Source: Klebsiella electrica | Lineage (GTDB): Bacteria; Pseudomonadota; Gammaproteobacteria; Enterobacterales; Enterobacteriaceae | Assembly (NCBI RefSeq): GCF_006711645.1 | Contig: NZ_CP041248.1 | Coordinates: 186,001 to 250,000, forward strand | Length of the DNA: 64,000 nt | Direction of reading: 5' to 3' | Shown here: positions 1 through 64,000 of the stretch, in pieces | Layout: each line of letters starts with the position of its first letter | Position numbering within the stretch: position 1 is the stretch's first letter | Notes under the pieces: generated by a model | What the model was told of the DNA's origin: nothing | Databases searched by the model: none | Seen by the model: only the letters and a program-made list of their open reading frames with translations | Position numbers and translations under genes: made by a program

Positions 1-25
1 CATGAACAGATAAATTTGTATTCTT

Positions 26-54
26 AAAAATGGGTACAATTTGCCCCCATTTTT
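26..54. promoter_or_regulatory. 9-bp inverted repeat upstream of helicase gene
   Basis: AAAAATGGG at 26-34 is repeated as its exact inverse CCCATTTTT at 46-54, separated by 11 bases. It lies about 60 bases before the helicase start. It could be an operator, or the terminator of a gene upstream of the window, since the right arm ends in Ts. The CCATTTT half resembles a motif found before other transfer genes in this window. Confidence 0.45.
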
Positions 55-115
55 AAATCATTCGCGCCGTGTCAAAAGGTACTATGAAACGATATCTAAC
101 ATAAAGGTAATTCTG

Positions 116-1591
116 ATGCCGGTAACTGATGAACAGAACGTGATCATAGGTTTCAAACCTACACCTGGCAGTATTGTTTCAGTACAGGCATACGCGGGGT
201 CTGGTAAGACCTTTACACTAAAAGAATTCGCGGATGCAAACCCCTCACTCAAAATTCTCTATATCGTTTTTAATAAAGCTATTAAAGATGATGCAAAAAA
301 GAAATTCCCAAAAAACGTCGAGTGTAAAACATCTCATGGTTTGGCCGTGACCCGGTACAAACACTTTGCTCATAAATACAGACAGTTTATATCCGTGAGC
401 GAATACCGCGCAATGATGGGTGAAGATGACTGGAGAGTGGTTAAGCTTGCAATAAATGGGCTTACCCATTTCATGAATTCAGATGAACACGAAATTACTA
501 CTGAACACGTACTTAAAGACTTAAGTAAAACCGATAAAATATCTCAAAGCAGGTTGGATCAAGCGCTACGTGCAGCAAAACGTACATGGCAAATGCAATC
601 TGACCCACTCAACGATGCCTATTGCTCACCGAATACCATCCTCAAGTTGTTCCAGTTATCGAACCCAGCCCTAGACCAGTTCTACAATGTCATTCTCTTC
701 GACGAATCGCAGGACGCAAATCCGGTAACGATCGATATCGTTCTTAGAAACAACTGCTGCAAAGTTTTTGTCGGCGACCAGCACCAAGTGATAAACCGCT
801 GGCGCGGTGCGGAAAACGCCCTTGAGATTGTTGAAGACCACGGGGCTCAGGTTATGCGCCTGACTAAGTCATTCCGGTTTGGGCCTCTTGTTGCAGCACT
901 GGCCAACGTTGTGCTGTCAATGAAGGGTGAAACGTTCCCCTTGGTAGGCCTGGGTAGTCTTGATGCTATCGTTGAGCCATCGGCGATACAGGATCAAAAC
1001 TTTTACGCCATCATCAGCCGCACCTACATGGGAGTCATACAATCTGCCTACGAGTCGATTATGTGGGGCAAACGGGTGATGTGGAATGGAGGTATTTCAA
1101 AATACCGTCTCGACGAGCTCCTTGATTTACATGCGCTAAAAACAGGTAACATTGCTGCTATTAAAAATAACCGTATCACTACGGAATACGGGAACTGGGC
1201 AAATTTTTTAGAGATCGCAGAAACCACCAAGGACGTGGACATGGTGCGGGCGATTAAGTTAATGGAAGTCTATGCTGATATCCCCGGGATGGTTGAGACC
1301 ATGAGGATGAATGAAGCCAGAACAGAAAAGGAAGCTGATTTAATTGTTACCACAGCCCATACCTCGAAGGGAAAGGAATTTGACCATGTCATCATCAATG
1401 ACGACTTCCCATCCATTATAGAAGCCGTTGTGATGAAGAAGCCACGGGAAGTAATTATTGACGAACTTAATCTGCTGTACGTAACTATTACCAGAACCAA
1501 GAAATCTGTAAACATCAATACTTCGTTAATGGAGCTATTAGAAGAATACCGAAGTCGTATTGAGCGAAATGTTTCAGTAGTGATAATCTGA
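116..1591 (+). CDS. UvrD/Rep-like superfamily 1 DNA helicase
   Basis: The 491-residue product reads as a short superfamily 1A helicase. The Walker A sequence AYAGSGKT lies near residue 26, and a Walker B/DEAD-like box (LFDESQD) near 194. A late GKEFDHV segment and a final TITRTKK segment match helicase motifs V and VI. Such helicases unwind DNA 3'-5' using ATP, and related ones occur in transfer regions of IncHI-type plasmids (TrhI). The start at 116 is preferred over the ATG at 41, because AAAGGT sits just upstream and homology begins there. It is shorter than chromosomal UvrD (about 720 residues), so accessory subdomains are probably reduced. A role in transfer is inferred from context only. 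Confidence 0.8.
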   Translation: MPVTDEQNVIIGFKPTPGSIVSVQAYAGSGKTFTLKEFADANPSLKILYIVFNKAIKDDAKKKFPKNVECKTSHGLAVTRYKHFAHKYRQFISVSEYRAMMGEDDWRVVKLAINGLTHFMNSDEHEITTEHVLKDLSKTDKISQSRLDQALRAAKRTWQMQSDPLNDAYCSPNTILKLFQLSNPALDQFYNVILFDESQDANPVTIDIVLRNNCCKVFVGDQHQVINRWRGAENALEIVEDHGAQVMRLTKSFRFGPLVAALANVVLSMKGETFPLVGLGSLDAIVEPSAIQDQNFYAIISRTYMGVIQSAYESIMWGKRVMWNGGISKYRLDELLDLHALKTGNIAAIKNNRITTEYGNWANFLEIAETTKDVDMVRAIKLMEVYADIPGMVETMRMNEARTEKEADLIVTTAHTSKGKEFDHVIINDDFPSIIEAVVMKKPREVIIDELNLLYVTITRTKKSVNINTSLMELLEEYRSRIERNVSVVII

Positions 1592-1592
1592 C

Positions 1593-1627
1593 AAAAAAAG
1601 CCCTGGTTAATTCAGGGCTCTTTTTTA
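1593..1627 (+). terminator. Rho-independent terminator after helicase gene
   Basis: AGCCCTG and CAGGGCT form a stem followed by a T-rich run, immediately after the helicase stop. The A-rich 5' flank means it could also serve the convergent minus-strand gene. Confidence 0.8.
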
Positions 1628-1630
1628 TTT

Positions 1631-2530
1631 CTATTTATCTTGTTGAGCTGGTGAGGCTTCGCCTGATGTGTCTCTCTGAGAATCGACAACCATAGACTGG
1701 ATCACTTCAACGAATTTTGAGAAGGGCTGTGCGCCTACAACAGAGACTTCTTTACCGGTGACATTATCACGCACAATCGTGGTTGGTGTACCATCAACAC
1801 CGGCAGCTGAACCGGCCTCCATATCCTGCTTAATGCGCTTAATCACTTCAGTACTGCCCATACAGGTATCAAATTTCGCCTGGTCTACCTCAAACAGTGC
1901 TGGGATGCTGTCCGCATCCTTAAAACCTTTACCGTTTGTTTCAGTATGGTTAAACCAATAATCAGTAACGGCCCAGAAAGCACTCGGCCCTTTCTGCTCC
2001 GCAATACACTCAGCAACAGCTGCGCCCTTCGATGCGACCGGCTCATGGAATGACATAGGGTAATGACGCCATTCCCAGTTAACAGCCCCGGCTGTCGCGG
2101 TATCAACGATATACTTCGGCGTTTCTTTGAAGCGTTTGCAGAATGGACACTCCAGATCTTCATAGTTGATCAACGAAAACCGAGCGCCAGGCTCGCCATA
2201 GATATAACGGCCATCAGTATTTTTATTTGCTTTGTCCCAGCCTTTATAGAGTGCCTTTCGTTCTTCCGCGAGCTTTTGGTCGGCGATAGACTTAAGAGCA
2301 CCCTTTACTTCGTCCTGAATATTTCCGTTCACTCCCTGTTGAACTGCGGGGTTCTTGGCCAGCGATGTACTAATTTTATCCAGCAGTTGATTGGTCATCA
2401 CCTGGGTTTTGTACGAGATAAAACTAATTACCATCAACCAAACCATTCCGATTACAACAACGATTCCCCCGGCCCAGGCAAAAATTGTTTTATTTCCAGA
2501 ACTGCACTTTTCATTTCTTTGCTTATCCAT
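1631..2530 (-). CDS. Membrane-anchored DsbA/DsbG-like thioredoxin-fold protein
   Basis: About 299 residues. The N-terminus has a hydrophobic anchor (AWAGGIVVVIGMVWLMV), then a linker, then a thioredoxin_4/DsbA-like domain with the redox motif CPFC in EDLECPFCKRF. A later GTPTTIV carries the cis-proline loop typical of this fold. It probably works in the periplasm on disulphides of Cys-rich transfer proteins such as TraU and TraN. The start at 2530 is chosen because a GAGGGT ribosome site precedes it; a longer frame upstream lacks one. It is the second gene of a minus-strand pair with the lipoprotein gene (22-base gap) and ends convergent with the helicase gene. The substrate is unknown. Confidence 0.75.
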   Translation of the reverse strand: MDKQRNEKCSSGNKTIFAWAGGIVVVIGMVWLMVISFISYKTQVMTNQLLDKISTSLAKNPAVQQGVNGNIQDEVKGALKSIADQKLAEERKALYKGWDKANKNTDGRYIYGEPGARFSLINYEDLECPFCKRFKETPKYIVDTATAGAVNWEWRHYPMSFHEPVASKGAAVAECIAEQKGPSAFWAVTDYWFNHTETNGKGFKDADSIPALFEVDQAKFDTCMGSTEVIKRIKQDMEAGSAAGVDGTPTTIVRDNVTGKEVSVVGAQPFSKFVEVIQSMVVDSQRDTSGEASPAQQDK

Positions 2531-2552
2531 TGTACCCTCGCATTTTGATGGA

Positions 2553-3122
2553 TTAGGACTTAGGTTGTTGGTTATCGATCTGCATCTGAATTCGATATTT
2601 CCGCAGCTCTTCCGGTTCACCACTGGAAAGCACATTTAATTCGTGGGCACTTAACCGATAGCCAGGTGTTGAGCAGTATTTATCTTTGATACGGAGGTAT
2701 TCAGCCCTACTGGCGTTCTGTGTGTTATTAGGAAGGAGAAAGGTATTTTCCCCGCAAAATGCTGGGGTCTGTGTGAACGTGCCACGCGGCCCATTGGCAT
2801 ACTTTGTGTTTGCCACTGAAGTGAGCAAGACCTGGGTGTAATTGTCATGTGCCACATATCGCTTCCCGGATGGATCATTGATGGCATACGGACTCACGAG
2901 CGTATGCTCATACCCAGGGTAACGTATAGCCGCGCCACCGCGTTCTGTACCACGCCAGGATTCGGAGTACTGATACTGGTAGGGGTACTCGGCCCTGGCG
3001 GGGAGATTGCGCGTTTCGTCGAGGTAAGTACGTTGTGGCTTACCTGTCCCACTGCAACCGCTGGTGATTACGCCGGTAATAACCACCAGCAGGGGCAAAA
3101 CAATTTTATTCGCCAATTTCAT
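2553..3122 (-). CDS. Putative lipoprotein of the transfer region
   Basis: 189 residues with a clear lipoprotein signal peptide: MKLANK, a hydrophobic stretch, then the lipobox TSGC (Cys near residue 23). The mature part is polar with several Tyr-rich stretches and two later Cys residues. I do not recognise the family. It is co-directional with the DsbA-like gene, which starts 22 bases after its stop, so the pair is probably co-transcribed. An insertion sequence now lies only 6 bases upstream of its start codon. That must have removed or displaced its native promoter and ribosome-binding region, so it may be weakly expressed. Confidence 0.65.
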   Translation of the reverse strand: MKLANKIVLPLLVVITGVITSGCSGTGKPQRTYLDETRNLPARAEYPYQYQYSESWRGTERGGAAIRYPGYEHTLVSPYAINDPSGKRYVAHDNYTQVLLTSVANTKYANGPRGTFTQTPAFCGENTFLLPNNTQNASRAEYLRIKDKYCSTPGYRLSAHELNVLSSGEPEELRKYRIQMQIDNQQPKS

Positions 3123-3139
3123 TGCTTAGGCTGTGTCCT

Positions 3140-3655
3140 TTAATTGCATAATTTTTTGTAAAACAGTCTAATGCAACCCAGTTTCACCATCGCCAGATAA
3201 TTCCTCGCCGTTTTGTCGTAACGCGTGGCAATGCGACGGTATTCTTTCAGACAGCCAAAACACCGCTCAACAACGTTGCGATTACGATAAGCATCACGAT
3301 CAAGCTGTGAACGACCATCTGCTGCCATTTTTTCATTAGATTTCCGCGGGATAACCACTTTTATCCCTTTTCGTTTCAGCTCATTGCGAAGCGCATGTCC
3401 TGAGTAGGCTTTGTCAGCCAGCACCGCATAACCACGACGTTTCATGCTGCCGTTCTGGCGCTGAACACCAATTCCGTCCAGAAGGCGTAATGCGAACTGG
3501 CTTTCGTGAGCCTGTCCGGGACTCAGCACGATATTTAACGGGAGACCGCCTGCATCCGTCGCCATATGGATTTTGGTGCCAAAACCACCGCGAGAGCGAC
3601 CCAGCCCATGATCTCCGGCGATATCGGGATGTTTTTTTGCGCGCCGGCGGCGCAC
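3140..3655 (-). CDS. IS5-family transposase, C-terminal frame (OrfB)
   Basis: About 171 residues with the rest of the DDE RNase H-like catalytic core. GFGTKIHMATDAGGLPL holds the second part, LADKAYSG the next Asp, and RNVVERCFGCLKEYRRIATRYDK the Glu-containing C-terminal signature. It overlaps OrfA by about 120 bases in another frame. It is expected to be made as an OrfAB fusion by slippage on the A7 run rather than from its own start. Confidence 0.85.
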   Translation of the reverse strand: MRRRRAKKHPDIAGDHGLGRSRGGFGTKIHMATDAGGLPLNIVLSPGQAHESQFALRLLDGIGVQRQNGSMKRRGYAVLADKAYSGHALRNELKRKGIKVVIPRKSNEKMAADGRSQLDRDAYRNRNVVERCFGCLKEYRRIATRYDKTARNYLAMVKLGCIRLFYKKLCN

Positions 3656-3984
3656 CTGAGTGCCCGGATATTGCTGCCATCCAGCGCAGTAGCTGACCAG
3701 TCAACGAGGCCGTGAGCATCAAGAGAAGAAAGCAACCTGTTGAAAATAATATTAATCACACCCGACTTAGACCACCGGTTAAAGCGGTTATATACGGTTT
3801 TCCATGGGCCGTATCGTTCAGGTAAATCACGCCATGGGGCACCAGAGCACAACACCCAGAACATGCCATTGATGATCATACGATGCTCCGCCCATGGGCG
3901 TCCGGCCCGTGGTGTTGCAGGTTGAGCGGGCAGTAAAGGCTGGATGATATCCCATGCTTCATCGGGAAGGTCGTAGCGGGCCAT
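3535..3984 (-). CDS. IS5-family transposase, N-terminal frame (OrfA)
   Basis: 149 residues starting MARYDLPDEAWDII, the DUF4096-type helix-turn-helix N-terminus of IS427-group transposases. WSATALDGSNIRA provides the first catalytic Asp (DG). The frame continues past a run of seven A residues (minus strand, about 3630) where ribosomes can slip into the OrfB frame. The C-terminal residues after the slip site are probably not part of the functional enzyme. The frame is intact apart from the programmed slip. Confidence 0.85.
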   Translation of the reverse strand: MARYDLPDEAWDIIQPLLPAQPATPRAGRPWAEHRMIINGMFWVLCSGAPWRDLPERYGPWKTVYNRFNRWSKSGVINIIFNRLLSSLDAHGLVDWSATALDGSNIRALRCAAGAQKNIPISPEIMGWVALAVVLAPKSIWRRMQAVSR

Positions 3985-4091
3985 AGTTCAATATGTTGTA
4001 GAAACAGATGGTTACTATAGCTCAGACGATTAAGGGACACAGCCTAGTCTCCAATTGGATAGCAACGTCATTATCTTAATTTCTCACCCTT

Positions 4092-4128
4092 GACGTTATG
4101 TTTTATGAAGACAAAACGTCGTCATTTT
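4092..4128 (+). promoter_or_regulatory. Inverted-repeat control region of traI with AAAACGT..CATTTT core
   Basis: GACGTT (4092-4097) and AACGTC (4115-4120) form an inverted repeat. It overlaps AAAACGTCGTCATTTT (4113-4128), a core repeated before traF-H-G (38016) and before the parM operon (51918). It lies 60-100 bases before the traI start. Its shared placement suggests a binding site for the transfer activator. This is inference from recurrence only. Confidence 0.45.
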
Positions 4129-4150
4129 CCAGCACGATTTTTTTCTCAAT

Positions 4151-4179
4151 CGGTTAACTTACAAGGTACTTAACCGGAG
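4151..4179 (+). promoter_or_regulatory. Stem-loop abutting the traI ribosome-binding site
   Basis: CGGTTAA (4151-4157) and TTAACCG (4170-4176) form a 7-bp hairpin. Its 3' arm runs into the GGAG (4176-4179) used as the traI Shine-Dalgarno sequence. In mRNA this could limit translation of the relaxase. Confidence 0.4.
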
Positions 4180-4189
4180 AAATCTTTTA

Positions 4190-6892
4190 ATGCTGAGACA
4201 CATTAAAAATATTCTGAATACTTTTTTGCCTGATAACAAAAAGGCTACCACTGATCTATTCGGTGACGAAATCGATATGTCAGTAGATGAAGAAATCGGG
4301 AAACTCATTTCATCACGAGATAATATGCGCTATCCGGCAAGCGAAATCGGATTCCCGGCTCAAGTACCGGGTGAGTACGTATTACGTCATTACCAGAAAC
4401 CACTTGTGATGGCGATTAAACGAGAACTGGATATTAGGGACTCTGAGTTTAATCAGCTTATTCTTCCTATGCTGATAAATTTCGCTAACTTTGTTCACCT
4501 CTTCCCGGCATCCGAAAACCATCATCACCGTGCTGCAACCGGATTGTTGCGTCATTCATTGGAAGTGTGTTTCCAGTGTATCCGGCGTTCTAAAAACATC
4601 GAGTTTGATTCAATGGCGGTTCCCGTACATAAATCAAATCGTGCATTAGCATGGCGACTTGCAGTCGCAGCTGGTGGGCTACTTCATGACCTCGGGAAAC
4701 CATTTACCGATTTTGAAGTATGGAACGAAGACGGGAAAATTCACTGGCCTCCAGGCCATGAACCAATCCATGTCTGGGCAAAAGAGAACAATGTAAAAAG
4801 ATACTATCTTGTATGGAAACCAGGCCGTCACCGCCAGCATACCTCCAGCACGAGCAATATGTTGTTGATGATCATGCCAAAAGAAATGCATGTTTACCTT
4901 CTTAACGGCGGGAATGATATTTTCAATGAATTGACCCGGGCACTGAATGCCAGTGCGCAGCTCAATGCAGAAAAAATCAGTGGTCAGGACGTCAAAAACA
5001 AGATCCTCACTACCATTAAGGCCGCCGACTCAGCATCCGTTAACTATGATATGCGGCAATACGCCGGTGATGCGATTCGTGCAAGCCAGTCAGGTGTACC
5101 TGCGGTTCAGCGTGTAGTTGATGCCATGCGCCATAGATTGAAAAAAGGAGATTGGATTCCCAACAAGCCAGGAAGCCCTGTATGGGTGACTACCTATGGC
5201 GTATTCATCGTCTGGGGTGTTGCGGTCAAGGATATTATTGAGACCGTTAGGAACTCCGGCGCTGTTATTCCACAAACCCAGAATAGTCTGGCTGACCTGA
5301 TGCTAAGTTATCATCTCTGTCGACCAAACGTTCACCAGGACGATGACACTGCATACTGGCGTATTGCCCCTCATATCTTGAATGATAAAAGTTCAAGAGA
5401 AAGCAAAGACCCTAAAGTTGCGTTGAGCTGCATCCTTCTGATATCTCCAGAAGTACTATTTGTCGATACTGTTGACCCTCTACCATGCAGCAGCCGCATC
5501 CGTATTGAAGGTAAATGGGTGGAATACCTGACCGGGAGGCCAAACCAGCCAAAACTCGTCGAAAGCGAACCCTACATTGGTCAGAAGCCGGTTCCGTCAA
5601 CCGGAATACCGAATGAGGTCGACCGCTCAGTTTTACAGGGCGGAACAATCATTGCTGATGAACAGGAATCTCCACTGGAGAGTATTTTTGGAAACCGACA
5701 GGTTACGCCGGAAAACGCCCACGAACTGCTGCATAAGCTCAATCTGCTTTCTGATGAGGACTACAATCGTGTAAAGGAAAGAAATACCAGTACCAAAAAT
5801 CAAAAAGATTGTCTGGATGACACTAATTCACCAACAACTGAGCTGGCGGGCAGCGGGGAATCAAAAGGGCTCAAAGATAATCAACCAAAGCCAGTGTCGG
5901 AGAATAATGAACCCAAGCGCCGTCTTTCCCTCAAAGAAACCCTGGCATCGGCACAAACAGAGATTGAGTTCTCTGTACCCAGTTCACTTATAAAAGAACC
6001 AAACCATAAAACTCTGAACGAAACCCTTGAGTTTCATTCAATCATCAACTCGTATAATAGCAACGAACCAACTTCAAGCGATGCATTGGATCAGACCCAG
6101 CCCTCACCTACCCGTCAGGCATTAAAGGAAATTCAGCTGCACCAGGATGCTGTCGATACCGGCATTCAGTCTGGTGAGGTAATTGATGATTATTCAATTT
6201 ACGAAGATTATGATTCCATGTGGCAGGATGACGTGAAAGCTGATAACGATTTTGGTTACTCGGCTCATGCGGATACTTCGGCCAACATACCGGCTAACGT
6301 AAAATTTTACGATAAATTTAGTCAGCTATACGTATCTGGTCTTGAAGCGGCCAAAGAATTTCTCGTTAAATATGTTACCGACCACTCAGACGATCTTTTC
6401 ATTGAATCAGGCCACTTAATCATTGCTATTGATAAAGATTTTGATGAGCGTAATTATGCTCTGCTTCAGGACTCCAACTGGTTATGGCAAAGGTTTATGG
6501 AAGCCCCAGCCCAGTATTATTTCCATCGTACTCAGAAGTGCTTATATCTCAGAAAAGAACTTAATAATGATATCGACTTGCTGATGGATGGGAAGTTTAA
6601 CGATCTGCTTTACTCTGCTTTAACTGATGTTTCTGATAAAGATTACAACATTACAGATTTATGCAATGAAATGATTTCAAAAGGTATGCTGAAGCGAACC
6701 TATTCTGGAGAGCCTGTCATTGCCGTAAGCGTTGCCTTAAAGCGACGTATTGCGGATGAACTCGGCATTGATATTACTCAATTGCAGAAGATTATGCTGA
6801 TGCACTTTGATTTCTATTCAAAGACCGGTGTTGACTACATTCTTCCTAATAGTGAACGAATGCATAATCAAATGGTGGATAAAGATGAGTGA
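4190..6892 (+). CDS. traI: Conjugative relaxase TraI, MOBH family
   Basis: 900 residues. The N-terminal TraI_2 domain carries an HD-hydrolase-like signature: HHHRAATGLLRHSLEV near residue 110 and LLHDLGK near 164. These are the conserved MOBH motifs thought to bind the metal for oriT nicking. A central, low-complexity polar region (about 500-700) links to a C-terminal TraI_2_C-like domain (about 720-900). MOBH relaxases cut the transferred strand and pilot it to the coupling protein. GGAG at 4176 sets the start. The gene overlaps traD by 8 bases. There is no F-type helicase domain, which is usual for this family. Confidence 0.92.
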   Translation: MLRHIKNILNTFLPDNKKATTDLFGDEIDMSVDEEIGKLISSRDNMRYPASEIGFPAQVPGEYVLRHYQKPLVMAIKRELDIRDSEFNQLILPMLINFANFVHLFPASENHHHRAATGLLRHSLEVCFQCIRRSKNIEFDSMAVPVHKSNRALAWRLAVAAGGLLHDLGKPFTDFEVWNEDGKIHWPPGHEPIHVWAKENNVKRYYLVWKPGRHRQHTSSTSNMLLMIMPKEMHVYLLNGGNDIFNELTRALNASAQLNAEKISGQDVKNKILTTIKAADSASVNYDMRQYAGDAIRASQSGVPAVQRVVDAMRHRLKKGDWIPNKPGSPVWVTTYGVFIVWGVAVKDIIETVRNSGAVIPQTQNSLADLMLSYHLCRPNVHQDDDTAYWRIAPHILNDKSSRESKDPKVALSCILLISPEVLFVDTVDPLPCSSRIRIEGKWVEYLTGRPNQPKLVESEPYIGQKPVPSTGIPNEVDRSVLQGGTIIADEQESPLESIFGNRQVTPENAHELLHKLNLLSDEDYNRVKERNTSTKNQKDCLDDTNSPTTELAGSGESKGLKDNQPKPVSENNEPKRRLSLKETLASAQTEIEFSVPSSLIKEPNHKTLNETLEFHSIINSYNSNEPTSSDALDQTQPSPTRQALKEIQLHQDAVDTGIQSGEVIDDYSIYEDYDSMWQDDVKADNDFGYSAHADTSANIPANVKFYDKFSQLYVSGLEAAKEFLVKYVTDHSDDLFIESGHLIIAIDKDFDERNYALLQDSNWLWQRFMEAPAQYYFHRTQKCLYLRKELNNDIDLLMDGKFNDLLYSALTDVSDKDYNITDLCNEMISKGMLKRTYSGEPVIAVSVALKRRIADELGIDITQLQKIMLMHFDFYSKTGVDYILPNSERMHNQMVDKDE

Positions 6893-8861
6893 GTGGAAAT
6901 ATAACTTACGTTGGCGCACAAATTTTGAAGGCCTTGAGACTCTTGGTTGGACAGCAGGTATAGCCGCAACTATCGGGGTTAATACACTGTTTAACATGCC
7001 ATCTCTACCCTGTTACCTCTCAGTTGCAGTCCAGGCTGCTTATGGTATTCGTAGTCTCCCGGCAGCATGGGATATTTATACGCACAAACGCCGCCTGAAG
7101 CGAAAACCAAAACCACTCGTAATGGACATGAAATCATTTATCGAACAGATGATTCGTGAGCCTGACAGCTATCTTATTTGCAGAGGCTTTGAGTGGGGCC
7201 AGAATGAGGGTCAACTGGCATCTGAGTTGATAAAGCGTGACATAAAGAAATTTGTAGCCAAACCATCCAAAAATTTTATGGGCCTCGGCTGGATTCATGC
7301 GCTAGGTAAAAAAAACGAATGGATCGGAATTTCTGAAGAACTTTTATCGTTGCATACGCTTATAACTGGCACAACCGGCTCAGGCAAAACAACATATTTT
7401 AAACTACTTATTCTTCAAGCCGCACTAAAAAAACAACCACTAATCCTCATTGACCCCAAAAATGATGAAGAACTGGCTGAATGGATGAAGTTCTGTCTGG
7501 AATTGGTGGATCGCTCAACGAAATATAATTACGTTTCATTGGCGCATCCTGAAAAATCAGCTCGAATATCTCCAATTACTAACTACACTCAGGCTGGCGA
7601 GGTAGCTAACAGAATTACATCGGTTATTCAACGTGCTGATAGTACGAGCAATCCGTTTGTTTCATTTGGTATTATGTCATTAACTACGGTTGTTGAGCTG
7701 ATGAAAATCTGTGAAATCAAACCGACTTTACGCAATATTAAATCACAACTGAGTGCTGACATCTCTTCATTAGCATCTCTATTGATTATGGCCATCACTA
7801 AATTCGGCCACAAGACTTTAGGAGAGTCCGATTTCGACATTATTTTACAGGCGAAAATTGACCGTTACTCGTCTAAAATTAAAGGCCCAAAAGAAATAGC
7901 AGAAATATGTGCAGACATTTACCGAAATGACATTAAAGGTAATAAAGGGAAAGGCGATACTTCAATTGAAGCCGGTATTGATATGTTCGGTCATCAGCGC
8001 GAACACTTCCAGAAAATGATTCTGAACGTGATGCCAATTCTTAGTCAACTAACTCAAGGGTTTATGTCAGAGTTGTTATCCCCTGACAGTGCTGATGAAG
8101 ATGAACTGAATGATACTCGTCCAATTTCGAATATTCAGGATATCATCACTACCGGGGGAATGTTGTATTTGGGGTTAAATTCCCTTGCAGATGCTGAGAC
8201 TGGATCTGCGGTCGGTTCTATTTTCCTGTCTGATATAACATCTGTTAGCTCGACTGTGTACAATTTTTTAAAACCTGGTGGTCAGGACTTGGCTTCTGTA
8301 ATGGTGTTAATCGATGAAGCAGCTGAAGTTATTAATGACCAAGTTATTAAAATGTTGAATAAAACCCGTGGTGCTGGGTTCCGCTTATTTATTTCGTCGC
8401 AATCGACTTCCGACTTCGAAGCCCGTCTCGGTTCAGAAGCCAAAATGAAGCAGGTTATAACCAATACGAACCACTTTACGGCGCTACGCACACCAGATCC
8501 TGATGCCCAGGAAGCAGTCATGAAACGAGTACCACCGACAAAGTTCAAATATATTATGCGTGGTCATGGCTCCAGCGCAGGTGCAGATCCTGAACAAATC
8601 ACCGGCAGTGTCGGGGAACGATTGATGGAGGAAGAAGGCGAGTTATTTCAATCTCAACTGCTAGGTTGGTTACCCAACCTCGAATGCATGGCCATAAATC
8701 AGGCTAATAAAATAGTAAAAGGTAAAGTCCCCGTCATATTAATGCCGAGGAATGAGTCCGAGTTAAGCGATGTCCGAACTATCGCTAAAAAGTACCTTTC
8801 AATCTACGAACGTCAACAAAAGGTTCGTGGTGAAAAATCACGTATCAGCGCCGAGGGGTAA
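6885..8861 (+). CDS. traD: Type IV coupling protein TraD/TraG family
   Basis: About 658 residues. The hydrophobic N-terminal region (residues about 18-55) suits an inner-membrane anchor. Walker A GTTGSGKTTYF lies near residue 162 and Walker B VLIDEAAEV near 473, followed by the TRGAGFRLFISSQS segment typical of TraD/VirD4 ATPases. The protein would form a hexamer that connects the relaxosome to the secretion channel and pumps DNA. The start at 6885 (MSEWKYN) overlaps the end of traI by 8 bases, so translation is probably coupled. A longer in-frame extension inside traI is less likely. Confidence 0.92.
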   Translation: MSEWKYNLRWRTNFEGLETLGWTAGIAATIGVNTLFNMPSLPCYLSVAVQAAYGIRSLPAAWDIYTHKRRLKRKPKPLVMDMKSFIEQMIREPDSYLICRGFEWGQNEGQLASELIKRDIKKFVAKPSKNFMGLGWIHALGKKNEWIGISEELLSLHTLITGTTGSGKTTYFKLLILQAALKKQPLILIDPKNDEELAEWMKFCLELVDRSTKYNYVSLAHPEKSARISPITNYTQAGEVANRITSVIQRADSTSNPFVSFGIMSLTTVVELMKICEIKPTLRNIKSQLSADISSLASLLIMAITKFGHKTLGESDFDIILQAKIDRYSSKIKGPKEIAEICADIYRNDIKGNKGKGDTSIEAGIDMFGHQREHFQKMILNVMPILSQLTQGFMSELLSPDSADEDELNDTRPISNIQDIITTGGMLYLGLNSLADAETGSAVGSIFLSDITSVSSTVYNFLKPGGQDLASVMVLIDEAAEVINDQVIKMLNKTRGAGFRLFISSQSTSDFEARLGSEAKMKQVITNTNHFTALRTPDPDAQEAVMKRVPPTKFKYIMRGHGSSAGADPEQITGSVGERLMEEEGELFQSQLLGWLPNLECMAINQANKIVKGKVPVILMPRNESELSDVRTIAKKYLSIYERQQKVRGEKSRISAEG

Positions 8862-8863
8862 AT

Positions 8864-9250
8864 ATGATTAAAACCAAAACTCTATTAAAGCGTAAAGATG
8901 ATCAAGCCTCATATGACGGTTTGACCATGATCTGGCCATGTGTTGATGGCATCACTGGGCAAATGTTAGCTCTACTGAAAACCCTTACTCCTGATGAACG
9001 CGTTGGTGCAGCAGTGAGCTCCGCTATCAAAGCTTATCATCAGGACAACGAGCAGGAGCTGAATGACTGGGAGCGGCTTGCGATCTATATCATTGAGCTT
9101 GGCTTGTTCGTTTGCCGGGAACTTCAACACACGTTGAATTTCTGTGAAATTACTTCACGGATAAATCTCCCGAGAAAGCTAACCAACGAACTGATTATCC
9201 AGGCTGGGAGGAAGGCGAAGATTGGGGATATCGAATGTCTGATAAGTTGA
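8864..9250 (+). CDS. Small unknown protein between traD and traJ
   Basis: 128 residues with no signal peptide or membrane segment. I do not recognise it. It starts 2 bases after the traD stop and overlaps the next gene by 16 bases, so it is certainly part of the traI-traD-traJ operon. A relaxosome or coupling-protein accessory role is possible, but is inferred from position only. Confidence 0.7.
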   Translation: MIKTKTLLKRKDDQASYDGLTMIWPCVDGITGQMLALLKTLTPDERVGAAVSSAIKAYHQDNEQELNDWERLAIYIIELGLFVCRELQHTLNFCEITSRINLPRKLTNELIIQAGRKAKIGDIECLIS

Positions 9251-9885
9251 ATGAGGAAAAGTGGCCTAAGACGATAAAGACACTGATCATCTGGAGTTCG
9301 ACGATTCTCCTTTTTATCTCTGTCTTCTTTCCGGTTGAGTATTTTAAGTCTAATGCTCTGAAAGAAATCGCATGGGGTCATAAAATGATAGGCGAAAAAG
9401 ATTTCGTCATGGTATTGCAAAAGGCTCGCGACAATTATACTGAAGCATTTGTAAATACGGGGATTGATAAGGCGTTAAAGGATTTTTACCAGCTTCCTCC
9501 CAGCGACATGGCCAACCACGGCGGGCCACTGAAATACTTTGTTGGGCTTTTCCAGAACATTGCCGAGAACCTGAATTATTGGCTCTACATGATTATGTAT
9601 CGTTTAACACTTGATATGTATTGGTTACCGTACATGGCCGTGGTCATCATCCCGTCTCTGTTTGCAGGGGTAATGCGGTGGATGGCAAAAAGATATAACT
9701 TTGGATATGCCAGTCCGTTTCTTAACCGTCGTAGCATGGTATTGATTGGCTGGGGTGTATATAGCGTTCTCCTGTCGCTTTTTATACCGTTACCTGTGCC
9801 TCCAATGATCGGGGCACTCATAATGATAGTAATGATTCCTATTGGTTCATCTCTACTTATTTCAAACCTACCAAAACGTATTTAA
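9235..9885 (+). CDS. traJ: TraJ-like integral membrane protein (DUF4400 type)
   Basis: 216 residues with about four hydrophobic helices: residues 17-32, 115-140, 170-185 and 188-207. A long periplasmic or cytoplasmic segment rich in Asn/Asp lies between the first two. Its position directly after the coupling-protein gene, its size and topology match the DUF4400 proteins called TraJ in IncA/C and SXT-type elements. This is not the unrelated F-plasmid regulator of the same name. It is the last gene before a strong terminator. Confidence 0.7.
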   Translation: MSDKLNEEKWPKTIKTLIIWSSTILLFISVFFPVEYFKSNALKEIAWGHKMIGEKDFVMVLQKARDNYTEAFVNTGIDKALKDFYQLPPSDMANHGGPLKYFVGLFQNIAENLNYWLYMIMYRLTLDMYWLPYMAVVIIPSLFAGVMRWMAKRYNFGYASPFLNRRSMVLIGWGVYSVLLSLFIPLPVPPMIGALIMIVMIPIGSSLLISNLPKRI

Positions 9886-9892
9886 CCTTAAG

Positions 9893-9926
9893 AAAAGCAC
9901 CTCAATTTGCGGTGCTTTTCTTTTTC
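9893..9926 (+). terminator. Rho-independent terminator after traJ
   Basis: AAAAGCACC and GGTGCTTTT form a 9-bp stem with a 9-base loop, followed by CTTTTT. It separates the traI-traJ operon from the pilus genes. Confidence 0.9.
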
Positions 9927-9969
9927 CTCAATATTTCATGTTTGTTAAATTAGCTGTGCGAGGTGATGC

Positions 9970-10263
9970 ATGACTAATTCGAAACCATTTATTCTTTCTG
10001 CCCTGCTCTGCCTGACGTTTACCGTAGGGATGATTAGCTATTTGCTAATTTCTGATGTCCCAGAAAAAATCCGTATCCTCAATCAGAAGATCACGGCATC
10101 AACTTACCCTCAGTCACGGGATGTCCTGAACAAAGACATGGCTGAAATCATACTGCCCTATCTTAAAAAGCAAAAAGCTGCTGAGGCGTCTCAGGTCAAA
10201 GTCCAAAAGCCAAACGAAATCTATACGCCGGAACAATTGCAGCAATCAAGAGGCTACAAATGA
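9970..10263 (+). CDS. Small single-pass membrane or secreted protein
   Basis: 97 residues. The N-terminal hydrophobic segment (about 8-27) is a signal anchor, and the rest is a charged periplasmic tail. A GAGGTGATGC ribosome site precedes the start. The stop overlaps the next start (ATGA), so it is co-translated with the thioredoxin-fold protein. It does not look like a pilin: there is no second hydrophobic segment and no small-residue-rich core. Confidence 0.7.
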   Translation: MTNSKPFILSALLCLTFTVGMISYLLISDVPEKIRILNQKITASTYPQSRDVLNKDMAEIILPYLKKQKAAEASQVKVQKPNEIYTPEQLQQSRGYK

Positions 10264-11078
10264 AAAAGAACATTTTGAACTCTCTTATATTTGGAATTCC
10301 GCTCATGGTTATGGTAAGCACGGCTGCATTTTTTACTTACCAAATCGATAGACAGTCCCAACTTCTTAATGACCTAGCGATCGTTGCTGAGACTCACAAG
10401 CCCGTAGTAAACAACAAAAGCGAACTACTGGACGCATTTGCAAAATACATTAATGCAGCGGGCCTAAAACCTGAATCGCAGAAACAATCCAATGTCGGTT
10501 ACCGGACTGGAAACAAACCCGATACCGCCTATGCGCCTTCTACGGACAACGAACGTATTTATGGGAACCCGGATGCTCAGTTCTATATCATTGAGTATTC
10601 CGATTTTGAATGTCAGTACTGCAAACAACATTTCCCAATCGTTATGGATCTCGTGGATTCATCACAAGGGAATATTGCGATGGTTTTCAAACATGTTCCT
10701 GTTCACGGGCAGGCTTCCCGTACTGAAGCTTTAGCAGCGGAGTGTGCTGTTGAGCAGGGAGGAAATCCATCTTTCTTCCAGTTATCTAAAGCGTTATTCC
10801 GCTACAGCCAATCTGACGGGCACGGTCTTAGCGCACCGCTAGACCAAATCGCCCGCGAAACTGGTTTAGACCCGAACCGCTTACTTGAATGTATCAATGC
10901 GGCCAGGCCGTCCAGCAAGATAGCCGACGACGTTCGTGAAGCAGGTCAGCTTGGTATCCAAAAGACCCCTACAAACATTGTTGTCTACGGTGATAAGTCA
11001 GCCATTGTTCAGGGCGCAGTAGATGGAGCAGGCCTTATGCAAATGATGGCTCAGCTTGCAGGCTCTGGTCAGAAATAG
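10260..11078 (+). CDS. DsbA/DsbG-like thioredoxin-fold protein
   Basis: 272 residues. An N-terminal hydrophobic segment (about 8-27) acts as signal or anchor. A thioredoxin_4-type domain begins near residue 100, with the redox motif CQYC in DFECQYCKQHF and a cis-proline loop in KTPTNIV. It belongs to the same family as the minus-strand protein at 1631-2530. Context suggests oxidation or isomerisation of disulphides during pilus and channel assembly. A 49-base gap follows before traL. Confidence 0.78.
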   Translation: MKKNILNSLIFGIPLMVMVSTAAFFTYQIDRQSQLLNDLAIVAETHKPVVNNKSELLDAFAKYINAAGLKPESQKQSNVGYRTGNKPDTAYAPSTDNERIYGNPDAQFYIIEYSDFECQYCKQHFPIVMDLVDSSQGNIAMVFKHVPVHGQASRTEALAAECAVEQGGNPSFFQLSKALFRYSQSDGHGLSAPLDQIARETGLDPNRLLECINAARPSSKIADDVREAGQLGIQKTPTNIVVYGDKSAIVQGAVDGAGLMQMMAQLAGSGQK

Positions 11079-11127
11079 GCGCATTTTGTCGTCAATAAAT
11101 CTGAAAAAATTCATATGAGAGGTCATC

Positions 11128-11412
11128 ATGGAACCTGTTTATATTTCTCACTCGATTGACGAACCACCAAAGTTATTTTTTTGGTCGATTGATGAAGCCA
11201 TGCCATTTTTCGTTGCTCTCGCGGTTGGGATTATCACTGGACGATTATTACCGATGATAATTCTGGGTGTTGTAGTTTCACGTGTTTATGGCGGTTTTCT
11301 GGCGCGAGCTTCTGAGAAATATTTTATGCACCTCTGTTACTGGAAATTCGGAGTCACATTCGGTGGTGGCACTTTTGTACCTGAATCCTTCGACCGGGAG
11401 TTTATTGTATGA
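11128..11412 (+). CDS. traL: TraL pilus assembly protein
   Basis: 94 residues with the TraL pattern: a short polar start (YISHSIDEPPKLFFWSIDE), then a hydrophobic hairpin (about 25-52), then a polar tail. It is the first of the traL-E-K-B-V block, in the F-type order. It overlaps traE by 4 bases. GAGAGG upstream serves as ribosome site. Confidence 0.9.
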   Translation: MEPVYISHSIDEPPKLFFWSIDEAMPFFVALAVGIITGRLLPMIILGVVVSRVYGGFLARASEKYFMHLCYWKFGVTFGGGTFVPESFDREFIV

Positions 11413-12035
11413 ATATCCATAATTTCAAAAAAGGGTTAGTTGGACTTCAGTTAGAAAACAAAAGTTTCAAGTTAATCTCTGCCTCAATGATTCTGGCAAA
11501 CCTTGTACTTGGTTATGCTCTGTTAGCCAAAACACAACCCATCACTATTATTCCGCCAAACCTTACAGAAACAGCCTGGCTGGATGAAAAAGCCGCCAGC
11601 AGCTCTTATATGAAGGCATGGGCGTTATATATAGCCGACAGTTTTGGAAATGCTAACCCAGCCACTTTAGATCTACTCAAGAATTCTATCGGCCCGTTTC
11701 TTGACGCTTCAATTTACACAAAAGTTATGAAAGCAATGGACGACCAGATTGACCAAATTAAGCGCGACCGAATCTCGCTTTCTTTTAATCCGGTCGGGGT
11801 TATCACCGACCCGTTAGCAGTTGGTACTTTTTATGTCACCGGTAACCAAACTCTCGAAGGTATCACCGGCAAACCATCGACCACGCCAGTCTATTACGAG
11901 ATTACTGTTAACGTAAAAGGCTACCGGCCCATTATTACGTTCATTGAGATAAAGAGTGGCAAACCGTTGCTGCCAAGTGAAGAAGATAAACACAAAGGTC
12001 AAAGGCAGAAATCTTCGGCAGCTCGAACTTCCTGA
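11409..12035 (+). CDS. traE: TraE inner-membrane channel protein
   Basis: 208 residues. One N-terminal transmembrane helix (about 22-40) precedes a periplasmic domain with the TraE/VirB5-8-like pattern, for example TAWLDEKAASSSYMKAWALYIAD. It would take part in the inner-membrane scaffold of the secretion channel. Translation is coupled to traL through the ATGA overlap. Unusually, a 159-base gap follows before traK; it holds a palindromic regulatory motif. Confidence 0.9.
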   Translation: MNIHNFKKGLVGLQLENKSFKLISASMILANLVLGYALLAKTQPITIIPPNLTETAWLDEKAASSSYMKAWALYIADSFGNANPATLDLLKNSIGPFLDASIYTKVMKAMDDQIDQIKRDRISLSFNPVGVITDPLAVGTFYVTGNQTLEGITGKPSTTPVYYEITVNVKGYRPIITFIEIKSGKPLLPSEEDKHKGQRQKSSAARTS

Positions 12036-12097
12036 CAGAATTTCGTTAGTTGATTTAACCGAGATATAAATCTTTAAGCGAGAGATTAATAAATCAG

Positions 12098-12142
12098 CAA
12101 TCAGTAAACAAAACGGATGTGCCGAAATGAATTTTCTGATTG
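12098..12142 (+). promoter_or_regulatory. GTAAACAAAACGG motif inside a 7-bp inverted repeat before traK
   Basis: CAATCAG (12098-12104) and CTGATTG (12136-12142) flank GTAAACAAAACGG (12104-12116). The same 13-base core, with up to one or two changes, occurs before the traF-H-G operon, before the leading-region genes and elsewhere. It may mark an internal promoter or operator in the 159-base gap between traE and traK. Confidence 0.4.
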
Positions 12143-12194
12143 GTAATAGCCAATTTAAAAATGAACGTAGTGTTGCCACTTATCGGGGGGCTAA

Positions 12195-13313
12195 ATGTTG
12201 AATAGTAAACGCATAATTATCCTGTTGCTTACCGCGTCGTCCACATTAGCGACCCATAGCGTAACGGCGGGCGAAATGTCTGTTGATCAAGGCATGGTAT
12301 TTGAGCAGCCTGATGCGCAGTCGCAACCCAAAGTCACTGCAAAACTCGCCTCTCGACCAGCATCCTCAACTCAGGCAATGCTCAGCACAGAAACACGCCC
12401 ATATCCTGACAACTATACACCACCAGCAAGTAACTCTATCAATGGCGGGAGTGAACCAGCTATTGATGGCCGTAATATTCAACCAGTACCTGCTGCAATT
12501 GCCAGTCCCGTTCCACTCACAAAAGAAGTCATTCCTTCTCGGCTGGAATATATCGTTGCGCCTGGCGTGAACACCCTCGTACCGATTTCGATTAACCAGA
12601 TCAACCGGCTTGTTACACCGTTTGAACACCCTGTAGTGCAGAAAGTTAAACAGGAGGGTGTAACTGTAAATGTAAAAGATAACGCTCTCTACGTTTCCAC
12701 CTCAGACAGTAACCCGGCAAGTCTCTATATCAGTGAGAAAGGTGACGAAAGTGTAGCGATCTCCGTGTCGTTAGTACCTCAGAAAATTGCACCGGTGCAA
12801 GCCACTCTCATGCTTTCACGAAAGCTGAACAACACGAGTACTTCTGGTGTTATGCCTGCGGCATATAACAACTATGGTGGAAGCGAAGTCAAAGCCAGGC
12901 GATGGGAACAGAAAGATAATTACATCGAGACGATTCGCAACATAATGCGAACCATCGCGCTTGGGGACATTCCACCCGGATACTCTCTGGGAAATCTCTC
13001 TTCAGGAGTTGGTATCCCGAACTGTAATTTCCGCACGGGTACTGACCAGGATCAGATTCGCTACTCCTTTGCAAATGGCCAGTATCTTCAGGGTAGTCAA
13101 TTCAGTGTCATCATCGGCGTTGCACAAAACACTGGTTCATCAACAGTAATGGTTGATGAATCACTCTGCACCCATCCTCAGCTTGCAGCAAGAGCACTAT
13201 GGAGTCGCAACACTCTCCAGCCTGGCCAGCGAACTGAAGCTTACTTCGTTATCCGCAACATCCAGCCAAACGAACAAGCTAACGATTCCATGCGCCCTAA
13301 ACTCGCGGAGTAA
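12195..13313 (+). CDS. traK: TraK outer-membrane-associated channel protein
   Basis: 372 residues with an N-terminal signal peptide ending near residue 26 (TAGEM). A polar linker follows, then a C-terminal TraK/VirB9-like secretin-type domain. TraK sits at the outer membrane with lipoprotein TraV and is bridged to the inner membrane by TraB. The 4-base spacing to traB and the traE-K-B-V order support the call. It is longer than F TraK (about 240), as in related MOBH systems. Confidence 0.88.
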   Translation: MLNSKRIIILLLTASSTLATHSVTAGEMSVDQGMVFEQPDAQSQPKVTAKLASRPASSTQAMLSTETRPYPDNYTPPASNSINGGSEPAIDGRNIQPVPAAIASPVPLTKEVIPSRLEYIVAPGVNTLVPISINQINRLVTPFEHPVVQKVKQEGVTVNVKDNALYVSTSDSNPASLYISEKGDESVAISVSLVPQKIAPVQATLMLSRKLNNTSTSGVMPAAYNNYGGSEVKARRWEQKDNYIETIRNIMRTIALGDIPPGYSLGNLSSGVGIPNCNFRTGTDQDQIRYSFANGQYLQGSQFSVIIGVAQNTGSSTVMVDESLCTHPQLAARALWSRNTLQPGQRTEAYFVIRNIQPNEQANDSMRPKLAE

Positions 13314-13317
13314 AATC

Positions 13318-14715
13318 ATGCTTATCCCCTTAAAAGAGAAATGGGCCTCAATTTCAGCAAAGCATAAAAAATGGGTTTTATGGGCTGGCGTATTTACTTT
13401 CGCCGTTCTTTTTTTGCTCTTGGTTATACCCGACTCAGCTGGCCCCCGAAATCGAGCGCCACAAGAAAAAGTGATTGCCAGCGTCCTTACCGATGGTGAT
13501 ACCAATGGAGTTAGCCAGAATGCTATTGCGGCGCGAATTCGCGCACTCGACAAGACCATTAAAGAGCAAGGTCAACTGATTAAAACGTTAACCGAGAAAT
13601 ATGGTGCTGATCAGACAGCTCAGCGTCTTAGCAATCTGGAGAACAACCAGAAAAAATCAGGCGCTGAGGTTGCAGCTATTAAGAAACGCGTTGATACCGT
13701 CTCTAACCCTGTGCCTTACTCACAACAGTCTCGCGGAGCGACACCACTGGCTGGAAACGGCCAACGTAACGTCCCTACTCTGTATAAACCTGAAGAGATA
13801 TCTGCCCCTTCAGTTGCGCCAAGAAACTCAGGAAGTTTCAATAACGGGAAAACATTACAGCGCGTATACGAAGATGCGGCCCCCCCTGTCGTACCGGAAC
13901 CCGCAGCAAACCAGCGTCAGCAGAAAGGGAAGGATGGCAAAGCAGTACCAAGCCAGGCAACTCCTGAAATCATCACTGTACAGGAAGATATTGAAGCCGC
14001 ACCCGTTGCTGACGAAGATGATAACCCCGAGAACCAGACCTACCTTCCTGCAACGTCGATCATAAGTACTGTTTTGATTGCGGGGATGGATGCACCAACA
14101 TCTCGTGATGCACGAAAAGACCCTTATCCGGCGCTGGCCAGGGTGAAAAAGGATGCAATTCTCCCAAACCGTTTCCGTGCAGATATACGTGAATGCGGAA
14201 TGCTTGCAGCTGGGTTCGGTGATTTGTCCTCCGAAAGAGCTTATTTCAGATCGGAAGTCATAACGTGCATTCGGGATGACGGTGCAGTTTTTGAAGCCCC
14301 ACTCGTAGCCTACGCTGTTGGTGAAGATGGTAAATCAGGTGTTCGTGGTCGACTGGTTACCAAACAAGGGCAATACCTGGCACGAGCCCTGACCGCTGGC
14401 TTCCTACAGGCTGCATCTCAGCTCTTTAACGTACAGAGTATTCCGACAATCAGTATTAAACGCGATGGAGATAGTAGTGACGCTACTCCTTACCAGCAGG
14501 TTATGAGCTCTGACGCACTCCAGGGCGCAGCAGTTTCTGGCGTAGGTGGCGCATTGAATCGTCTTGCCGATTTCTATATGCAAATGGCCGGTGACCTTTT
14601 CCCTGTAATTGAAATTGATCCAGGCCGTAGTGTTGATTTTATTGTGCAAAAAGGGGTCATGCTGAAATTCACACGTGTTACTTCAAAAACTCAAACCGTT
14701 GGGGGCAAGAAATGA
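13318..14715 (+). CDS. traB: TraB periplasm-spanning channel protein
   Basis: 465 residues from the ATG at 13318 (MLIPLKEKW). A single transmembrane helix (about 22-40) is followed by a coiled-coil (IRALDKTIKEQGQLIKTL). A proline-rich linker comes next, then the conserved TraB/VirB10 domain (LIAGMDAPTSRDARKDPYPAL onward, GCTxR-like ECGMLAAG). It is expected to span from inner to outer membrane and gate the core complex. A longer in-frame start inside traK lacks support. It overlaps traV by a TGATG junction. Confidence 0.92.
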   Translation: MLIPLKEKWASISAKHKKWVLWAGVFTFAVLFLLLVIPDSAGPRNRAPQEKVIASVLTDGDTNGVSQNAIAARIRALDKTIKEQGQLIKTLTEKYGADQTAQRLSNLENNQKKSGAEVAAIKKRVDTVSNPVPYSQQSRGATPLAGNGQRNVPTLYKPEEISAPSVAPRNSGSFNNGKTLQRVYEDAAPPVVPEPAANQRQQKGKDGKAVPSQATPEIITVQEDIEAAPVADEDDNPENQTYLPATSIISTVLIAGMDAPTSRDARKDPYPALARVKKDAILPNRFRADIRECGMLAAGFGDLSSERAYFRSEVITCIRDDGAVFEAPLVAYAVGEDGKSGVRGRLVTKQGQYLARALTAGFLQAASQLFNVQSIPTISIKRDGDSSDATPYQQVMSSDALQGAAVSGVGGALNRLADFYMQMAGDLFPVIEIDPGRSVDFIVQKGVMLKFTRVTSKTQTVGGKK

Positions 14716-15278
14716 TGACGAAGAAAATTGTATCGGCATTGTTTTTAGTTAGTGCCGGTTTTGCGATGTCGGGTTGCTCACTACTGGGCCAGAACGATGA
14801 ATATGGATGCAAGGGAATGCCCAATTCGGTCACATGTATGAATGTCCGAGATGTGTATGCCCTGACCGATGGAGATGATTACCAGGAGCAGATTGACACC
14901 GCATCTGAAAACCAACTTTCGGGAAAGCCTGTGGAGGTTAAGCGGCTGCGCACTACAGCCGGGAACGGTGGACGGAATACTGCCGATGGTGGTCGATACG
15001 TCCCTGTGCCTGCTACTGCTGCTGATCCTCAACCCATCCGAACGCAATCTATCGTCATGCGGGTGCTGGTTGACCCCTATGAGACCGCAGATGGAGACCT
15101 TAACGTCCCTGGCTACGTCTATACCGAGATTGAGCCGCGTCGTTGGGAAGTCGGTGCAAGAAATAGTGCCACATCAACTGCTGTTATCAGACCAATGTCT
15201 GCACCGGTTGCCGCTGCTCCAGCACAATCCCAGGGTGAGACATCACAACCTCCTCAGAAAGGGAGTTACATTAAATAA
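14712..15278 (+). CDS. traV: TraV outer-membrane lipoprotein
   Basis: 188 residues. The lipoprotein signal peptide ends in the lipobox MSGC (near residue 21). Conserved Cys residues follow in DEYGCKGMPNSVTCMNVRDVY, the TraV hallmark. It would anchor the TraK-TraB core in the outer membrane. Translation is coupled to traB. A strong terminator follows directly. Confidence 0.9.
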   Translation: MMTKKIVSALFLVSAGFAMSGCSLLGQNDEYGCKGMPNSVTCMNVRDVYALTDGDDYQEQIDTASENQLSGKPVEVKRLRTTAGNGGRNTADGGRYVPVPATAADPQPIRTQSIVMRVLVDPYETADGDLNVPGYVYTEIEPRRWEVGARNSATSTAVIRPMSAPVAAAPAQSQGETSQPPQKGSYIK

Positions 15279-15284
15279 TTGTCC

Positions 15285-15315
15285 AGTAGTACCGGTATAC
15301 CGGTACTACTTTTTT
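15285..15315 (+). terminator. Perfect 26-bp palindrome plus T-run after traV
   Basis: AGTAGTACCGGTA (15285-15297) is followed at once by its exact inverse, then a T-run. It terminates the traL-V transcript before the adhesin gene. The arms meet with no spacer, so the hairpin must open a small loop. Confidence 0.85.
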
Positions 15316-15371
15316 CATGTGCTGTATTCCTTGGTCGTCTTTTTAATACCCATCACTGAAAAGGTAAGCAC

Positions 15372-16970
15372 ATGAAACAAAAGTCATTATATATTGCTAT
15401 TGTTCTGGCACTTCATTGTGCTGTAGCCGTGGCAGATAACTCAATCGATAGCACCCAAATTGACGAAGTTACTGTAAATGGTGATGGCAATAACATTTCA
15501 GGGCTAACACCCTGTGCAACCCCATCAAACTGTAAATCACCACTCGGCAACTCAAGTGTTTCAGGGAATAACAACACAATTACTTCGTTAACAAACTATA
15601 TTATTACCGGAAGCAATAATGACTTATCATTTAGTTACGACCCAAGCCAATTCTGGAATGACTACGCCAATAGTTTCAATGTTTACGGGAATAATAATAC
15701 TGGCACTGGTCTTTTTGATTTGAATCTGGTTGGGAGTGACAATAAAGTTCTAGGACAAAACCTTGCCGTTATGGGTTATAGCAATAACGTTTCAGGAAGT
15801 GCATTGCAAGTAATAGGCTCTTATAACGAACTGGATATGGTAGGTATGGGAGCAATTCTTGGTTCCAGAAACACTGCTACTAATTACGCTGGTTCTATAA
15901 TGGGTACATTCAATACGGTGAGTGGTGGTTCCTACGCTTTGACTATCGGTTCCTTAAACAATATTACAGCTGCACCGATTAATGACCCCTCTGCTGTTTT
16001 TAAATTTGGCAACATCACAATCGGCACAATTAATACCATTGATTCCGACGAATCGATCGTGCTTGGCAACTACAATACTGTATCCGATGATAACGCAATT
16101 GTTATTGGTAATTATGCTTCTGCTTCAAATGGAGGTATTTCCATTGGGAACGGTTCATTCTCCAATAGTGCTGATACCGTATCGTTTGGTTCAGCTACGG
16201 TACAAAGAACACTGACTAATGTTGCTGATGGTTCCAGCCGGTATGATGCGGTGAACTATGGTCAGCTCATGAATTCCGTTAGTTCACTTCAGGCGTACAC
16301 TGATAGTGCCATCAGTTCGTACCTTTCATCCATTGGCTCTGGCTCTAACACAACGCCACCTACTACAGGCGGAAATAACAATAACGGTACGGACGGCAGC
16401 GGGACAGGAAGTGGTACAGGGTCTGGTAGCAGTAACGACAATAGCCAGACTGCCACGGATACTAATACTTATACCGACGAGCGTGAAGTGTCGATCAACG
16501 CTCGTACCGACAGTCTAATTGCAACTGAAAGCGCATCCCGAGTTGCTGGCGATGCTCAAACTCTTGTAAGTGCAAACAGTCATACGGATGCCCGTGAATC
16601 TGTCATCAACTCAAGGACTGATTTCCTTGTCGATACTGAGCGCCAGTCACGGATTGATGGTGACCGACAGACCTTGGCTTCAGCTAATAGCTACACAAAC
16701 CAGAAGTTCTCTGACCTTAAAAAGACGGTTGACCGTAATGATAAAAGAGCAAAAGCAGGCTCAGCAAGCGCAATTGCTATCGCTTCAATTCCCTTCCTCA
16801 ATAACGTGTCGGGTTTTGGCATGGCGATGGGCGCGTACCGAGACCAGGGGGCAATTTCGGGAGGAGCGAATTACGCTATCAATGAAAAAGTAAACGTCCG
16901 CTTTAGCATGTCGGCTGATACAGCCGGTGGTGTTGGAGCTGGTGCAGGATTTGCGGTTGGCTTCCAGTAA
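15372..16970 (+). CDS. YadA-like trimeric autotransporter adhesin within the tra cluster
   Basis: 532 residues. The signal peptide ends near residue 21 (AVADN). A long head follows, with recurring G-x-N-N/G-S-x-N units (for example SGNNNTITS, YGNNNTGTG, LGNYNTVSD) typical of left-handed beta-roll YadA/Hep_Hag heads. A Ser/Gly-rich linker comes next, then a coiled stalk with two related TDxRE..INxRTDxLxxTExxSR repeats. The C-terminal roughly 70-residue YadA-type membrane anchor ends in Phe-Gln. It would be displayed as a trimer on the donor surface and may aid cell contact. It has its own terminators on both sides and occupies the slot where relatives carry pilin traA. Confidence 0.85.
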   Translation: MKQKSLYIAIVLALHCAVAVADNSIDSTQIDEVTVNGDGNNISGLTPCATPSNCKSPLGNSSVSGNNNTITSLTNYIITGSNNDLSFSYDPSQFWNDYANSFNVYGNNNTGTGLFDLNLVGSDNKVLGQNLAVMGYSNNVSGSALQVIGSYNELDMVGMGAILGSRNTATNYAGSIMGTFNTVSGGSYALTIGSLNNITAAPINDPSAVFKFGNITIGTINTIDSDESIVLGNYNTVSDDNAIVIGNYASASNGGISIGNGSFSNSADTVSFGSATVQRTLTNVADGSSRYDAVNYGQLMNSVSSLQAYTDSAISSYLSSIGSGSNTTPPTTGGNNNNGTDGSGTGSGTGSGSSNDNSQTATDTNTYTDEREVSINARTDSLIATESASRVAGDAQTLVSANSHTDARESVINSRTDFLVDTERQSRIDGDRQTLASANSYTNQKFSDLKKTVDRNDKRAKAGSASAIAIASIPFLNNVSGFGMAMGAYRDQGAISGGANYAINEKVNVRFSMSADTAGGVGAGAGFAVGFQ

Positions 16971-16985
16971 TAATAAAGCATAAAT

Positions 16986-17012
16986 AAAAAGCCACTTTTT
17001 TGTGGCTTTTTA
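16986..17012 (+). terminator. Rho-independent terminator after adhesin gene
   Basis: AAAAAGCCAC and GTGGCTTTTT form a stem around a T-rich loop, 15 bases after the stop. The A-rich left flank and T-rich right flank make it potentially bidirectional. Confidence 0.9.
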
Positions 17013-17150
17013 TTTGGACTAATTGAGTAATTAAAACCGATATTAACATTTCATCACTTCCTTTTTTTGGGGACAGTTTGCAGCCCTTTTCCCTGCGGCA
17101 AAATAAATCAATATGTGAAAATGAAACCTCTCTCATTTGGAGCGGTTACT

Positions 17151-17915
17151 ATGAACTTTATCAAACATGTCGCGACTGCGGCACTTTTGGTGGCACTTTC
17201 TGCATCAGCTTCTGTATTCGCCGATACAGTAAAAACAAACACCGGGAATATCGATACGATTTTCAATGAAAAAGCGTTCAAGAACATTCCTCAGAATTCG
17301 CAGGAAGTAAAACGTTTTGTCGTCCCTACTAACGGCATCATCGCACTAGAGATTGATGGGAAAGTTAATTTGCTGTCTTCTAATGGCCGCTTCGTTATAC
17401 AGGGAACGCTCTATGACACATGGGCTAAAAAGCCTCTGACCACCATGAGCGAAATAACCAAGAACGCCAGCATCATTCCGATGAAAGAGCTGAACCTAAA
17501 TATCGCGGACTTGCGCCCAGCCGTATGGGGCGATGGGCCTAAAAAGGTCATGATATTTACCGCACCTGGTTGTGAAGCCTGTGCAGCCCCACTTTCAGCA
17601 CTTGCTGACCTCGACCCGAAAGAATTCACCGTTAGCGTTCTGTCGCTCGGAGCTCTGGGCCCGGCAAGCCAGCAGCGAAATATTGAATTGTATTGTGCAT
17701 CCGACCGCTACCGCGCAGACCGCGCAATTATCAGCGGAAATTCCACTCAGAAATTCGACCAGGTAAAGAACTGCGATATGCAGGCTCTGGCTCGACGTGA
17801 AGTTACGGCTCAGATACTAGGTGTCAGCATGATCCCTTTCATTGTGCGTGATGACGGCTCCTACGTACTCGGCTCACCAAAACAAGGCCTCAAAAACTTT
17901 ATCGAGAACAAGTAA
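17151..17915 (+). CDS. dsbC: DsbC-family protein-disulphide isomerase
   Basis: 254 residues from the ATG at 17151, chosen because TTGGAGCGG precedes it and a signal peptide starts there (MNFIKHVATAALLVAL, cleavage near SVFADT). The N-terminal DsbC dimerisation-like domain is followed by a thioredoxin fold with the redox motif CEAC in TAPGCEACAAPL. It is periplasmic and likely shuffles disulphides in TraU, TraN and related Cys-rich proteins. In IncA/C and SXT elements dsbC also directly precedes traC. Confidence 0.88.
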   Translation: MNFIKHVATAALLVALSASASVFADTVKTNTGNIDTIFNEKAFKNIPQNSQEVKRFVVPTNGIIALEIDGKVNLLSSNGRFVIQGTLYDTWAKKPLTTMSEITKNASIIPMKELNLNIADLRPAVWGDGPKKVMIFTAPGCEACAAPLSALADLDPKEFTVSVLSLGALGPASQQRNIELYCASDRYRADRAIISGNSTQKFDQVKNCDMQALARREVTAQILGVSMIPFIVRDDGSYVLGSPKQGLKNFIENK

Positions 17916-17942
17916 CACTTTCTTGGGAATCCTGGAGGCATT

Positions 17943-20429
17943 ATGAGTGAATCTTTAATTTTTCAGCGACTCAAAAACCTGAAGCGTTTTTCTGACTTGT
18001 GTCCTGTACGTGCATATGACGAATCCAATCATTTGTTTATGTGCGACAACAAATATGTTGGTTTCGGATTTGTTTGTCGTCCCTTAAGCGGGACAACCGG
18101 CAAGGAGATGACTAACCTTCAAACGTTGCTGTCTTCCAACTTCCCCGCCAAAACTATCGTTCAGTTTGACCTGGTTGCAAGCCCAAACATCGTACAGAAA
18201 ATTAACCGGATGGACGTATTGCGTATGGATTGCCGGGACGCAATCCTGCGTAACGCAATTTATAACCGCTCTAAATTCCTTTTGAAAAGCACCGAAACGC
18301 CGATGAAGCGAACCGGGACTCGCGTCCGAAATTGTGTGCTTCTCATTACAGTAAAAATTCCGATCAAATATAACTATGAAATGCGTGAAGAAGAATTCAA
18401 TCACGTTAACGAGCTGCGGAATGTGTTCGAAACGACGCTGAGCATCACTGGTTTGTGTCCCGGTGCATTGACGCGTGAAAGTTACATCGATGTTCTGAGC
18501 TCCATTTGCAACCAGGGTGAAAGCGCCTCCTGGAGAGACCGGACGCCGGTACAGCCACAAGAAGACAAGTACATTTCAGAACAGTTAGTCGACCACGATC
18601 GCATGTTTTTCATTAAGAAAGACTATTGCGGTTTTGGTGATCCGACAGATTCCGAGCTTCGTGGAGAAGCACCTACACCGACAACGTTTGTGAAAACATT
18701 GAGTGCGCGAAAATTCCCGAAAAGATTCTTTCCCGGGCAAGCGCAATACTTTCTCGGCGATATGATGAGTGGTGTTACTGGAATTAAATCATCCTGCATC
18801 ATCTCAATGAGCCTGATTTTCTTTGATCAGCAAAGTGAAAAAACTAAATTCACCTCGAAACGTAACTGGGTTGTTCAGCAAACCAGTGGCCCATTAATTA
18901 AGTGGGTTCCATCACTCATAAACTTGCGTGAGGGCTTCGATCTTCTTAGCGAAAAAGTTGATAACAACGACCCAATTTGCAAAGCCAAATTTACGGTATC
19001 AATCTTCTCTAACTCAAAAGATGGCGTGTTACGCGCTGCTCAGGAAGCTGCAAGTTATCTGAACACCTATCAGTTTAAGATGATCCCAGATACCTACTAT
19101 GTTGCGCCAATTTTCCTGTCAGCTCTGCCAATGTTTAACGAAGCATCAGCAGAAAAGTCCATTGGCCGATATCGAACAATGGCACTCAGTGAAGCGATGG
19201 TACTTTCACCTCTCTATGCAGATTGGCAAGGTACAGACAAACCCGCCTTAATGCTGACATCGCGCTCTGGCCAGATCCAATCACTGGACTTGTTTGATTC
19301 TGATACTAACTATAACGCCTGTATCGCAGCTGAGTCGGGGTCGGGTAAGTCATTCCTGACAAACTACATTATCACCGCCTACAGAAGCCTCGGGGCTAAA
19401 GTCTGGTGTATTGATGTAGGTGACTCGTACAAAAATATCTGTGAGACCTACCAGGGCGATTATCTCGACTTCAATCCCAAAACCAGGCCATGTCTTAACT
19501 TCTTCGAACTGATCGAAGACTATTTCGGTGAGTCTGAAGATGATGACTCCAGTGGCGGTGAAGAAGATCTGATCATCGGATTGTTATCGGTGATGGCAGC
19601 TCCTAAAGAAGGTCTGAATTCATTCGAAGAGTCTCGACTTAAACAACATGTAGCTGATCTTGTCCGTGTACACAAGAAGCTGACCACCGTTGATATGGTT
19701 GCTGATTCACTGCTGAAAGATGAAGATAAAGACATTAAACGTATTGGCCATCAGCTCTATCCGTTCACGAGTGCGGGCCAGTACGGGAAGTACTTTGTTG
19801 GTAAGAACAATATCGACTTCAAAAATCCGTTCACTGTACTTGAACTTTCCCGACTGGAAAGTTCAGAACACCTTAAACAGGTTGTCCTCCTTCAGCTGAT
19901 TTATCAAATCCAGCAGGACATGTTCATGGGCGACCGTAGCCAGATGAAGCTGGTCATTATCGATGAGGCCTGGGCATTGTTATCAGGAAATATCGGGGCG
20001 TTCATCGAGAAAGGTTATCGCCGGTTCCGTAAATATAACGGAGCTGCAATTACCATCACCCAGTCTATCAACGATATTTACAAAGATAGTATCGGGAAAT
20101 CGATCGCAGATAACTCAGCCTTTATGCTCTTGCTGGGGCAAAGTGAATCCGCAGTGAACGAAGCTGAAGCAAATAAACGTCTGGCGCTGGACGAGGCTGG
20201 TTACCGGTTCCTTAAAACCGTTCGTTCCACGAAAGGTGTCTACTCAGAAATCTTTGTCATTTCTAAAGCGGGCCAGGGTATTTGCAGACTTGTGGTTGAC
20301 CCATTCAGCTTACTTCTCTATTCGACTGACCCGAAAGACGTTGCCGCGATCAAAGACAGAAAGTCCCGGGGGATCAATACCGAAGAGGCTATCAACGAAA
20401 TTCTGGTTGAGCGGGGGTTAGCCGCATGA
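17943..20429 (+). CDS. traC: TraC ATPase of the type IV secretion system
   Basis: 828 residues of the VirB4/TraC family. Walker A AAESGSGKSFLT lies near residue 464 and Walker B LVIIDEAWALL near 670, followed by the conserved RRFRKYNGAAITITQS segment. The N-terminal half matches TraC/F_IV. The protein energises pilus assembly and DNA transfer from the cytoplasmic face. GGAGG at 17932 is a strong ribosome site. It overlaps the TrbI-like gene by 4 bases. Confidence 0.95.
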   Translation: MSESLIFQRLKNLKRFSDLCPVRAYDESNHLFMCDNKYVGFGFVCRPLSGTTGKEMTNLQTLLSSNFPAKTIVQFDLVASPNIVQKINRMDVLRMDCRDAILRNAIYNRSKFLLKSTETPMKRTGTRVRNCVLLITVKIPIKYNYEMREEEFNHVNELRNVFETTLSITGLCPGALTRESYIDVLSSICNQGESASWRDRTPVQPQEDKYISEQLVDHDRMFFIKKDYCGFGDPTDSELRGEAPTPTTFVKTLSARKFPKRFFPGQAQYFLGDMMSGVTGIKSSCIISMSLIFFDQQSEKTKFTSKRNWVVQQTSGPLIKWVPSLINLREGFDLLSEKVDNNDPICKAKFTVSIFSNSKDGVLRAAQEAASYLNTYQFKMIPDTYYVAPIFLSALPMFNEASAEKSIGRYRTMALSEAMVLSPLYADWQGTDKPALMLTSRSGQIQSLDLFDSDTNYNACIAAESGSGKSFLTNYIITAYRSLGAKVWCIDVGDSYKNICETYQGDYLDFNPKTRPCLNFFELIEDYFGESEDDDSSGGEEDLIIGLLSVMAAPKEGLNSFEESRLKQHVADLVRVHKKLTTVDMVADSLLKDEDKDIKRIGHQLYPFTSAGQYGKYFVGKNNIDFKNPFTVLELSRLESSEHLKQVVLLQLIYQIQQDMFMGDRSQMKLVIIDEAWALLSGNIGAFIEKGYRRFRKYNGAAITITQSINDIYKDSIGKSIADNSAFMLLLGQSESAVNEAEANKRLALDEAGYRFLKTVRSTKGVYSEIFVISKAGQGICRLVVDPFSLLLYSTDPKDVAAIKDRKSRGINTEEAINEILVERGLAA

Positions 20430-20698
20430 TTAAAACCGCTGCAATTGCGCTGCTTTTTGGTTTCATCGGAGCCGCCCTTTTTGGGCGGTTATTCCCACCA
20501 GCCTCGCCCTATGACTATGTTGCAGTCATCAACTTTATGGACGATAAAGGTCAACCGTTAGGTGAAGCCCAGTCAAGGCTGGTATTAGCCCGCGCTGAGA
20601 AACTGTCAGAGGCGGGGTATCTTGTGCTCAATGCCTCAGCCCTTTATAGCTACCCTACGGGGCTCAAGATCCCCCAGACCATCAACACTCAGCAATAG
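20426..20698 (+). CDS. trbI: TrbI-like F-type transfer protein
   Basis: 90 residues with one N-terminal transmembrane helix (about 3-22). A short periplasmic segment follows, with VAVINF..LGEAQSRLVLARAEKL, resembling F-type TrbI (a modulator of pilus length and retraction). Position between traC and the signal-peptidase/traW genes agrees. Coupled to traC by the ATGA overlap. Confidence 0.65.
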   Translation: MIKTAAIALLFGFIGAALFGRLFPPASPYDYVAVINFMDDKGQPLGEAQSRLVLARAEKLSEAGYLVLNASALYSYPTGLKIPQTINTQQ

Positions 20699-20708
20699 CG
20701 GTGGGCGA

Positions 20709-21233
20709 ATGAATACACCCAAATCAGTATGGAGCTTAATATTTCGTAAAAAGCGAAGCTGGAGGCAACATATTGTTTTCAGCATCGTTGTTATTTTCTT
20801 AACCGCACCGCTGACGCTATACGTGCTTAACCGGTATGAGATTGGTATCGATCCACAAAATAACCAATGTCTTCCTCCGTACCGAATATATCTCGTCGAT
20901 AAAATGGACAAATCAATCGTCAAAGGGAAAATTTACGCCTTTCATTCTGAGCTAATGCAACCATATGGCAAAGGGCTGAAAATTGTTGATGGCATTGCGG
21001 GAGACACAGTCTCCGTTGATCCCGAAGAGACTGCAATTAACGGCTCTATGGTCGGTGAGGGACTGGCATTAGCAGCAGAATCTGGCCATACCGAACAGGA
21101 GCTAACGCGTAGTGGTGTCGTACCGAATGGTCGCCTGTGGATGATGGGGCGCACCAGATACAGTTTTGATTCCAGGTACTGGGGATCATTAGACGAGTCA
21201 CAAATTATAGGCCGAGCGTATCCATTATGGTAA
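20709..21233 (+). CDS. trhF: TrhF/TraF-type S26 signal-peptidase-like protein
   Basis: 174 residues from the ATG at 20709. One transmembrane helix (about 22-40) precedes a periplasmic S26-like domain. GLKIVDGIAGDTVSVD contains the expected catalytic Lys and GD box, and DSRYWGSLDESQIIGRAYPLW is the classic C-terminal signature. Where TraF-type peptidases have the catalytic Ser in an S-x-P-x-G-x-Y pattern, this protein reads CLPPYRIYL, so a Cys stands near the Ser position. Such proteins are thought to mature or cyclise the pilin. The ATGGTAA overlap couples it to traW. Confidence 0.78.
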   Translation: MNTPKSVWSLIFRKKRSWRQHIVFSIVVIFLTAPLTLYVLNRYEIGIDPQNNQCLPPYRIYLVDKMDKSIVKGKIYAFHSELMQPYGKGLKIVDGIAGDTVSVDPEETAINGSMVGEGLALAAESGHTEQELTRSGVVPNGRLWMMGRTRYSFDSRYWGSLDESQIIGRAYPLW

Positions 21234-22540
21234 AAAAAACACCTTTTCGACTTTCGATATTGGCATTTGTAACCGCTGTTGTTTTCACTCCAGTCTGGGC
21301 CGAAAACACTGGTATCTATTTAAGTGATCTGCCGTCAAGACCGGTATCCAACTTAGATAATATTCCGACAAGACCGGCTAATAACTACTCAGTCACTGAC
21401 ATTCAAAAAGCTAAGCGTCAATTATCTGCAACTGAAATGAAAGATATTGACAGTCTCATAAAAGCGGCTCGTGATAATCAAAATGCCACTGCCGACCGCG
21501 CTACTGACACGGTTAAAGATAATCGAAAAATGATGGGTGAAATGCCCGAGTATAAAAATACAGATGAACTAGTCGATGATGCGGTAAGAGGAGCGTTAGC
21601 AAAGTCTGATATGACTAACGAGAAACAAAATAAGCCAGCCGGTGATTTTATTTATATTCTCGTCTCCGCGTCTCTCAGCGATGCTGAAATCACCGACATT
21701 CTCAAGTTATACGATGGACGCACGGATATCGCTCTGGTTGTCCAGGGGGCAAAAGATAAAAAGAACCTGCTTGATGAACTTACCCACTGGCAGAAACTTT
21801 CCTTCGACTCCAAGTCTTCTCTGGCCGTAAACCTCGATCCAACTGTATTCAAAAACTACAACGTTAGTTCTGTACCGACCATTATCCATGAAAAAGATGG
21901 TGAGCTGGTGGCCAGGGTGACAGGCATCTATGACATCGCGTACCTGAAAGACAAGACCGGCGACCTTGGTGTGGCCGGGCCCGCTGTTGGGGTCGTAGAG
22001 AAGAACCTTATTGATGAACTACAGGAGAGTGTCGCTAAACTCGATTTTGATGGCATGAAGAAAAAGGCCATTGATAACTACTGGCCCCGCCAGGTTTTCC
22101 AGGAATTCCCGGAAGCGACAAAGCGAGCTACCAGAACCATCGATCCGACGGTCATTATCCCTCAAAACATTACTTCACCTAACGGCGATATCGTTGCAAA
22201 ACGGGGGCGATTTAACCCGCTAACTGTGATGCCATTTACCATCAAGCTAATCTTTTTCGATGCACGTGAAGAATGGCAACGCCAGTTCGCCAGGTATCAG
22301 TTTGAACATACACCAGCCTCCCTCACGCCAATACTGGTCACGACAAACGTGTATGGTGATGGCTGGCAGACCTTCCGTGACACCAAGAAAGAATACGGTG
22401 ACTTCGCAAGGCTATACATGATTCAGCCAGGCATGGCCGAACATTATGGTTTGATAAACGTGCCCAGCGTTGTGACAGCCGACAGTAAGCGATTCATTAA
22501 TGATGAATATTCACGCAAAGATTTTGAGGAGCTGAAATGA
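21227..22540 (+). CDS. traW: TrbC-TraW fusion, pilus assembly
   Basis: 437 residues with a signal peptide (cleavage near VWAENT). Residues about 130-270 form a TrbC-type thioredoxin-like domain (FIYILVSASLSDAEI, NVSSVPTII). Residues about 280-437 match TraW (NYWPRQVFQEFPEATKRATRTIDPTV). F encodes these as separate proteins; fusions are the rule in MOBH relatives. Both act in the periplasm during pilus assembly. It overlaps traU by 4 bases. Confidence 0.88.
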   Translation: MVKKTPFRLSILAFVTAVVFTPVWAENTGIYLSDLPSRPVSNLDNIPTRPANNYSVTDIQKAKRQLSATEMKDIDSLIKAARDNQNATADRATDTVKDNRKMMGEMPEYKNTDELVDDAVRGALAKSDMTNEKQNKPAGDFIYILVSASLSDAEITDILKLYDGRTDIALVVQGAKDKKNLLDELTHWQKLSFDSKSSLAVNLDPTVFKNYNVSSVPTIIHEKDGELVARVTGIYDIAYLKDKTGDLGVAGPAVGVVEKNLIDELQESVAKLDFDGMKKKAIDNYWPRQVFQEFPEATKRATRTIDPTVIIPQNITSPNGDIVAKRGRFNPLTVMPFTIKLIFFDAREEWQRQFARYQFEHTPASLTPILVTTNVYGDGWQTFRDTKKEYGDFARLYMIQPGMAEHYGLINVPSVVTADSKRFINDEYSRKDFEELK

Positions 22541-23604
22541 AAAAAATTCTCTCAGTTCTGAAATCACCCAAGACCCTGGTGCTCGCATGTCTGGCTTTTA
22601 CTATGCCGGTTTTTGCGGCTGACGTTTCATCACCCGTACAGAACAAGGTCTGTCATGATAACCAAGTCTTATCAGCGAAACTCATTACGGATGTTTGCTG
22701 GAACTGTATTTTCCCGATAAAGCTTGCCGGTATTAATCTGTCGATGACAGGTACTGCACCTGACAATGCAGCATCAGGGACAGTATGTGCCTGTAAGGAT
22801 GGATTGAACGTCTATCACCCGGGTGTATTGACCGCGATGTGGGAACCGAGAAAGCTCATCGAGTTAACGAGAACACCCGGGTGCATGTCATCCCTAGGAG
22901 GGGTAACACTCGACCTTGGTAATGATTTGCAGTTTGGCCCGCAGACCGATGGAGCAGCCGAGGAACAGCGGGAGCGTTTCTCAATAAGTTTCTACAACGC
23001 ACATATGTATGCTATGCCGTTATTAAGAATGTTGGATATGTATCTACCCGGTCAATGTAATGCCGACCCATACAGCGATTTTGATATCATTAATTTCACG
23101 GAGATTGACCCGACCTGGAATAATACGATGCTGGCATTCTTCCAGAACCCGGAATCAGCAGCTGTGGCTAACGTGATAGCAATGCAGGCTTGCGCCGGTG
23201 AAGCAGCGGCACAATTTGCAGGTAAACAGCCAATAGACTCACTTTGGTGGTGTGCCGGTTCCTGGGGTGGGCAGTATCCTTTAACTGGATCGGTACGGAG
23301 TATGGATGCCCCCAGAACAACCAGCCTGGTCGGGATCCGTATGCTGGCCGCAGAACATCGTCGTGGACTGGCCTACCGTTCGATGGGAAACGATACTGTT
23401 TGTCGCTCCAAGATTTACCCAACGTTGCCAAAGCAACAGTACAAATTGAATATGTTCTACCCTACCCCGGAGACAAAAAACAGTCATGAGGTCGGTGAGT
23501 CCCCATACCAATGGCAAGGTGGGCCTTTCCGTTATCCAACCGGTAAAGGCCAGGACAGCACCTACATGATTTTCCAGTGGGTAGATTGTTGCCGCACAAT
23601 GTAA
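22537..23604 (+). CDS. traU: TraU, mating-pair/pilus assembly protein
   Basis: 355 residues with a signal peptide (cleavage near VFAADV) and about twelve Cys residues. Conserved TraU segments include DVCWNCIFPIKLAGI, CACKDG, WEPRKLIELTRTPGCM and LWWCAGSWGGQYPLTG. It is periplasmic and depends on disulphide formation, explaining the many Dsb-like genes. It is the last gene of this operon. Confidence 0.93.
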   Translation: MKKILSVLKSPKTLVLACLAFTMPVFAADVSSPVQNKVCHDNQVLSAKLITDVCWNCIFPIKLAGINLSMTGTAPDNAASGTVCACKDGLNVYHPGVLTAMWEPRKLIELTRTPGCMSSLGGVTLDLGNDLQFGPQTDGAAEEQRERFSISFYNAHMYAMPLLRMLDMYLPGQCNADPYSDFDIINFTEIDPTWNNTMLAFFQNPESAAVANVIAMQACAGEAAAQFAGKQPIDSLWWCAGSWGGQYPLTGSVRSMDAPRTTSLVGIRMLAAEHRRGLAYRSMGNDTVCRSKIYPTLPKQQYKLNMFYPTPETKNSHEVGESPYQWQGGPFRYPTGKGQDSTYMIFQWVDCCRTM

Positions 23605-23605
23605 T

Positions 23606-23633
23606 AAAAAAACCCTGCAATGCAGGGTTTTTA
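23606..23633. terminator. Bidirectional terminator between traU and the AcaB-like gene
   Basis: AAAAACCCTGCA and TGCAGGGTTTTT form a 12-bp symmetric stem between convergent genes, with A- and T-runs on either side. Confidence 0.9.
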
Positions 23634-23652
23634 ATTTCTGTTTTTCGTTGAA

Positions 23653-24396
23653 TTAAGCCTGCCGTTTAATGGCCTCATTCTGATCATCATTCGCTTCATT
23701 ACTGGCATCCTGCAACACCTTTGTTTCCTGGTCTACCTGGGTAGGTTCTGTCTCAGTGCTTCCAGCCAATTCTTTTTCAGCGGCCCGGCCATTGGCCTGA
23801 TTAAGCTCATCAGCAGATGCCTGCGCGTGACGTTTGAGTGATGCTGCCAGATCACGAATGAGATTATGAAGACGAGACTTAAACTCCTCGACCTCATCCT
23901 GATTAAAACAGTTATTTAACCAGAGGGTATCGATGATCTGGTGCAATTTATCAAAGTTCTGAATAATGCGGATAACCCGCAGCGCTTGCGGCGTTCTGAT
24001 GCGAACCTCATGTTCTTTTGGATGGGTATACCCGACTTCATTGAGGCTGCTGCGTTCTTCTTCTTTTACCGCACGGTTCAGAATAGCAATGTTATTTTCC
24101 AGTTCTTTCTCAGGCATGTCGATTACTTCGTTAACCGCCTTCAGTGTACGTTCAATCGCACCACTGTATTTAGTGCCAAGCCGTTCAAGGGCTCGGCTGT
24201 TATTGGTCAGATTGAAGAGAGCCTGGGAGATAATGTTAAAATTACGGGACTGTACCCGAATACCTTCCTGGGTGTGAAGAGTAAATTTCACGACAGCTTC
24301 AGGATTGGAATATTCGACACGAGAGTTAGGGGTTCGGTTATCCTGAGCCCCACTCTTTTTAGCTTGTTTTACGGTTTGTACCGGTGCTTTAGCCAT
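23653..24396 (-). CDS. DUF1845/AcaB-like conjugative element protein (tentative)
   Basis: 247 residues, cytoplasmic, with no membrane segment. Residues about 30-190 are mixed helix/strand (VVKFTLHTQEGIRVQSRNF, EVRIRTPQALRVIRIIQNFD, then IIDTLWLNNCFNQDEVEEF). This is reminiscent of the DUF1845 family, which includes the AcaB transfer activator of IncC plasmids. The C-terminal 50 residues are an acidic, disordered tail. It is transcribed alone on the minus strand, opposite the tra operon, as a regulator might be. A CCATTTTT-containing palindromic stretch lies in its upstream region. Family assignment is a recollection of pattern, not a match I can verify. Confidence 0.45.
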   Translation of the reverse strand: MAKAPVQTVKQAKKSGAQDNRTPNSRVEYSNPEAVVKFTLHTQEGIRVQSRNFNIISQALFNLTNNSRALERLGTKYSGAIERTLKAVNEVIDMPEKELENNIAILNRAVKEEERSSLNEVGYTHPKEHEVRIRTPQALRVIRIIQNFDKLHQIIDTLWLNNCFNQDEVEEFKSRLHNLIRDLAASLKRHAQASADELNQANGRAAEKELAGSTETEPTQVDQETKVLQDASNEANDDQNEAIKRQA

Positions 24397-24833
24397 AACA
24401 GAACCTCGGAGTTAATTTGTATGCCAATTGATTAGGCCAAAACTCAGGATAGTTGTCATTGAAAAATGGCTGCAATATGACCATGAAAAACCGACTTGAA
24501 AAATTAAACCAATATGCTTAAATGAATAAGAACCGAGCTGACGGACATCAGCACAACTTCCTAGTTAATTTCGCGCTCAACCAGCGCCCACCGGATGACC
24601 TCCTCCCGGGTTAACTACGCCTTCTACAGGCCCGAGCATCTCTGATGTGTTTAGGTTAAACCTGACATGTCTCTTTGCTTACCCAAACGGGTATTTTGGT
24701 TCTCAATCCCAAACAAAAAAAATTGTTAATCCTTTTAACTCCAGCGAATCAACAGATGTGCAGTTTTGTGTACATCCGTTTAGTTTACCTTTTAGGTAGC
24801 TAAATTTTCGCATTCTAAATTTATAGGTGATCT
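24397..24833. promoter_or_regulatory. 437-bp divergent intergenic region with several palindromes
   Basis: No gene is seen. GAAAAATGGCTGC (24461-24473) is, on the minus strand, a CCATTTTTC core flanked by GTCAT/ATGAC. Hairpins include GCTGA/TCAGC, GCGCT/AGCGC and AGGTT/AACCT between 24535 and 24665. GTAAACTAAACGG occurs on the minus strand at 24776-24788. The hairpin series loosely recalls the two structured leaders found downstream, but without their conserved TTCGA/TCGAA stem. Confidence 0.4.
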
Positions 24834-25445
24834 ATGTCTGACCCAATCTCATTAATGGCAGGTATCGTATTTTTTGGTGCTGTGTATTACCGTGCCGAAT
24901 ATATCAGATTCCTTGGCCCAATCTGGCTGGCAATTTTTATAACGGAACGCGGTTTACTGTTCACTGGTCTCGGTTTTGTTACCGCGACTGTATGTGTAGT
25001 TGTTGCTTTACTCGTTATTTATAATTCATTCTTTACCAAGTCTGGGAAAAAATCTAATGAAGCAACTAATGGAAACATGGTTGAAGGTGTTTCTCGGGCT
25101 GGGTCAAATAATGACAAAGCCAAATATGCAAACCATCGTTTTGAAGGAAAGCTTGTTTACCACGGTCTCGAAAACTGGAAACACGATCCTAATAACGATA
25201 AATCGTATTTAGTCACAATACGTAGTGGTGGGAAAGACCATGAAATTTGGGCTGTTGGGCTCAAAAATGCTGTTGAGACTTGTGGAGCACAAGTTGGTGA
25301 TATTGTTTCAGTCTGGAAAGAGTCTGAAGTAAGAACCGACAAAGCACAAGTGTTTGACGAAAGCGGTAAGGTTACAGGGTATCGTACTCTCCTTAACGAA
25401 AAACGTCGCGGCATTTGGGTTATGCAAGTACTCGCCGAAAGCTAA
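24834..25445 (+). CDS. Membrane-anchored protein with TraI C-terminal-like domain
   Basis: 203 residues. Two hydrophobic segments (about 5-20 and 28-65) anchor it. The soluble C-terminal half starts near residue 103 with FEGKLVYHGLENWKHDP and continues HEIWAVGLKNAV..GDIVSVWKESEV. It ends NEKRRGIWVMQVL. That pattern closely recalls the small domain at the C-terminus of IncP-type TraI and plasmid primases (GRLVxHG..IWGVDLExA..GDxVxL..RNxW). Here it stands alone behind a membrane anchor. A role in placing DNA-processing proteins at the membrane is speculation. Confidence 0.6.
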   Translation: MSDPISLMAGIVFFGAVYYRAEYIRFLGPIWLAIFITERGLLFTGLGFVTATVCVVVALLVIYNSFFTKSGKKSNEATNGNMVEGVSRAGSNNDKAKYANHRFEGKLVYHGLENWKHDPNNDKSYLVTIRSGGKDHEIWAVGLKNAVETCGAQVGDIVSVWKESEVRTDKAQVFDESGKVTGYRTLLNEKRRGIWVMQVLAES

Positions 25446-25507
25446 AATATTCTTAATTCAGGCTATAAGCCTTAACTTTTTAATCTTTTAAATATATGAG
25501 GTATATT

Positions 25508-26008
25508 ATGACAATTGTCTATGGTAGTAGCATTGAGCCGGGTGGTATGGAACTGGATGATTACACAATGATTGCAGAGTGTGAAAATTGTGGGAAAGAC
25601 TGCCGACATCGGATTTATGAAGACTGTGTTGCAGGGGCAATAAACCAGAGATTCTCTTATACGTGTAATCACTGCGGTTATCATTCCTGTAACGCTGAAG
25701 TATGTGACGTATGCGATAGCATCGAATGCGAAGAACATGCTGGTCGTTATCAGTCTAATATTTTCTTCGAAATGCATGAGCTCATTGAGCTCATGAAAAT
25801 AGAGGGAGATATACTGGCAATCAGAGCAAAAATCAATGTAGGCGCTCACGACTTTGGAGATCTTTCAAAGTTAGATGATTGCCTGCATAGGCTCACCTTT
25901 CCAGGTTACTATGAACGGCGAAATACTGATCTCTATAAAGAGATATCAGATGCTTCAACCGACATGGCAATCCAAACATGGAAGCGTCTGGAACGCTTGT
26001 TATGCTAA
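25508..26008 (+). CDS. Unknown protein with Cys-rich zinc-ribbon-like N-terminal half
   Basis: 166 residues. C-x2-C pairs (CENCGKDC, CNHCGYHSC, CDVCDSIEC) between residues about 29 and 81 look like two or three zinc-binding knuckles. A helical C-terminal half follows. I do not recognise the family. The start is the ATG after the GAGGTATAT leader shared by many genes in this block. A terminator follows immediately. Confidence 0.65.
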   Translation: MTIVYGSSIEPGGMELDDYTMIAECENCGKDCRHRIYEDCVAGAINQRFSYTCNHCGYHSCNAEVCDVCDSIECEEHAGRYQSNIFFEMHELIELMKIEGDILAIRAKINVGAHDFGDLSKLDDCLHRLTFPGYYERRNTDLYKEISDASTDMAIQTWKRLERLLC

Positions 26009-26018
26009 ACCTCCCTAT

Positions 26019-26047
26019 AAAAACCCAGCGAAAGCTGGGTTTTTTTC
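26019..26047 (+). terminator. Rho-independent terminator
   Basis: AAAACCCAGC, a GAAA tetraloop and GCTGGGTTTTTTT, 11 bases after the preceding stop. It isolates the next promoter and leader. Confidence 0.95.
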
Positions 26048-26056
26048 TTTTCTGGA

Positions 26057-26085
26057 TTGACCAACCAAACGTCGTATCATAATCT
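26057..26085 (+). promoter_or_regulatory. Sigma70 promoter of the ssb leader
   Basis: TTGACC (26057-26062) and TAATCT (26080-26085) with exactly 17 bases between them. The start of transcription is expected near 26091, at the foot of the first leader hairpin. Confidence 0.8.
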
Positions 26086-26089
26086 TATA

Positions 26090-26340
26090 TCGCGGGCATC
26101 CCGCTTAACTTCTTTTAACACTCTTTATTTCGGCAACGCGCCATCCCTGAATGAATAAGTTCATTCGCACGGCTTCCCTACGCCCATAGAATTCGACACA
26201 CGGTGCATCATGCATCGTGTTTTCTGCGCCGTCGAAAAAGGTGTTTTTCCTCTTGTTGAGGATACAGTGAGTCCAGCACTCTAACTGGATGCTTCACAAA
26301 TCTTTCTAATTTTTGTGCCTATAGCACTAAATCATTTTAA
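26090..26340 (+). ncRNA. Structured leader RNA, copy A (before ssb-bet-exo)
   Basis: No reading frame is supported here. From 5' to 3' the hairpins are: GCGGG/CCCGC (26092-26104); GAATGAA/TTCATTC with loop TAAG (26149-26166); and a closing stem TTCGAC (26192-26197)/GTCGAA (26231-26236). The closing stem encloses ACACGGTGCA/TGCATCGTGT. Then come CCTC/GAGG and GTGA..TCCAG/CTGGA..TCAC. Copy B at about 30005-30260 has the same order of stems with different paired bases. It shares TTAACTTC, TTCGGC, CCTGAAT and TCGAAAAAGGTGTTTT. A conserved long 5' leader or small RNA is the simplest reading. Confidence 0.7.
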
Positions 26341-26374
26341 CTTTTTTAATTTAAAAATTTATGAGGTATAAACT

Positions 26375-27139
26375 ATGCAATCCAGAGCAAAGGGTATTGT
26401 TGCGATAGAACCTAAATATGTGCCTGCATCTAACAATGCAGATTCATATATTTATTTCCGTTTGCGCTGTGACATGTCCATTAGCGGCAAGTCTCAGACC
26501 GAGTTCTATTCGATAAAAGCATTTGGTAAAGTCGCGGATTTTCTACGCGATAATATTCAAATGAATACCGAACTGTATATCGAAGCATTAGCTCGATCAT
26601 TCCGTTATACAAAACATGGTATTGACCAAATGAGGACTGAGTTTCATGTTTTCATGGCTCGAATCATTCAGACTGGTCAATCAATAGATACCCGTGCAAA
26701 TGAAACTGTAAAGCCACCATCTACATCAACCGTCACTTCGCTATCCCCTCAAGTAGCGCAAAAACTTAAGGACGATATGAAGTGGCAGAAAATGTCTGAT
26801 GAAGAGGTAAGAACTGCTTCTGAAAAATGGAGAACAGTATATGCCGAGCAAAAGCAGCTGCACCCTGGAAAAGAGTCTGTATCACCAGACAACAATAAAA
26901 ATTCAGTAGAGAAGATACCAGAAGCTTCGCCGAAGCTGGATGCTAAGAATAGAGCCGTGCAGACATCACGTCCGCAAGCCGCAACCTCTAAGCACCCTGT
27001 CAACATGCAAGCCTGGACAAATCTGCCAGCCGATAATTCGACAGCAGCCGTTATTGTAGCTCGTATGAAACTTAATGAAAAATTAAGCTCCTCCGGGCAA
27101 GTAACTTTAACTAACGCATATTCATCAGTTCGCGGTTGA
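26375..27139 (+). CDS. ssb: Single-stranded DNA-binding (OB-fold) protein
   Basis: 254 residues. The first roughly 110 look like an OB fold of the SSB class (YIYFRLRCDMSISGKSQTEFYSIKAFGKVADFLRDNIQMNTELYIEALARSFRYTKHG in essence). A long, polar, disordered tail follows. The acidic DDDIPF tip of bacterial SSB is absent; the protein ends NAYSSVRG. It may coat DNA for the adjacent Bet annealase and exonuclease. It lies behind structured leader A and a GAGGTATAA ribosome site. Confidence 0.65.
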   Translation: MQSRAKGIVAIEPKYVPASNNADSYIYFRLRCDMSISGKSQTEFYSIKAFGKVADFLRDNIQMNTELYIEALARSFRYTKHGIDQMRTEFHVFMARIIQTGQSIDTRANETVKPPSTSTVTSLSPQVAQKLKDDMKWQKMSDEEVRTASEKWRTVYAEQKQLHPGKESVSPDNNKNSVEKIPEASPKLDAKNRAVQTSRPQAATSKHPVNMQAWTNLPADNSTAAVIVARMKLNEKLSSSGQVTLTNAYSSVRG

Positions 27140-27145
27140 TATGAC

Positions 27146-27178
27146 TGGTTGCTGATTCCTCAGCAACCTTCTTCTTTT
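27146..27178 (+). terminator. Likely Rho-independent terminator after ssb
   Basis: GGTTGCTG and CAGCAACC form an 8-bp stem, followed by a pyrimidine stretch ending in six Ts. Confidence 0.75.
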
Positions 27179-27214
27179 TTAATCTTATAATTTATTTAAT
27201 TTAATGAGGTATAT

Positions 27215-28771
27215 ATGTACTCAAATAAATCACGTAGTTCTGGTTCATTCTCAAACAACAATAAAGGGAACACCGATATTGTCGTTAAGATAGACAGCAT
27301 TGCTCGACATATGTTGTCGCTCGAAAAGATGTTTGCATCCGCAGGTTCCAGTTCACCTCACATCTCATTCGAACGTGAATGCGTTTTTGCAAAACATATT
27401 GTCAACAATAATAACTACTTGGCTGACATAGCAGTTAATAATCCAAAGTCCTTCGAAACAGCATTCCTTCAGCTTGCAAGTAGCGGCCTTACTCTTGACC
27501 CGGCGCAGAAGCAGGCTTACCTGGTTCCACGCGATGGTCGTGTCATTCTTGACGTGTCCTATATTGGGCTCAGCAGGATGGCCACCGATGAAGGTTTATG
27601 CGAAGACATTGTGGCTGAATTAGTTTTTGAAAAGGACTCATTTAAAACCAATGGTCGTCGTTCCAGCCCAGACCACGAATTTGACCCCTTTGCTTATAAA
27701 GGGGGACTCGTTCTCACAAACACCGATCAGGGTGCTTTAGGAGATCGAGGCATGTTCAGGGGGGCTTATGTCGACTATTTAATGAAGGATGGACGTCATC
27801 TGGTATTTTTCATTGACCTTCAGGATTTAGCTCAATCTCGGGCGAAATCCGAATCTTGGGCAAAAGTGGAGAAACGGCAGTATTCACCGTGGACTCAGTT
27901 CCCTTGGAAGATGGTGCTCAAGTCAGCTATTAAGCAGACCATACACTTAATTCCTGGTAACCGTACTCGCCTGAGTTCAATGATTGAATATCTGAACACT
28001 GCTGGTGGTGAAGGTTTCCGTACAGCAACAATACCCGTCGCAGCTGCTGAAGCTGAAATGGAGGTTAGACAAGAAGCCAGGACGGCTGGTAATACGGATA
28101 CTACAATCCGAACTGCAAAGTCTGATGATAAAGTTATTGAAGGTGAGTTTAATAAGCTCCCTGAAGAACCTGATTCAACCGAGCAGCAGGACATCAAGAG
28201 CAATACACCAACCGATGTTTACGATACGGCTGAGGGAAATACACCTCCAGCTGACGTAAATGGTTCGGCTGATGATATTCTCCCTCCACCCGGAGAAACC
28301 AATGGGCAGTCCAATGAAGAAATGTCTGAGCATCCCGGGGTCAGAAAATGGGCTGAACGCAGAATTAAAAAGTTAGTAAGCCGGGCAGAAAAGACGCTTG
28401 GATACGAAACTATTTTAAACGATGCAAAAAGCAGTTTCGATCTGAATGAAAGTGAGCTGGCATTCGCTCGCTTATCTTTAGAAAAATCCCGTCGGTCACT
28501 TCTCAAAAATCATTTAACTAACGCAGTAGGTAGCTTCGATTTTACTCAAGTACTTAACTTCATCGAAAAAATGGGTAAGGGTGAGTTTAAAACCGACGCG
28601 GCCAAATGGGTCGGTGAAGTCCAAGCCGAATCAATGGAAATACACAAGTTATATCTTGAGGCTGTTAATACATCTGATTTTGTGAGGCTCAATGCCGCTC
28701 TCAACAATGTGACATTTCCCCCTCTAAAAGAAATGGTAGAAGGTCTTATTGAAGATCTTCTGGCCGCTTAA
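27215..28771 (+). CDS. bet: RecT/Bet-family single-strand annealing protein with long C-terminal extension
   Basis: 518 residues. Residues about 15-260 match the RecT/Bet annealase core: FETAFLQLASSGLTLDPAQKQAYLVPRDGRVILDVSYIGLSRMA in essence, and KWPWK-like FPWKMVLKSAIKQT. Residues about 285-365 are an acidic Pro/Asp linker. Residues about 370-518 form a helical domain (EHPGVRKWAERRIKKLV, ALNNVTFPPLKEMVEGL) unlike normal Bet, which ends near 260-330. With the downstream exonuclease it should form a two-component recombination system that anneals homologous DNA. The same gene pair is known in IncA/C and SXT elements. Confidence 0.85.
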   Translation: MYSNKSRSSGSFSNNNKGNTDIVVKIDSIARHMLSLEKMFASAGSSSPHISFERECVFAKHIVNNNNYLADIAVNNPKSFETAFLQLASSGLTLDPAQKQAYLVPRDGRVILDVSYIGLSRMATDEGLCEDIVAELVFEKDSFKTNGRRSSPDHEFDPFAYKGGLVLTNTDQGALGDRGMFRGAYVDYLMKDGRHLVFFIDLQDLAQSRAKSESWAKVEKRQYSPWTQFPWKMVLKSAIKQTIHLIPGNRTRLSSMIEYLNTAGGEGFRTATIPVAAAEAEMEVRQEARTAGNTDTTIRTAKSDDKVIEGEFNKLPEEPDSTEQQDIKSNTPTDVYDTAEGNTPPADVNGSADDILPPPGETNGQSNEEMSEHPGVRKWAERRIKKLVSRAEKTLGYETILNDAKSSFDLNESELAFARLSLEKSRRSLLKNHLTNAVGSFDFTQVLNFIEKMGKGEFKTDAAKWVGEVQAESMEIHKLYLEAVNTSDFVRLNAALNNVTFPPLKEMVEGLIEDLLAA

Positions 28772-28828
28772 CTTATCCGGCAGGAAACTGCCGGTTTAAC
28801 TTTCTAAATTTATCTTAAGGTGATCATT

Positions 28829-29938
28829 ATGTCTGACATTTATGAAGTCGTTGATGTTGTGCAGGGCTCAAAGGAATGGCTCGAATGGCGTAAAACTGGT
28901 GTGACAGCAACATGCTCCCCTATTCTGTTAGAGGAGGCTGGTGCAACTAAAACGCCCTACGAACTCTATTTGCAATACGCTGGCCTGATTAAGGCAGAAG
29001 ACCTTTCTGTCATTAAACAGGTTGATGCTGGTAAAAAGCTTGAAGCACTTGCCAGAAGTTACTGCGAAAAAGAGATTGGACAAATCGCCCTGCCTTTCTG
29101 TGTAAGGAACAAAAAGTATCCTTACATGATTGCTTCGCTGGATGGGCAGTTCGACGATGGTTCAATCCTTGAGATAAAGAATCTTTGCGAGAGCAAACAT
29201 CTTTCTATTCTTCAGCTTGAAACCAAATCGCCAGAATTCCGTTATTACTACTGGCAAGTTCAGCACCAGCTGCTGACAACAGGCGCACCCCAGGCGTATC
29301 TTGTGTTTTGGTCGGCCACTGACCAGACCAAGGTCTTTAAAATTATGCCTTCGAAGAAAGCGTTTTATCGAGTCCAGGTTGCCTGCGAATACTTCTGGAA
29401 TAAGGTTCAGACAAAAACAGCTCTACCGTTTGATAAGGAAAAAGATATTTTGCTTATCTCTGACCCTGAAATCATGTCTCAGACACAAGGCTTTAAGCTT
29501 CCAGACGACCTCGAAGCTCGTGTGGTAGACATAGCCAGACAAGTTGGAACATTGCAGCAGATGGAGAAAGAGTTGGCTTTAAAGAAAAAGCAGTTCGAAG
29601 AATACCAGAACGCGGTCAATTTATTGATCCAGGGTCTAGGTGCTTCTATTGGCTTTTCCTATAACGAGCTGGTTAGAATCGATGGCTTTGGCTTTCGTTT
29701 TCTTCAGTCTCGCGTACCGGAAAAACCGAGCTACAAACGAATCTGCGATAAATTATCTATTGACCCCAAACATCATCCAGAATGTTACGGTCAGTCATCG
29801 GTACGAAATTCGTTAAGTACCTATGAATATAAATCAACTCTGACTGATACTGTCTACATTCCTTTGGATGACACTTCCGTACTGGTATCTCCTGGTGCAG
29901 AAGAGACAGACTCAGCCCAACAATACGTTGTTTTTTAA
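28829..29938 (+). CDS. exo: YqaJ-type recombination exonuclease
   Basis: 369 residues from the ATG at 28829. QGSKEWLEWRKTGVTATC is the typical N-terminus of YqaJ/lambda-exonuclease-like nucleases. The PD-(D/E)xK core is visible as MIASLDGQFDDGSILEIKN (Asp, then E-I-K) followed by YWQVQHQLLTTGA. A coiled region (LQQMEKELALKKKQFEEY) precedes a C-terminal part I cannot place. It would resect double-strand ends 5'-3' and load Bet. A strong terminator closes the ssb-bet-exo group. Confidence 0.85.
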   Translation: MSDIYEVVDVVQGSKEWLEWRKTGVTATCSPILLEEAGATKTPYELYLQYAGLIKAEDLSVIKQVDAGKKLEALARSYCEKEIGQIALPFCVRNKKYPYMIASLDGQFDDGSILEIKNLCESKHLSILQLETKSPEFRYYYWQVQHQLLTTGAPQAYLVFWSATDQTKVFKIMPSKKAFYRVQVACEYFWNKVQTKTALPFDKEKDILLISDPEIMSQTQGFKLPDDLEARVVDIARQVGTLQQMEKELALKKKQFEEYQNAVNLLIQGLGASIGFSYNELVRIDGFGFRFLQSRVPEKPSYKRICDKLSIDPKHHPECYGQSSVRNSLSTYEYKSTLTDTVYIPLDDTSVLVSPGAEETDSAQQYVVF

Positions 29939-29943
29939 TTATT

Positions 29944-29974
29944 GAGCCCAGTTTAAAACTGGGCTTTTTTTTTG
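29944..29974 (+). terminator. Rho-independent terminator after exo
   Basis: AGCCCAGTTT and AAACTGGGCT form a 10-bp stem followed by nine Ts. Leader B's promoter begins two bases later. Confidence 0.95.
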
Positions 29975-29975
29975 C

Positions 29976-30004
29976 TTGACCAATTACACATCCTTTATTA
30001 TCTT
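29976..30004 (+). promoter_or_regulatory. Sigma70 promoter of leader copy B
   Basis: TTGACC (29976-29981) and TATCTT (29999-30004) with 17-base spacing, the same arrangement as the promoter of copy A. Confidence 0.75.
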
Positions 30005-30260
30005 TAAATAGCGGCTTAGTCCGCTTAACTTCAGGCAACTGCCTTTAAACACCTTCTAAATTCGGCGCTCAAGCCACTCCTGAATACCTCCTGGTATTCA
30101 CAAGGATTTCTTTCGCCTAAACAAATTCGATAGCCTGCGGCTCTCATAAGCGGCAGGCTTTTTTGTCCGTCGAAAAAGGTGTTTTGTTGTCACGTAGACA
30201 ACAACAAGTGCCTCAGTCACTCCCAAACTGAAACTAGTACCTAACTTCAGCCTTCATGCA
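30005..30260 (+). ncRNA. Structured leader RNA, copy B (before the CobS/CobT genes)
   Basis: The hairpins are: AGCGG/CCGCT (30010-30025); AGGC/GCCT (30033-30044); GAATACC/GGTATTC (30082-30099); and a closing stem TTCGA (30126-30130)/TCGAA (30170-30174). The closing stem encloses AGCCTGC/GCAGGCT. Then TTGTC/GACAA. The unpaired blocks TTAACTTC, TTCGGC, CCTGAAT and CGAAAAAGGTGTTTT match copy A, while the stem sequences differ and still pair. No reading frame is supported in this stretch. Confidence 0.7.
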
Positions 30261-30309
30261 AGGCCTAATTCATCTAATTCACTAATCTTTTTAAATGAGG
30301 AGTCTGATC

Positions 30310-30687
30310 ATGTTTCTTGTAAATATGACTGCATATCTTGCATCCCCAGAACAACGGGAAATGGGCGTTATTGATGTCGATCAGCAAGTATCACACGCAT
30401 TACGTGAACTGTTGACCTTTAATACCTGTCCTTCAGAAGATGTTATGACCGATAAAGCTAAAGAATTTGCTGAAATCGCTACATCACTCTGTAATAAATA
30501 TAAGGCTGATGGTGTACTTGTTTATGCCAAAACCTATTTTATGCCTGTTCTGGTCTCTGCATTGAGAGCCAGAGGCATCGTTTCTTATGTAACGTATGCA
30601 CCAAAGGTTACCAGTGTTGATAACAGTGGCAGTGTTAGCCGCAATTATAAGCATGTCGATTTAGTACGTGCTGATATTGCTGCATAA
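30310..30687 (+). CDS. Unknown small protein downstream of leader B
   Basis: 125 residues, alpha/beta in pattern (FLVNMTAYL, DGVLVYAKTYFMPVLVSALRARGIVSYVTY), with no membrane segment. The ATG at 30310 follows GAGGAGTC. I do not recognise it. It is the first gene after structured leader B and precedes the CobS-like gene by 59 bases, so it probably shares that transcript. Confidence 0.65.
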   Translation: MFLVNMTAYLASPEQREMGVIDVDQQVSHALRELLTFNTCPSEDVMTDKAKEFAEIATSLCNKYKADGVLVYAKTYFMPVLVSALRARGIVSYVTYAPKVTSVDNSGSVSRNYKHVDLVRADIAA

Positions 30688-30746
30688 CATCATTCTTCTT
30701 AATTAATTTTTAATTTTTAAATCTATCTAATTTAATGAGGTATATC

Positions 30747-31826
30747 ATGACTACTAATTTCGCAAACCTGTCTGTTGAAATCATGGCGCGCTCTACACCT
30801 GTCCACCCTTCTGTATTTGGTATTGTTGTTCCAGATCATCAGATGGATAAAGTTAAACCGTTCCAGGGATTTGACTCAGCCAATCCATTTAGTGCATTCG
30901 TGCCTAAACAGAATGACGACTATGTTTTTGAAGCGTATTTGCGTTCATCTGTACTGATGTGGATTAACTATCCACAAAATCAGTCTCTGTGGATCTCTGG
31001 CCCAACAGGTTGTGGCAAAACCAGTGTTGTCGAACAAGTAGCAGCAAGACTTAACTGGCCTGTCATGAAAACTACAGCTTCACAAGACCTGGATATTAAC
31101 AATCTCATTGGCGGTCTCCGGCTTCAGTGTAATGAACTGACCGGTGATACCAAGACTGTTTTTGTTCATGGCCCACTGACGCTGGCGTACAAGTATGGAC
31201 TGATTTTCCTACTCGATGAGTACGATCAATTAGACCCATCCTGTGCCAATGCCTTTAACGCCATCCTCGAAGGAGGGAATTTAGTTATTCCTGAAACCAA
31301 CGAGGTAATTAAACAGCACCCGAACTTCAGATTTGTTGCAACGGCTAACTCAATTGGTCAGGGCGATTTTACTGGCGTTTATGGCGGTGTGAAAACATTA
31401 AATGTGGCCAACCTTGACCGCTATATGTTTATCACTGCTGACTATATGCCAAAAGAAACCGAGACTAAATTGATTACCAAATATATCCCCGACACCAAAG
31501 TCGCGGAGAAATTTGTTGACGTTGCGAATATGATTCGCGGTCTTTTTGTAGGCAAGAATATCACCGGTGAAATTGACACTAGTGTCAATACTAACAGTGC
31601 AAAACTCCCGGACGGTGTTCTTCCCGACACTCGTTTATCAGTAACGTGTTCAACTCGTTCGCTGGTGGCCTGGCTTGACCGCTACTCAATGATGAAAGCT
31701 GCAAAGATGCCACGTGCATTATTAACAGCTTTCGATTATCAGATTGGTAATCGTGCATCAGCAGATGATAAAAAATCTTTGCATCTCATCGTTGAAGCTG
31801 TATTCGGTTCTGAAGCACTTAAATAA
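30747..31826 (+). CDS. cobS: CobS/MoxR-like AAA+ ATPase
   Basis: 359 residues from the ATG after the GAGGTATATC leader. Walker A GPTGCGKTS lies near residue 85 and Walker B LIFLLDEYDQLD near 152. A sensor-like FRFVATANSIGQGD and an NLDRYMFI arginine segment follow. The pattern fits CobS/MoxR chaperone-type ATPases, which usually act with a VWA-domain partner. The partner here is the CobT-like gene two positions downstream. The name reflects fold similarity; cobalamin synthesis is not implied. Similar genes sit beside bet/exo in related conjugative elements. Confidence 0.85.
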   Translation: MTTNFANLSVEIMARSTPVHPSVFGIVVPDHQMDKVKPFQGFDSANPFSAFVPKQNDDYVFEAYLRSSVLMWINYPQNQSLWISGPTGCGKTSVVEQVAARLNWPVMKTTASQDLDINNLIGGLRLQCNELTGDTKTVFVHGPLTLAYKYGLIFLLDEYDQLDPSCANAFNAILEGGNLVIPETNEVIKQHPNFRFVATANSIGQGDFTGVYGGVKTLNVANLDRYMFITADYMPKETETKLITKYIPDTKVAEKFVDVANMIRGLFVGKNITGEIDTSVNTNSAKLPDGVLPDTRLSVTCSTRSLVAWLDRYSMMKAAKMPRALLTAFDYQIGNRASADDKKSLHLIVEAVFGSEALK

Positions 31827-31850
31827 AACCCCGCTTGGGGTTTTTTAATT
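31827..31850 (+). terminator. Short Rho-independent terminator or attenuator
   Basis: AACCCC, loop GCTT, GGGGTT and six Ts directly overlapping the end of cobS. The weak stem may allow read-through into the following genes. Confidence 0.75.
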
Positions 31851-31885
31851 CTTTTTAAATCAATTTTAAATTAATGAGGTATGTC

Positions 31886-33241
31886 ATGACTATCAAATCC
31901 AATGCCACTCAGGTTCTGGAACAACTTATTCTCGTTTCTCTTTCTGATATCACCAGTATTAGTGGTCGTCGTAAGCTGAAAAGAGAAGATCTTGGTAACA
32001 GTGCTGATTTGCCACCTGATGTACTTGTTTCATTAGGTAGCAAGAAAATCATTGACCCACAACTCATCAATCCATTTACCCGCAAGAAGAATTCAGCTCA
32101 CGCTTTATGTCTTGAAGCGGGTATTAAATTTATGGGAGGCTATGCAATTCCAGCCGACAAGGTTAATGATTTAATTGGTAAACTGAATGTACTTAAGGGC
32201 GAGTTTTACGATTACAAAAAGGAATTTATGAAAGCTGATTTTAATAGCTGGATTAATTCTTTTGAAGAAAAGTATCGCTCTATACTTTTGCGTGATGCTG
32301 CGATCGATTTGTCTTATATGGATAGCCAGATACAATTTGGCTTTACTGCGATTCATATCACACCTTATGGTAACAGTGTCATTCAGGATGGTTTAACTGG
32401 GCAAGTTAAAAGTTTAGCGGATGAAGTTTATGAGGATGTGGCTGATGTTGTTGAAGGTTTCCTTAAAAACAGGAACCCCGATGCGTTTTCTCAGCACACA
32501 CTAAATCCTTTACGCCGCTGCGGCGATAAACTCGCTTCCCTAGCTTTCATCGCACCAAGCGTCCAGTCTCTTAGCGACTATGTTAATCAGGTAATGAAAG
32601 ACATTCCGCTAACCGGCAAAGTGACGGGCAAACCTTATAACGACATTCTCTCTCTCCTCAATAACCTACGCGACCCAATTCATGCAAAACAGTTTGTAGA
32701 ACTGCTGTCATCAGCCAGTACTACAGATGGTAACGATGCGATTGACCCATCACTTTCAATGAACCTTATTGGAGATGATGATGCCATGACTTTAGCGGCC
32801 ATTTCGGCAACTCAGGTTCAGGTAGAAACGCTTCCTCCTCCGCATACAGATGCGTTTGCATCTGCTGTGGTAGTAGAAGATCCGATCGGATTGCAAAGCG
32901 TTGATTCACTCGCTGAAGCCCCATCTGTTCTGGTAGAAATCAATGGTTCAGCTGATACGTCTTTGGCAATCGAACCGGTTAATACGTCGGCTGATACTGA
33001 CGTTAACGACTTGTCCGATACCCAGGAGCATGGAATTGTTAATGACGCTGTAATACCGGCGTTTAGTGCGGTTATAGTCGATGATGATTCATTTTTGGGC
33101 GGTGATTCGATTGTACCCCGCTCTCTGCCAGACTCAGCTCTTATTTCGGGTTTGGATTCTGAAAAAGTCATTGATGGAAAAGAGCCTGAAATTGTAATTT
33201 CGTCTTCACTCGATGATGACGAAACAATAATGGTGTTTTAA
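31886..33241 (+). CDS. DUF3150-like protein between CobS- and CobT-like genes
   Basis: 451 residues. The first roughly 270 are helical and soluble (DITSISGRRKLKREDLGN, GSKKIIDPQLINPFTRKKNSA, HTLNPLRRCGDKLASLAF). They resemble the DUF3150 family that accompanies AAA/VWA pairs on plasmids. The last 170 residues are acidic and low in complexity, probably disordered. Its place between ATPase and VWA partner suggests a client or adaptor. Function unknown. Confidence 0.6.
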   Translation: MTIKSNATQVLEQLILVSLSDITSISGRRKLKREDLGNSADLPPDVLVSLGSKKIIDPQLINPFTRKKNSAHALCLEAGIKFMGGYAIPADKVNDLIGKLNVLKGEFYDYKKEFMKADFNSWINSFEEKYRSILLRDAAIDLSYMDSQIQFGFTAIHITPYGNSVIQDGLTGQVKSLADEVYEDVADVVEGFLKNRNPDAFSQHTLNPLRRCGDKLASLAFIAPSVQSLSDYVNQVMKDIPLTGKVTGKPYNDILSLLNNLRDPIHAKQFVELLSSASTTDGNDAIDPSLSMNLIGDDDAMTLAAISATQVQVETLPPPHTDAFASAVVVEDPIGLQSVDSLAEAPSVLVEINGSADTSLAIEPVNTSADTDVNDLSDTQEHGIVNDAVIPAFSAVIVDDDSFLGGDSIVPRSLPDSALISGLDSEKVIDGKEPEIVISSSLDDDETIMVF

Positions 33242-33244
33242 AAA

Positions 33245-33270
33245 TAAAAGGCCCACTCCGGGCCTTTTTT
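33245..33270 (+). terminator. Rho-independent terminator
   Basis: AAAGGCCC, loop ACTCC, GGGCCTTTTTT, starting three bases after the stop. Confidence 0.9.
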
Positions 33271-33305
33271 CTAATTAATCTATTTAAATTTATTGTGAGG
33301 TATAT

Positions 33306-35219
33306 ATGGGTATTTATAATTCCCTTCCTATTGTCGCACGTGCATTAAGCTCTCAGATTGGTCTTAATGTTTCTGTTGGCGGCAATGAAGCATATGCTAC
33401 GGAGACTGGTGCTGGTTTTCTTATTAACCTTCCATTCTTCAAGGACGCTGAAATGTTGGCAAATCCGTTATTAGGGTATGCCGTACATGAAGCAGCACAT
33501 ATCCGTTTCACTGATTTTGGTGATCTTAAGATATTCATTCAAGAGCATATGGAGTCGGATAAATACAACGTTGAGGTACTTAGACACCTGGTCAATCTTT
33601 GCGAAGATTTGCGCATTGAACGTGCGATGAGTTGTCGCTATCCAGGTACATTGAAGTATCTCAATTCACTGAATCATTTTTTGTTCAGTGAAGAAGCGGA
33701 ATCCTGTGATAAAGCTTCATCGGTATTTCTGGATACCCTGCTTACTTGTGGTTTGAACCGCTTCAACGGTTTAACTATCCCAACAAAGCAAGTGCGTGAA
33801 GACTTTGAACGCATCTTCGGGCTGGAGCTGTACGACAAAGCTATGACGGTTATGGCTGAAGCAGTACAAGCAACCTCGATTAAAAAGGTGTTTGAAGTTG
33901 CATGTCGGTTATATGACCTCGCAGTAGATGCATTTAACGAAACTAATGAGCAAGAAGAACCTCCGCAGGATGATAATCAGGGCGCTGATTATGGTGACAG
34001 CAAAGGCGATGACAGTTCGTCAGAGCCGGGCCAGTCATCCGACAGTTCTGACAAAAATGGGGATGTCCAGACTGTAAGTTCAGGCGGTAATGGCGGCTCG
34101 CCGTCATCGTCAGCCGGTCAGAATGGGCCTTCTTCAGATCCTGATGGTAATACCGGTGGCGCACCAGATAAAGAACATGGGCAAAACGATAGCGATGATG
34201 AAAACGATAACTCATCGTCAACGTCAGCTAATCGTAATACTCCTGCTTCCGACTCTGGTGACAACAAAGCCGGAGCTTCCCAACCGGGCTCAAATGCTTC
34301 GGGTGAAGCTTCTGTCGTTAACATGTCCCAGGGCGGTAAAGACCCTTTCGAAGGAACCACATCGAATGACCTTGGCCGTACTGGACAGAACACTTCAGAT
34401 AAGCTCAATCAGTTAATCAAAGACAAAGTACCCCCGCATCAACGTATCGTTTCACCTACTCCATATTCAGTAGCACCTGCGAAGCGGCACGATACCGGTA
34501 ATGCATCCGTAAGTTTAGGGGTGCAGATGGCTACCGGGTTACGCCAATCACTTCATGGGTTGTTACAGGGTGTAAGAGCGGTGAGAAGAACACATCGTGA
34601 AACTGGTCGTAAGCTTGATTCTCGACTGGTTACCAGTGCCATGCTGGGCAATACGCGTCTTTTTAAACATAAGTCCAAGGCAGTAGATGTCAGTTCTGCT
34701 TTTACTATCCTGCTGGACTCTAGCGGGTCAATGAGCCGGTCGGTTAAAGAGGCTGAAGCCGCTGTTGTATCAATGTTGTATGCGCTCGATGGTATTCAGG
34801 GGGTAACTACCTCGGCATACCATTTCCCACACGCCGCACATAATAGCGTAGGTCTGTTAAAAGGACGGGAGCAAACTTTACGGACAGCTATAGGAACTCA
34901 TCAGTTTGGTATTGGTACGCAAGGCTGTACTCCTCTTTGCGAATCGTTATGGCCTGCACTTGCAGACCTGACGTCAGCTAAAGCGGATCGCCATGTATTG
35001 GTTATAGCAACTGATGGCCAGCCTGATGATATGGCTTCTGCGCGAGCGATGATACAAAGCGCTAAAGATGATGACATCATCGTTATTGGCATCGGTTTCG
35101 GTGATGCCAGTGACCGCATGATGAAAAGTCTTTTTGGTGATACCGGTGTTTCTGTCGGTTCTGTTTCTGCCTTACGTAGCAAACTCTTTGAAGTAACCCG
35201 TAAAGCTCTCATGTCTTAA
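33306..35219 (+). CDS. cobT: CobT-like VWA-domain protein with HEAAH motif
   Basis: 637 residues. The N-terminal domain (1-210) holds VHEAAHIRFTD near residue 60, an HExxH-like zinc motif, and NLCEDLRIERAM further on. Residues about 215-370 form a very acidic Ser/Asn/Gly-rich linker. The C-terminal VWA domain starts near 460 with the MIDAS sequence LLDSSGSMS and includes IATDGQPDD. This arrangement matches CobT-type partners of CobS/MoxR ATPases. The pair probably remodels or inserts metal into some plasmid protein complex. The target is unknown. Confidence 0.8.
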   Translation: MGIYNSLPIVARALSSQIGLNVSVGGNEAYATETGAGFLINLPFFKDAEMLANPLLGYAVHEAAHIRFTDFGDLKIFIQEHMESDKYNVEVLRHLVNLCEDLRIERAMSCRYPGTLKYLNSLNHFLFSEEAESCDKASSVFLDTLLTCGLNRFNGLTIPTKQVREDFERIFGLELYDKAMTVMAEAVQATSIKKVFEVACRLYDLAVDAFNETNEQEEPPQDDNQGADYGDSKGDDSSSEPGQSSDSSDKNGDVQTVSSGGNGGSPSSSAGQNGPSSDPDGNTGGAPDKEHGQNDSDDENDNSSSTSANRNTPASDSGDNKAGASQPGSNASGEASVVNMSQGGKDPFEGTTSNDLGRTGQNTSDKLNQLIKDKVPPHQRIVSPTPYSVAPAKRHDTGNASVSLGVQMATGLRQSLHGLLQGVRAVRRTHRETGRKLDSRLVTSAMLGNTRLFKHKSKAVDVSSAFTILLDSSGSMSRSVKEAEAAVVSMLYALDGIQGVTTSAYHFPHAAHNSVGLLKGREQTLRTAIGTHQFGIGTQGCTPLCESLWPALADLTSAKADRHVLVIATDGQPDDMASARAMIQSAKDDDIIVIGIGFGDASDRMMKSLFGDTGVSVGSVSALRSKLFEVTRKALMS

Positions 35220-35282
35220 TCTGTATTTTAATTTCCGTTTTAGCTTTCTAAATTAATTTAATTTATTTTAAAGGTGATCATT

Positions 35283-35783
35283 ATGTCTGCAACCGCAAAA
35301 TCTAAAGTGGTTCACGAAAATCAACTCTCATTCATGAGTATTTTCGATGCCACTGAAAGTGAATATGATCTGATATCAGCCGATTCAGAACATAATTATG
35401 AACTTCGTTTTTCATCAAAGATGGCTTACGAAATAATTCGGGATAGTATATATATCATGACTGCATACCGTAGTACTGGTGAGCAGCGTGTGGATGAAAT
35501 CCTCTGGATTTGTTCGGAAGAAAATCAGGAAGACTTATGTTCATTTACGAGTTGCTGCAAAATAGCGGGTCTTGATCCATTCGAAACCCGGATGGAAATC
35601 CTGCACGAGTGGTCAAGTGAATTGGCAAAACAAGCAAGACTGATTGCGTGTCATCACTTTACTGCTCCCACTAATATGGAACATGTTGCATCCCAACGTA
35701 TTGGATACGAAAAATACAGAAAAGCGTTTTATCACACTTATCCTAAAGAGGCTGCGAAGCCGCTTAAGAATAAACCTCTGTAA
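35283..35783 (+). CDS. Unknown soluble protein
   Basis: 166 residues from the ATG at 35283, which follows AAGGTGATC, the same start context as exo. No signal peptide or membrane segment. I recognise no family. A terminator follows at once, so it is the last gene of the CobS/CobT group or a single transcript. Confidence 0.6.
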   Translation: MSATAKSKVVHENQLSFMSIFDATESEYDLISADSEHNYELRFSSKMAYEIIRDSIYIMTAYRSTGEQRVDEILWICSEENQEDLCSFTSCCKIAGLDPFETRMEILHEWSSELAKQARLIACHHFTAPTNMEHVASQRIGYEKYRKAFYHTYPKEAAKPLKNKPL

Positions 35784-35789
35784 TAATAC

Positions 35790-35818
35790 AAACGCTGACT
35801 TCGGTCAGCGTTTTTTTC
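35790..35818 (+). terminator. Rho-independent terminator
   Basis: AACGCTGAC, a TTCG tetraloop, GTCAGCGTT and seven Ts. Confidence 0.95.
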
Positions 35819-35838
35819 GTGCCACGCTGGAGACTAAC

Positions 35839-36147
35839 ATGAATATTTTAAAACATGACTTCGATAGTTCCTCTGAACTGCTACAAGCGGGTTTATTGCT
35901 TAATCAATTGGAGGATCTAATAGGGTTTATTTCCACGAATGAGTTCAGGAAAACCTCAATCAATCAGTTCATTGAGGTTGAGGCATCTGAACTTATGGTT
36001 TTTAACCTATGGCATCCGATGTGTCCCGATATCACTGAGGTTCATTTCTTCCGTGATATGGATTCAAATTGGTGGCCATACAAGATTTATGAACTCATGT
36101 CTGATATAACCACCCAAACCCAATTCATTCCTCGGGTAAATCAATAA
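35839..36147 (+). CDS. Unknown small acidic protein
   Basis: 102 residues from the ATG at 35839, preceded by CTGGAG. A longer frame that runs back through the terminator is not credible. No recognised motif. First of a string of six short plus-strand genes (35.8-37.9 kb) with similar leaders. Confidence 0.6.
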   Translation: MNILKHDFDSSSELLQAGLLLNQLEDLIGFISTNEFRKTSINQFIEVEASELMVFNLWHPMCPDITEVHFFRDMDSNWWPYKIYELMSDITTQTQFIPRVNQ

Positions 36148-36157
36148 AGGTGACATC

Positions 36158-36385
36158 ATGATTCATTATTGGGTTAAAGTGAGACCCGGTGAAACAGATA
36201 TCCTCGCACCTCTTCGTCATGGGGTTCTCGCCATAAAATATTTGGATGGAGCGCCATTGCTTTTCCAATGGCCTCCTGAAGAAGGATGGACGTTCGAAAC
36301 CCTGGATAAAGTACAGCCTTGTGGTGTTGAGTTTGGGGCCGATGCATATATTAATGATGTATGGATTGGTACTACAGAATTTTAA
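36158..36385 (+). CDS. Unknown small protein
   Basis: 75 residues with two Trp-rich stretches (FQWPPEEGWTF, NDVWIGTTEF). AAAGGTGACATC precedes the ATG. It lies 10 bases after the previous gene, so is probably co-transcribed. No family recognised. Confidence 0.6.
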   Translation: MIHYWVKVRPGETDILAPLRHGVLAIKYLDGAPLLFQWPPEEGWTFETLDKVQPCGVEFGADAYINDVWIGTTEF

Positions 36386-36418
36386 TCTTTAAAGACTGAA
36401 TGTCTGGAGTCTCATTTA

Positions 36419-36640
36419 ATGGATATCCCATGCATTTTGTTTATATCAAATAGTCGGCATTATGTAATTACTGAAGACTCTGTTATCGCTTCATGGCCAT
36501 CACGTTCTGATAAAGAAAGTGAGATCATTCAGCTTAATGACGGTCGGATTATTACTGCAAACAATGTACGACGATTTAACTTCATCGACATTTCAAAGAT
36601 CGAAAGCCTGACGGCGATTGATGATGGAATTGTCTTTTAA
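36419..36640 (+). CDS. Unknown small protein
   Basis: 73 residues, beta-rich in pattern (CILFISNSRHYVITEDSVIASW, IIQLNDGRIITANNVRRFNFI). CTGGAGTCTCATTTA precedes the ATG. No family recognised. Confidence 0.55.
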   Translation: MDIPCILFISNSRHYVITEDSVIASWPSRSDKESEIIQLNDGRIITANNVRRFNFIDISKIESLTAIDDGIVF

Positions 36641-36667
36641 CTATATAGATTAATAACTGGAGTCTGT

Positions 36668-36928
36668 ATGAGTGGCTGCGCGTTGATAGAGTATAACAAC
36701 CGCACCGCCAGAATACGCGGTGAAGTTGCACAAGGCGATAAGCATTATATTCAGTATGCTCTCGCTCACTGGGCTGTCATTGCAATCAGGATTCGCAATA
36801 CAGACCATCATTTTACCCGATTGCCGGTTGATGAGTGGATTGAAGGAATTGCAAAACAAGTAAATCCTTCTGAGGCTCGTGAGCAGATATTTAATGCTCT
36901 ATTGCGGTGTAAGCCGGGTATCTTCTAA
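36668..36928 (+). CDS. Unknown small protein
   Basis: 86 residues, starting MSGCALIEYNN; despite the Cys it lacks a hydrophobic signal, so it is not a lipoprotein. CTGGAGTCTGT precedes the start, nearly identical to the previous gene's leader. No family recognised. Confidence 0.55.
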   Translation: MSGCALIEYNNRTARIRGEVAQGDKHYIQYALAHWAVIAIRIRNTDHHFTRLPVDEWIEGIAKQVNPSEAREQIFNALLRCKPGIF

Positions 36929-36952
36929 TTCATTTAATTTATCGAGGTATAT

Positions 36953-37342
36953 ATGTTTCATTCTGAAACCGAGGATATCTATGGTTTTGTGTCTGGCGAT
37001 ATGTCATTGCGACCTCATTCAATCGATAGAGATTTGCAGGACTTAAGGTTACTACTCGCCGATATGGATACCATTAATATTCTGAACGAACGAGGGATAG
37101 GAACTCAGAAAACCATCTTTCATGTAACACAAAATGAGTCGAAGGCATTAATGCTGGTTACTCGTTTAACTTACTGCCAAGGTGGTGGACGATTTACTCA
37201 CCCTGAATGTGCTCTTCTTGTTGAACAGATAACTGATCTAGGACGTAAGTTGGGTAATAAACATTTCGATGCGGCGATGAATGAAGCAAAACGCTTTATA
37301 GCGAATGAGGCTGACTTCATGAAAGAACAAACTGTCTGGTAG
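36953..37342 (+). CDS. Unknown small protein
   Basis: 129 residues, helical and acidic, with no membrane segment. The ATG follows the ATCGAGGTATAT leader common to this region. No family recognised. Confidence 0.6.
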   Translation: MFHSETEDIYGFVSGDMSLRPHSIDRDLQDLRLLLADMDTINILNERGIGTQKTIFHVTQNESKALMLVTRLTYCQGGGRFTHPECALLVEQITDLGRKLGNKHFDAAMNEAKRFIANEADFMKEQTVW

Positions 37343-37363
37343 AAAATTTCTAAGGAGTCACTC

Positions 37364-37885
37364 ATGTATACTTCAACTACTGCTAAATCAGATCATATTG
37401 ATAGCTTTAATAACGCACAAAACCGTATGTTGATGAATTACGAACGTGATGAGTTTGAACAAGCTCCCGCTGCCGTACTTTATGATGCTGTCGGTGCTGT
37501 CGTAAACGATGAATCTGATATTGATATAATTTTTCGCCTTATGGATATGGAAGGAGAAATGTTGTTTCTCCGCGCAATGAAAAACCTCGGTTGCCAAGAG
37601 AATGTTTTTTATTACGCATCTGAATCTGGTGCGGTGCTGACTGCTAACGATGCAACGTTGCTTGAATTTGCTTATAACCTGGGCAAACATATCAGCAATG
37701 AGTTCTTTACGCGTTTCTTGCGTAATTCTCAGTTAGCCCGTGAACTCATCGGTAACATCATTCGTATAGGCAACGATGCCCTTAAATTTCCAGATGACGG
37801 CCTGAATACAGTATTTGAATGCTGTGTGATGGAGAATTCATCCTGGAAGAACCAAGGCCATTTTAAAGATAACTTTGGTCTTTAA
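37364..37885 (+). CDS. Unknown small protein
   Basis: 173 residues, soluble and mostly helical, with an acidic central part (DDESDIDIIFRLMDMEGEM in essence). AAGGAGTCACTC precedes the ATG. A terminator 35 bases downstream closes this accessory block before the traF-H-G operon. No family recognised. Confidence 0.6.
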   Translation: MYTSTTAKSDHIDSFNNAQNRMLMNYERDEFEQAPAAVLYDAVGAVVNDESDIDIIFRLMDMEGEMLFLRAMKNLGCQENVFYYASESGAVLTANDATLLEFAYNLGKHISNEFFTRFLRNSQLARELIGNIIRIGNDALKFPDDGLNTVFECCVMENSSWKNQGHFKDNFGL

Positions 37886-37916
37886 AGCATCTAATTCTTT
37901 TAATTAGCTAACACAG

Positions 37917-37948
37917 AAAAACCCAGTCTTCGGACTGGGTTTTTTTGT
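37917..37948 (+). terminator. Rho-independent terminator before the traF operon
   Basis: AACCCAGTC, a TTCG tetraloop, GACTGGGTT and a T-run. Confidence 0.95.
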
Positions 37949-37968
37949 ATTTGCTGATTTCAAATCAT

Positions 37969-38060
37969 GTAAACAAAACGGATGCACATGAAAATTACTT
38001 TTGATTTTTACAGTCAAAACGTTGCCATTTTTGAACTTGTTATTTTAACCCATATGGCAA
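37969..38060 (+). promoter_or_regulatory. Control region of the traF-traH-traG operon
   Basis: GTAAACAAAACGG (37969-37981) is tightly flanked by CATGT/ACATG. Next comes AAAACGTTGCCATTTT (38016-38031), the same core as before traI and the parM operon. TTGCCAT (38022-38028) pairs with ATGGCAA (38054-38060). The region follows a strong terminator and precedes three tra genes, so it must contain their promoter. No convincing sigma70 -35/-10 pair is seen, consistent with activator dependence. Confidence 0.5.
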
Positions 38061-38101
38061 ACTAATCGTAATGCCGTCCGTATTTCTGATAAGGGAGTTT
38101 T

Positions 38102-38440
38102 ATGAAGACACTTAAATGTTCTCATAACAGGGCAATGCTTATGCCAGCACACAAAATCCCTGCGGTATTAGTTAACGACGACCCTAAGAACATAGTTACT
38201 GATGAGCTGTTGCGTAAATATGGAACACGCATGACTCTCGATGAGGCTTGCTCCGAAATTGGTGTTAAGTCGGATAGTGTAGCCAAACGTATAGGACAGG
38301 TCAGATATAGGCATTATGCATTAACTCGCCAACTTGAAAGTGCAAGGGTCTTTAGTGGAAAAAATAGCTTTTTCTGGACGGAGTCTATCGCAAGAATAAT
38401 TTCCGAGGGTAATTCCGATGAAATATCAATTTTTAACTAA
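38102..38440 (+). CDS. Small unknown protein, possible helix-turn-helix
   Basis: 112 residues, basic N-terminus, with MTLDEACSEIGVKSDSVAKRIGQVRYR resembling a short helix-turn-helix. AAGGGAGTTTT precedes the ATG. It overlaps the traF start by 23 bases and so is the first gene of the traF-H-G operon. A DNA-binding role is a guess. Confidence 0.6.
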   Translation: MKTLKCSHNRAMLMPAHKIPAVLVNDDPKNIVTDELLRKYGTRMTLDEACSEIGVKSDSVAKRIGQVRYRHYALTRQLESARVFSGKNSFFWTESIARIISEGNSDEISIFN

Positions 38441-39518
38441 AATCATTATTCCCCTGCTAGTGGGATTTGCTTTTTCTACCTCAGTTCTTGCGGATGAGGG
38501 TAACACCCCAACGTCTCAATCCCCTCAGACCACCAGTGACGACCTCGCTGGTGGTCAGGCATTTCTGAATGGAAAAGAGGAAGGTTGGTTCTGGCGTAAA
38601 TCGCCACCTGAGCCAGTGAAGAAAAAGCCAGTGAAGTTACCTCCTCCGCCGACTTTACCGCCTCAAGAAACGCCTAAACAGGTTGCTCAAACACCTATGG
38701 AGTCGACTCCAGAACCTGCCGCAACTGAAAAGCCCGGCCCGGCTCCGTTCACCGTAGCCTGGTTTAATGAAAACATTCAGAAACTACGCAACCAGGCCAT
38801 CGACAATCCTACCCAAGAAAACGTTAGGGCATATTTTCTGGCCCAACGCATTATGCTGGATAAAGCCAGCCGCTTTACTGATATGGCTAGGTTGGTTACT
38901 TCTACCGACCCCCTCATAGATGAGAATAGCCGCCGCTCAACCTCAACATTTGGGGCAATGGATCAATCGAATGAAGCTGAAAACAATTCGAGAACGGTCA
39001 TAAAAGACGTAGCGACAAAAGCAGGATTGTTTTTCTTCTTCCGTGGGGAAAACTGCTCCATATGCGTAAAGCAAGCTTCTGTTATGAATACGTTTAGTTT
39101 CATGACAGACATGAAGGTCATCCCAATTTCACTTGATGGTAAACCTCTTCCAGGGAATATTTACCCGGACTGGAGGCCTGATTCTGGCCAGGCATCAAAG
39201 CTCCAAATATCAAACGCACCTGCGATAGCTCTGGCAATCCCGCCATCTACAACACGCATTGTCTCATTTGGGCCTATCAGTGCAGACCAGTTAATTTCAA
39301 GAACAGTCCTTATTGCCCACGATGCAGGGATCATTTCTGACCAGCAATATAAGAGCACCTTGCCATATAACGATACCGGCTATATCGACTCAAACATTCT
39401 GAATGACATGCCTAAAGACCTAACTCAACAACCTGATGAGTTTATCAAATATATACAAGCTAAAGCTGGCTACGGTTCGACACCTAACCCAAATGCTAAT
39501 AACCCGGGGGAAAAATGA
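38418..39518 (+). CDS. traF: TraF pilus assembly protein
   Basis: 366 residues. The signal peptide is cleaved near VLADEG. A Pro-rich segment (about 65-110) leads to a C-terminal thioredoxin fold in which FFFRGENCSICVKQ holds a CSIC motif. F TraF has the fold but lacks the Cys pair; retention here suggests a redox-active version. It is periplasmic and needed for pilus assembly. It overlaps traH by 4 bases. Confidence 0.88.
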   Translation: MKYQFLTKIIIPLLVGFAFSTSVLADEGNTPTSQSPQTTSDDLAGGQAFLNGKEEGWFWRKSPPEPVKKKPVKLPPPPTLPPQETPKQVAQTPMESTPEPAATEKPGPAPFTVAWFNENIQKLRNQAIDNPTQENVRAYFLAQRIMLDKASRFTDMARLVTSTDPLIDENSRRSTSTFGAMDQSNEAENNSRTVIKDVATKAGLFFFFRGENCSICVKQASVMNTFSFMTDMKVIPISLDGKPLPGNIYPDWRPDSGQASKLQISNAPAIALAIPPSTTRIVSFGPISADQLISRTVLIAHDAGIISDQQYKSTLPYNDTGYIDSNILNDMPKDLTQQPDEFIKYIQAKAGYGSTPNPNANNPGEK

Positions 39519-40957
39519 AGATTTCGCGCAACTATAATATAAAGAATGTATTCCGTAGAAACATTCTTGCAATTTCTATCTGCCTCTCCGGGTTGACAGC
39601 TTTTCAATGCGAGGCCACCAGCATTAGTACTCAGCTAGACAGTATGTTCGGCTCTATGTCGAATGTTACAGCTCCCGGTGATTATCAGAGCGTTACACGT
39701 GATGGATATACCGGTGGCGGATTTGTTCTACGTAATAAGCTCCGTACATTGACACCTATTAGTATTAGTCTCCCTTCTGCGTCGGGAGGATGTGGAGGGA
39801 TAGACCTTTTCGGCGGGTCATTCTCGTTCATCAACGCTGATCAGTTCGTCCAGATGCTACGTAATATTGCTTCTAATGCTGCCGGTCTAGCTTTCCAGTT
39901 GGCCCTGAACGCTATGGATGCCGTTCTGGATAATGCTATTTCGAAAATGCAGGCAATCATCCAGCAGATGAACGATCTGACCGCAAATTCGTGTCAGTTA
40001 GCGAAGGGGTTGTTAGTCGACACTGCCTCTGCATTTGGTGACAGTGCAAAGGCTGCTGTATCTTCTCAGCTGTCCTCTGATGGCCTCTCAGACCAATTTA
40101 AAGCCATGTGGGGCAATATGGGTGGTGGTAAAGCACCCGACGTACAAAAACAAGAGGCAGGGAAAAGAAAGGCATGTGACGATTACGGTAACATTGTGTG
40201 GTGTTTGCTCCAGAATGGTAGCTTTAGTAATCAATTCATCGGCTCCGAAGATGAGCAAAAAGAACTTATTATGTCTATGACCGGCACCATCATCGTCGGT
40301 AGCCAGTTGGGTACAGATAAAGATGGGTCAGCTAAAAAGAGTGTGGTTAGGATTGCTCCACTCGCAACTTCAAATGTCCTGGATTCTTTTATAAATGGTG
40401 ATGATAGTTTCGATTTCTGGTCTTGTTCAGGTCAGACTAGTACTTGTGAGAATCCCAAAAAACAGACCAAAATAATTAAAGGTCTCGCTGCCAATATCAC
40501 ACTCTTCTTTATCGATAACGGATATTTGAGCTCGGCCAGAACTGGTTCAAACCCTGGGGATGCTAAATTACGGCAAGCAAACTACTACAACGTAGCTGGT
40601 GCTACCAGTAAAGCGACTCAAATTGCACGTCATGATTTAGCCGCATCTTATTCCTATATACGTGAACTATCTCCTGTCATAGCCTATTCAGCTGCTTATA
40701 ACTACCTCAGCGAAATGCTTACGGCTGCTGCGACCGGCGCACGGCTCCAGCAGGAAAATGATAAATCGGCGTCAGTTTATTATAAGGATGCTGGAGAGCT
40801 AATCGAAAAGGCAAGGCAAAATCTGTATGTCTCCTATAACGCCATGATATCCCGTTATGGTGGCGAGGCCCGTATACCTGAATCATTCAGCAACTATATG
40901 ACAACGCTTCCGCAGGTTCATTATGAATCTGAAGGTTCTCTTGATGGCTCGCTCTAA
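39515..40957 (+). CDS. traH: TraH pilus assembly protein
   Basis: 480 residues with a signal peptide ending near QCEATS. Typical TraH segments are present: YQSVTRDGYTGGGFVLRNKL, SGGCGGIDLFGGSFSFINADQF and NSCQLAKGL. The C-terminal half has heptad-like stretches. Acts in the periplasm with TraF and TraG. Coupled to traF by the ATGA overlap. Confidence 0.93.
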   Translation: MKISRNYNIKNVFRRNILAISICLSGLTAFQCEATSISTQLDSMFGSMSNVTAPGDYQSVTRDGYTGGGFVLRNKLRTLTPISISLPSASGGCGGIDLFGGSFSFINADQFVQMLRNIASNAAGLAFQLALNAMDAVLDNAISKMQAIIQQMNDLTANSCQLAKGLLVDTASAFGDSAKAAVSSQLSSDGLSDQFKAMWGNMGGGKAPDVQKQEAGKRKACDDYGNIVWCLLQNGSFSNQFIGSEDEQKELIMSMTGTIIVGSQLGTDKDGSAKKSVVRIAPLATSNVLDSFINGDDSFDFWSCSGQTSTCENPKKQTKIIKGLAANITLFFIDNGYLSSARTGSNPGDAKLRQANYYNVAGATSKATQIARHDLAASYSYIRELSPVIAYSAAYNYLSEMLTAAATGARLQQENDKSASVYYKDAGELIEKARQNLYVSYNAMISRYGGEARIPESFSNYMTTLPQVHYESEGSLDGSL

Positions 40958-40971
40958 CAAGGTAACTTAAT

Positions 40972-43900
40972 ATGAGTGAATGGAACGTATATACTGTTGG
41001 CAACATTGAATTTATTTATAATATATTCAATTCCGTTGCCATGTTATTGAATGATGGCACTTACGGATCCTTGTTTAGGATTTCAGCACTCATTGGTGTA
41101 ATTTGTGTCGTGCTTGCTGCTGCTATATCAGCCGGGAAATCATTATCCCTTTCTCATATGTGTGTGGCCGTCGTGATGTATTACCTGTTTTTCAGTGTAT
41201 CGATGCGCACCAACATTGAAGATGTTACAACGGGTAAGTTTCGTGCTGTTGATAATGTACCAGCGGGATTAGCCGTTGCCGCATCTGTACTGTCTACTGT
41301 TGGGTATGCAACTACCGAGAAGATGGAGCAGGCATTTTCTGTCCCAAGCATGACTGAGTATGGGTCTCTGGATCCCCTTTTCACTCTGGCCACTTTATAC
41401 GACACATTGAAAACGCCAATGCGCTGGACGGGTCAAACTGGTGCTTACGGTGATCTGGACGCAAGCGTTTCAAACTATGTGAAGAACTGCGTAGGCAACG
41501 ATATTATTCGTGGGTCTAAAACCTTTGCTTCAATGTATCGCTCTAATCAAGGTGTATCAGGGCTAGCCTCGAACGATTCCTTCCAGCGGGTTGTTATTTA
41601 CGACAATGTACGTAGCGGCTGGTCTACCAGTACTGAAGAATCTTCAAATGGGGGCTCACTTTATACCTGTTCTGACGCGTACACGAAACTTAAAGGACTC
41701 GCTACCCAGAACGCTTCTAGCCTGGACTCAGCTTTTGCCAGCTCTTATACCGCATCCGGGCGCACTTGCGGTGGTGCGCCATGCTCAGGTTCAGGAAAAG
41801 CCCAGGAAGTACTGAATTTCTTCAACATAAGTGGCACTGATATTCGTGATTTCCAATTGATGTTGGTCATGTACCCTCATTTCAGGGAACTGCCAATGTA
41901 CGGACTCGAAAGCTCATTTCGTGGTACTGCTGCTGTAACTCGCGCCCAAACCATGACTCAACAGGCATTCCAATGGTCTTCTTCTGGTTCATCATTCTTG
42001 AGCTGGATGGGTTCATTTATGCCGATTTTCCAGGGAATAATATACGCACTCGCACCATTTATGGCCTTCCTTTTCGGTCTGGGTATTATGGGTTTGCGAC
42101 TGGTGATGAAGTACTTCCTCGTTATCATCTGGACATGGACTTGGCTTCCCCTCGCAGCGGTCGTCAACATGTATGTGTTAAACAGTATCCGTGATACGTC
42201 AAGCCAAATTCTTGTCAGTTCGGGTTCTGGCGGACTTAGCTTTGCTCAGCTTTATCAGCTCCTGTTTGAGACTCAAAAAAGTATAGGTCTTGCTGGTAAT
42301 TTATACGCGATGATCCCGGCCCTGGGTGGATTCATTGTCTGGGGCAGTTCTGTTGCCTTTAACTCTCTTGCAAGCTCAGCAGCAGCACCTTCAGCTGCCG
42401 ATACTAAAACTCTCGCACCTGATGTCACCAACGCTCCTGCGATAAACAGTCGTGGTTCCGATGTTGAATTTAACCCAACACAAGGAACTATCATGGGTGG
42501 GTCTTCTGGCACTCTCCCTGCCATTGACATGAAAAAGGTCGCTACTCACAACCTGTCCAGCGCTAAGCAAGAACTAGATTCAGCATCCAGTTCCTTGACT
42601 GCCCAATCTGGAGCAATGATTAGCCAGGTGGCCAGTAACATGAATTCTGGTGGACATTCGCAAGTTTATAGTGACGCTTCCAATGCAGCATTTGCCAGCC
42701 TGAGCAGCTCAGATCGTGCCCTTGTCAGTTCTGTGGCTAAAGAACAAGGTATTTCTGATATGCAGGCGCTTGTCTCTATCGCCAAAGGTGATGTGAGTGT
42801 CGGTGGCGGTGCGGGAAGTTCAAGTGCTGGTGTTGGTGTTAAAGGTGGAATGTCACGTTCAGAGGCAGAAAGCAGTGGCCTGAGTAATGACAACAGTGCT
42901 AAGTACGGTTCTACAGACAGCGCCTCGTCGCACAAAATAGACAGTGCGACCCAGTCACGCATCGTCAATACCGCAGCAAGTGCGATGTACCAGTCCTTAT
43001 CGCAAGAAGGTGAGAGTTCTCAATCGACTCGTTCTTTTGCTGAGGCAAATCAAAGAATGCAGTCCGCACAAAAGAACTTCCAGGAAGCAAACTCCTTCGT
43101 TTCAAGTACCTCAATGGGCCAGACAATGAATGCTGCGCAACTTGCTACAGCCATTGGTCGTAATCATGATGCACAAGCAACATTGACTCAAACCCTCGCG
43201 GCGCACCCGGAACTGTCCAGCAAAATCGCCGGTGATGCAGCGAGCCTGACCTCTTTAGGTATGACTCACGAAGACGCGCATACCTTTGCTCAATTCAAAG
43301 CAGCCAGTGAACTTGGTGTTGCCGGTGCAGTAGCTGCCAAAGCCGGGTTCATTAACGCTGATTCCAGCCCAGTACTGACGACAACTGCATCTGAGCAATA
43401 CCGTGGCGTGAGTGGTGGAGCTGAAAGCGCTGGTGGCCGCGCAGTTGCTGGTGCAGCGGACGTTGGCAACTCCGTTAATGCAGTAACAGGCCGATCTTAC
43501 GGAGCGCTTGGTGAAGCACATGCGTCATCGTCTGATGGTTATGGGCAAGGCCAGGTTAATACTGTCGGGGGACAGAATAGCGGTGCAGTTGAGCAAATTC
43601 ACAAGGGAAATGAGGGTGAAGTCATGACGAAAGCGGGTAACACCGCCGCAAATGATTTCGAAAACAACCACTATAATCTTGGCGGTATTACTGGCGATTT
43701 TAATAAACTCGTTTCTCATGTCAGTAATGCGTTCAAAGAAAGCCCGGTATATGAACAGGTACATGATCAGGCCAGAACCATCGCTGGGGAAATTCCGCTT
43801 GGTGGAGATGCAAACCGCGAAGCGGCGCGAGATTCTATTGTGAACTACTACGCCATGACTAAAGCTGGAGCGTCTGAGCAACAACTTTCCCAGGCCCGCA

Positions 43901-44490
43901 GTGACATGATGGCACGTATTCAACTCGCGACGGGTGGTGAAAATGACAATGGAACGGTTATGGGCGGAAATACTGCTCTTGCCCGTGGTATTGCAGCCCG
44001 TATTGATAATGCCGGTTTAGACCGTTCAGCCAATGATGGCTCCATTATTCAACAGGCTACTACTGCACTGAATACCGATCGCCAAACCCACGAATACAAC
44101 ACCGGTGGCATGGCCAACAACCTTGGAGGGATGCATCAGGCATCAAATGGAGGTTCTGCTGTGGGTGATGGCGTCCCTTACGCGATGGGAACCCACAACC
44201 AGGGATACGGCGAGGCTGAGACAATGACCGTTAATGCCCAAGGTGCTGAAGGTCATAATGGTTTAAACCAGAACTCAAACTATGGTGGGTCTGAGACAAC
44301 AAACATTAATACCCAAGGCGCTGGTGGTCATAGTGATTCAAATAACGGAGGTACAATGTTCAGTGATCCGCCACCTGCACGTGCAACCCAGTCGCATCAG
44401 GAGTATGTACCTGTGCATCCACGTAATAAAGAGAACAATGGAGGTCATAGTGGTGGAAATGACGACATGATAATTTCATCGAGTAAGTGA
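40972..44490 (+). CDS. traG: TraG mating-pair stabilisation / pilus assembly protein
   Basis: 1172 residues. The N-terminal third has several transmembrane helices (about 45-65, 340-380, 385-410, 440-470), as in F TraG. The last 700 residues are a long, Ser/Ala/Gln-rich, coiled and low-complexity periplasmic region ending in His/Asn/Gly-rich repeats (for example NAQGAEGHNG and NTQGAGGHSD). In F, TraG joins pilus assembly and stabilises mating contacts; its C-terminal part can interact with entry-exclusion protein. It is the last gene of the operon. Confidence 0.93.
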   Translation: MSEWNVYTVGNIEFIYNIFNSVAMLLNDGTYGSLFRISALIGVICVVLAAAISAGKSLSLSHMCVAVVMYYLFFSVSMRTNIEDVTTGKFRAVDNVPAGLAVAASVLSTVGYATTEKMEQAFSVPSMTEYGSLDPLFTLATLYDTLKTPMRWTGQTGAYGDLDASVSNYVKNCVGNDIIRGSKTFASMYRSNQGVSGLASNDSFQRVVIYDNVRSGWSTSTEESSNGGSLYTCSDAYTKLKGLATQNASSLDSAFASSYTASGRTCGGAPCSGSGKAQEVLNFFNISGTDIRDFQLMLVMYPHFRELPMYGLESSFRGTAAVTRAQTMTQQAFQWSSSGSSFLSWMGSFMPIFQGIIYALAPFMAFLFGLGIMGLRLVMKYFLVIIWTWTWLPLAAVVNMYVLNSIRDTSSQILVSSGSGGLSFAQLYQLLFETQKSIGLAGNLYAMIPALGGFIVWGSSVAFNSLASSAAAPSAADTKTLAPDVTNAPAINSRGSDVEFNPTQGTIMGGSSGTLPAIDMKKVATHNLSSAKQELDSASSSLTAQSGAMISQVASNMNSGGHSQVYSDASNAAFASLSSSDRALVSSVAKEQGISDMQALVSIAKGDVSVGGGAGSSSAGVGVKGGMSRSEAESSGLSNDNSAKYGSTDSASSHKIDSATQSRIVNTAASAMYQSLSQEGESSQSTRSFAEANQRMQSAQKNFQEANSFVSSTSMGQTMNAAQLATAIGRNHDAQATLTQTLAAHPELSSKIAGDAASLTSLGMTHEDAHTFAQFKAASELGVAGAVAAKAGFINADSSPVLTTTASEQYRGVSGGAESAGGRAVAGAADVGNSVNAVTGRSYGALGEAHASSSDGYGQGQVNTVGGQNSGAVEQIHKGNEGEVMTKAGNTAANDFENNHYNLGGITGDFNKLVSHVSNAFKESPVYEQVHDQARTIAGEIPLGGDANREAARDSIVNYYAMTKAGASEQQLSQARSDMMARIQLATGGENDNGTVMGGNTALARGIAARIDNAGLDRSANDGSIIQQATTALNTDRQTHEYNTGGMANNLGGMHQASNGGSAVGDGVPYAMGTHNQGYGEAETMTVNAQGAEGHNGLNQNSNYGGSETTNINTQGAGGHSDSNNGGTMFSDPPPARATQSHQEYVPVHPRNKENNGGHSGGNDDMIISSSK

Positions 44491-44498
44491 TTCGCAAT

Positions 44499-44526
44499 AA
44501 AGCCCTGCAATCTTGCAGGGCTCTTA
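44499..44526 (+). terminator. Rho-independent terminator after traG
   Basis: AGCCCTGCA and TGCAGGGCT stem, followed by a short T-poor tail (CTTATG). It overlaps the 3' end of a small minus-strand gene. Confidence 0.7.
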
Positions 44527-44721
44527 TGTGGTCACGAACATGTATACGACAGGAAGGCTCAGTAAAGAATAGAGCAGAATATAAAACTCCCACATACGCT
44601 CACATTTGCTCTTGAACGTTCTGCCATTTTTTCCACGTCCCCTCTTACCATTTCCACCACCATAATCTGAATCGCTTGGCCCCGATAATGGGATAAGGCC
44701 AGTAATACCAAACATGTCCAT
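44524..44721 (-). CDS. Small membrane protein opposite traG/traN
   Basis: 65 residues. A Gly/Lys/Arg-rich basic middle (GGGNGKRGRGKNGR) precedes a C-terminal hydrophobic helix (WEFYILLYSLLSLPVVYMFV). A textbook GGAGGT lies 5 bases before the ATG. It sits convergent to traG and divergent from traN, a place where entry-exclusion or regulatory genes could lie. No family recognised. The strong ribosome site favours it over an overlapping frame in the same stretch. Confidence 0.55.
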   Translation of the reverse strand: MDMFGITGLIPLSGPSDSDYGGGNGKRGRGKNGRTFKSKCERMWEFYILLYSLLSLPVVYMFVTT

Positions 44722-44925
44722 AAGTACCTCCAGTCGGTAATATTCAAGACGCTGAAAACACCCTCGTTTTGCCGTCCTTCTTTATTGTCTGAAACCAGTC
44801 TGTTTAATACGCTGCCTGCTTAATCCTTCATTTTAGTAGCTTCGCATAGAAATGCTGGCTGACGAAATTTAGTTACCGAGATCTCTGATTTCATAATCAG
44901 TAACCACGACAAAGGTGATCATAGA

Positions 44926-47583
44926 ATGAAAAACCTTTTCCGCAAAAAATGGTTTTACAGACCACTCTGCACAATAACGATGTTATGTCACCTTGGTGTT
45001 GTATCCTACGTGCCGTATGCCTTTTCAGCAACGACCCAGGAAAACGTTACATCTGCCACTAATTTCTATAAAACACTGCCGCAAGTTTCAGCTACGTCAA
45101 ATGGTACGGTTCAGTATGGAAAAGGCCAGGCCGTTGATTTGAACTCTGCTTATCCAAATCAAGGTTCATCAACTTCACTGGATAGCCTGAAAGGAACCTA
45201 CGGAGATGACAGCAACACGCTAAAACTGGGCAATACAACCAACGCCAATCTGAAAACCGAAAATTCACTGCGCGGCGAAGCTTACCGAACGCTGGTGGGC
45301 TCAACGAAAACTACAGCAAACATTAAACCTGATGATTCCATCTTTGATGGCCATAAAGACTTCCTGGAGAATCAGGATAAGTACATGCAAGATCTTGGTG
45401 ATTGTTCTATGACCAAGACCATGACGAATAAGGACACCGTCAACCATATCCCTGATTATCGCGAATGTACCCGTACCACAAGTGTCAGCGGCACATTCAC
45501 CCTCTACCATCCTTACGTTGCCGGTATGCTCTCGCATTATAGTGGCGCGGCGAACATCGGTTCTTGCGGCACTAACTGCATCGAACTCTGGCTCGGGACT
45601 GTCGGTGATAACTACTGGGACGGCAACTGCACAATATTTGAACAGGCAATGGCCGTCACTGTCTACAATCCCCAGGCAGTTACCAGCGCCAAGATCATCA
45701 GGGCTAAATGGGATGATTACATGCAGATTTATGTCGGTGGTACAGATAGGGGTAGTTTGGTTTGGGCAGGGCCAAAAGGTTTAAACGTCTTCCCGCCAGA
45801 GACATCAGGAGCCTGTGAATTAAAAACAAGCTGGGATCAGTCGATTAATGTAGATGTAACAGCACAAATCCGAAATACCCCCCAAAATGGCGTTCTTAAT
45901 TTCAAAAACCGTGTGTCAGTGACTGGCAGCGGCGAAGGTTATGCTCTCATTTATATTTACTTTGACCCAAACAAAATTATCTCGGATAACGCCTGGACTG
46001 TTGATAAACCTGAACAATTCGATACGTTGCTGAAGGCCATCAACGCCGGGTATTGCCAGAATTACACGGTAACCTGCCGCGAGACAGTCATTCCTGATGC
46101 AAATGGGTGCGCAACCATAAATGGCGCACGTATCTGCGAAAACCAGCTTGCTAAGCCGCCGATCGGAGGTCTCTCACCTTTCTGTAAGTCTGCAACGGTA
46201 GTTTCCAACTGCGGAACCGACGGTGGCGTTAACAATACTTGCAAGCAGTACGATGCAAACACTGCATGTAAATTCATTAAGTCCACTTGCATAACAGGTG
46301 CGGAGGGTGACAAAAATGGGTGCTGGCAGGCAACCGAGGTATGGGATTGCGGAACGGATGTCGTTGTACCCAATACCTCCTCCACCGATACCTATACTTG
46401 TCCTGGCGCTGTGCAATGCCTTAATGGGTCTTGCCTACAGCCTTCTGCTGAACCAAGCGGCGATTTCAACAAAGCAGTTGCAACTCTTCAGGCCGCAACT
46501 TACGCATTGAATGAAATGAAGTGTGGCGATGATACTGACGAAACCAACCGTTCCTGCACTCTTTTTAAAGGTGAGTCTGCACAATGTAAATCGGCGATGG
46601 GGGGATGGGTGGATTGTTGTGATCAGCCCGTAGATGTCAGCTGGATTCAGTATTTGCAGTTGTCCTACTACACTCTAAAAATTGCTGATGCTGTCTCTGT
46701 AAAAGCCGGTATGTTCGAACAGGGAAAAGGTATTTTTGACATGGGTTCCGAACTTATGACTAATGCCATCGATACAATAACTCGACCAGCTATTTCCGCT
46801 TTCAACAGTCTGGTTGGGTCGGCAGGTACTGAAGCGGCTCAGCAAGCTACAGAAGCAGGTTTGTCCGGTTTGATGAATCAGGCTATAGGAGCGCTGACGA
46901 AACAAGTTGCTCAATGGACTCTTGATACCTTCGGCCCTGCTGCGACGAATCTGATATTTGAAAGTGCGGCCTCTGGCGGTGGCGCAGCCGTAACATCGTC
47001 TGGCCTGGCTACATCTGTTCAATTGTCGTCAACTATTGTTTCGGCAATATCCGTGGTTGGATATGCTTACATGGCGTACCAGATTGCTAATATACTGGTC
47101 AACATCATCTGGGCTTGTACTCCTGATGAATTTAAGCTTGCCGTTAAGAAAGAAACAAAATTGGCCGTGCATATATCCAGCTGGTGTGAAACAAAGTTTC
47201 TGGGTGTCTGTATCGAGAAACGGTCAAGTTATTGCACGTTTGATTCTCAGATTGGTCGCATCATTCAGGAACAAGGGAGACCAATGTTAGGTATCGGCTG
47301 GGGGGATAAAAAGAACCCGGATTGTCGACCACTGACGTTAGAAGAATTTGGACGGATTGATTTTAACAAACTCGATTTGTCAGAGTGGATTGGTTCACTT
47401 TACGAGGCGAAACTTTTACCTAAAGCGTCGGAAATAAATCTGGATAAGATAACCGGTAAAGGAAACGTATTGAATATAGATGGATCTCGCCAGAACTCCC
47501 TGGAGCGATTCCAGAGCGGTGTTGACAGTATCGATGTTGATGCGGCGAAATCTAGCACAGAGGCTGTTTTGAAAACTCAATAG
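44926..47583 (+). CDS. traN: TraN outer-membrane mating-pair stabilisation protein
   Basis: 885 residues with a signal peptide (cleavage near AFSATT) and about 35 Cys residues, mostly between 135 and 540 and in the C-terminal third. The WVDCCDQPVDVSW and SWCETKFLGVCIEKRSSYCTFDSQIGRIIQEQGRPMLGIGWG-like segments (shown in part) are diagnostic of TraN. It contacts receptors on the recipient cell. It stands alone with its own upstream region and terminator, as in IncA/C elements. Confidence 0.92.
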   Translation: MKNLFRKKWFYRPLCTITMLCHLGVVSYVPYAFSATTQENVTSATNFYKTLPQVSATSNGTVQYGKGQAVDLNSAYPNQGSSTSLDSLKGTYGDDSNTLKLGNTTNANLKTENSLRGEAYRTLVGSTKTTANIKPDDSIFDGHKDFLENQDKYMQDLGDCSMTKTMTNKDTVNHIPDYRECTRTTSVSGTFTLYHPYVAGMLSHYSGAANIGSCGTNCIELWLGTVGDNYWDGNCTIFEQAMAVTVYNPQAVTSAKIIRAKWDDYMQIYVGGTDRGSLVWAGPKGLNVFPPETSGACELKTSWDQSINVDVTAQIRNTPQNGVLNFKNRVSVTGSGEGYALIYIYFDPNKIISDNAWTVDKPEQFDTLLKAINAGYCQNYTVTCRETVIPDANGCATINGARICENQLAKPPIGGLSPFCKSATVVSNCGTDGGVNNTCKQYDANTACKFIKSTCITGAEGDKNGCWQATEVWDCGTDVVVPNTSSTDTYTCPGAVQCLNGSCLQPSAEPSGDFNKAVATLQAATYALNEMKCGDDTDETNRSCTLFKGESAQCKSAMGGWVDCCDQPVDVSWIQYLQLSYYTLKIADAVSVKAGMFEQGKGIFDMGSELMTNAIDTITRPAISAFNSLVGSAGTEAAQQATEAGLSGLMNQAIGALTKQVAQWTLDTFGPAATNLIFESAASGGGAAVTSSGLATSVQLSSTIVSAISVVGYAYMAYQIANILVNIIWACTPDEFKLAVKKETKLAVHISSWCETKFLGVCIEKRSSYCTFDSQIGRIIQEQGRPMLGIGWGDKKNPDCRPLTLEEFGRIDFNKLDLSEWIGSLYEAKLLPKASEINLDKITGKGNVLNIDGSRQNSLERFQSGVDSIDVDAAKSSTEAVLKTQ

Positions 47584-47597
47584 CTTTGCAGGATAAG

Positions 47598-47627
47598 AAG
47601 CCCCGACTTTATGTCGGGGCTTTTTTT
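47598..47627 (+). terminator. Rho-independent terminator after traN
   Basis: AAGCCCCGAC, loop TTTAT, GTCGGGGCTT and a T-run; it abuts the stop of the convergent lipoprotein gene. Confidence 0.95.
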
Positions 47628-48398
47628 TTACTTTCTGAACAGGTATTGCTTACCGTCACTGAATACCATTGGTTCATGTTCAGGAGAGCCTGGTAAGAAC
47701 AGAGCCCGCTGAGCACCCAGTTCTTTACTCATTTCTTTAACCAGACCTACGTTAGAGGCTCGTGTTGCATAGAGGTTGAAGCAGTCATTACCGATAATGA
47801 ATGTCACCTGACCGCTGGTGCTGATAGGTGGTTTCGGCAACGTTGGAGCTATATCAGCATACGATACCCAATCACCGTTCGTCGCTTTCCGACGAACTGC
47901 ATTTTCAACAGCACCGCCTTTCCCCTCACACATCCCACCAACTTTGTATCCATCCATCCGGGTTAGTGTTTTCCAGAAAATCGCATTGACCTCACGCTCA
48001 TTATCTTCCTGAGATTTACCGTTCCATGACGCGACACGCACCACGCCATCAACAATAGCAGTAGGCTGTTGGGCCGTTAAAACAGACAGCACAGGGATGA
48101 AAGATGTGTGTGTCGCGAAGCCCGCAGCCACATCGGCCACTCCATTACCTCCCAGGTTGGTTACACCTTTTTCACCAGCCTTAACCGGGGTTTTGAGAGG
48201 GACAAGCTGCCCATTGGACGCGAAACCGTTATAGATAAGGTATTGATCGCCAGCATCGGTGATCTGACGTAAATCCATCGCTCGGGCAAATTTCAAAGCA
48301 TCAGATGGATTGCTGTCAACCGGCATAGCTGGTGGTTGAGAAGCCGCGCAACCAACTAACATCAGCGATACCAAAGCAAGACCAGAGATTTTCTTCAT
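47628..48398 (-). CDS. Putative lipoprotein downstream of traN
   Basis: 256 residues with a lipoprotein signal ending in the lipobox LVGC (Cys near residue 17). The mature protein is mixed alpha/beta with two later Cys (GGMCEGKGG, GNDCFNLYA) that could form a disulphide. A monocistronic unit, bounded by terminators. I do not recognise the family; entry or surface exclusion is one possibility from its place beside traN, without direct evidence. Confidence 0.65.
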   Translation of the reverse strand: MKKISGLALVSLMLVGCAASQPPAMPVDSNPSDALKFARAMDLRQITDAGDQYLIYNGFASNGQLVPLKTPVKAGEKGVTNLGGNGVADVAAGFATHTSFIPVLSVLTAQQPTAIVDGVVRVASWNGKSQEDNEREVNAIFWKTLTRMDGYKVGGMCEGKGGAVENAVRRKATNGDWVSYADIAPTLPKPPISTSGQVTFIIGNDCFNLYATRASNVGLVKEMSKELGAQRALFLPGSPEHEPMVFSDGKQYLFRK

Positions 48399-48477
48399 TT
48401 TATTTTCCTTGGGACACCAGTAGGTTTGTTATTCAATACTAACCCGACTCATTCACGTGACGAAGTATCCAGGCAAT

Positions 48478-48507
48478 AAAAAAGCCCGTTAAAACGGGCT
48501 TTTTTAT
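48478..48507. terminator. Terminator of the parM-acaC operon
   Basis: AAAAAAGCCCGTT and AACGGGCTTTTTT symmetric stem between the regulator gene and the lipoprotein gene; works on either strand. Confidence 0.9.
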
Positions 48508-48525
48508 GAAATTTAACTTAGTCAC

Positions 48526-49056
48526 TTACGAGCTTTCATTTTCAGCTTCTGTATCAGAGCAGAACGGACAAATATGTTTTTTCCGTGGACGGTCACAACT
48601 CTGCGGTGAAATAAATGAAAGATCGCAACGGTAACACCTTACCATACGTATTTCTTCAGCTCGAAAATCACGAGCAAGAGTCCAGGCCTCGTTGGCATCA
48701 ATCATCATTTTCGAGGCTTCTTCCGGGCGGAATTTAAGGTTTAGTTCCCGGTAGATTTCGAACGCACTCACCACATCAACGATGTTGTCACTGTTGTTTG
48801 GGTCTTTCGAACGACGCAGATAGATGCTCATAAAATTGGTTGCCTCAACCTTTTTATGTGTCGTATTGAGCAGCGTCTCTGAATGTTTAAGTCGTCCGAT
48901 TGATACATCACTCAGATGGAACTCTTTTCGCAAAAAATCAATAACACGGTCACTTGCATTAAGCGAATGCACAATGATCTTTCTACGAAATCCTAATTTT
49001 ACCATTTTCTGTGTTAAAGCAAATTTATCTTCATCCCGGACAAGAGCAGCCTTCAT
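48526..49056 (-). CDS. acaC: FlhC/AcaC/SetC-family transcriptional activator
   Basis: 176 residues from the ATG at 49056, just after the upstream gene's TGA. FlhC features: KMVKLGFRRKIIVHSLNASDRVI, then DLNLKFRPEEAS-like helix. A C-terminal zinc site follows, with C-x2-C pairs in MVRCYRCDLSFISPQSC and CPFC. In IncC (AcaCD) and SXT (SetCD) such proteins switch on all transfer genes and help excise genomic islands. The immediately preceding gene is its likely partner. It ends a five-gene operon with parM and parR. Confidence 0.8.
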   Translation of the reverse strand: MKAALVRDEDKFALTQKMVKLGFRRKIIVHSLNASDRVIDFLRKEFHLSDVSIGRLKHSETLLNTTHKKVEATNFMSIYLRRSKDPNNSDNIVDVVSAFEIYRELNLKFRPEEASKMMIDANEAWTLARDFRAEEIRMVRCYRCDLSFISPQSCDRPRKKHICPFCSDTEAENESS

Positions 49057-49058
49057 AA

Positions 49059-49589
49059 TCAATTACTCCAATGAGAATAGCGCGACTGTAAGTAACCTGT
49101 TAATTCTAAGGTTGGGTTGGGGGCTCCAATAACTGTACTGAAGTCACAATCTACTAAATCGGCAAATGGACGAATAGGTTTAAAATATATTTTGCCGGTT
49201 ATGATTGCATCGATTGTTTGTGCATCATCCATACGTTCGACAAGCTGTACGGTTTTTTCATTATCAAACCAGTAGAACGTTTGGGCAACAGTCCCCGTAT
49301 TAATGAAAACACGAACACTGAATACCAGCAGGGCAAGCCGTAGGATGTATGAGTCATGACGAACGAATTTTTCTACCTCAGTAGATATCTTGCGCTCGGG
49401 ATCATGACAGATATTAAAGATGGGCAAGTCATACTTCTCCATCGATAAAGCGAGCTTGGCCTGATTAGATTTCTCTATCAAAAATTCCCGGTCTCCTTCT
49501 GCTAACTCAAAAGGGCTTTTATACAACGATTGCGCACGGGTAATAATTGAGATGGCAGTCTGTAGAAAATACAAATTTTGATTAATCAT
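49059..49589 (-). CDS. Likely FlhD/AcaD/SetD-type partner of the activator
   Basis: 176 residues from the ATG overlapping the end of the transglycosylase gene (AATGATTAA junction). The N-terminal helix INQNLYFLQTAISIITRAQSL recalls the FlhD start. The C-terminal part has two more hydrophobic helices (ILRLALLVFSVRVFI) and no Cys pair. FlhD itself is about 116 residues, so this is longer. The identity rests mainly on its place directly upstream of the FlhC-type gene, the order seen in IncC. Confidence 0.55.
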   Translation of the reverse strand: MINQNLYFLQTAISIITRAQSLYKSPFELAEGDREFLIEKSNQAKLALSMEKYDLPIFNICHDPERKISTEVEKFVRHDSYILRLALLVFSVRVFINTGTVAQTFYWFDNEKTVQLVERMDDAQTIDAIITGKIYFKPIRPFADLVDCDFSTVIGAPNPTLELTGYLQSRYSHWSN

Positions 49590-50142
49590 TTTCGATAAGC
49601 CTCTTCCATACGCGTAATACGCGCTGACCATATTCACGAGCCTTGCCTTCCAACTTAGGGTTTTGAGTGTTGTATCCACCTATCGCCAGTTCTATATCGC
49701 CAGGGTTAGCTTTGATGGCTGCACACAAAGTCTTTGCCCCGATTCGGATGTTTGTATCGACATCCAGGAGTTCTTCAGGATGGTTAACATACTGTCCGTT
49801 CCAACGAAAATTAATTTGAACGATTCCAATATCTGTTACCGGAGTGGCTGAGAGATAGCGGGCTAGCGCTCTCTTTGCATCTTCATAACTTGTCGGGTAA
49901 TACGACCCATAAACATAGTTGTTCAATGCCCAGGGGCTGGGAACAACATACCCCTTGGTTCCTGCATTATTTTTACTCTCGGTGAGTGCCACCGCGTAGA
50001 GAAGGTACGGATCGAGGCCACACTCTTTCTGGGAATGCTTTTCCCAAGAAGTGCCACGAAGATCTACAAGCCTGGCGTTCGTACTCGTGCAGTAAGCAGC
50101 ACATAGTAAAGCGAGCACCAAACTCTTCGTTGCTATCTGCAT
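49582..50142 (-). CDS. slt: Periplasmic lytic transglycosylase (SLT fold)
   Basis: 186 residues from the ATG at 50142 (GGGGAGGGGAA upstream). The signal peptide ends near residue 23. The SLT signature follows: LDPYLLYAVALTESKNN with the catalytic Glu, then GIVQINFRWNG and AIGGYNTQNP. It would locally open the peptidoglycan for the transfer channel, like F Orf169 or VirB1. Overlaps the next gene by 8 bases. Confidence 0.88.
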   Translation of the reverse strand: MQIATKSLVLALLCAAYCTSTNARLVDLRGTSWEKHSQKECGLDPYLLYAVALTESKNNAGTKGYVVPSPWALNNYVYGSYYPTSYEDAKRALARYLSATPVTDIGIVQINFRWNGQYVNHPEELLDVDTNIRIGAKTLCAAIKANPGDIELAIGGYNTQNPKLEGKAREYGQRVLRVWKRLIEND

Positions 50143-50171
50143 TTCCCCTCCCCACAAACCCTACAACGGCA

Positions 50172-50702
50172 TCAACTTATGCGAACACGCCTTGGTGTAA
50201 CCTTTTCATTAACGCCGCTATCTTGATTGTCGCCTGTCTCCCCAACGCCCGATTTATCTCCAGGATTGGGATCCGGTATTTTTCCAGCAATCTCAGGCTT
50301 ACTGGTAAGGTTCGCCGTCGATAACTGGTCATCTTTAACTTCGAACTCTTGAATATCACTGCCCACACAAAATGGCGGGCCTGTATTGACTATATCGTTG
50401 CTAACCACGTGACGAAATTTTGGTTCAGTGTCCTCATTTACTTTGGGTAAGTGGCCGTCTCTCTGACTAGTCATCAGACCAGTCTCATTTTCTGTATTCG
50501 GCCCACGGACTGATTTCTTCTGTTCTGATTTACGTTTTTTTGAAGTCTCACGGACGATACCGGGTATAAAACTGTCACCTGCTAGCAATGCTCGGTTTGC
50601 CAGCGCCAATAGTGAACTGCTGCGCTGGCCAGACTGTTTTGATTCCAGATAATTAATCAGCTCTGGAAACAGTATTGGATTAATCGTCACTCGAACTTGC
50701 AT
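50172..50702 (-). CDS. parR: ParR/StbB-like partition adaptor
   Basis: 176 residues from the ATG at 50702, chosen because AAAGGGGG lies 5-10 bases upstream. The N-terminal region (MQVRVTINPILFPELINYLE) looks like a ribbon-helix-helix DNA-binding start, as in ParR/StbB. The remainder is polar and disordered with a basic C-terminal tip (TPRRVRIS). It should bind a centromere and dock to ParM filaments. Follows parM by 14 bases. Confidence 0.72.
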   Translation of the reverse strand: MQVRVTINPILFPELINYLESKQSGQRSSSLLALANRALLAGDSFIPGIVRETSKKRKSEQKKSVRGPNTENETGLMTSQRDGHLPKVNEDTEPKFRHVVSNDIVNTGPPFCVGSDIQEFEVKDDQLSTANLTSKPEIAGKIPDPNPGDKSGVGETGDNQDSGVNEKVTPRRVRIS

Positions 50703-50716
50703 GAAACCCCCTTTGC

Positions 50717-51739
50717 TCAATCATCGCCGTAAAGCATCAAGTCAACGCCATAGTTCCAGAAACCAATGGCATTACTGGCAACAGGCAACGGGCTCGATAC
50801 GATCCTGGCTCGGGGGAATTCTTCTCGTATGGTCTGTTCGTAGAACCTTGTCCCACCACCGGCAGCTGCAATGATATGGACTGGCCCGAGAACCCTTGTC
50901 GATTTTCGCAACTCTTTGACTACATCACTGGCGATGGAGGGAATAGCTTCTTCAAGCAGAGGACGTAGGGAAATGTGGCGGAACCCATTAAAGAAAGACT
51001 GCTCATTGTTACGGAGAGCGATTTCAATAATTTCTGGTAGATCATCAATTCGCTCTTCCGGGTTATCGGCATTAAGGCGGTTCACAATGCTTTCGATAAT
51101 TGCACTGGTTGCTTTTAATGATGAACCTGAAGAGCCTGATACCCTGCTTCCGCTCTTAAAGGCGATGTAGTCCATCGAGAAGAAGCCAGGGTCAACCACG
51201 AGAATGGTCGACTTCTCTAATTCTTCCTGACTGATAAGGCCCGGTCTGTTAACGATGTCATTGATGACACCAACGCCCTGCTGAAGAACGAGGCATTTTT
51301 TAACAGTCACTGTTTTTCCTGGCGCAATAGTAAACGTACCGGTGAGCCTCGCAGTCAGTTTCGCGCGTTCACTTTCATTAGCAAGACGGACAGGTAAACC
51401 AGTTACTACCAGGTCGATTTCATTGCCTGCTTTAGCAGTGATTTTATCCAGTGAGGCCAGATATAGTGCCAGGTACATTTCTGTCATGTGGTAACGGTCA
51501 TGCAGCTCACGCGCATCGGGGCGTTCGGTAAAAGCCCGCCATTCTTTACCTCCTGGGTACACCAACACTTCATGTTCGCAGCTACGCTTTACCAGCCGCA
51601 CATCATCTACTGGCTCATTCGTAGCGTAGGCCGGATAAATACTGACTGTGGGTTTGTCATCCGCTGAATCCCCTACAGCAATTTTTACATTGCTGTATCC
51701 AATATCAATTCCGCAGACAACCAATTTGTCATTGCTCAT
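50717..51739 (-). CDS. parM: ParM/StbA actin-like segregation ATPase
   Basis: 340 residues. The actin-fold phosphate-1 motif CGIDIGYSNVKIAVGD opens the protein. VVDPGFFSMDYIAF and IIAAAGGGTRFYEQTI give phosphate-2 and adenosine motifs. It polymerises into filaments that push plasmid copies apart. First gene of the minus-strand operon parM-parR-slt-acaD-like-acaC. Its upstream region (51740 onward) holds an inverted-repeat box shared with tra promoters. Confidence 0.9.
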   Translation of the reverse strand: MSNDKLVVCGIDIGYSNVKIAVGDSADDKPTVSIYPAYATNEPVDDVRLVKRSCEHEVLVYPGGKEWRAFTERPDARELHDRYHMTEMYLALYLASLDKITAKAGNEIDLVVTGLPVRLANESERAKLTARLTGTFTIAPGKTVTVKKCLVLQQGVGVINDIVNRPGLISQEELEKSTILVVDPGFFSMDYIAFKSGSRVSGSSGSSLKATSAIIESIVNRLNADNPEERIDDLPEIIEIALRNNEQSFFNGFRHISLRPLLEEAIPSIASDVVKELRKSTRVLGPVHIIAAAGGGTRFYEQTIREEFPRARIVSSPLPVASNAIGFWNYGVDLMLYGDD

Positions 51740-52389
51740 TCGTTAACCCTGCAAGTTAAAAATGAATTACTGCCACTCCGATAACATTTGAGCGCCAAAA
51801 AGGGGTTCGCACTAACGTAAAGAAAGGTGGCCTCCCTCTGTCAACGTCGGGAATTAACCGTTAACAAGTTGTAACATGGTATTCAAACGATCATCGATTA
51901 CCATTTTTTTTATCGGCAAAACGTCCCCATTTTTGACATTAATAATGGCTAGATACGGACGTTTAAAATGTCAGATATGTACATAAATGCTGCATGAAAC
52001 TGGACGTCATATATGGCTAAATCCGGCCCTAAAAACCTTAACCCCTAACCTAAATCAGACTGAGGAAATTAGGTGGTAATGTATGAGGGCAACACATTTA
52101 GATTGGCTTTCCGCCTGGGGATTTCGCGGAGTATATATACTAAAAACACATGCTTCGGTGAGGTGAATTAAGGTATGTTGTGGCGATTACTCAAGGGTAC
52201 ACTTCGTGAAAATTTTACTTAAGCACAAGTTATAATTTCACTTAAATATGCATATCTCCCCTTCACTTCCCCCCCAAAAAAACTCTCTCAAACTAGTATA
52301 TATACCTACAAAATGTGACATAAATCACTATGAAGTTACTGTGATTTAGGATTGATCCTGAAGACGGAGGGAGGTGATGGAAGTTTCAG
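51740..52389. promoter_or_regulatory. Long intergenic region upstream of parM
   Basis: No gene is supported. AAAACGTCCCCATTTT (51918-51933) is the core seen before traI and traF. Two nested inverted repeats cover it: AAACGTCC (51919-51926)/GGACGTTT (51957-51964) and TGACATT (51934-51940)/AATGTCA (51967-51973). GTATATATAC occurs at 52131 and 52296, and ACTTAA direct repeats near 52220-52245. The region should hold the parM promoter and may hold part of the centromere. Confidence 0.5.
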
Positions 52390-52397
52390 CTGCGTTT

Positions 52398-52880
52398 GCC
52401 ATTGTATTCTCCAGAAAGGTAACAAAAAGTGGAAAAGCCAGAAACATAAGTTTCTGCCATATCATATAGCGACTCTACATAATCGTTTACTAAGAGGTTT
52501 GTGCAGCGGTGGGCGTCATCCCGTTAATCGCCTCTACATTAGGGGAAGTAAGTTTCCATTATATTCCCCAGAAACCTATTAAAAATCAGAAATGCCCAGA
52601 AACGTAGTTTTCTGCCATATCATATAGAGATTGGCAAACTGCTTGATTAAAATAAAATGGCTTGATAAAAGTACCCGTACAGATAGATATTAATAGCTCA
52701 ATCACCAGATTGCCATTGTATTCTCCAGAAACATGCAAAAAATGAGAACACCCAGAAAGATACTTAACTGGAGAATCAATCTTTCCTGTTTTGGAACTGA
52801 AAACTAAAAATCGAACCTGAAAAGGAGTTTTCTCTTTCTCCAGAAACATAGAGTTCTGGCGTAATAATAGAGATTCTCTT
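52398..52880 (+). repeat. CCAGAAA repeat and palindrome array; candidate oriT or centromere
   Basis: CCAGAAA occurs seven times: 52411, 52438, 52568, 52596, 52725, 52752 and 52840. GCCATTGTATTCTCCAGAAA is duplicated exactly at 52398-52417 and 52712-52731. Three copies form inverted repeats: CAGAAAC/GTTTCTG near 52439, CAGAAA/TTTCTG near 52597 and CCAGAA/TTCTGG near 52840. The first two continue into CCATATCATATAG. In IncC and SXT elements oriT lies just upstream of mobI, and this array ends 40 bases before a MobI-like gene. A ParR centromere is the main alternative. Confidence 0.55.
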
Positions 52881-52922
52881 TTTTGGGGTTAAGTCCTAAT
52901 CAAAAAACATCGAGGTGGTTTT

Positions 52923-53354
52923 ATGCAACTCGTCGGGTACATCAATGATCTGGAAAAGGCTCGTGATGCGGTTGATTCAGCCGCAGAACTTCTGTTTAAC
53001 GAGGCCAATAGTCTTCGGGAGGAATACTGGGACAAAGCTATTGCTGATGACGAGAAGGCACGGTACAGCTTTAACGTAACCAGGCAAGGAACAACTATCA
53101 GGATCCGCTGGGCCAGATTGACACCTTTGCGCAAAGCTGGTGGAGGCATTGATCGTGTCGTTCCCAAATACCTACCTCTCAACAAAGGCGAATCATATCC
53201 ACCAGCGAAATTTAAGGATGCAAGCCAGCGAGAACTTGCGCTTATCGAACTGTATGAAGGTCAGCTTATTTGGTTGCGTGATGAGTTACGAAAAAACCGT
53301 GCAATTCGGCAGGCACTTTCACTTCGAATAACTCACCTAAGAAAACAGCTTTAG
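52923..53354 (+). CDS. mobI: MobI-like relaxosome accessory protein
   Basis: 143 residues, soluble. The pattern is N-terminal helices with EANSLREEYWDKA, then beta strands in RYSFNVTRQGTTIRIRWARL. KYLPLNKGESYPPAKFKD follows, then a C-terminal coiled helix (ALIELYEGQLIWLRDELRK). This order of features recalls MobI proteins of SXT and IncC, which act at oriT with MOBH TraI. GAGGTGG precedes the start. Its palindrome-rich upstream region agrees with an oriT-adjacent gene. Confidence 0.65.
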   Translation: MQLVGYINDLEKARDAVDSAAELLFNEANSLREEYWDKAIADDEKARYSFNVTRQGTTIRIRWARLTPLRKAGGGIDRVVPKYLPLNKGESYPPAKFKDASQRELALIELYEGQLIWLRDELRKNRAIRQALSLRITHLRKQL

Positions 53355-53373
53355 AAATACAAACCGCTCTGGA

Positions 53374-53386
53374 GTAAACATAACGG
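53374..53386 (+). promoter_or_regulatory. GTAAACATAACGG motif copy
   Basis: One base differs from the GTAAACAAAACGG copies before traK and traF. It lies between the MobI-like gene and its terminator. Confidence 0.35.
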
Positions 53387-53395
53387 ATATACATG

Positions 53396-53423
53396 AATAC
53401 CAGGCGATGACCTGGTATTTTTG
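53396..53423 (+). terminator. Rho-independent terminator after mobI
   Basis: ATACCAGG (53397-53404) and CCTGGTAT (53411-53418) stem with following Ts. Confidence 0.9.
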
Positions 53424-53466
53424 TTAGTGAGCCTTCAGGCGATCTGTTAGTGAGCCTTCAGGCGAT
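53424..53466 (+). repeat. Tandem 20-bp repeat, two copies
   Basis: TTAGTGAGCCTTCAGGCGAT at 53424-53443 and again at 53447-53466, three bases apart. Each holds the small palindrome GCCTTCAGGC. Confidence 0.9.
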
Positions 53467-54230
53467 AGCGGACTTATCGCGGCGGAAATGAATCAGGATG
53501 ATCGCAATATGATCGCGAGTGTTTTCGCCCGGGTATGATCGGGTGGGAATGCAGCGGACTATTTCGCGGGCGCGAATATGGAAGGTAAACAAAGCGGAAG
53601 CGATAGCGTCGGTTTTCTCTATTTTTACATCGGGAGGTTGAGCATGGTAATAATCAAACCGCACGATGTCGGAGGAAAGATGAATTTCCTCCGGGGGTTT
53701 TTATGGGCAACCGGAGGTTGCCCTGGTTTTAATCGCCGGGGAAAACCAAAAGTGAATAACCAACATGGTTTTCCTCCGGGGGTTTTTGTCGCGGCGAGTA
53801 CCGCTTAGAAATTGTGATCGGCTATCGAAACGGACAATATGAAGTCGATACCCTCGTTCGGAATAACTTCCCTCCCGATACACGCGTAAACAAAACGAAA
53901 CCATTAACAAATTATCGCTCAGATTATCAAAGTGGATCATCTCCGTCTCATACCAGCCAAATTCCCTTGTAAACCGATCTGTATTCGCAAAAGGATCCGT
54001 TATTGGGATAAAACCACGCCAGAATCGCCTCAGAACGATTCTGAGCTTATCCCCCTGGTATTTTCACGATCGGATTGATTAAAACGCGCCTGAGCGTTTT
54101 GAGCGCGTTTTGTAGATCGACATATCTGTAAATTTCCTGAGTATGGTTTGGCTATGCCCTGATTTTGTTCCGAACGGGGAAGCCGTTATGATTAGGTCTG
54201 AATGTAAAGCACTTGTAGAGGTGATGCGGT
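53467..54230. other. Palindrome-rich non-coding region between mobI and the first leading-region gene
   Basis: No gene is convincingly coded. Inverted repeats include GCGATA/TATCGC near 53463-53481 and TTCGCG/CGCGAA (53563-53576). At 54005-54053 GGGATAA/TTATCCC encloses AGAATCG/CGATTCT. AAAACGCGC/GCGCGTTTT lies at 54081-54111. CCTCCGGGGGTTTTT is repeated near 53688 and 53773. GTAAACAAAACGA is at 53886-53898. The density of structure on a presumed transferred strand suggests primosome, single-strand promoter or origin functions. Confidence 0.5.
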
Positions 54231-54920
54231 ATGAGTCACGAGCGCATTGAGGTTTTTGGTGATGGAGGCAGCTGGATAGCCGAAAGGCTTAAGTCATTCA
54301 GGTTAACGATCTTGGGTCAAAGTGAGTCGTTGTCTATCGTCAGGAACCCGACTGACAATTCTGCCTGGGTGACTCACGATGATACCGGCCTTGTTTTATG
54401 TCCCCTCCATGTTGATGGTTCGTTGGCCCCGGATATCGCTGAAGCTACTGAGACGGTGGAGAAATACATCTCCCGAGTGAGCCCTGCGGGAATATCAGCA
54501 CGGATAAAGCAAGCCCGTAACCACCTGGATAGAATTGCCGCACCGGTAGACTCACGTTCTGCGGCAGCACTGTTAAGACGTGGCGGAATCCCGATTCTCT
54601 CACTGCGAACCACGGAATATCTGAAGTGGTACGAGTTGTTAGCGAGACTGGCGAAAGGTCAGGCTCTGTCACCATCCATCTGGGTGGATAACTACCTTGC
54701 CGGTGATACACCAGAAAGTGCATGGGCTAATGGACGCGGACTCTATGAGTTAATCAACAATGGGAATATGACATCAGCCAATACGATTTTCCCGGTCTGG
54801 TATTCTGTAGCTCTCGCACTGGGAAGATTCACAACAGAAGAACTACCTGTGATGAACGCCTGGCCGAGCTATTGTGATGGAACCCGTGTGGAGAGTTTTA
54901 TCCAGTTGTATCGTGATTAA
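54231..54920 (+). CDS. Unknown protein, first sizeable leading-region gene
   Basis: 229 residues, soluble, with no recognised motif. AGAGGTGATGCGGT precedes the ATG. It follows a strongly palindromic upstream region. Its location next to the presumed oriT would make it one of the first genes to enter a recipient, where anti-defence functions are common, but the sequence itself gives no functional clue. Confidence 0.6.
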   Translation: MSHERIEVFGDGGSWIAERLKSFRLTILGQSESLSIVRNPTDNSAWVTHDDTGLVLCPLHVDGSLAPDIAEATETVEKYISRVSPAGISARIKQARNHLDRIAAPVDSRSAAALLRRGGIPILSLRTTEYLKWYELLARLAKGQALSPSIWVDNYLAGDTPESAWANGRGLYELINNGNMTSANTIFPVWYSVALALGRFTTEELPVMNAWPSYCDGTRVESFIQLYRD

Positions 54921-54987
54921 TTCTTATTCATATGTCATATGATTAACGCTAAAGAAGATCTGCGGTAAGTCTGGCCGTTACCCGGAA

Positions 54988-55053
54988 CCCCGGGACAGAC
55001 CGAAACTTGCTTTCGGGTTGTCTCGGGGTTGGCCGAGCGAAGCGCTGGCAAGC
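54988..55053 (+). repeat. Hairpin repeat, copy 1
   Basis: CCCCG..GGACA..CCGAAA, loop CTTGC, TTTCGG..TGTCT..CGGGG forms a 16-bp stem with one internal loop. The second hairpin AGCG/CGCT within GCC/GGC follows. About 55 bases recur at 55325-55385 with a few changes that keep the pairing. Confidence 0.7.
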
Positions 55054-55079
55054 ACCACACCTATTTTGAGGAGAAGCCA

Positions 55080-55265
55080 ATGTTAATTTCGTATAAGAGC
55101 AAATTGAAATTAGGATCTATCGCACTATGTTCATTTGGTGTAGGTATGGGCGTTATGCTATCAAAAACCGTTCCACTATCTTTAAGCGCTGTAGTAGTAC
55201 TCGCCTTTTTCTGGTTACTCTCAATCATTTGTTTAGGGGTTGCTGCTTTCTTTTGTTCCGATTGA
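55080..55265 (+). CDS. Small two-helix membrane protein
   Basis: 61 residues from the ATG at 55080 (GAGGAG 9 bases upstream). Two hydrophobic helices (about 11-29 and 36-58) with a short turn. It lies between the two hairpin repeats. No family recognised. Confidence 0.55.
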   Translation: MLISYKSKLKLGSIALCSFGVGMGVMLSKTVPLSLSAVVVLAFFWLLSIICLGVAAFFCSD

Positions 55266-55324
55266 AATTGTGTAGTTCATACAGTACCCCGAATAATCCC
55301 CGCCTTTGTCAGTAGATAACCGTG

Positions 55325-55385
55325 AGGCAGACCGAAACTTGTTTTCGGGCTGTCGAGGGGTTGGCCGAGCGAAGCGCTGGCAAGT
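55325..55385 (+). repeat. Hairpin repeat, copy 2
   Basis: AGACCGAAACTTG onward matches copy 1 at 54997. The outer stem here is GGCAG/CTGTC instead of the longer GC stem of copy 1, with the inner CCGAAA/TTTCGG and the GGCCGAGCGAAGCGCTGGC hairpin kept. It precedes the 55515 gene. Confidence 0.7.
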
Positions 55386-55514
55386 ACAGACCATATTGTT
55401 CCCCCTGCATTTCTCATCGCTAAATTCTTTCTTGAAATATCGTCAGATTCCCTGTTTGTCACCCACCAGCCTCATGTTGTTATTGACCTAACTGCCATTC
55501 AATGGGAAGCAACA

Positions 55515-56078
55515 ATGTTTAATTTAATCGCGAAGGCTAAAGAAGCAGGTTATCAATTCTGGATCAGTGCCTCCAAGGTACTGACAGTTACTACCGGAAC
55601 CGAGATGGGGCTGACGATTATTAAAACTGTAACTGATATTAACCCTTGCTTGCTGGTGGCGGAGTTAATGAACCTTGGGATCACGTTATCCCCAGATAAT
55701 AATTATTTCTGCTGGTTGGATAGCGAAGGTGTCCTTTGGGCCGTTGACCGCCACCATCTCTATCGAGGAAATACAGGGGAGCATGGGGTAAACTGGGATG
55801 TCGTCTATCATCACGGCATGGTAATTAATACCCCTGAGCAGGCATCCATCCTTTTCAAAATTCCCCACATTGGGCGCTTTACTGCCACTGTAATGTATAG
55901 CGCTGGCTATACACCCGACTGGGCTCTTCCAGCCTTTGTTGATTTTTCTGGTGAACCGGATCATGAAACAATACTGTCGTGGTTATCCGAGGTAGGCATT
56001 CGTAATGCAGGAATGCATCTCGAAGATATTGAGTTTCTTTCTGTTGAAGAAAATCCCGACGCTTATATCTCTCTTTAA
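55515..56078 (+). CDS. Unknown soluble protein
   Basis: 187 residues. A central WLDSEGVLWAVDRHHLYRGN segment and an acidic C-terminal part are visible, with no signal or membrane segment. GGGAAG precedes the ATG. Twelve bases separate it from the next gene, so the two are probably co-transcribed. No family recognised. Confidence 0.6.
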   Translation: MFNLIAKAKEAGYQFWISASKVLTVTTGTEMGLTIIKTVTDINPCLLVAELMNLGITLSPDNNYFCWLDSEGVLWAVDRHHLYRGNTGEHGVNWDVVYHHGMVINTPEQASILFKIPHIGRFTATVMYSAGYTPDWALPAFVDFSGEPDHETILSWLSEVGIRNAGMHLEDIEFLSVEENPDAYISL

Positions 56079-56090
56079 TGAGGTCTCTGT

Positions 56091-56507
56091 ATGTCAAACG
56101 TTAAACCTTATTCCTGGGTAGTTCGCTTCGATGTTGCTCCTCAGTGGGTAGCTGACGGCTTTATCATGACAGATACCACAGCTCTCGAAATGCTATCTGA
56201 TGTTATCAACTATGCAAACGATCACGAACTTGCCGCATTGGTTATTTCAGCACCCGATGCAGAAAGAATTTCCGAGGAGCAAGGCTATTTGGCTTCTAAC
56301 AATGCGGAGCTAATGCGTCAGGTGCTAATCGGCTCACCGCAGGCATATGCTAAAGCATCTGTGGCAAATACCCTGCTAAAGGCTATAACCGCACTTGAGC
56401 AAACGCAGGATAATAAGCAGGTCGTTAAAGAACTGCATTCCAGCCTCGCTTTACTGACGGGCAATAAGCCTATTTCGGACATTATCTGGTTTCCAACCCC
56501 AGAATAA
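56091..56507 (+). CDS. Unknown soluble protein
   Basis: 138 residues, mostly helical and slightly acidic. ATGAGGTCTCTGT supplies the ribosome site. Probably in one operon with the preceding gene. No family recognised. Confidence 0.6.
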   Translation: MSNVKPYSWVVRFDVAPQWVADGFIMTDTTALEMLSDVINYANDHELAALVISAPDAERISEEQGYLASNNAELMRQVLIGSPQAYAKASVANTLLKAITALEQTQDNKQVVKELHSSLALLTGNKPISDIIWFPTPE

Positions 56508-56554
56508 TTCTTTCATAAAGAGCTTAAATCTTTAGCTCATTTATTTATGGATTT

Positions 56555-56628
56555 TCTATTCGTCAGCCACCCAGCGTGTGTTTAACTGAAGTTAGTAAAC
56601 AAAACGAAAAACATACGCGGGGTGATTT
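56555..56628 (+). promoter_or_regulatory. Leading-region stem-loop module 1
   Basis: CACCCAGCGTGTGTTT (56568-56583) pairs with AAACATACGCGGGGTG (56609-56624): 16 positions with one mismatch and one G-T. The loop contains AACT/AGTT and GTAAACAAAACGA (56595-56607). TTCGTCA lies just before the stem. The ATG of the next gene is 4 bases past the stem, which contains its ribosome site (GGGGTGA). The same plan recurs at 60887, 61938 and 63804. Confidence 0.6.
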
Positions 56629-56880
56629 ATGAATACTGCAATTCATCAAGTACGAAATAACGTTCGTCGCACTACATCTGCACGTCCTGTTTGTTATCCA
56701 GTTCGCCCGCAGACAGAGAAAGAACTTTTTTCTGTAGGCCGCAGCCTCTGGTATCGCTACACCACTTCATTTGGCCCGTGCCGTGAAGTTCACCATCATC
56801 ATGTGCAGCAGCTTGCACACCTGGTGGGTAAATCTGTTGGCTATGTTGAACATGCCATTAATCATTACCTCACGCATTGA
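56629..56880 (+). CDS. Unknown small basic protein
   Basis: 83 residues, rich in Arg and His (REVHHHHVQQLAHLVGKSVGYVEHAINHYL). The C-terminal part could form a helix-turn-helix-like pair, but this is weak. It starts directly after stem-loop module 1. No family recognised. Confidence 0.55.
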   Translation: MNTAIHQVRNNVRRTTSARPVCYPVRPQTEKELFSVGRSLWYRYTTSFGPCREVHHHHVQQLAHLVGKSVGYVEHAINHYLTH

Positions 56881-56895
56881 ACGAGGCGGCTTAAT

Positions 56896-57168
56896 ATGTC
56901 TACTCAAATCTATTGTGCGGTGCTTCGCCATTTCATGATGATGGCTGCATCCTCCCAGCACTCATTGATTGTGCTGAAGCAATTATATAACGCAGAGATT
57001 TCATCGAAAGCTCACCTGGCCGGTCTCTCCGTGTCCGAAGCTGAAGCGCTCCTGGCTCTACCATCCACCAGCTGGCGCAAACGCGATGATGTAATTCATG
57101 AGCTGAACATTCGCCTTAAGCAACTCACTAGCGTAGCCACACCGCCAGCTCAACAAGTCGCAAACTGA
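56896..57168 (+). CDS. Unknown small protein
   Basis: 90 residues, helical (LSVSEAEALLALPSTSWRKRD). ACGAGGCGGC precedes the ATG; it is 15 bases after the previous gene and probably in the same operon. No family recognised. Confidence 0.55.
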   Translation: MSTQIYCAVLRHFMMMAASSQHSLIVLKQLYNAEISSKAHLAGLSVSEAEALLALPSTSWRKRDDVIHELNIRLKQLTSVATPPAQQVAN

Positions 57169-57181
57169 AGGAGTCTATAAC

Positions 57182-57565
57182 ATGCTGCCATTTCTCATTT
57201 TGCTGTTCTGCTCATCGCCTGAGACGGCGCGAATGATCCTAATCTACGCTACCGATGAATCTGCGGCCCGCCTCCAGGCGCTTGAAGATTTCGCACGTCT
57301 GAATGATTCGGGTTTTGCTGCTTCCGCCCAAACCCCATATGAGTGGGAGAATCCTCACGGTGACCAGCTCTTTATTGAGTCGGTATACCCGGTTCCATCC
57401 GGCGATTTATCTGCTATCCGCCGTATGCTCGGGGATGACGATGCCCCATATACCGACAAGCACCTTATTGCCGGTTTACTGGAGGACAGCCGACGTATCC
57501 AGATGATTGAACCGAATGCCGGTACTCTTTCTCGTATTGCTCAGGCAGAGCAGTACCTTCAGTAG
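57182..57565 (+). CDS. Unknown small protein
   Basis: 127 residues. The first 20 are hydrophobic (LPFLILLFCSSPETARMILIYA), which may be a core strand pair rather than a signal. The remainder is acidic. GAAGGAGTC precedes the ATG. Probably in the operon starting at 56629. No family recognised. Confidence 0.55.
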   Translation: MLPFLILLFCSSPETARMILIYATDESAARLQALEDFARLNDSGFAASAQTPYEWENPHGDQLFIESVYPVPSGDLSAIRRMLGDDDAPYTDKHLIAGLLEDSRRIQMIEPNAGTLSRIAQAEQYLQ

Positions 57566-57627
57566 ACTTGTGTTCCGACCGCCCACCAGCAGGTGGGCTT
57601 CGGGCTAATTTCCTGTACGAGGTATGT

Positions 57628-58332
57628 ATGCAAGGTACACCACGCTGGTGGCAGAACGGTCGTCGGGTGCAGGCCGTTCTCGCAGAGAATCAGACCGCAG
57701 ATGTAAGGCTCAATATCGGCCCAGAAAATGACTTCTGGTTTACTGATGATGGTAATAATCCTGTTGCTGTGCTTAGGGTTATCGGCCCGGTCTGTCCACT
57801 GGATCCGCTAAAATTCACCTCCAGTATCACTGATGTCCTTCCTGAAGATGTCCATAGCTATAAAAAAGCCCTTCAGGAACACCAGATGATAAACCGGCCT
57901 GTCTCGTTCTATCTTGCACTTGCCGATGCCTGGTTGCTTGTTAACGAACAGCAGCCGGTTTACCAGTTCCGCATCCGAAACCAGTACAACGGCATGACTA
58001 CTGAATGGAATTCCGTTGCCCGGGACAAAGTCATTGAAGTGATTAAGATGCAGCCGGAAACCGCTGAATTCCGGGTTCTCGTCCCATCGGCTCCTGAGCC
58101 TGCTGCGAATGCCCGGCAGTTGATCTCAGAAATTGAAGGTCTGCGTGAAGCTATTGGGAAACTCTACCCGGCAAATACTGATGTACGTCGTATTGCCAGA
58201 AACAGCGGCTGGATGCATGTATACGACGACACCAATGCCAAAATGAACTTTGCAGACAATGCCAGAAATACCCCTTATCTCGATGCCTTTGTGACTCAAC
58301 TGCATCTCTTCCTCACAGATGATCGAGAGTAG
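57628..58332 (+). CDS. Unknown soluble protein
   Basis: 234 residues from the ATG at 57628 (GAGGT upstream); an extension of 20 residues has no ribosome site. Mixed alpha/beta, with WYQF-like VYQFRIRNQYNGMTTEW and an acidic C-terminus. No family recognised. 168 bases without a gene follow. Confidence 0.6.
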   Translation: MQGTPRWWQNGRRVQAVLAENQTADVRLNIGPENDFWFTDDGNNPVAVLRVIGPVCPLDPLKFTSSITDVLPEDVHSYKKALQEHQMINRPVSFYLALADAWLLVNEQQPVYQFRIRNQYNGMTTEWNSVARDKVIEVIKMQPETAEFRVLVPSAPEPAANARQLISEIEGLREAIGKLYPANTDVRRIARNSGWMHVYDDTNAKMNFADNARNTPYLDAFVTQLHLFLTDDRE

Positions 58333-58500
58333 ATGTAAAACCTCCCTGAATCTTTCTGCTCTAACCAGCGCTGTCATATAGCATTTTTTTGACGGCGCTG
58401 CCGGTTGCGCTTTTATCAAACATGGTAAATACATTGTTTCATGCTGTCTGGCTCCCGGGCGCGGAGTTATCGTTGATGGAACCAAGTTGAGATATTCGAA

Positions 58501-59673
58501 ATGAAAAGACCAACGGCACATAAAAATGACCGTCTGCCGGTGCGAAGATCTAACCCTACAACGCCTCAAGCAAGAGAGCGCGTTATTGCCGGGCTGGTGG
58601 CCTCAGCTACATCTGACTTCGTCTACCTCGTTCAGTGGCTGAAATCAGGAAAGCAGAACGGTGACCCTCTACAGCTATCCAGATGGGATAGCCTGAGAAA
58701 TGCAATAAGCCACCTTGAGACGCTTGATGCTGGTGTACAACCTGACTGGCGCAAAGTCCTCACCCTGGTGTCGCGGGAAATTCATACCAGCCATAATGTC
58801 CAGGCGGTTGTTACTCCTCCGTCTAAAATCGCCGGTGGTATACTCAGCAACCTTAACGACATCAGCCAGAAGATAGCGACCGGGCTTGCTTCCCCTGACA
58901 TGCTCGGCAGGCTCGATTATATGCTTCAGTTGACCGCAGGCCTGGCAGGTGGTGATGATCTGACGCAAAGCATCCGTAAGGTTTCAGACAGTGCAGAAAA
59001 AGCCCTACGTGGTTATGACAAGCCGCAGGCAAAGGCCAAAACGCCTAAACCGGCCCCACCAGCTCCTGCATTCCGGGATGATCAGACGTTCAGGCAAGAG
59101 TGTGCGCCACTGATTGGGGTTGATGACCTCTTTGTTCTGGCTAATTGCCTTATTGCGATGTCCGCCCGCCTGGGCCGTTCTCCTGTCAGCCTAGCGAAAC
59201 GCGCAGCGGGTTTAAAAGGTGTGATTAAACCCGATATGCTGGCTGACCTGCTGGAGCTCTTACAGCAGGACGTGGATCTGACCGCCCTGGCCCCGCCACC
59301 CAGGGTTAAAGACGATAATAGCCGCAGTGATGGAGGTAAGCTCGTCGGTTTAACCGGGGTCGTCGAAGGTGGCGCGTCAATCGGTGCTGAAGCGCAGCGT
59401 ATCATCACCGCAGAACTGAAGAAGCACTCGCCGCTCACTTCGGCGCAGCGCGTATCTTTCGATACCGCCCGTGCGGGTCTGGCGCTGGAGAGCGATACAT
59501 TCCGGGTTATTGAAGAGATCAGACGTATTGCAGCATCACTCAACTGGAGACCGCTGGCTGTCGCGGCCCATGCCGCGCATAAATCGCCTGGTATCCGCCC
59601 GGAGATTGCCGGGGATGTGATCACGTTGCTGGCGCAGGATGAGGCCTTAACCACCAGCAAGCCTAGCCGTTAA
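58501..59673 (+). CDS. Unknown helical protein, basic N-terminus
   Basis: 390 residues, almost all helical and Ala/Leu-rich, with a basic N-terminus (MKRPTAHKNDRLPVRRSN) and a Lys/Pro linker near 180. Two related segments end each half: LAKRAAGLKGVIKPDMLADLLELL and VAAHAAHKSPGIRPEIAGDVITLL. This suggests an internal duplication. Ribosome site is weak. No family recognised. Confidence 0.6.
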   Translation: MKRPTAHKNDRLPVRRSNPTTPQARERVIAGLVASATSDFVYLVQWLKSGKQNGDPLQLSRWDSLRNAISHLETLDAGVQPDWRKVLTLVSREIHTSHNVQAVVTPPSKIAGGILSNLNDISQKIATGLASPDMLGRLDYMLQLTAGLAGGDDLTQSIRKVSDSAEKALRGYDKPQAKAKTPKPAPPAPAFRDDQTFRQECAPLIGVDDLFVLANCLIAMSARLGRSPVSLAKRAAGLKGVIKPDMLADLLELLQQDVDLTALAPPPRVKDDNSRSDGGKLVGLTGVVEGGASIGAEAQRIITAELKKHSPLTSAQRVSFDTARAGLALESDTFRVIEEIRRIAASLNWRPLAVAAHAAHKSPGIRPEIAGDVITLLAQDEALTTSKPSR

Positions 59674-60052
59674 GTACCTGCCGCGCTGACTACAGCTTAC
59701 CTCGCGATATTGCACCAGCAGCTCAGAAATAATACCGGTATAAACGTCCGCGTTTTGCCGGTATTTTAATTCGCCCTATTTTTAGAATTAGCGATAATAG
59801 CGTTGCTTATTACGTATTTTTACACTCAGAAACCTTCGTCACATGAATAGGGTATGGTTCACTGAATAGACAAAGACGTTAAATCTGGTCAGCTACAGAA
59901 AGGAGGATTTATGTAAATGCTCTCGTTACGTTCAAACTCTTAAAAAACTGCCGCGCCTGCCTATATAAGCCAGGCTGTAGACCTGAAGTCTACAAATTTA
60001 GCGTTACTGACAATTCACAATCCAGTGAACCGGCCCACACTAAGGAGGTTAT

Positions 60053-60088
60053 ATGCGAACGCGTAACTTTAAATCTGAGTCTATGTAA
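60053..60088 (+). CDS. Eleven-codon ORF behind a perfect Shine-Dalgarno sequence
   Basis: MRTRNFKSESM, preceded at 60041-60049 by TAAGGAGGT, complementary to nine bases of the 16S 3' end. Spacing to the ATG is 3 bases, slightly short. It could be a leader peptide, or only a ribosome-loading site in a regulatory RNA. Confidence 0.3.
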   Translation: MRTRNFKSESM

Positions 60089-60304
60089 TCTGATCAGCTG
60101 GCGCTGCCGAGAATGGCGGACTCCGCTACCCCGGTGATAGACCGGGGTAGCAGGAAGAAAGAGTAACGATTTACCGGTTTTAAAACCAAATTTTCGTCAA
60201 ATGGGATACAAGCGCCCAAGGCCGGTTCCCGTCTGACAGACCGAAGTTGTGATGTGTGCATCGCCCCCCTGGAAGTTGTTTTATTGAATTGCTGTGTGTA
60301 GTTT

Positions 60305-60332
60305 TGCGGGGATAATACCCCGCTTTTTTTTT
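60305..60332 (+). terminator. Rho-independent terminator
   Basis: GCGGGG and CCCCGC stem followed by nine Ts. Ends the transcript that includes the tiny ORFs. Confidence 0.9.
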
Positions 60333-60465
60333 GCTTATTCTTCTTCGTCACCCCACCTTCCTGTGCCATCATACGTATAGAAAATAACTTTTCACTTCTG
60401 ACCCTTTTTCAGTTGAAGTCTTATGATTTGATATTCCGCTAATACACACACATTAAGGAATGAAA

Positions 60466-60801
60466 ATGAGCAACGATATTCATAACAAAATTGCTGATGC
60501 TTTAGCTTCTGTTGGTTTAAAACTTTCCGATGGATATACCCGGGCCGCACTCTTACTGAAGATGAAAGGTTCAGTTAGTCTCAATTTTGCTGTTGATGGC
60601 AAACCTGTCACTGTCACTCTCCATATGACTGAATCGGGTGATGTTACTGCTACCACTGATTATGACGATTCAACCGCTACTGCCGCAGCAGCAGCCGCAG
60701 CCACTACAACGCCAACACAAGAGTCGGTGGAAAAACCAGCAGAAGAGTCGGTGGAAGAGCCAGAAAAAAGTAATACACGAAAAGGCCCAAGGCCTAAGTA
60801 A
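60466..60801 (+). CDS. Unknown small protein with Ala/Glu-rich tail
   Basis: 111 residues from the second ATG (AAGGA lies at a good distance from it but too close to the first). Residues 1-65 look folded (IADALASVGLKLSDGYTRAAL, NFAVDGKPVTVTLHM). A run of Ala/Thr then leads to repeats of ESVEKPAEESVEEPEK and a basic GPRPK end. The tail is disordered. No family recognised. Confidence 0.6.
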   Translation: MSNDIHNKIADALASVGLKLSDGYTRAALLLKMKGSVSLNFAVDGKPVTVTLHMTESGDVTATTDYDDSTATAAAAAAATTTPTQESVEKPAEESVEEPEKSNTRKGPRPK

Positions 60802-60849
60802 TAACTGCGCTGGAACTACATGTTGGCATAATTATAAATATCAAAACTG

Positions 60850-60873
60850 GCGGGGTTAAATCCCCGCTTTTTT
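60850..60873 (+). terminator. Rho-independent terminator
   Basis: GCGGGG (60850-60855), TTAAAT, CCCCGC and six Ts. Confidence 0.9.
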
Positions 60874-60885
60874 ATGCCCGATTTC

Positions 60886-60948
60886 CTTCGTCACCTGAAT
60901 ACCCCGTGAGACTATAAGTAAACAAAACGAACAACACGGGGCAACGCC
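60886..60948 (+). promoter_or_regulatory. Leading-region stem-loop module 2
   Basis: CTTCGTCACC (from 60886), then CCCCGTG (60902-60908) pairing with CACGGGG (60935-60941). The loop holds TATAAG followed by GTAAACAAAACGA (60918-60930). The 3' arm GGGG lies just before the ATG at 60949. TATAAG would suit a -10 element. Confidence 0.6.
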
Positions 60949-61542
60949 ATGACCACCAGCAAAGAGAAAAATGTATTCTACGTTCACTACTATGAATCCG
61001 ACTCCAGTGGTGGCGAACTGCCACTGATGCGCATTGAAGCGGAGAACGAAGATGAAGCCAACCTGATCTGTCTTCGCAACCTCGCGGATGTTTATGACGT
61101 TGATCATGACGACATCAGTCTTGAAGACGGCTTCGAAGTGAACGGCAATAGCGTTTATCTGCAAGGTATCTACCCGGCGACCTCAGAGCAGGCACTGGTA
61201 GTTGATGCGGTATTTAATATGACTTCTGTAGAACCAGTCGCTGAGGCTGTGACCGGCACGGCGGAATCCGCCTGCGGTATCAGCCTGGTCTCTGATAAGG
61301 TCTGGCTGGAAAGCTGGTTCGACCTCGAAGACAAATTTGCTGATCAGATGGCCCACGTCGCTGAAGATGACAAGTCTGATACACGCTTCTTGCTCTACCG
61401 TGACCAGGTCATCGATGTGCGTGAATGCGAGACATCTTCTGTCCCAGGCTGGGATCTCCAGTTCGGCTTGAGCGGCGGTACGCAGATGCTATTCATTCGC
61501 CTTTCTGATGATGGCGATCACGTTGCACTGGGTCTCGAATAA
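60949..61542 (+). CDS. Unknown highly acidic protein, possible DNA mimic
   Basis: 197 residues with a strong excess of Asp and Glu spread along the chain (for example VYDVDHDDISLEDGFEV and ESWFDLEDKFADQ) and few Lys/Arg. No ArdA motif is recognised. Acidic proteins of this size in leading regions often mimic DNA to block restriction or other defences. That is an inference from charge and place only. It begins directly after stem-loop module 2. Confidence 0.6.
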   Translation: MTTSKEKNVFYVHYYESDSSGGELPLMRIEAENEDEANLICLRNLADVYDVDHDDISLEDGFEVNGNSVYLQGIYPATSEQALVVDAVFNMTSVEPVAEAVTGTAESACGISLVSDKVWLESWFDLEDKFADQMAHVAEDDKSDTRFLLYRDQVIDVRECETSSVPGWDLQFGLSGGTQMLFIRLSDDGDHVALGLE

Positions 61543-61634
61543 CTGCTGCCTGCGCCCGGGCTTGTTTGCCCGGGTTGCTCCCCTCCCCTGAATCAAACCG
61601 AGTATCATGACATCATTCTGAGGAGTACCAGACG

Positions 61635-61901
61635 ATGAGCGAAGTAAAGCACTTCAGCATCACGAAAACCGTTGATTTTTACATCAATGAAGCATCCCCG
61701 GAAATTATTGCGGGCCGCAGGATCTATCTGGAAACCGTATTGATTCCTCGCCTTCGTACCGGCCTTGCCGTGCTCAATAAGATGGGCCTGACCGAGCGTG
61801 AAGATATGGAGCTGCGCGATGTGTACCAGCGTGGCGTGGAATTTTTTGACAAATTGTTCGATGGCCCTGTCCCGCAGGCCAATACCACCACCAGCCACTA
61901 A
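61635..61901 (+). CDS. Unknown small protein
   Basis: 88 residues, helical and soluble (RLRTGLAVLNKMGLTEREDMELRD). GAGGAGTACC precedes the ATG. No family recognised. Confidence 0.55.
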   Translation: MSEVKHFSITKTVDFYINEASPEIIAGRRIYLETVLIPRLRTGLAVLNKMGLTEREDMELRDVYQRGVEFFDKLFDGPVPQANTTTSH

Positions 61902-61936
61902 TCCGCAAATTTTGTCCTTTTTTTACCCGGCTCTGA

Positions 61937-62009
61937 CTTCGTCACCCGGGTAACCAGTGATTTAATAAGTAAACAAAACGAACATACCAATAATCACTGG
62001 GGATGCACC
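61937..62009 (+). promoter_or_regulatory. Leading-region stem-loop module 3
   Basis: CTTCGTCACC at 61937, then CCAGTGATT (61954-61962) pairing exactly with AATCACTGG (61992-62000). The loop has TAATAA and GTAAACAAAACGA (61969-61981). A preceding ACCCGG/CCGGGT pair brackets the CTTCGTCA tract. The gene at 62010 starts 9 bases after the stem. Confidence 0.65.
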
Positions 62010-62468
62010 ATGTTTAAAAGTCTGTCTGAATTGATGACCAGCGTTGGCAAGACTGATGCGCATAAAGTCTCGATAGTCCAGGTTAAAACCGGTGTCACCT
62101 CGTGGGGCCGCAAAAACCAGTCATCCCGGCCTACGGCTGAATACCAGATCTGGATGGATACTCCTGACAACGACAGTCGTATCGTCCTGAAGCTGAATTT
62201 CGTGCTGAGTTCCCGCCGTAACCAGCCTGAGAAGAATGCGCCCCTGAATATTGAAATCAGCCAGTACGCTAACTGGGATACGGTGAAACGCGCCTGGGCG
62301 GAATGCGCTCCTGAACGCTATATGCGGCTGGAGAATGAAACGACAGATGAGTTTATGTCCACCAGCGGGGTCTGGGAAGAAGCATCCGTCATCACCAATG
62401 ACATGCAGCCGGATTACCGCTACTTCTATCCAGGCACGTCCTATTACGTGGCAAACGACAGCTACTGA
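62010..62468 (+). CDS. Unknown protein, paralogue 1 of a tandem pair
   Basis: 152 residues. GVTSWGRKNQSSRPTAEYQIWMDTPDN and SRIVLKLNFVLSSRR align with the next gene's GITSWGSRR..VFLDAPDNASRITVKTEFVL. The C-terminal parts differ. It follows stem-loop module 3 and is 35 bases from its paralogue. No family recognised; related pairs of small proteins are frequent in leading regions. Confidence 0.65.
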   Translation: MFKSLSELMTSVGKTDAHKVSIVQVKTGVTSWGRKNQSSRPTAEYQIWMDTPDNDSRIVLKLNFVLSSRRNQPEKNAPLNIEISQYANWDTVKRAWAECAPERYMRLENETTDEFMSTSGVWEEASVITNDMQPDYRYFYPGTSYYVANDSY

Positions 62469-62503
62469 AGCCAGAAAACACACCATATAACCGAGGATCT
62501 ACC

Positions 62504-62980
62504 ATGACCGACGCTATCCAGACTGCCCCTGAAAGCTTCAGCCTTTCTTCCCTGACCGACCTGTATCGCACAGTGCAGGCAACCGAGTCCCACGCTCTTT
62601 CAATGATGCGTGTCCAGAGGGGGATCACCTCCTGGGGGAGCCGTCGTATAACTGACCGCCGAACTGAGGGGTTCACCGTCTTTCTGGATGCGCCGGATAA
62701 CGCCAGCCGTATTACTGTTAAAACGGAGTTCGTGCTGAATGCAGCAAAGACCGGCCCTGATACGTCTAATGATCTGGTGGTGGAAGCGCGTGAACATTCA
62801 GGCTGGGATGAGAGCCGGAATTGTTTCACTGTTACCCGCGAGATCGGCGAACTGCGGGTTAATGCTGGTGGTGAAAATCATGCTGCTACACTTCGTCAGC
62901 TGTGGAAGCTGCTTCACGCGCAGGCAAAAGCCTACCAGTCCAGAAATACTGCCGGTAACGCCACCTGGCTTATGTTCTGA
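62504..62980 (+). CDS. Unknown protein, paralogue 2 of a tandem pair
   Basis: 158 residues. The core segment GITSWGSRR, LDAPDNASRI and KTEFVLNAAK matches paralogue 1. The N-terminus is longer and the C-terminus (LRQLWKLLHAQAKAYQ) is a helix not present in the first copy. CGAGGATCTACC precedes the ATG. Probably co-transcribed with paralogue 1. Confidence 0.65.
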   Translation: MTDAIQTAPESFSLSSLTDLYRTVQATESHALSMMRVQRGITSWGSRRITDRRTEGFTVFLDAPDNASRITVKTEFVLNAAKTGPDTSNDLVVEAREHSGWDESRNCFTVTREIGELRVNAGGENHAATLRQLWKLLHAQAKAYQSRNTAGNATWLMF

Positions 62981-63054
62981 TAAGCCCCGGGCATGGTAAT
63001 GTGCGTCACGACATTACGCCGTGGCGCACTACGTTCGTTTAGAAGGAAATGAAG

Positions 63055-63330
63055 ATGAAAATAAGCCAGCTGGAAGTCGGGATGAGTGTCTGGTCGGTTA
63101 GCCGGGTAAATATGGGCAACACCACACTTAAAACAGTTGTCGTCCACCCGGTCGTGATTGTCGAAGTCCATGATAACCACGTCATAGCCACCTGGAATGG
63201 TAACGCCCCGCGTCGTTTCGGTGAGTCCGTCGTTAAGGGCTGGAAGAAAGAAAAGCCGTTGCTGATCCGTGAAGGTTTCGGGCAAATGCGCCTGGCTACC
63301 AGGGAAGAGAAAGCGCTGGCTGGTAAGTAA
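63055..63330 (+). CDS. Unknown small basic protein
   Basis: 91 residues from the second ATG of a close pair (AGAAGGAA gives better spacing to it). Beta-rich, SH3-like in pattern (VVHPVVIVEVHDNHVIATWNGNAPRRF), with a basic C-terminal half. No family recognised. Confidence 0.55.
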   Translation: MKISQLEVGMSVWSVSRVNMGNTTLKTVVVHPVVIVEVHDNHVIATWNGNAPRRFGESVVKGWKKEKPLLIREGFGQMRLATREEKALAGK

Positions 63331-63334
63331 CCCC

Positions 63335-63430
63335 CTTCGTGACCTGTATGACCCGTGGTGTAATGGCTCCGACAACCTGGCAGTTTTCGCAACGCAACAC
63401 TCTGCCGCAAATCACCCTCCACGGGGCCAG
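63335..63430 (+). promoter_or_regulatory. Leading-region stem-loop module 4 (variant)
   Basis: CTTCGTGACC near 63335, then CCCGTGG (63352-63358) pairing with CCACGGG (63419-63425). The loop is longer and lacks the GTAAACAAAACG core but contains CTGGCAG/CTGCC. A divergent member of the series. Confidence 0.45.
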
Positions 63431-63444
63431 ACAGGGAATACACG

Positions 63445-63717
63445 ATGACCGATGCCATTCTCTCTGAAGAGCTGTACTTCAAATACCTCAACACCTACGA
63501 ACGCGAAAGCAGGTTTCGCATTGACTCTTTTCGCTTTGATGGCGAGCCTCAGTGGACAACCAAATTCGGTCAAGCTCGCATCCGCCCTTCTCAGGTACGT
63601 GTACTGCTCTGCCGCTGCGGGGCAAACAACTGGAAAGACGATGGCAGGTTCGCCAATGAGTACTGCTGCGACAGCTGCGGACAGTTCGTGGAGGTGCTAC
63701 AGCATAACGACCGTTGA
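63445..63717 (+). CDS. Unknown small protein with zinc ribbon
   Basis: 90 residues. The C-terminal half has CRCGANNWKDDGRFANEYCC and CDSCG, consistent with a four-Cys zinc ribbon (CxC, then CCxxC). The N-terminal half is polar. No clear Shine-Dalgarno. No family recognised. Confidence 0.55.
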   Translation: MTDAILSEELYFKYLNTYERESRFRIDSFRFDGEPQWTTKFGQARIRPSQVRVLLCRCGANNWKDDGRFANEYCCDSCGQFVEVLQHNDR

Positions 63718-63802
63718 TTCGCGTCCCGGGGCCGGAGCTGATGGCTCACTGATAAACCATTTCAGACCGACATATTCATTCTGATAATACCCGACGTATC
63801 GC

Positions 63803-63871
63803 CTTCGTCACCTGCCGGGCCCGTGTTGTACTGGTATCAGTACAACATAAAACGAGATCACGGGGCGCATC
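63803..63871 (+). promoter_or_regulatory. Leading-region stem-loop module 5
   Basis: CTTCGTCACC (from 63803), then CCCGTG (63820-63825) pairing with CACGGG (63859-63864). An inner GTTGTACT/AGTACAAC hairpin fills the loop, followed by ATAAAACGA, a variant of the AACAAAACGA core. The next ATG is 7 bases past the stem. Confidence 0.6.
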
Positions 63872-64000
63872 ATGCAGACACTGACCGACGTATTCAGCGA
63901 TAAGGCGAATAAAGCCTTTCATTCGATTTTCGCCGATTTCCTGCCCACCAGCGCGGATGGGGTAATCACCTTTACGGTTCGCGGCTATGGCGGAAAAACT
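63872..64000 (+). CDS. Unknown protein, cut by the window end
   Basis: 43 codons are visible, beginning MQTLTDVFSDKANKAF and open to the last base. GGGGCGC precedes the start. It directly follows stem-loop module 5. Too short to classify. Confidence 0.5.
   Translation, partial: MQTLTDVFSDKANKAFHSIFADFLPTSADGVITFTVRGYGGKT

What the first reader, a model, noticed from the sequence alone, without database searches (positions are those of the whole stretch)
56555..63871. Series of covarying stem-loops before leading-region genes: candidate single-strand promoters
Modules at 56555, 60886, 61937, 63335 and 63803 share a 5' TTCGTCA or TTCGTGA tract. Each has a 6-16 bp stem whose sequence differs in every copy (CACCCAGCGTGTGTTT, CCCCGTG, CCAGTGATT, CCCGTGG, CCCGTG, each with its inverse). 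Three loops contain GTAAACAAAACGA and a fourth ATAAAACGA. Four modules end close before an ATG. All downstream genes point the same way, away from the presumed oriT. The design resembles Frpo/ssi-type single-strand promoters, which express leading-region genes in the recipient before second-strand synthesis. Operators for one repressor are the alternative.
Basis: partly seen in the sequence, partly recalled or inferred. Interest (0 to 1): 0.85.

Follow-up and report, generated by a model that had tools for sequence, protein, structure and literature searches.

The report
Promoter array for plasmid establishment genes
A large conjugative plasmid carries many copies of one promoter type in front of the genes next to its presumed transfer origin, and some copies also carry a hairpin that probably stops stray read-through RNA from being translated; these look like ordinary double-strand promoters, not single-strand ones.

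Summary
The five modules exist and are not chance. They belong to a promoter family: TTCGTCA(C/G)C, then a -10 hexamer 17 bp from TTCGTC, often with an extended -10 TG. In the 64 kb around and after mobI the core occurs 21 times on the gene strand and once on the other, about 1 expected on each. Related plasmids show the design with shifted cores. The stems are a real add-on in a subset: own arms pair better than swapped arms (12 strong stems in 79 curated modules, 2.6 expected). In 12 of 17 stems scoring 15 or more the 3' arm covers the Shine-Dalgarno region, and the 5' arm lies upstream of the predicted start. Single-strand promoters are unlikely: by synteny oriT lies upstream of mobI, the genes point away from it, and transfer of a relative runs downstream through mobI, so the transferred strand would be the coding strand; no predicted fold holds -35 and -10 in one duplex; no Frpo similarity. 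Best reading: dsDNA sigma-70-type promoters of an establishment (zygotic) regulon, with a hairpin that hides the ribosome site of read-through mRNA in a subset. Start sites, polarity, timing and regulator are inferred.

The parts
51740..52922 (.). Candidate oriT region between ParM/StbA gene (-) and mobI (+), with repeats CCAGAAACATAAGTTTCTGCCATA-like at 52438, 52596, 52840
   Evidence: Same ParM(-)/gap/mobI(+) order as pRA1; Rts1 oriT located between orf251 and mobI; repeats. No convincing sequence match to the pRA1 gap.
52923..53354 (+). mobI
   Evidence: Pfam PF19456 MobI, E 1.4e-16; annotated MobI(A/C) in pCFR-4109.
56559..56628 (+). Module 1: core TTCGTCAGC, -10 TTAACT 56582-56587, arms 56568-56583 / 56609-56624 (3' arm on SD), GTAAACAAAACGA 56595-56607
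56629..56880 (+). Gene after module 1, 83 aa, no family found
59835..59870 (+). Further promoter-like copy (TTCGTCACA...TTCACT) with no plus-strand ORF of 60 aa or more directly after it
60344..60375 (+). Further core copy TTCGTCACC with weak -10 CATCAT, before gene 60460-60801
60887..60948 (+). Module 2: core TTCGTCACC, -10 GACTAT 60910-60915, arms 60902-60908 / 60935-60941 (CCCCGTG/CACGGGG, 3' arm on SD)
60949..61542 (+). Gene after module 2, 197 aa; C-terminal part matches phrog_1845, unknown function
61938..62009 (+). Module 3: core TTCGTCACC, -10 TTTAAT 61961-61966, arms 61954-61962 / 61992-62000 (CCAGTGATT/AATCACTGG)
62010..62468 (+). Gene after module 3, 152 aa, no family found; orthologues in relatives keep the layout with different stems
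63336..63444 (+). Module 4: core TTCGTGACC, -10 TGTAAT 63359-63364, arms 63352-63358 / 63419-63425; 3' arm upstream of the SD
63445..63717 (+). Gene after module 4, 90 aa; phrog_3805, unknown function
63804..63871 (+). Module 5: core TTCGTCACC, -10 TGTACT 63827-63832, arms 63820-63825 / 63859-63864, plus local hairpin 63824-63832 / 63839-63847
63872..64000 (+). Gene after module 5 (101 aa, runs past the window)
48436..48464 (-). Minus-strand copy (CTTCGTCACGTG...TAGTAT) before the lipoprotein-like gene 47628-48398 (-)

Best explanation
The modules are double-stranded sigma-70-type promoters of one plasmid regulon. The conserved core supplies the -35 (TCGTCA, 4 of 6 to TTGACA, 16 bp from the -10) and probably a site for one plasmid-encoded regulator; the -10 is GATAAT/GATACT/TTTAAT-like, often with an extended -10 TG. 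They would fire when the plasmid has just become double-stranded in a new cell, before the regulator has built up (zygotic induction of an establishment regulon). In a subset of copies an inverted repeat pairs the spacer next to the -10 with the Shine-Dalgarno region. RNA started at the module begins after the 5' arm and leaves the ribosome site free; RNA reading through from upstream genes, which nearly all point the same way, carries both arms and hides it. Shown here: the motif, its spacing, strand bias, presence in relatives, covarying stems over the SD in a subset. Inferred: start sites, regulator, timing, translation effect, transfer polarity.
For: Motif 21 forward against 1 reverse, about 1 expected on each strand, -10 at 17 bp in 13 of 21; column conservation in two sets of copies, 19 here and 29 in Providencia/Moellerella; the same layout before orthologous genes with cores TTCGTCACC, TTCGTCAGC, TTCGTTGGC, TTCGTCGGC, TTCGACC and TTCGGCC; arm-swap test; 12 modules with stem score 15 or more and 3' arm over the SD against 3.45 expected, p 5e-5; different stems before orthologues of gene 62010: CCAGTGATT/AATCACTGG here, CCTCATG/CATGAGG in Moellerella, CCTCGTG/CACGAGG and TCGTGT/ACACGA in Providencia; mean predicted SD accessibility in 18 plus-strand modules of this plasmid 0.32 in read-through RNA, 0.53 in own RNA, 0.45 with the 5' part taken from other modules; copies also precede an SSB and a solo ParB-like gene. 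Precedent in Gram-positives: establishment regulons with a repeated promoter (p576) or a repeated leader that prevents read-through (pLS20), PMC8708921, passages.
Against: No start site is mapped and I found no expression data. Strong stems are a minority (12 of 79 at score 17 or more). As whole RNAs, modules 3 and 4 do not fold better than shuffles; in module 4 the 3' arm misses the SD, and in module 5 the strongest hairpin is local. Over all 79 modules the accessibility difference is small (0.40 read-through, 0.50 own, 0.45 swapped). Terminator-like sites precede the copies at 60344 and 60887, which lessens the need for a read-through lock. The module finder favoured a 17-bp spacer and TG, though searches did not. 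The pKOX leader of the 62010 orthologue failed that finder (-10 would be GATGAT) and is placed by eye. Rows include orthologue pairs, so they are not all independent. The regulator is unknown and early expression in recipients is untested.
Confidence: 0.6

Rival explanations
1. Frpo/ssi-type single-strand promoters: the transferred strand folds so that host RNA polymerase transcribes leading genes before second-strand synthesis.
For: Repeated stem-loops before genes beside the presumed oriT; covariation is real; minus-strand ssDNA folds also contain the stems; module 5 has its whole -10 paired.
Against: Genes point away from the inferred oriT, unlike F; transfer of a related MobI system runs downstream of mobI; core and -10 never in one helix in modules 1-5; no Frpo similarity; most modules have no strong stem (67 of 79 score under 17); copies also on the other strand.
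Confidence: 0.06
2. Leader riboregulators: the whole TTCGTCA-to-ATG stretch is 5' UTR of a longer RNA, and a protein, sRNA or temperature opens the SD stem.
For: Stems cover the SD in a subset; recurring A-rich loop GTAAACAAAACGA.
Against: The core stands 17 bp from a -10-like hexamer, often with TG, as a promoter does; many copies lack the stem; no Rfam match up to E 1 in 51000-64000; the A-rich stretch lies just after the -10, where an RNA would start.
Confidence: 0.17
3. The inverted repeats are dsDNA operators of one repressor.
For: Repeated modules in one region.
Against: Arm sequence differs from copy to copy while complementarity is kept. The fixed TTCGTCA core could still be an operator; that is part of the best explanation.
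Confidence: 0.05
4. Hairpins act on the incoming plus strand as ssDNA, for priming or protection.
For: The plus strand is the likely transferred strand (inference), and the stems can form in either strand.
Against: Promoter spacing and SD register fit gene expression better; minus-strand copies exist.
Confidence: 0.04

Closest known systems
Establishment regulons of Bacillus plasmids p576 (Reg repressor, EGeRS2 promoters) and pLS20 (EGeRS1); PMC8708921, passages read
   Same: Many operons of mostly unknown genes, each with a copy of one regulatory sequence; read-through from upstream promoters is prevented in pLS20; one regulator in p576.
   Different: Gram-negative MOBH plasmids; a short 9-nt core at -35; the lock is a per-gene hairpin over the SD in a subset; regulator not identified here.
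Frpo/ssi single-strand promoters of F and ColIb-P9; PMC9849209 and PMC11541004, passages read
   Same: Repeated structured elements before genes beside oriT.
   Different: Opposite gene polarity to the inferred oriT, no shared -35/-10 duplex, no sequence similarity.
Zygotic induction of RP4 by derepression; PMC7314908, passages read
   Same: Leading-region operons induced in transconjugants, attributed to lack of repressors; no single-strand promoter identified there.
   Different: KorA/KorB operators there; here an unassigned core.
Read-through protection of IS10 transposase and the phage T4 lysozyme gene (recalled, from no call; the listings did not show such a paper)
   Same: Hairpin hides the ribosome site in long RNA; own promoter starts inside the hairpin.
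   Different: Single genes there; here a recurring feature in an array of promoters.

Membership tests
Frpo/ssi single-strand promoter | Transferred strand is the template (genes point toward oriT) | tested here: not met
   Genes point away from the inferred oriT; F genes point toward traM/oriT (oriT position recalled); direction from a relative. Polarity of this plasmid itself is inferred.
Frpo/ssi single-strand promoter | -35 and -10 lie in the duplex of a folded single strand | tested here: not met
   Modules 1-5 only: core 0, 3, 3, 5, 3 of 6 and -10 2, 0, 4, 1, 6 of 6 bases paired, never both in one helix.
Frpo/ssi single-strand promoter | Sequence similarity to known Frpo | tested here: not met
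   The two F regions taken as Frpo1 and Frpo2 match each other at 88.8% (E 1e-169); best match on this plasmid E 0.41.
Frpo/ssi single-strand promoter | Transcription of ssDNA by host RNA polymerase | not testable with these tools
   Needs in vitro transcription.
Establishment regulon (p576 type) | One promoter type before many separate operons | tested here: met
   21 forward copies of the core, -10 at fixed distance in 13. Operon boundaries are not mapped.
Establishment regulon (p576 type) | Located in the region that enters first | tested here: inconclusive
   Follows from inferred oriT and direction; no nic map; a second set of copies lies at C2 43-64 kb on the minus strand.
Establishment regulon (p576 type) | One plasmid-encoded regulator, autoregulated | tested here: inconclusive
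   A solo ParB-like protein (HTH_ParB, E 8.5e-05) has its own module here and in Providencia pCHS4.1-3; binding unknown.
Establishment regulon (p576 type) | Transient expression after transfer | not testable with these tools
   No expression data.
Read-through-protected leader (IS10 / T4 e type) | Stem over the Shine-Dalgarno region | tested here: met
   In a subset: 12 of 79 modules at score 15 or more against 3.45 expected.
Read-through-protected leader (IS10 / T4 e type) | Own start site lies after the 5' arm | tested here: inconclusive
   Predicted from the -10 position only.
Read-through-protected leader (IS10 / T4 e type) | Read-through RNA is poorly translated | not testable with these tools
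   Fold predictions only.

The most novel reading that the evidence does not exclude
A Gram-negative establishment regulon that I did not find described in the papers searched: about twenty promoter copies beside the transfer origin of one MOBH plasmid, and the same design with shifted core motifs in Providencia/Moellerella, IncT (Rts1) and pKOX-type plasmids, under one plasmid regulator (candidate: the solo ParB/KorB-like protein), with per-gene covarying hairpins that lock read-through mRNA so that anti-defence and replication genes are made only when their own promoter fires in a new host.
Probability: 0.33. Interest if true: 0.68.

Novelty: new variant of a known kind. Interest (0 to 1): 0.52.

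Why it matters
Leading-region genes help decide whether a plasmid survives entry. Plasmids whose leading genes point away from oriT cannot use single-strand promoters for them, so how these genes are expressed early is an open question. A repeated promoter with a read-through lock gives a testable answer for a plasmid family found in many enterobacteria (101 PLSDB records match 54001-64000), and the motif can be used to find establishment genes among genes of unknown function.

Tried and rejected
Frpo membership: tested by polarity, geometry and BLAST, rejected. Operator reading of the stems: rejected because the arms differ from copy to copy. Pairing of TTCGT with the ACGAA of the loop (pseudoknot): noted by eye and dropped, since several relatives have AACAAAT there. 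oriT sequence comparison with the pRA1 gap: best hit to our region a 12-bp exact match on the opposite strand (E 0.2), best to Moellerella 13 bp (E 0.056), nothing convincing, so direction rests on synteny and MobI. Statements on SXT (DNA 3' of prfC) and MGIVflInd1 (5' of yicC) seen were not resolved against mobI and not used. MAFFT alignment of eight leaders was not structure-aware and was not used for pair counts. Rfam: no match up to E 1 in 51000-64000. Families of downstream proteins: Pfam 0 of 9; 5 of 10 had any match at E 0.1, 3 above the curated cut-off; PHROGs 2 of 10, both of unknown function. pRA1 (IncA) does not show the family: TTCGTCA[CG] 2 forward and 3 reverse in 50 kb. PDB sequence search for the ParB-like protein: nothing. 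Literature: in the listings (17 of 17, 15 of 166, 10 of 54, 12 of 33, 8 of 8, 6 of 6 and 15 of 933 papers shown, titles and abstract starts) I saw no paper on this motif; that is not proof of absence. PMC7498323 was not held.
Full report
Setting. The window is positions 186001-250000 of contig C2 (303,830 bp) of its genome, a MOBH conjugative plasmid; 101 PLSDB records match 54001-64000, 90 of them at 99% or more, 73 from Citrobacter. It carries a MobH relaxase, an SXT-type TraD and TraN, an FlhC-family regulator and MobI (PF19456, E 1.4e-16).

Observation. The five modules are as described. A scan of the whole contig showed that the shared 5' tract belongs to a larger family. In C2 240001-303830, TTCGTSASC occurs 21 times on the plus strand and once on the minus strand; 40 dinucleotide shuffles gave means of 0.95 and 1.18. 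One of the 21, at window 62892, is inside a gene. In C2 1-186000 there are 4 plus and 7 minus copies (about 2.9 and 2.8 expected), and all 7 minus copies lie at 43-64 kb. In 186001-240000 there are 2 plus and 6 minus copies (0.5 and 0.8 expected); I did not examine those 6 one by one. A laxer scan is mostly background. 13 of the 21 have a hexamer with at least 4 of 6 matches to TATAAT at exactly 17 bp from TTCGTC. Without any -10 criterion, columns of an extended -10 and a -10 carry information: T at -10 position 6 in 18 of 19 copies of TTCGTCA[CG]C, TG at spacer offset 14 in 10 of 19; in 29 distinct Providencia/Moellerella copies 26 and 16. Read one base on, the core gives a -35 of TCGTCA, 4 of 6 to TTGACA, 16 bp from the -10. 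So this is a sigma-70-type promoter family with extra conserved bases.

Relatives. tblastn with the product of 62010-62468 found homologues in Providencia, Moellerella, Proteus (including Rts1, IncT) and Klebsiella pKOX-type plasmids at about 28-35% identity. The leaders I read fall into seven groups; each shows the layout, with core TTCGTCACC in ours and pABW_S38a, TTCGTCAGC, TTCGTTGGC or TTCGTCGGC in Providencia/Moellerella, TTCGACC in IncT and TTCGGCC in pKOX; the pKOX copy has a -10 of GATGAT, failed the automatic finder and is placed by eye. TAAACAAA occurs within 60 nt of the core in 6 of 19 and 13 of 29 copies. IncA pRA1 does not show the family.

Stems. I tested the stems by swapping arms. 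For 79 curated modules (121 automatic hits; 91 after filters on core and ATG; pABW_S38a rows and duplicates dropped), pairing between a module's own spacer/-10 and its own leader was compared with pairing to other modules' leaders. Own mean 12.33, swapped 11.00 +/- 0.25, none of 20,000 permutations reached it; 12 modules score 17 or more, 2.6 expected, maximum 10. 17 modules score 15 or more; in 12 of them the 3' arm overlaps the Shine-Dalgarno window, 3.45 expected, p 5e-5. In this plasmid alone, 18 plus-strand modules: 6 against 1.76 (p 0.002) at 15, 3 against 0.89 (p 0.04) at 17. Rows include orthologue pairs and are not all independent. For the leader of gene 62010, Moellerella CCTCATG/CATGAGG against Providencia (pPROV083) CCTCGTG/CACGAGG is a two-sided change. 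In the folds an SD-side stem is predicted in ours, pABW_S38a, both Providencia types, Moellerella and pKOX, but not as such in Rts1: 6 of 7 groups.

Results against a strong stem claim: 67 of 79 modules score under 17; z-scores of the read-through RNA of modules 1-5 are -3.44, -1.86, -0.74, +0.03, -2.09; module 4's 3' arm is upstream of the SD, and module 5's best hairpin is local.

Mechanism. The 5' arm ends at about the -10, so RNA started at the module should lack it, while RNA from upstream genes has both arms. In 18 plus-strand modules of this plasmid mean predicted SD accessibility is 0.32 in read-through RNA, 0.53 in own RNA and 0.45 when the 5' part is taken from other modules; for all 79 it is 0.40, 0.50 and 0.45. 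This is the logic I recall for IS10 and the T4 lysozyme gene, and the pLS20 leader before ardC was reported to prevent read-through (PMC8708921, passages). The genes are nearly all co-directional (47 of 52 CDS listed in the 31 kb after mobI in pCFR-4109; 42 of 45 in the 27 kb after mobI in pCHS4.1-3), so read-through matters; on the other hand some copies already follow terminator-like sites.

Why not single-strand promoters. oriT is inferred upstream of mobI: the order ParM(-), gap, mobI(+) is the same in pRA1; in IncA/C plasmids oriT lies just upstream of mobI (PMC5587640, passages), and Rts1 oriT was located between orf251 and mobI (PMC10838148, passages). For MGIVchHai6, mobilised by an IncC plasmid, transfer 'progresses downstream of mobIM' (PMC7449626, section 10). 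Then the transferred strand is the plus strand, the coding strand of these genes. In F the leading genes point toward traM/oriT (oriT position recalled). The gap itself shows no convincing match to pRA1, so this is inference. Independently, core and -10 never pair within one helix in the folded minus strands of modules 1-5, no Frpo similarity exists, and similar copies precede minus-strand genes.

Regulon and regulator. Genes with a module include a solo ParB-like protein (HTH_ParB, E 8.5e-05), a PAPS-reductase-domain protein, a glutaredoxin-like protein below its cut-off and, on the minus strand, an SSB and a lipoprotein-like gene near traN. The ParB-like protein is 68% identical in Providencia pCHS4.1-3 over 339 residues and has its own module there too, against about 33% for the 62010 product; that makes it my candidate regulator, untested.

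Verdict. Real feature; promoter array of a probable establishment regulon with a read-through lock in a subset; single-strand mechanism unlikely. New variant of a known kind.

Noticed in passing
window 59835-60323: A promoter-family copy is followed by about 490 nt without a plus-strand ORF of 60 aa, holding two strong Shine-Dalgarno sites before tiny ORFs (AGGAGGATTTATGTAA, and AAGGAGGTTATATG with 11 codons), ending in a terminator-like hairpin; 90% identical in pABW_S38a. Possible non-coding RNA or start-stop element.
   Followed up: partly
window 47628-48398 (-): Lipoprotein-like 256-aa protein beside traN with a minus-strand module; copies of the module in the same place in Providencia and Moellerella. 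A surface-exclusion role is a guess.
   Followed up: partly
C2 43-67 kb (L006/L007), minus strand: A second set of module copies on the minus strand before an SSB (PF00436) and a protein that looks like a DNA polymerase III beta clamp by eye (not tested).
   Followed up: partly
L016:1364-2536: Solo ParB/KorB-like protein with its own module; candidate regulator; homologues in 911 plasmid records, most under 60% identity.
   Followed up: partly
window 54980-55060 and 55323-55385: Repeated non-coding element GGGGTTGGCCGAGCGAAGCGCTGGCAAG with flanking stem-like sequence; a similar copy lies before L020:7928 in Providencia. Candidate structured RNA.
   Followed up: no
window 63055-63330: PLSDB labels this ORF as a Brucella mprF defensin-resistance gene predicted by rgi; it is a short protein of about 90 aa without Pfam match, so the label is probably an artefact.
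   Followed up: no
window 52396-52863: Repeats in the candidate oriT region: a 53-nt unit three times 157 bp apart and CCAGAAACATAAGTTTCTGCCATA three times.
   Followed up: partly
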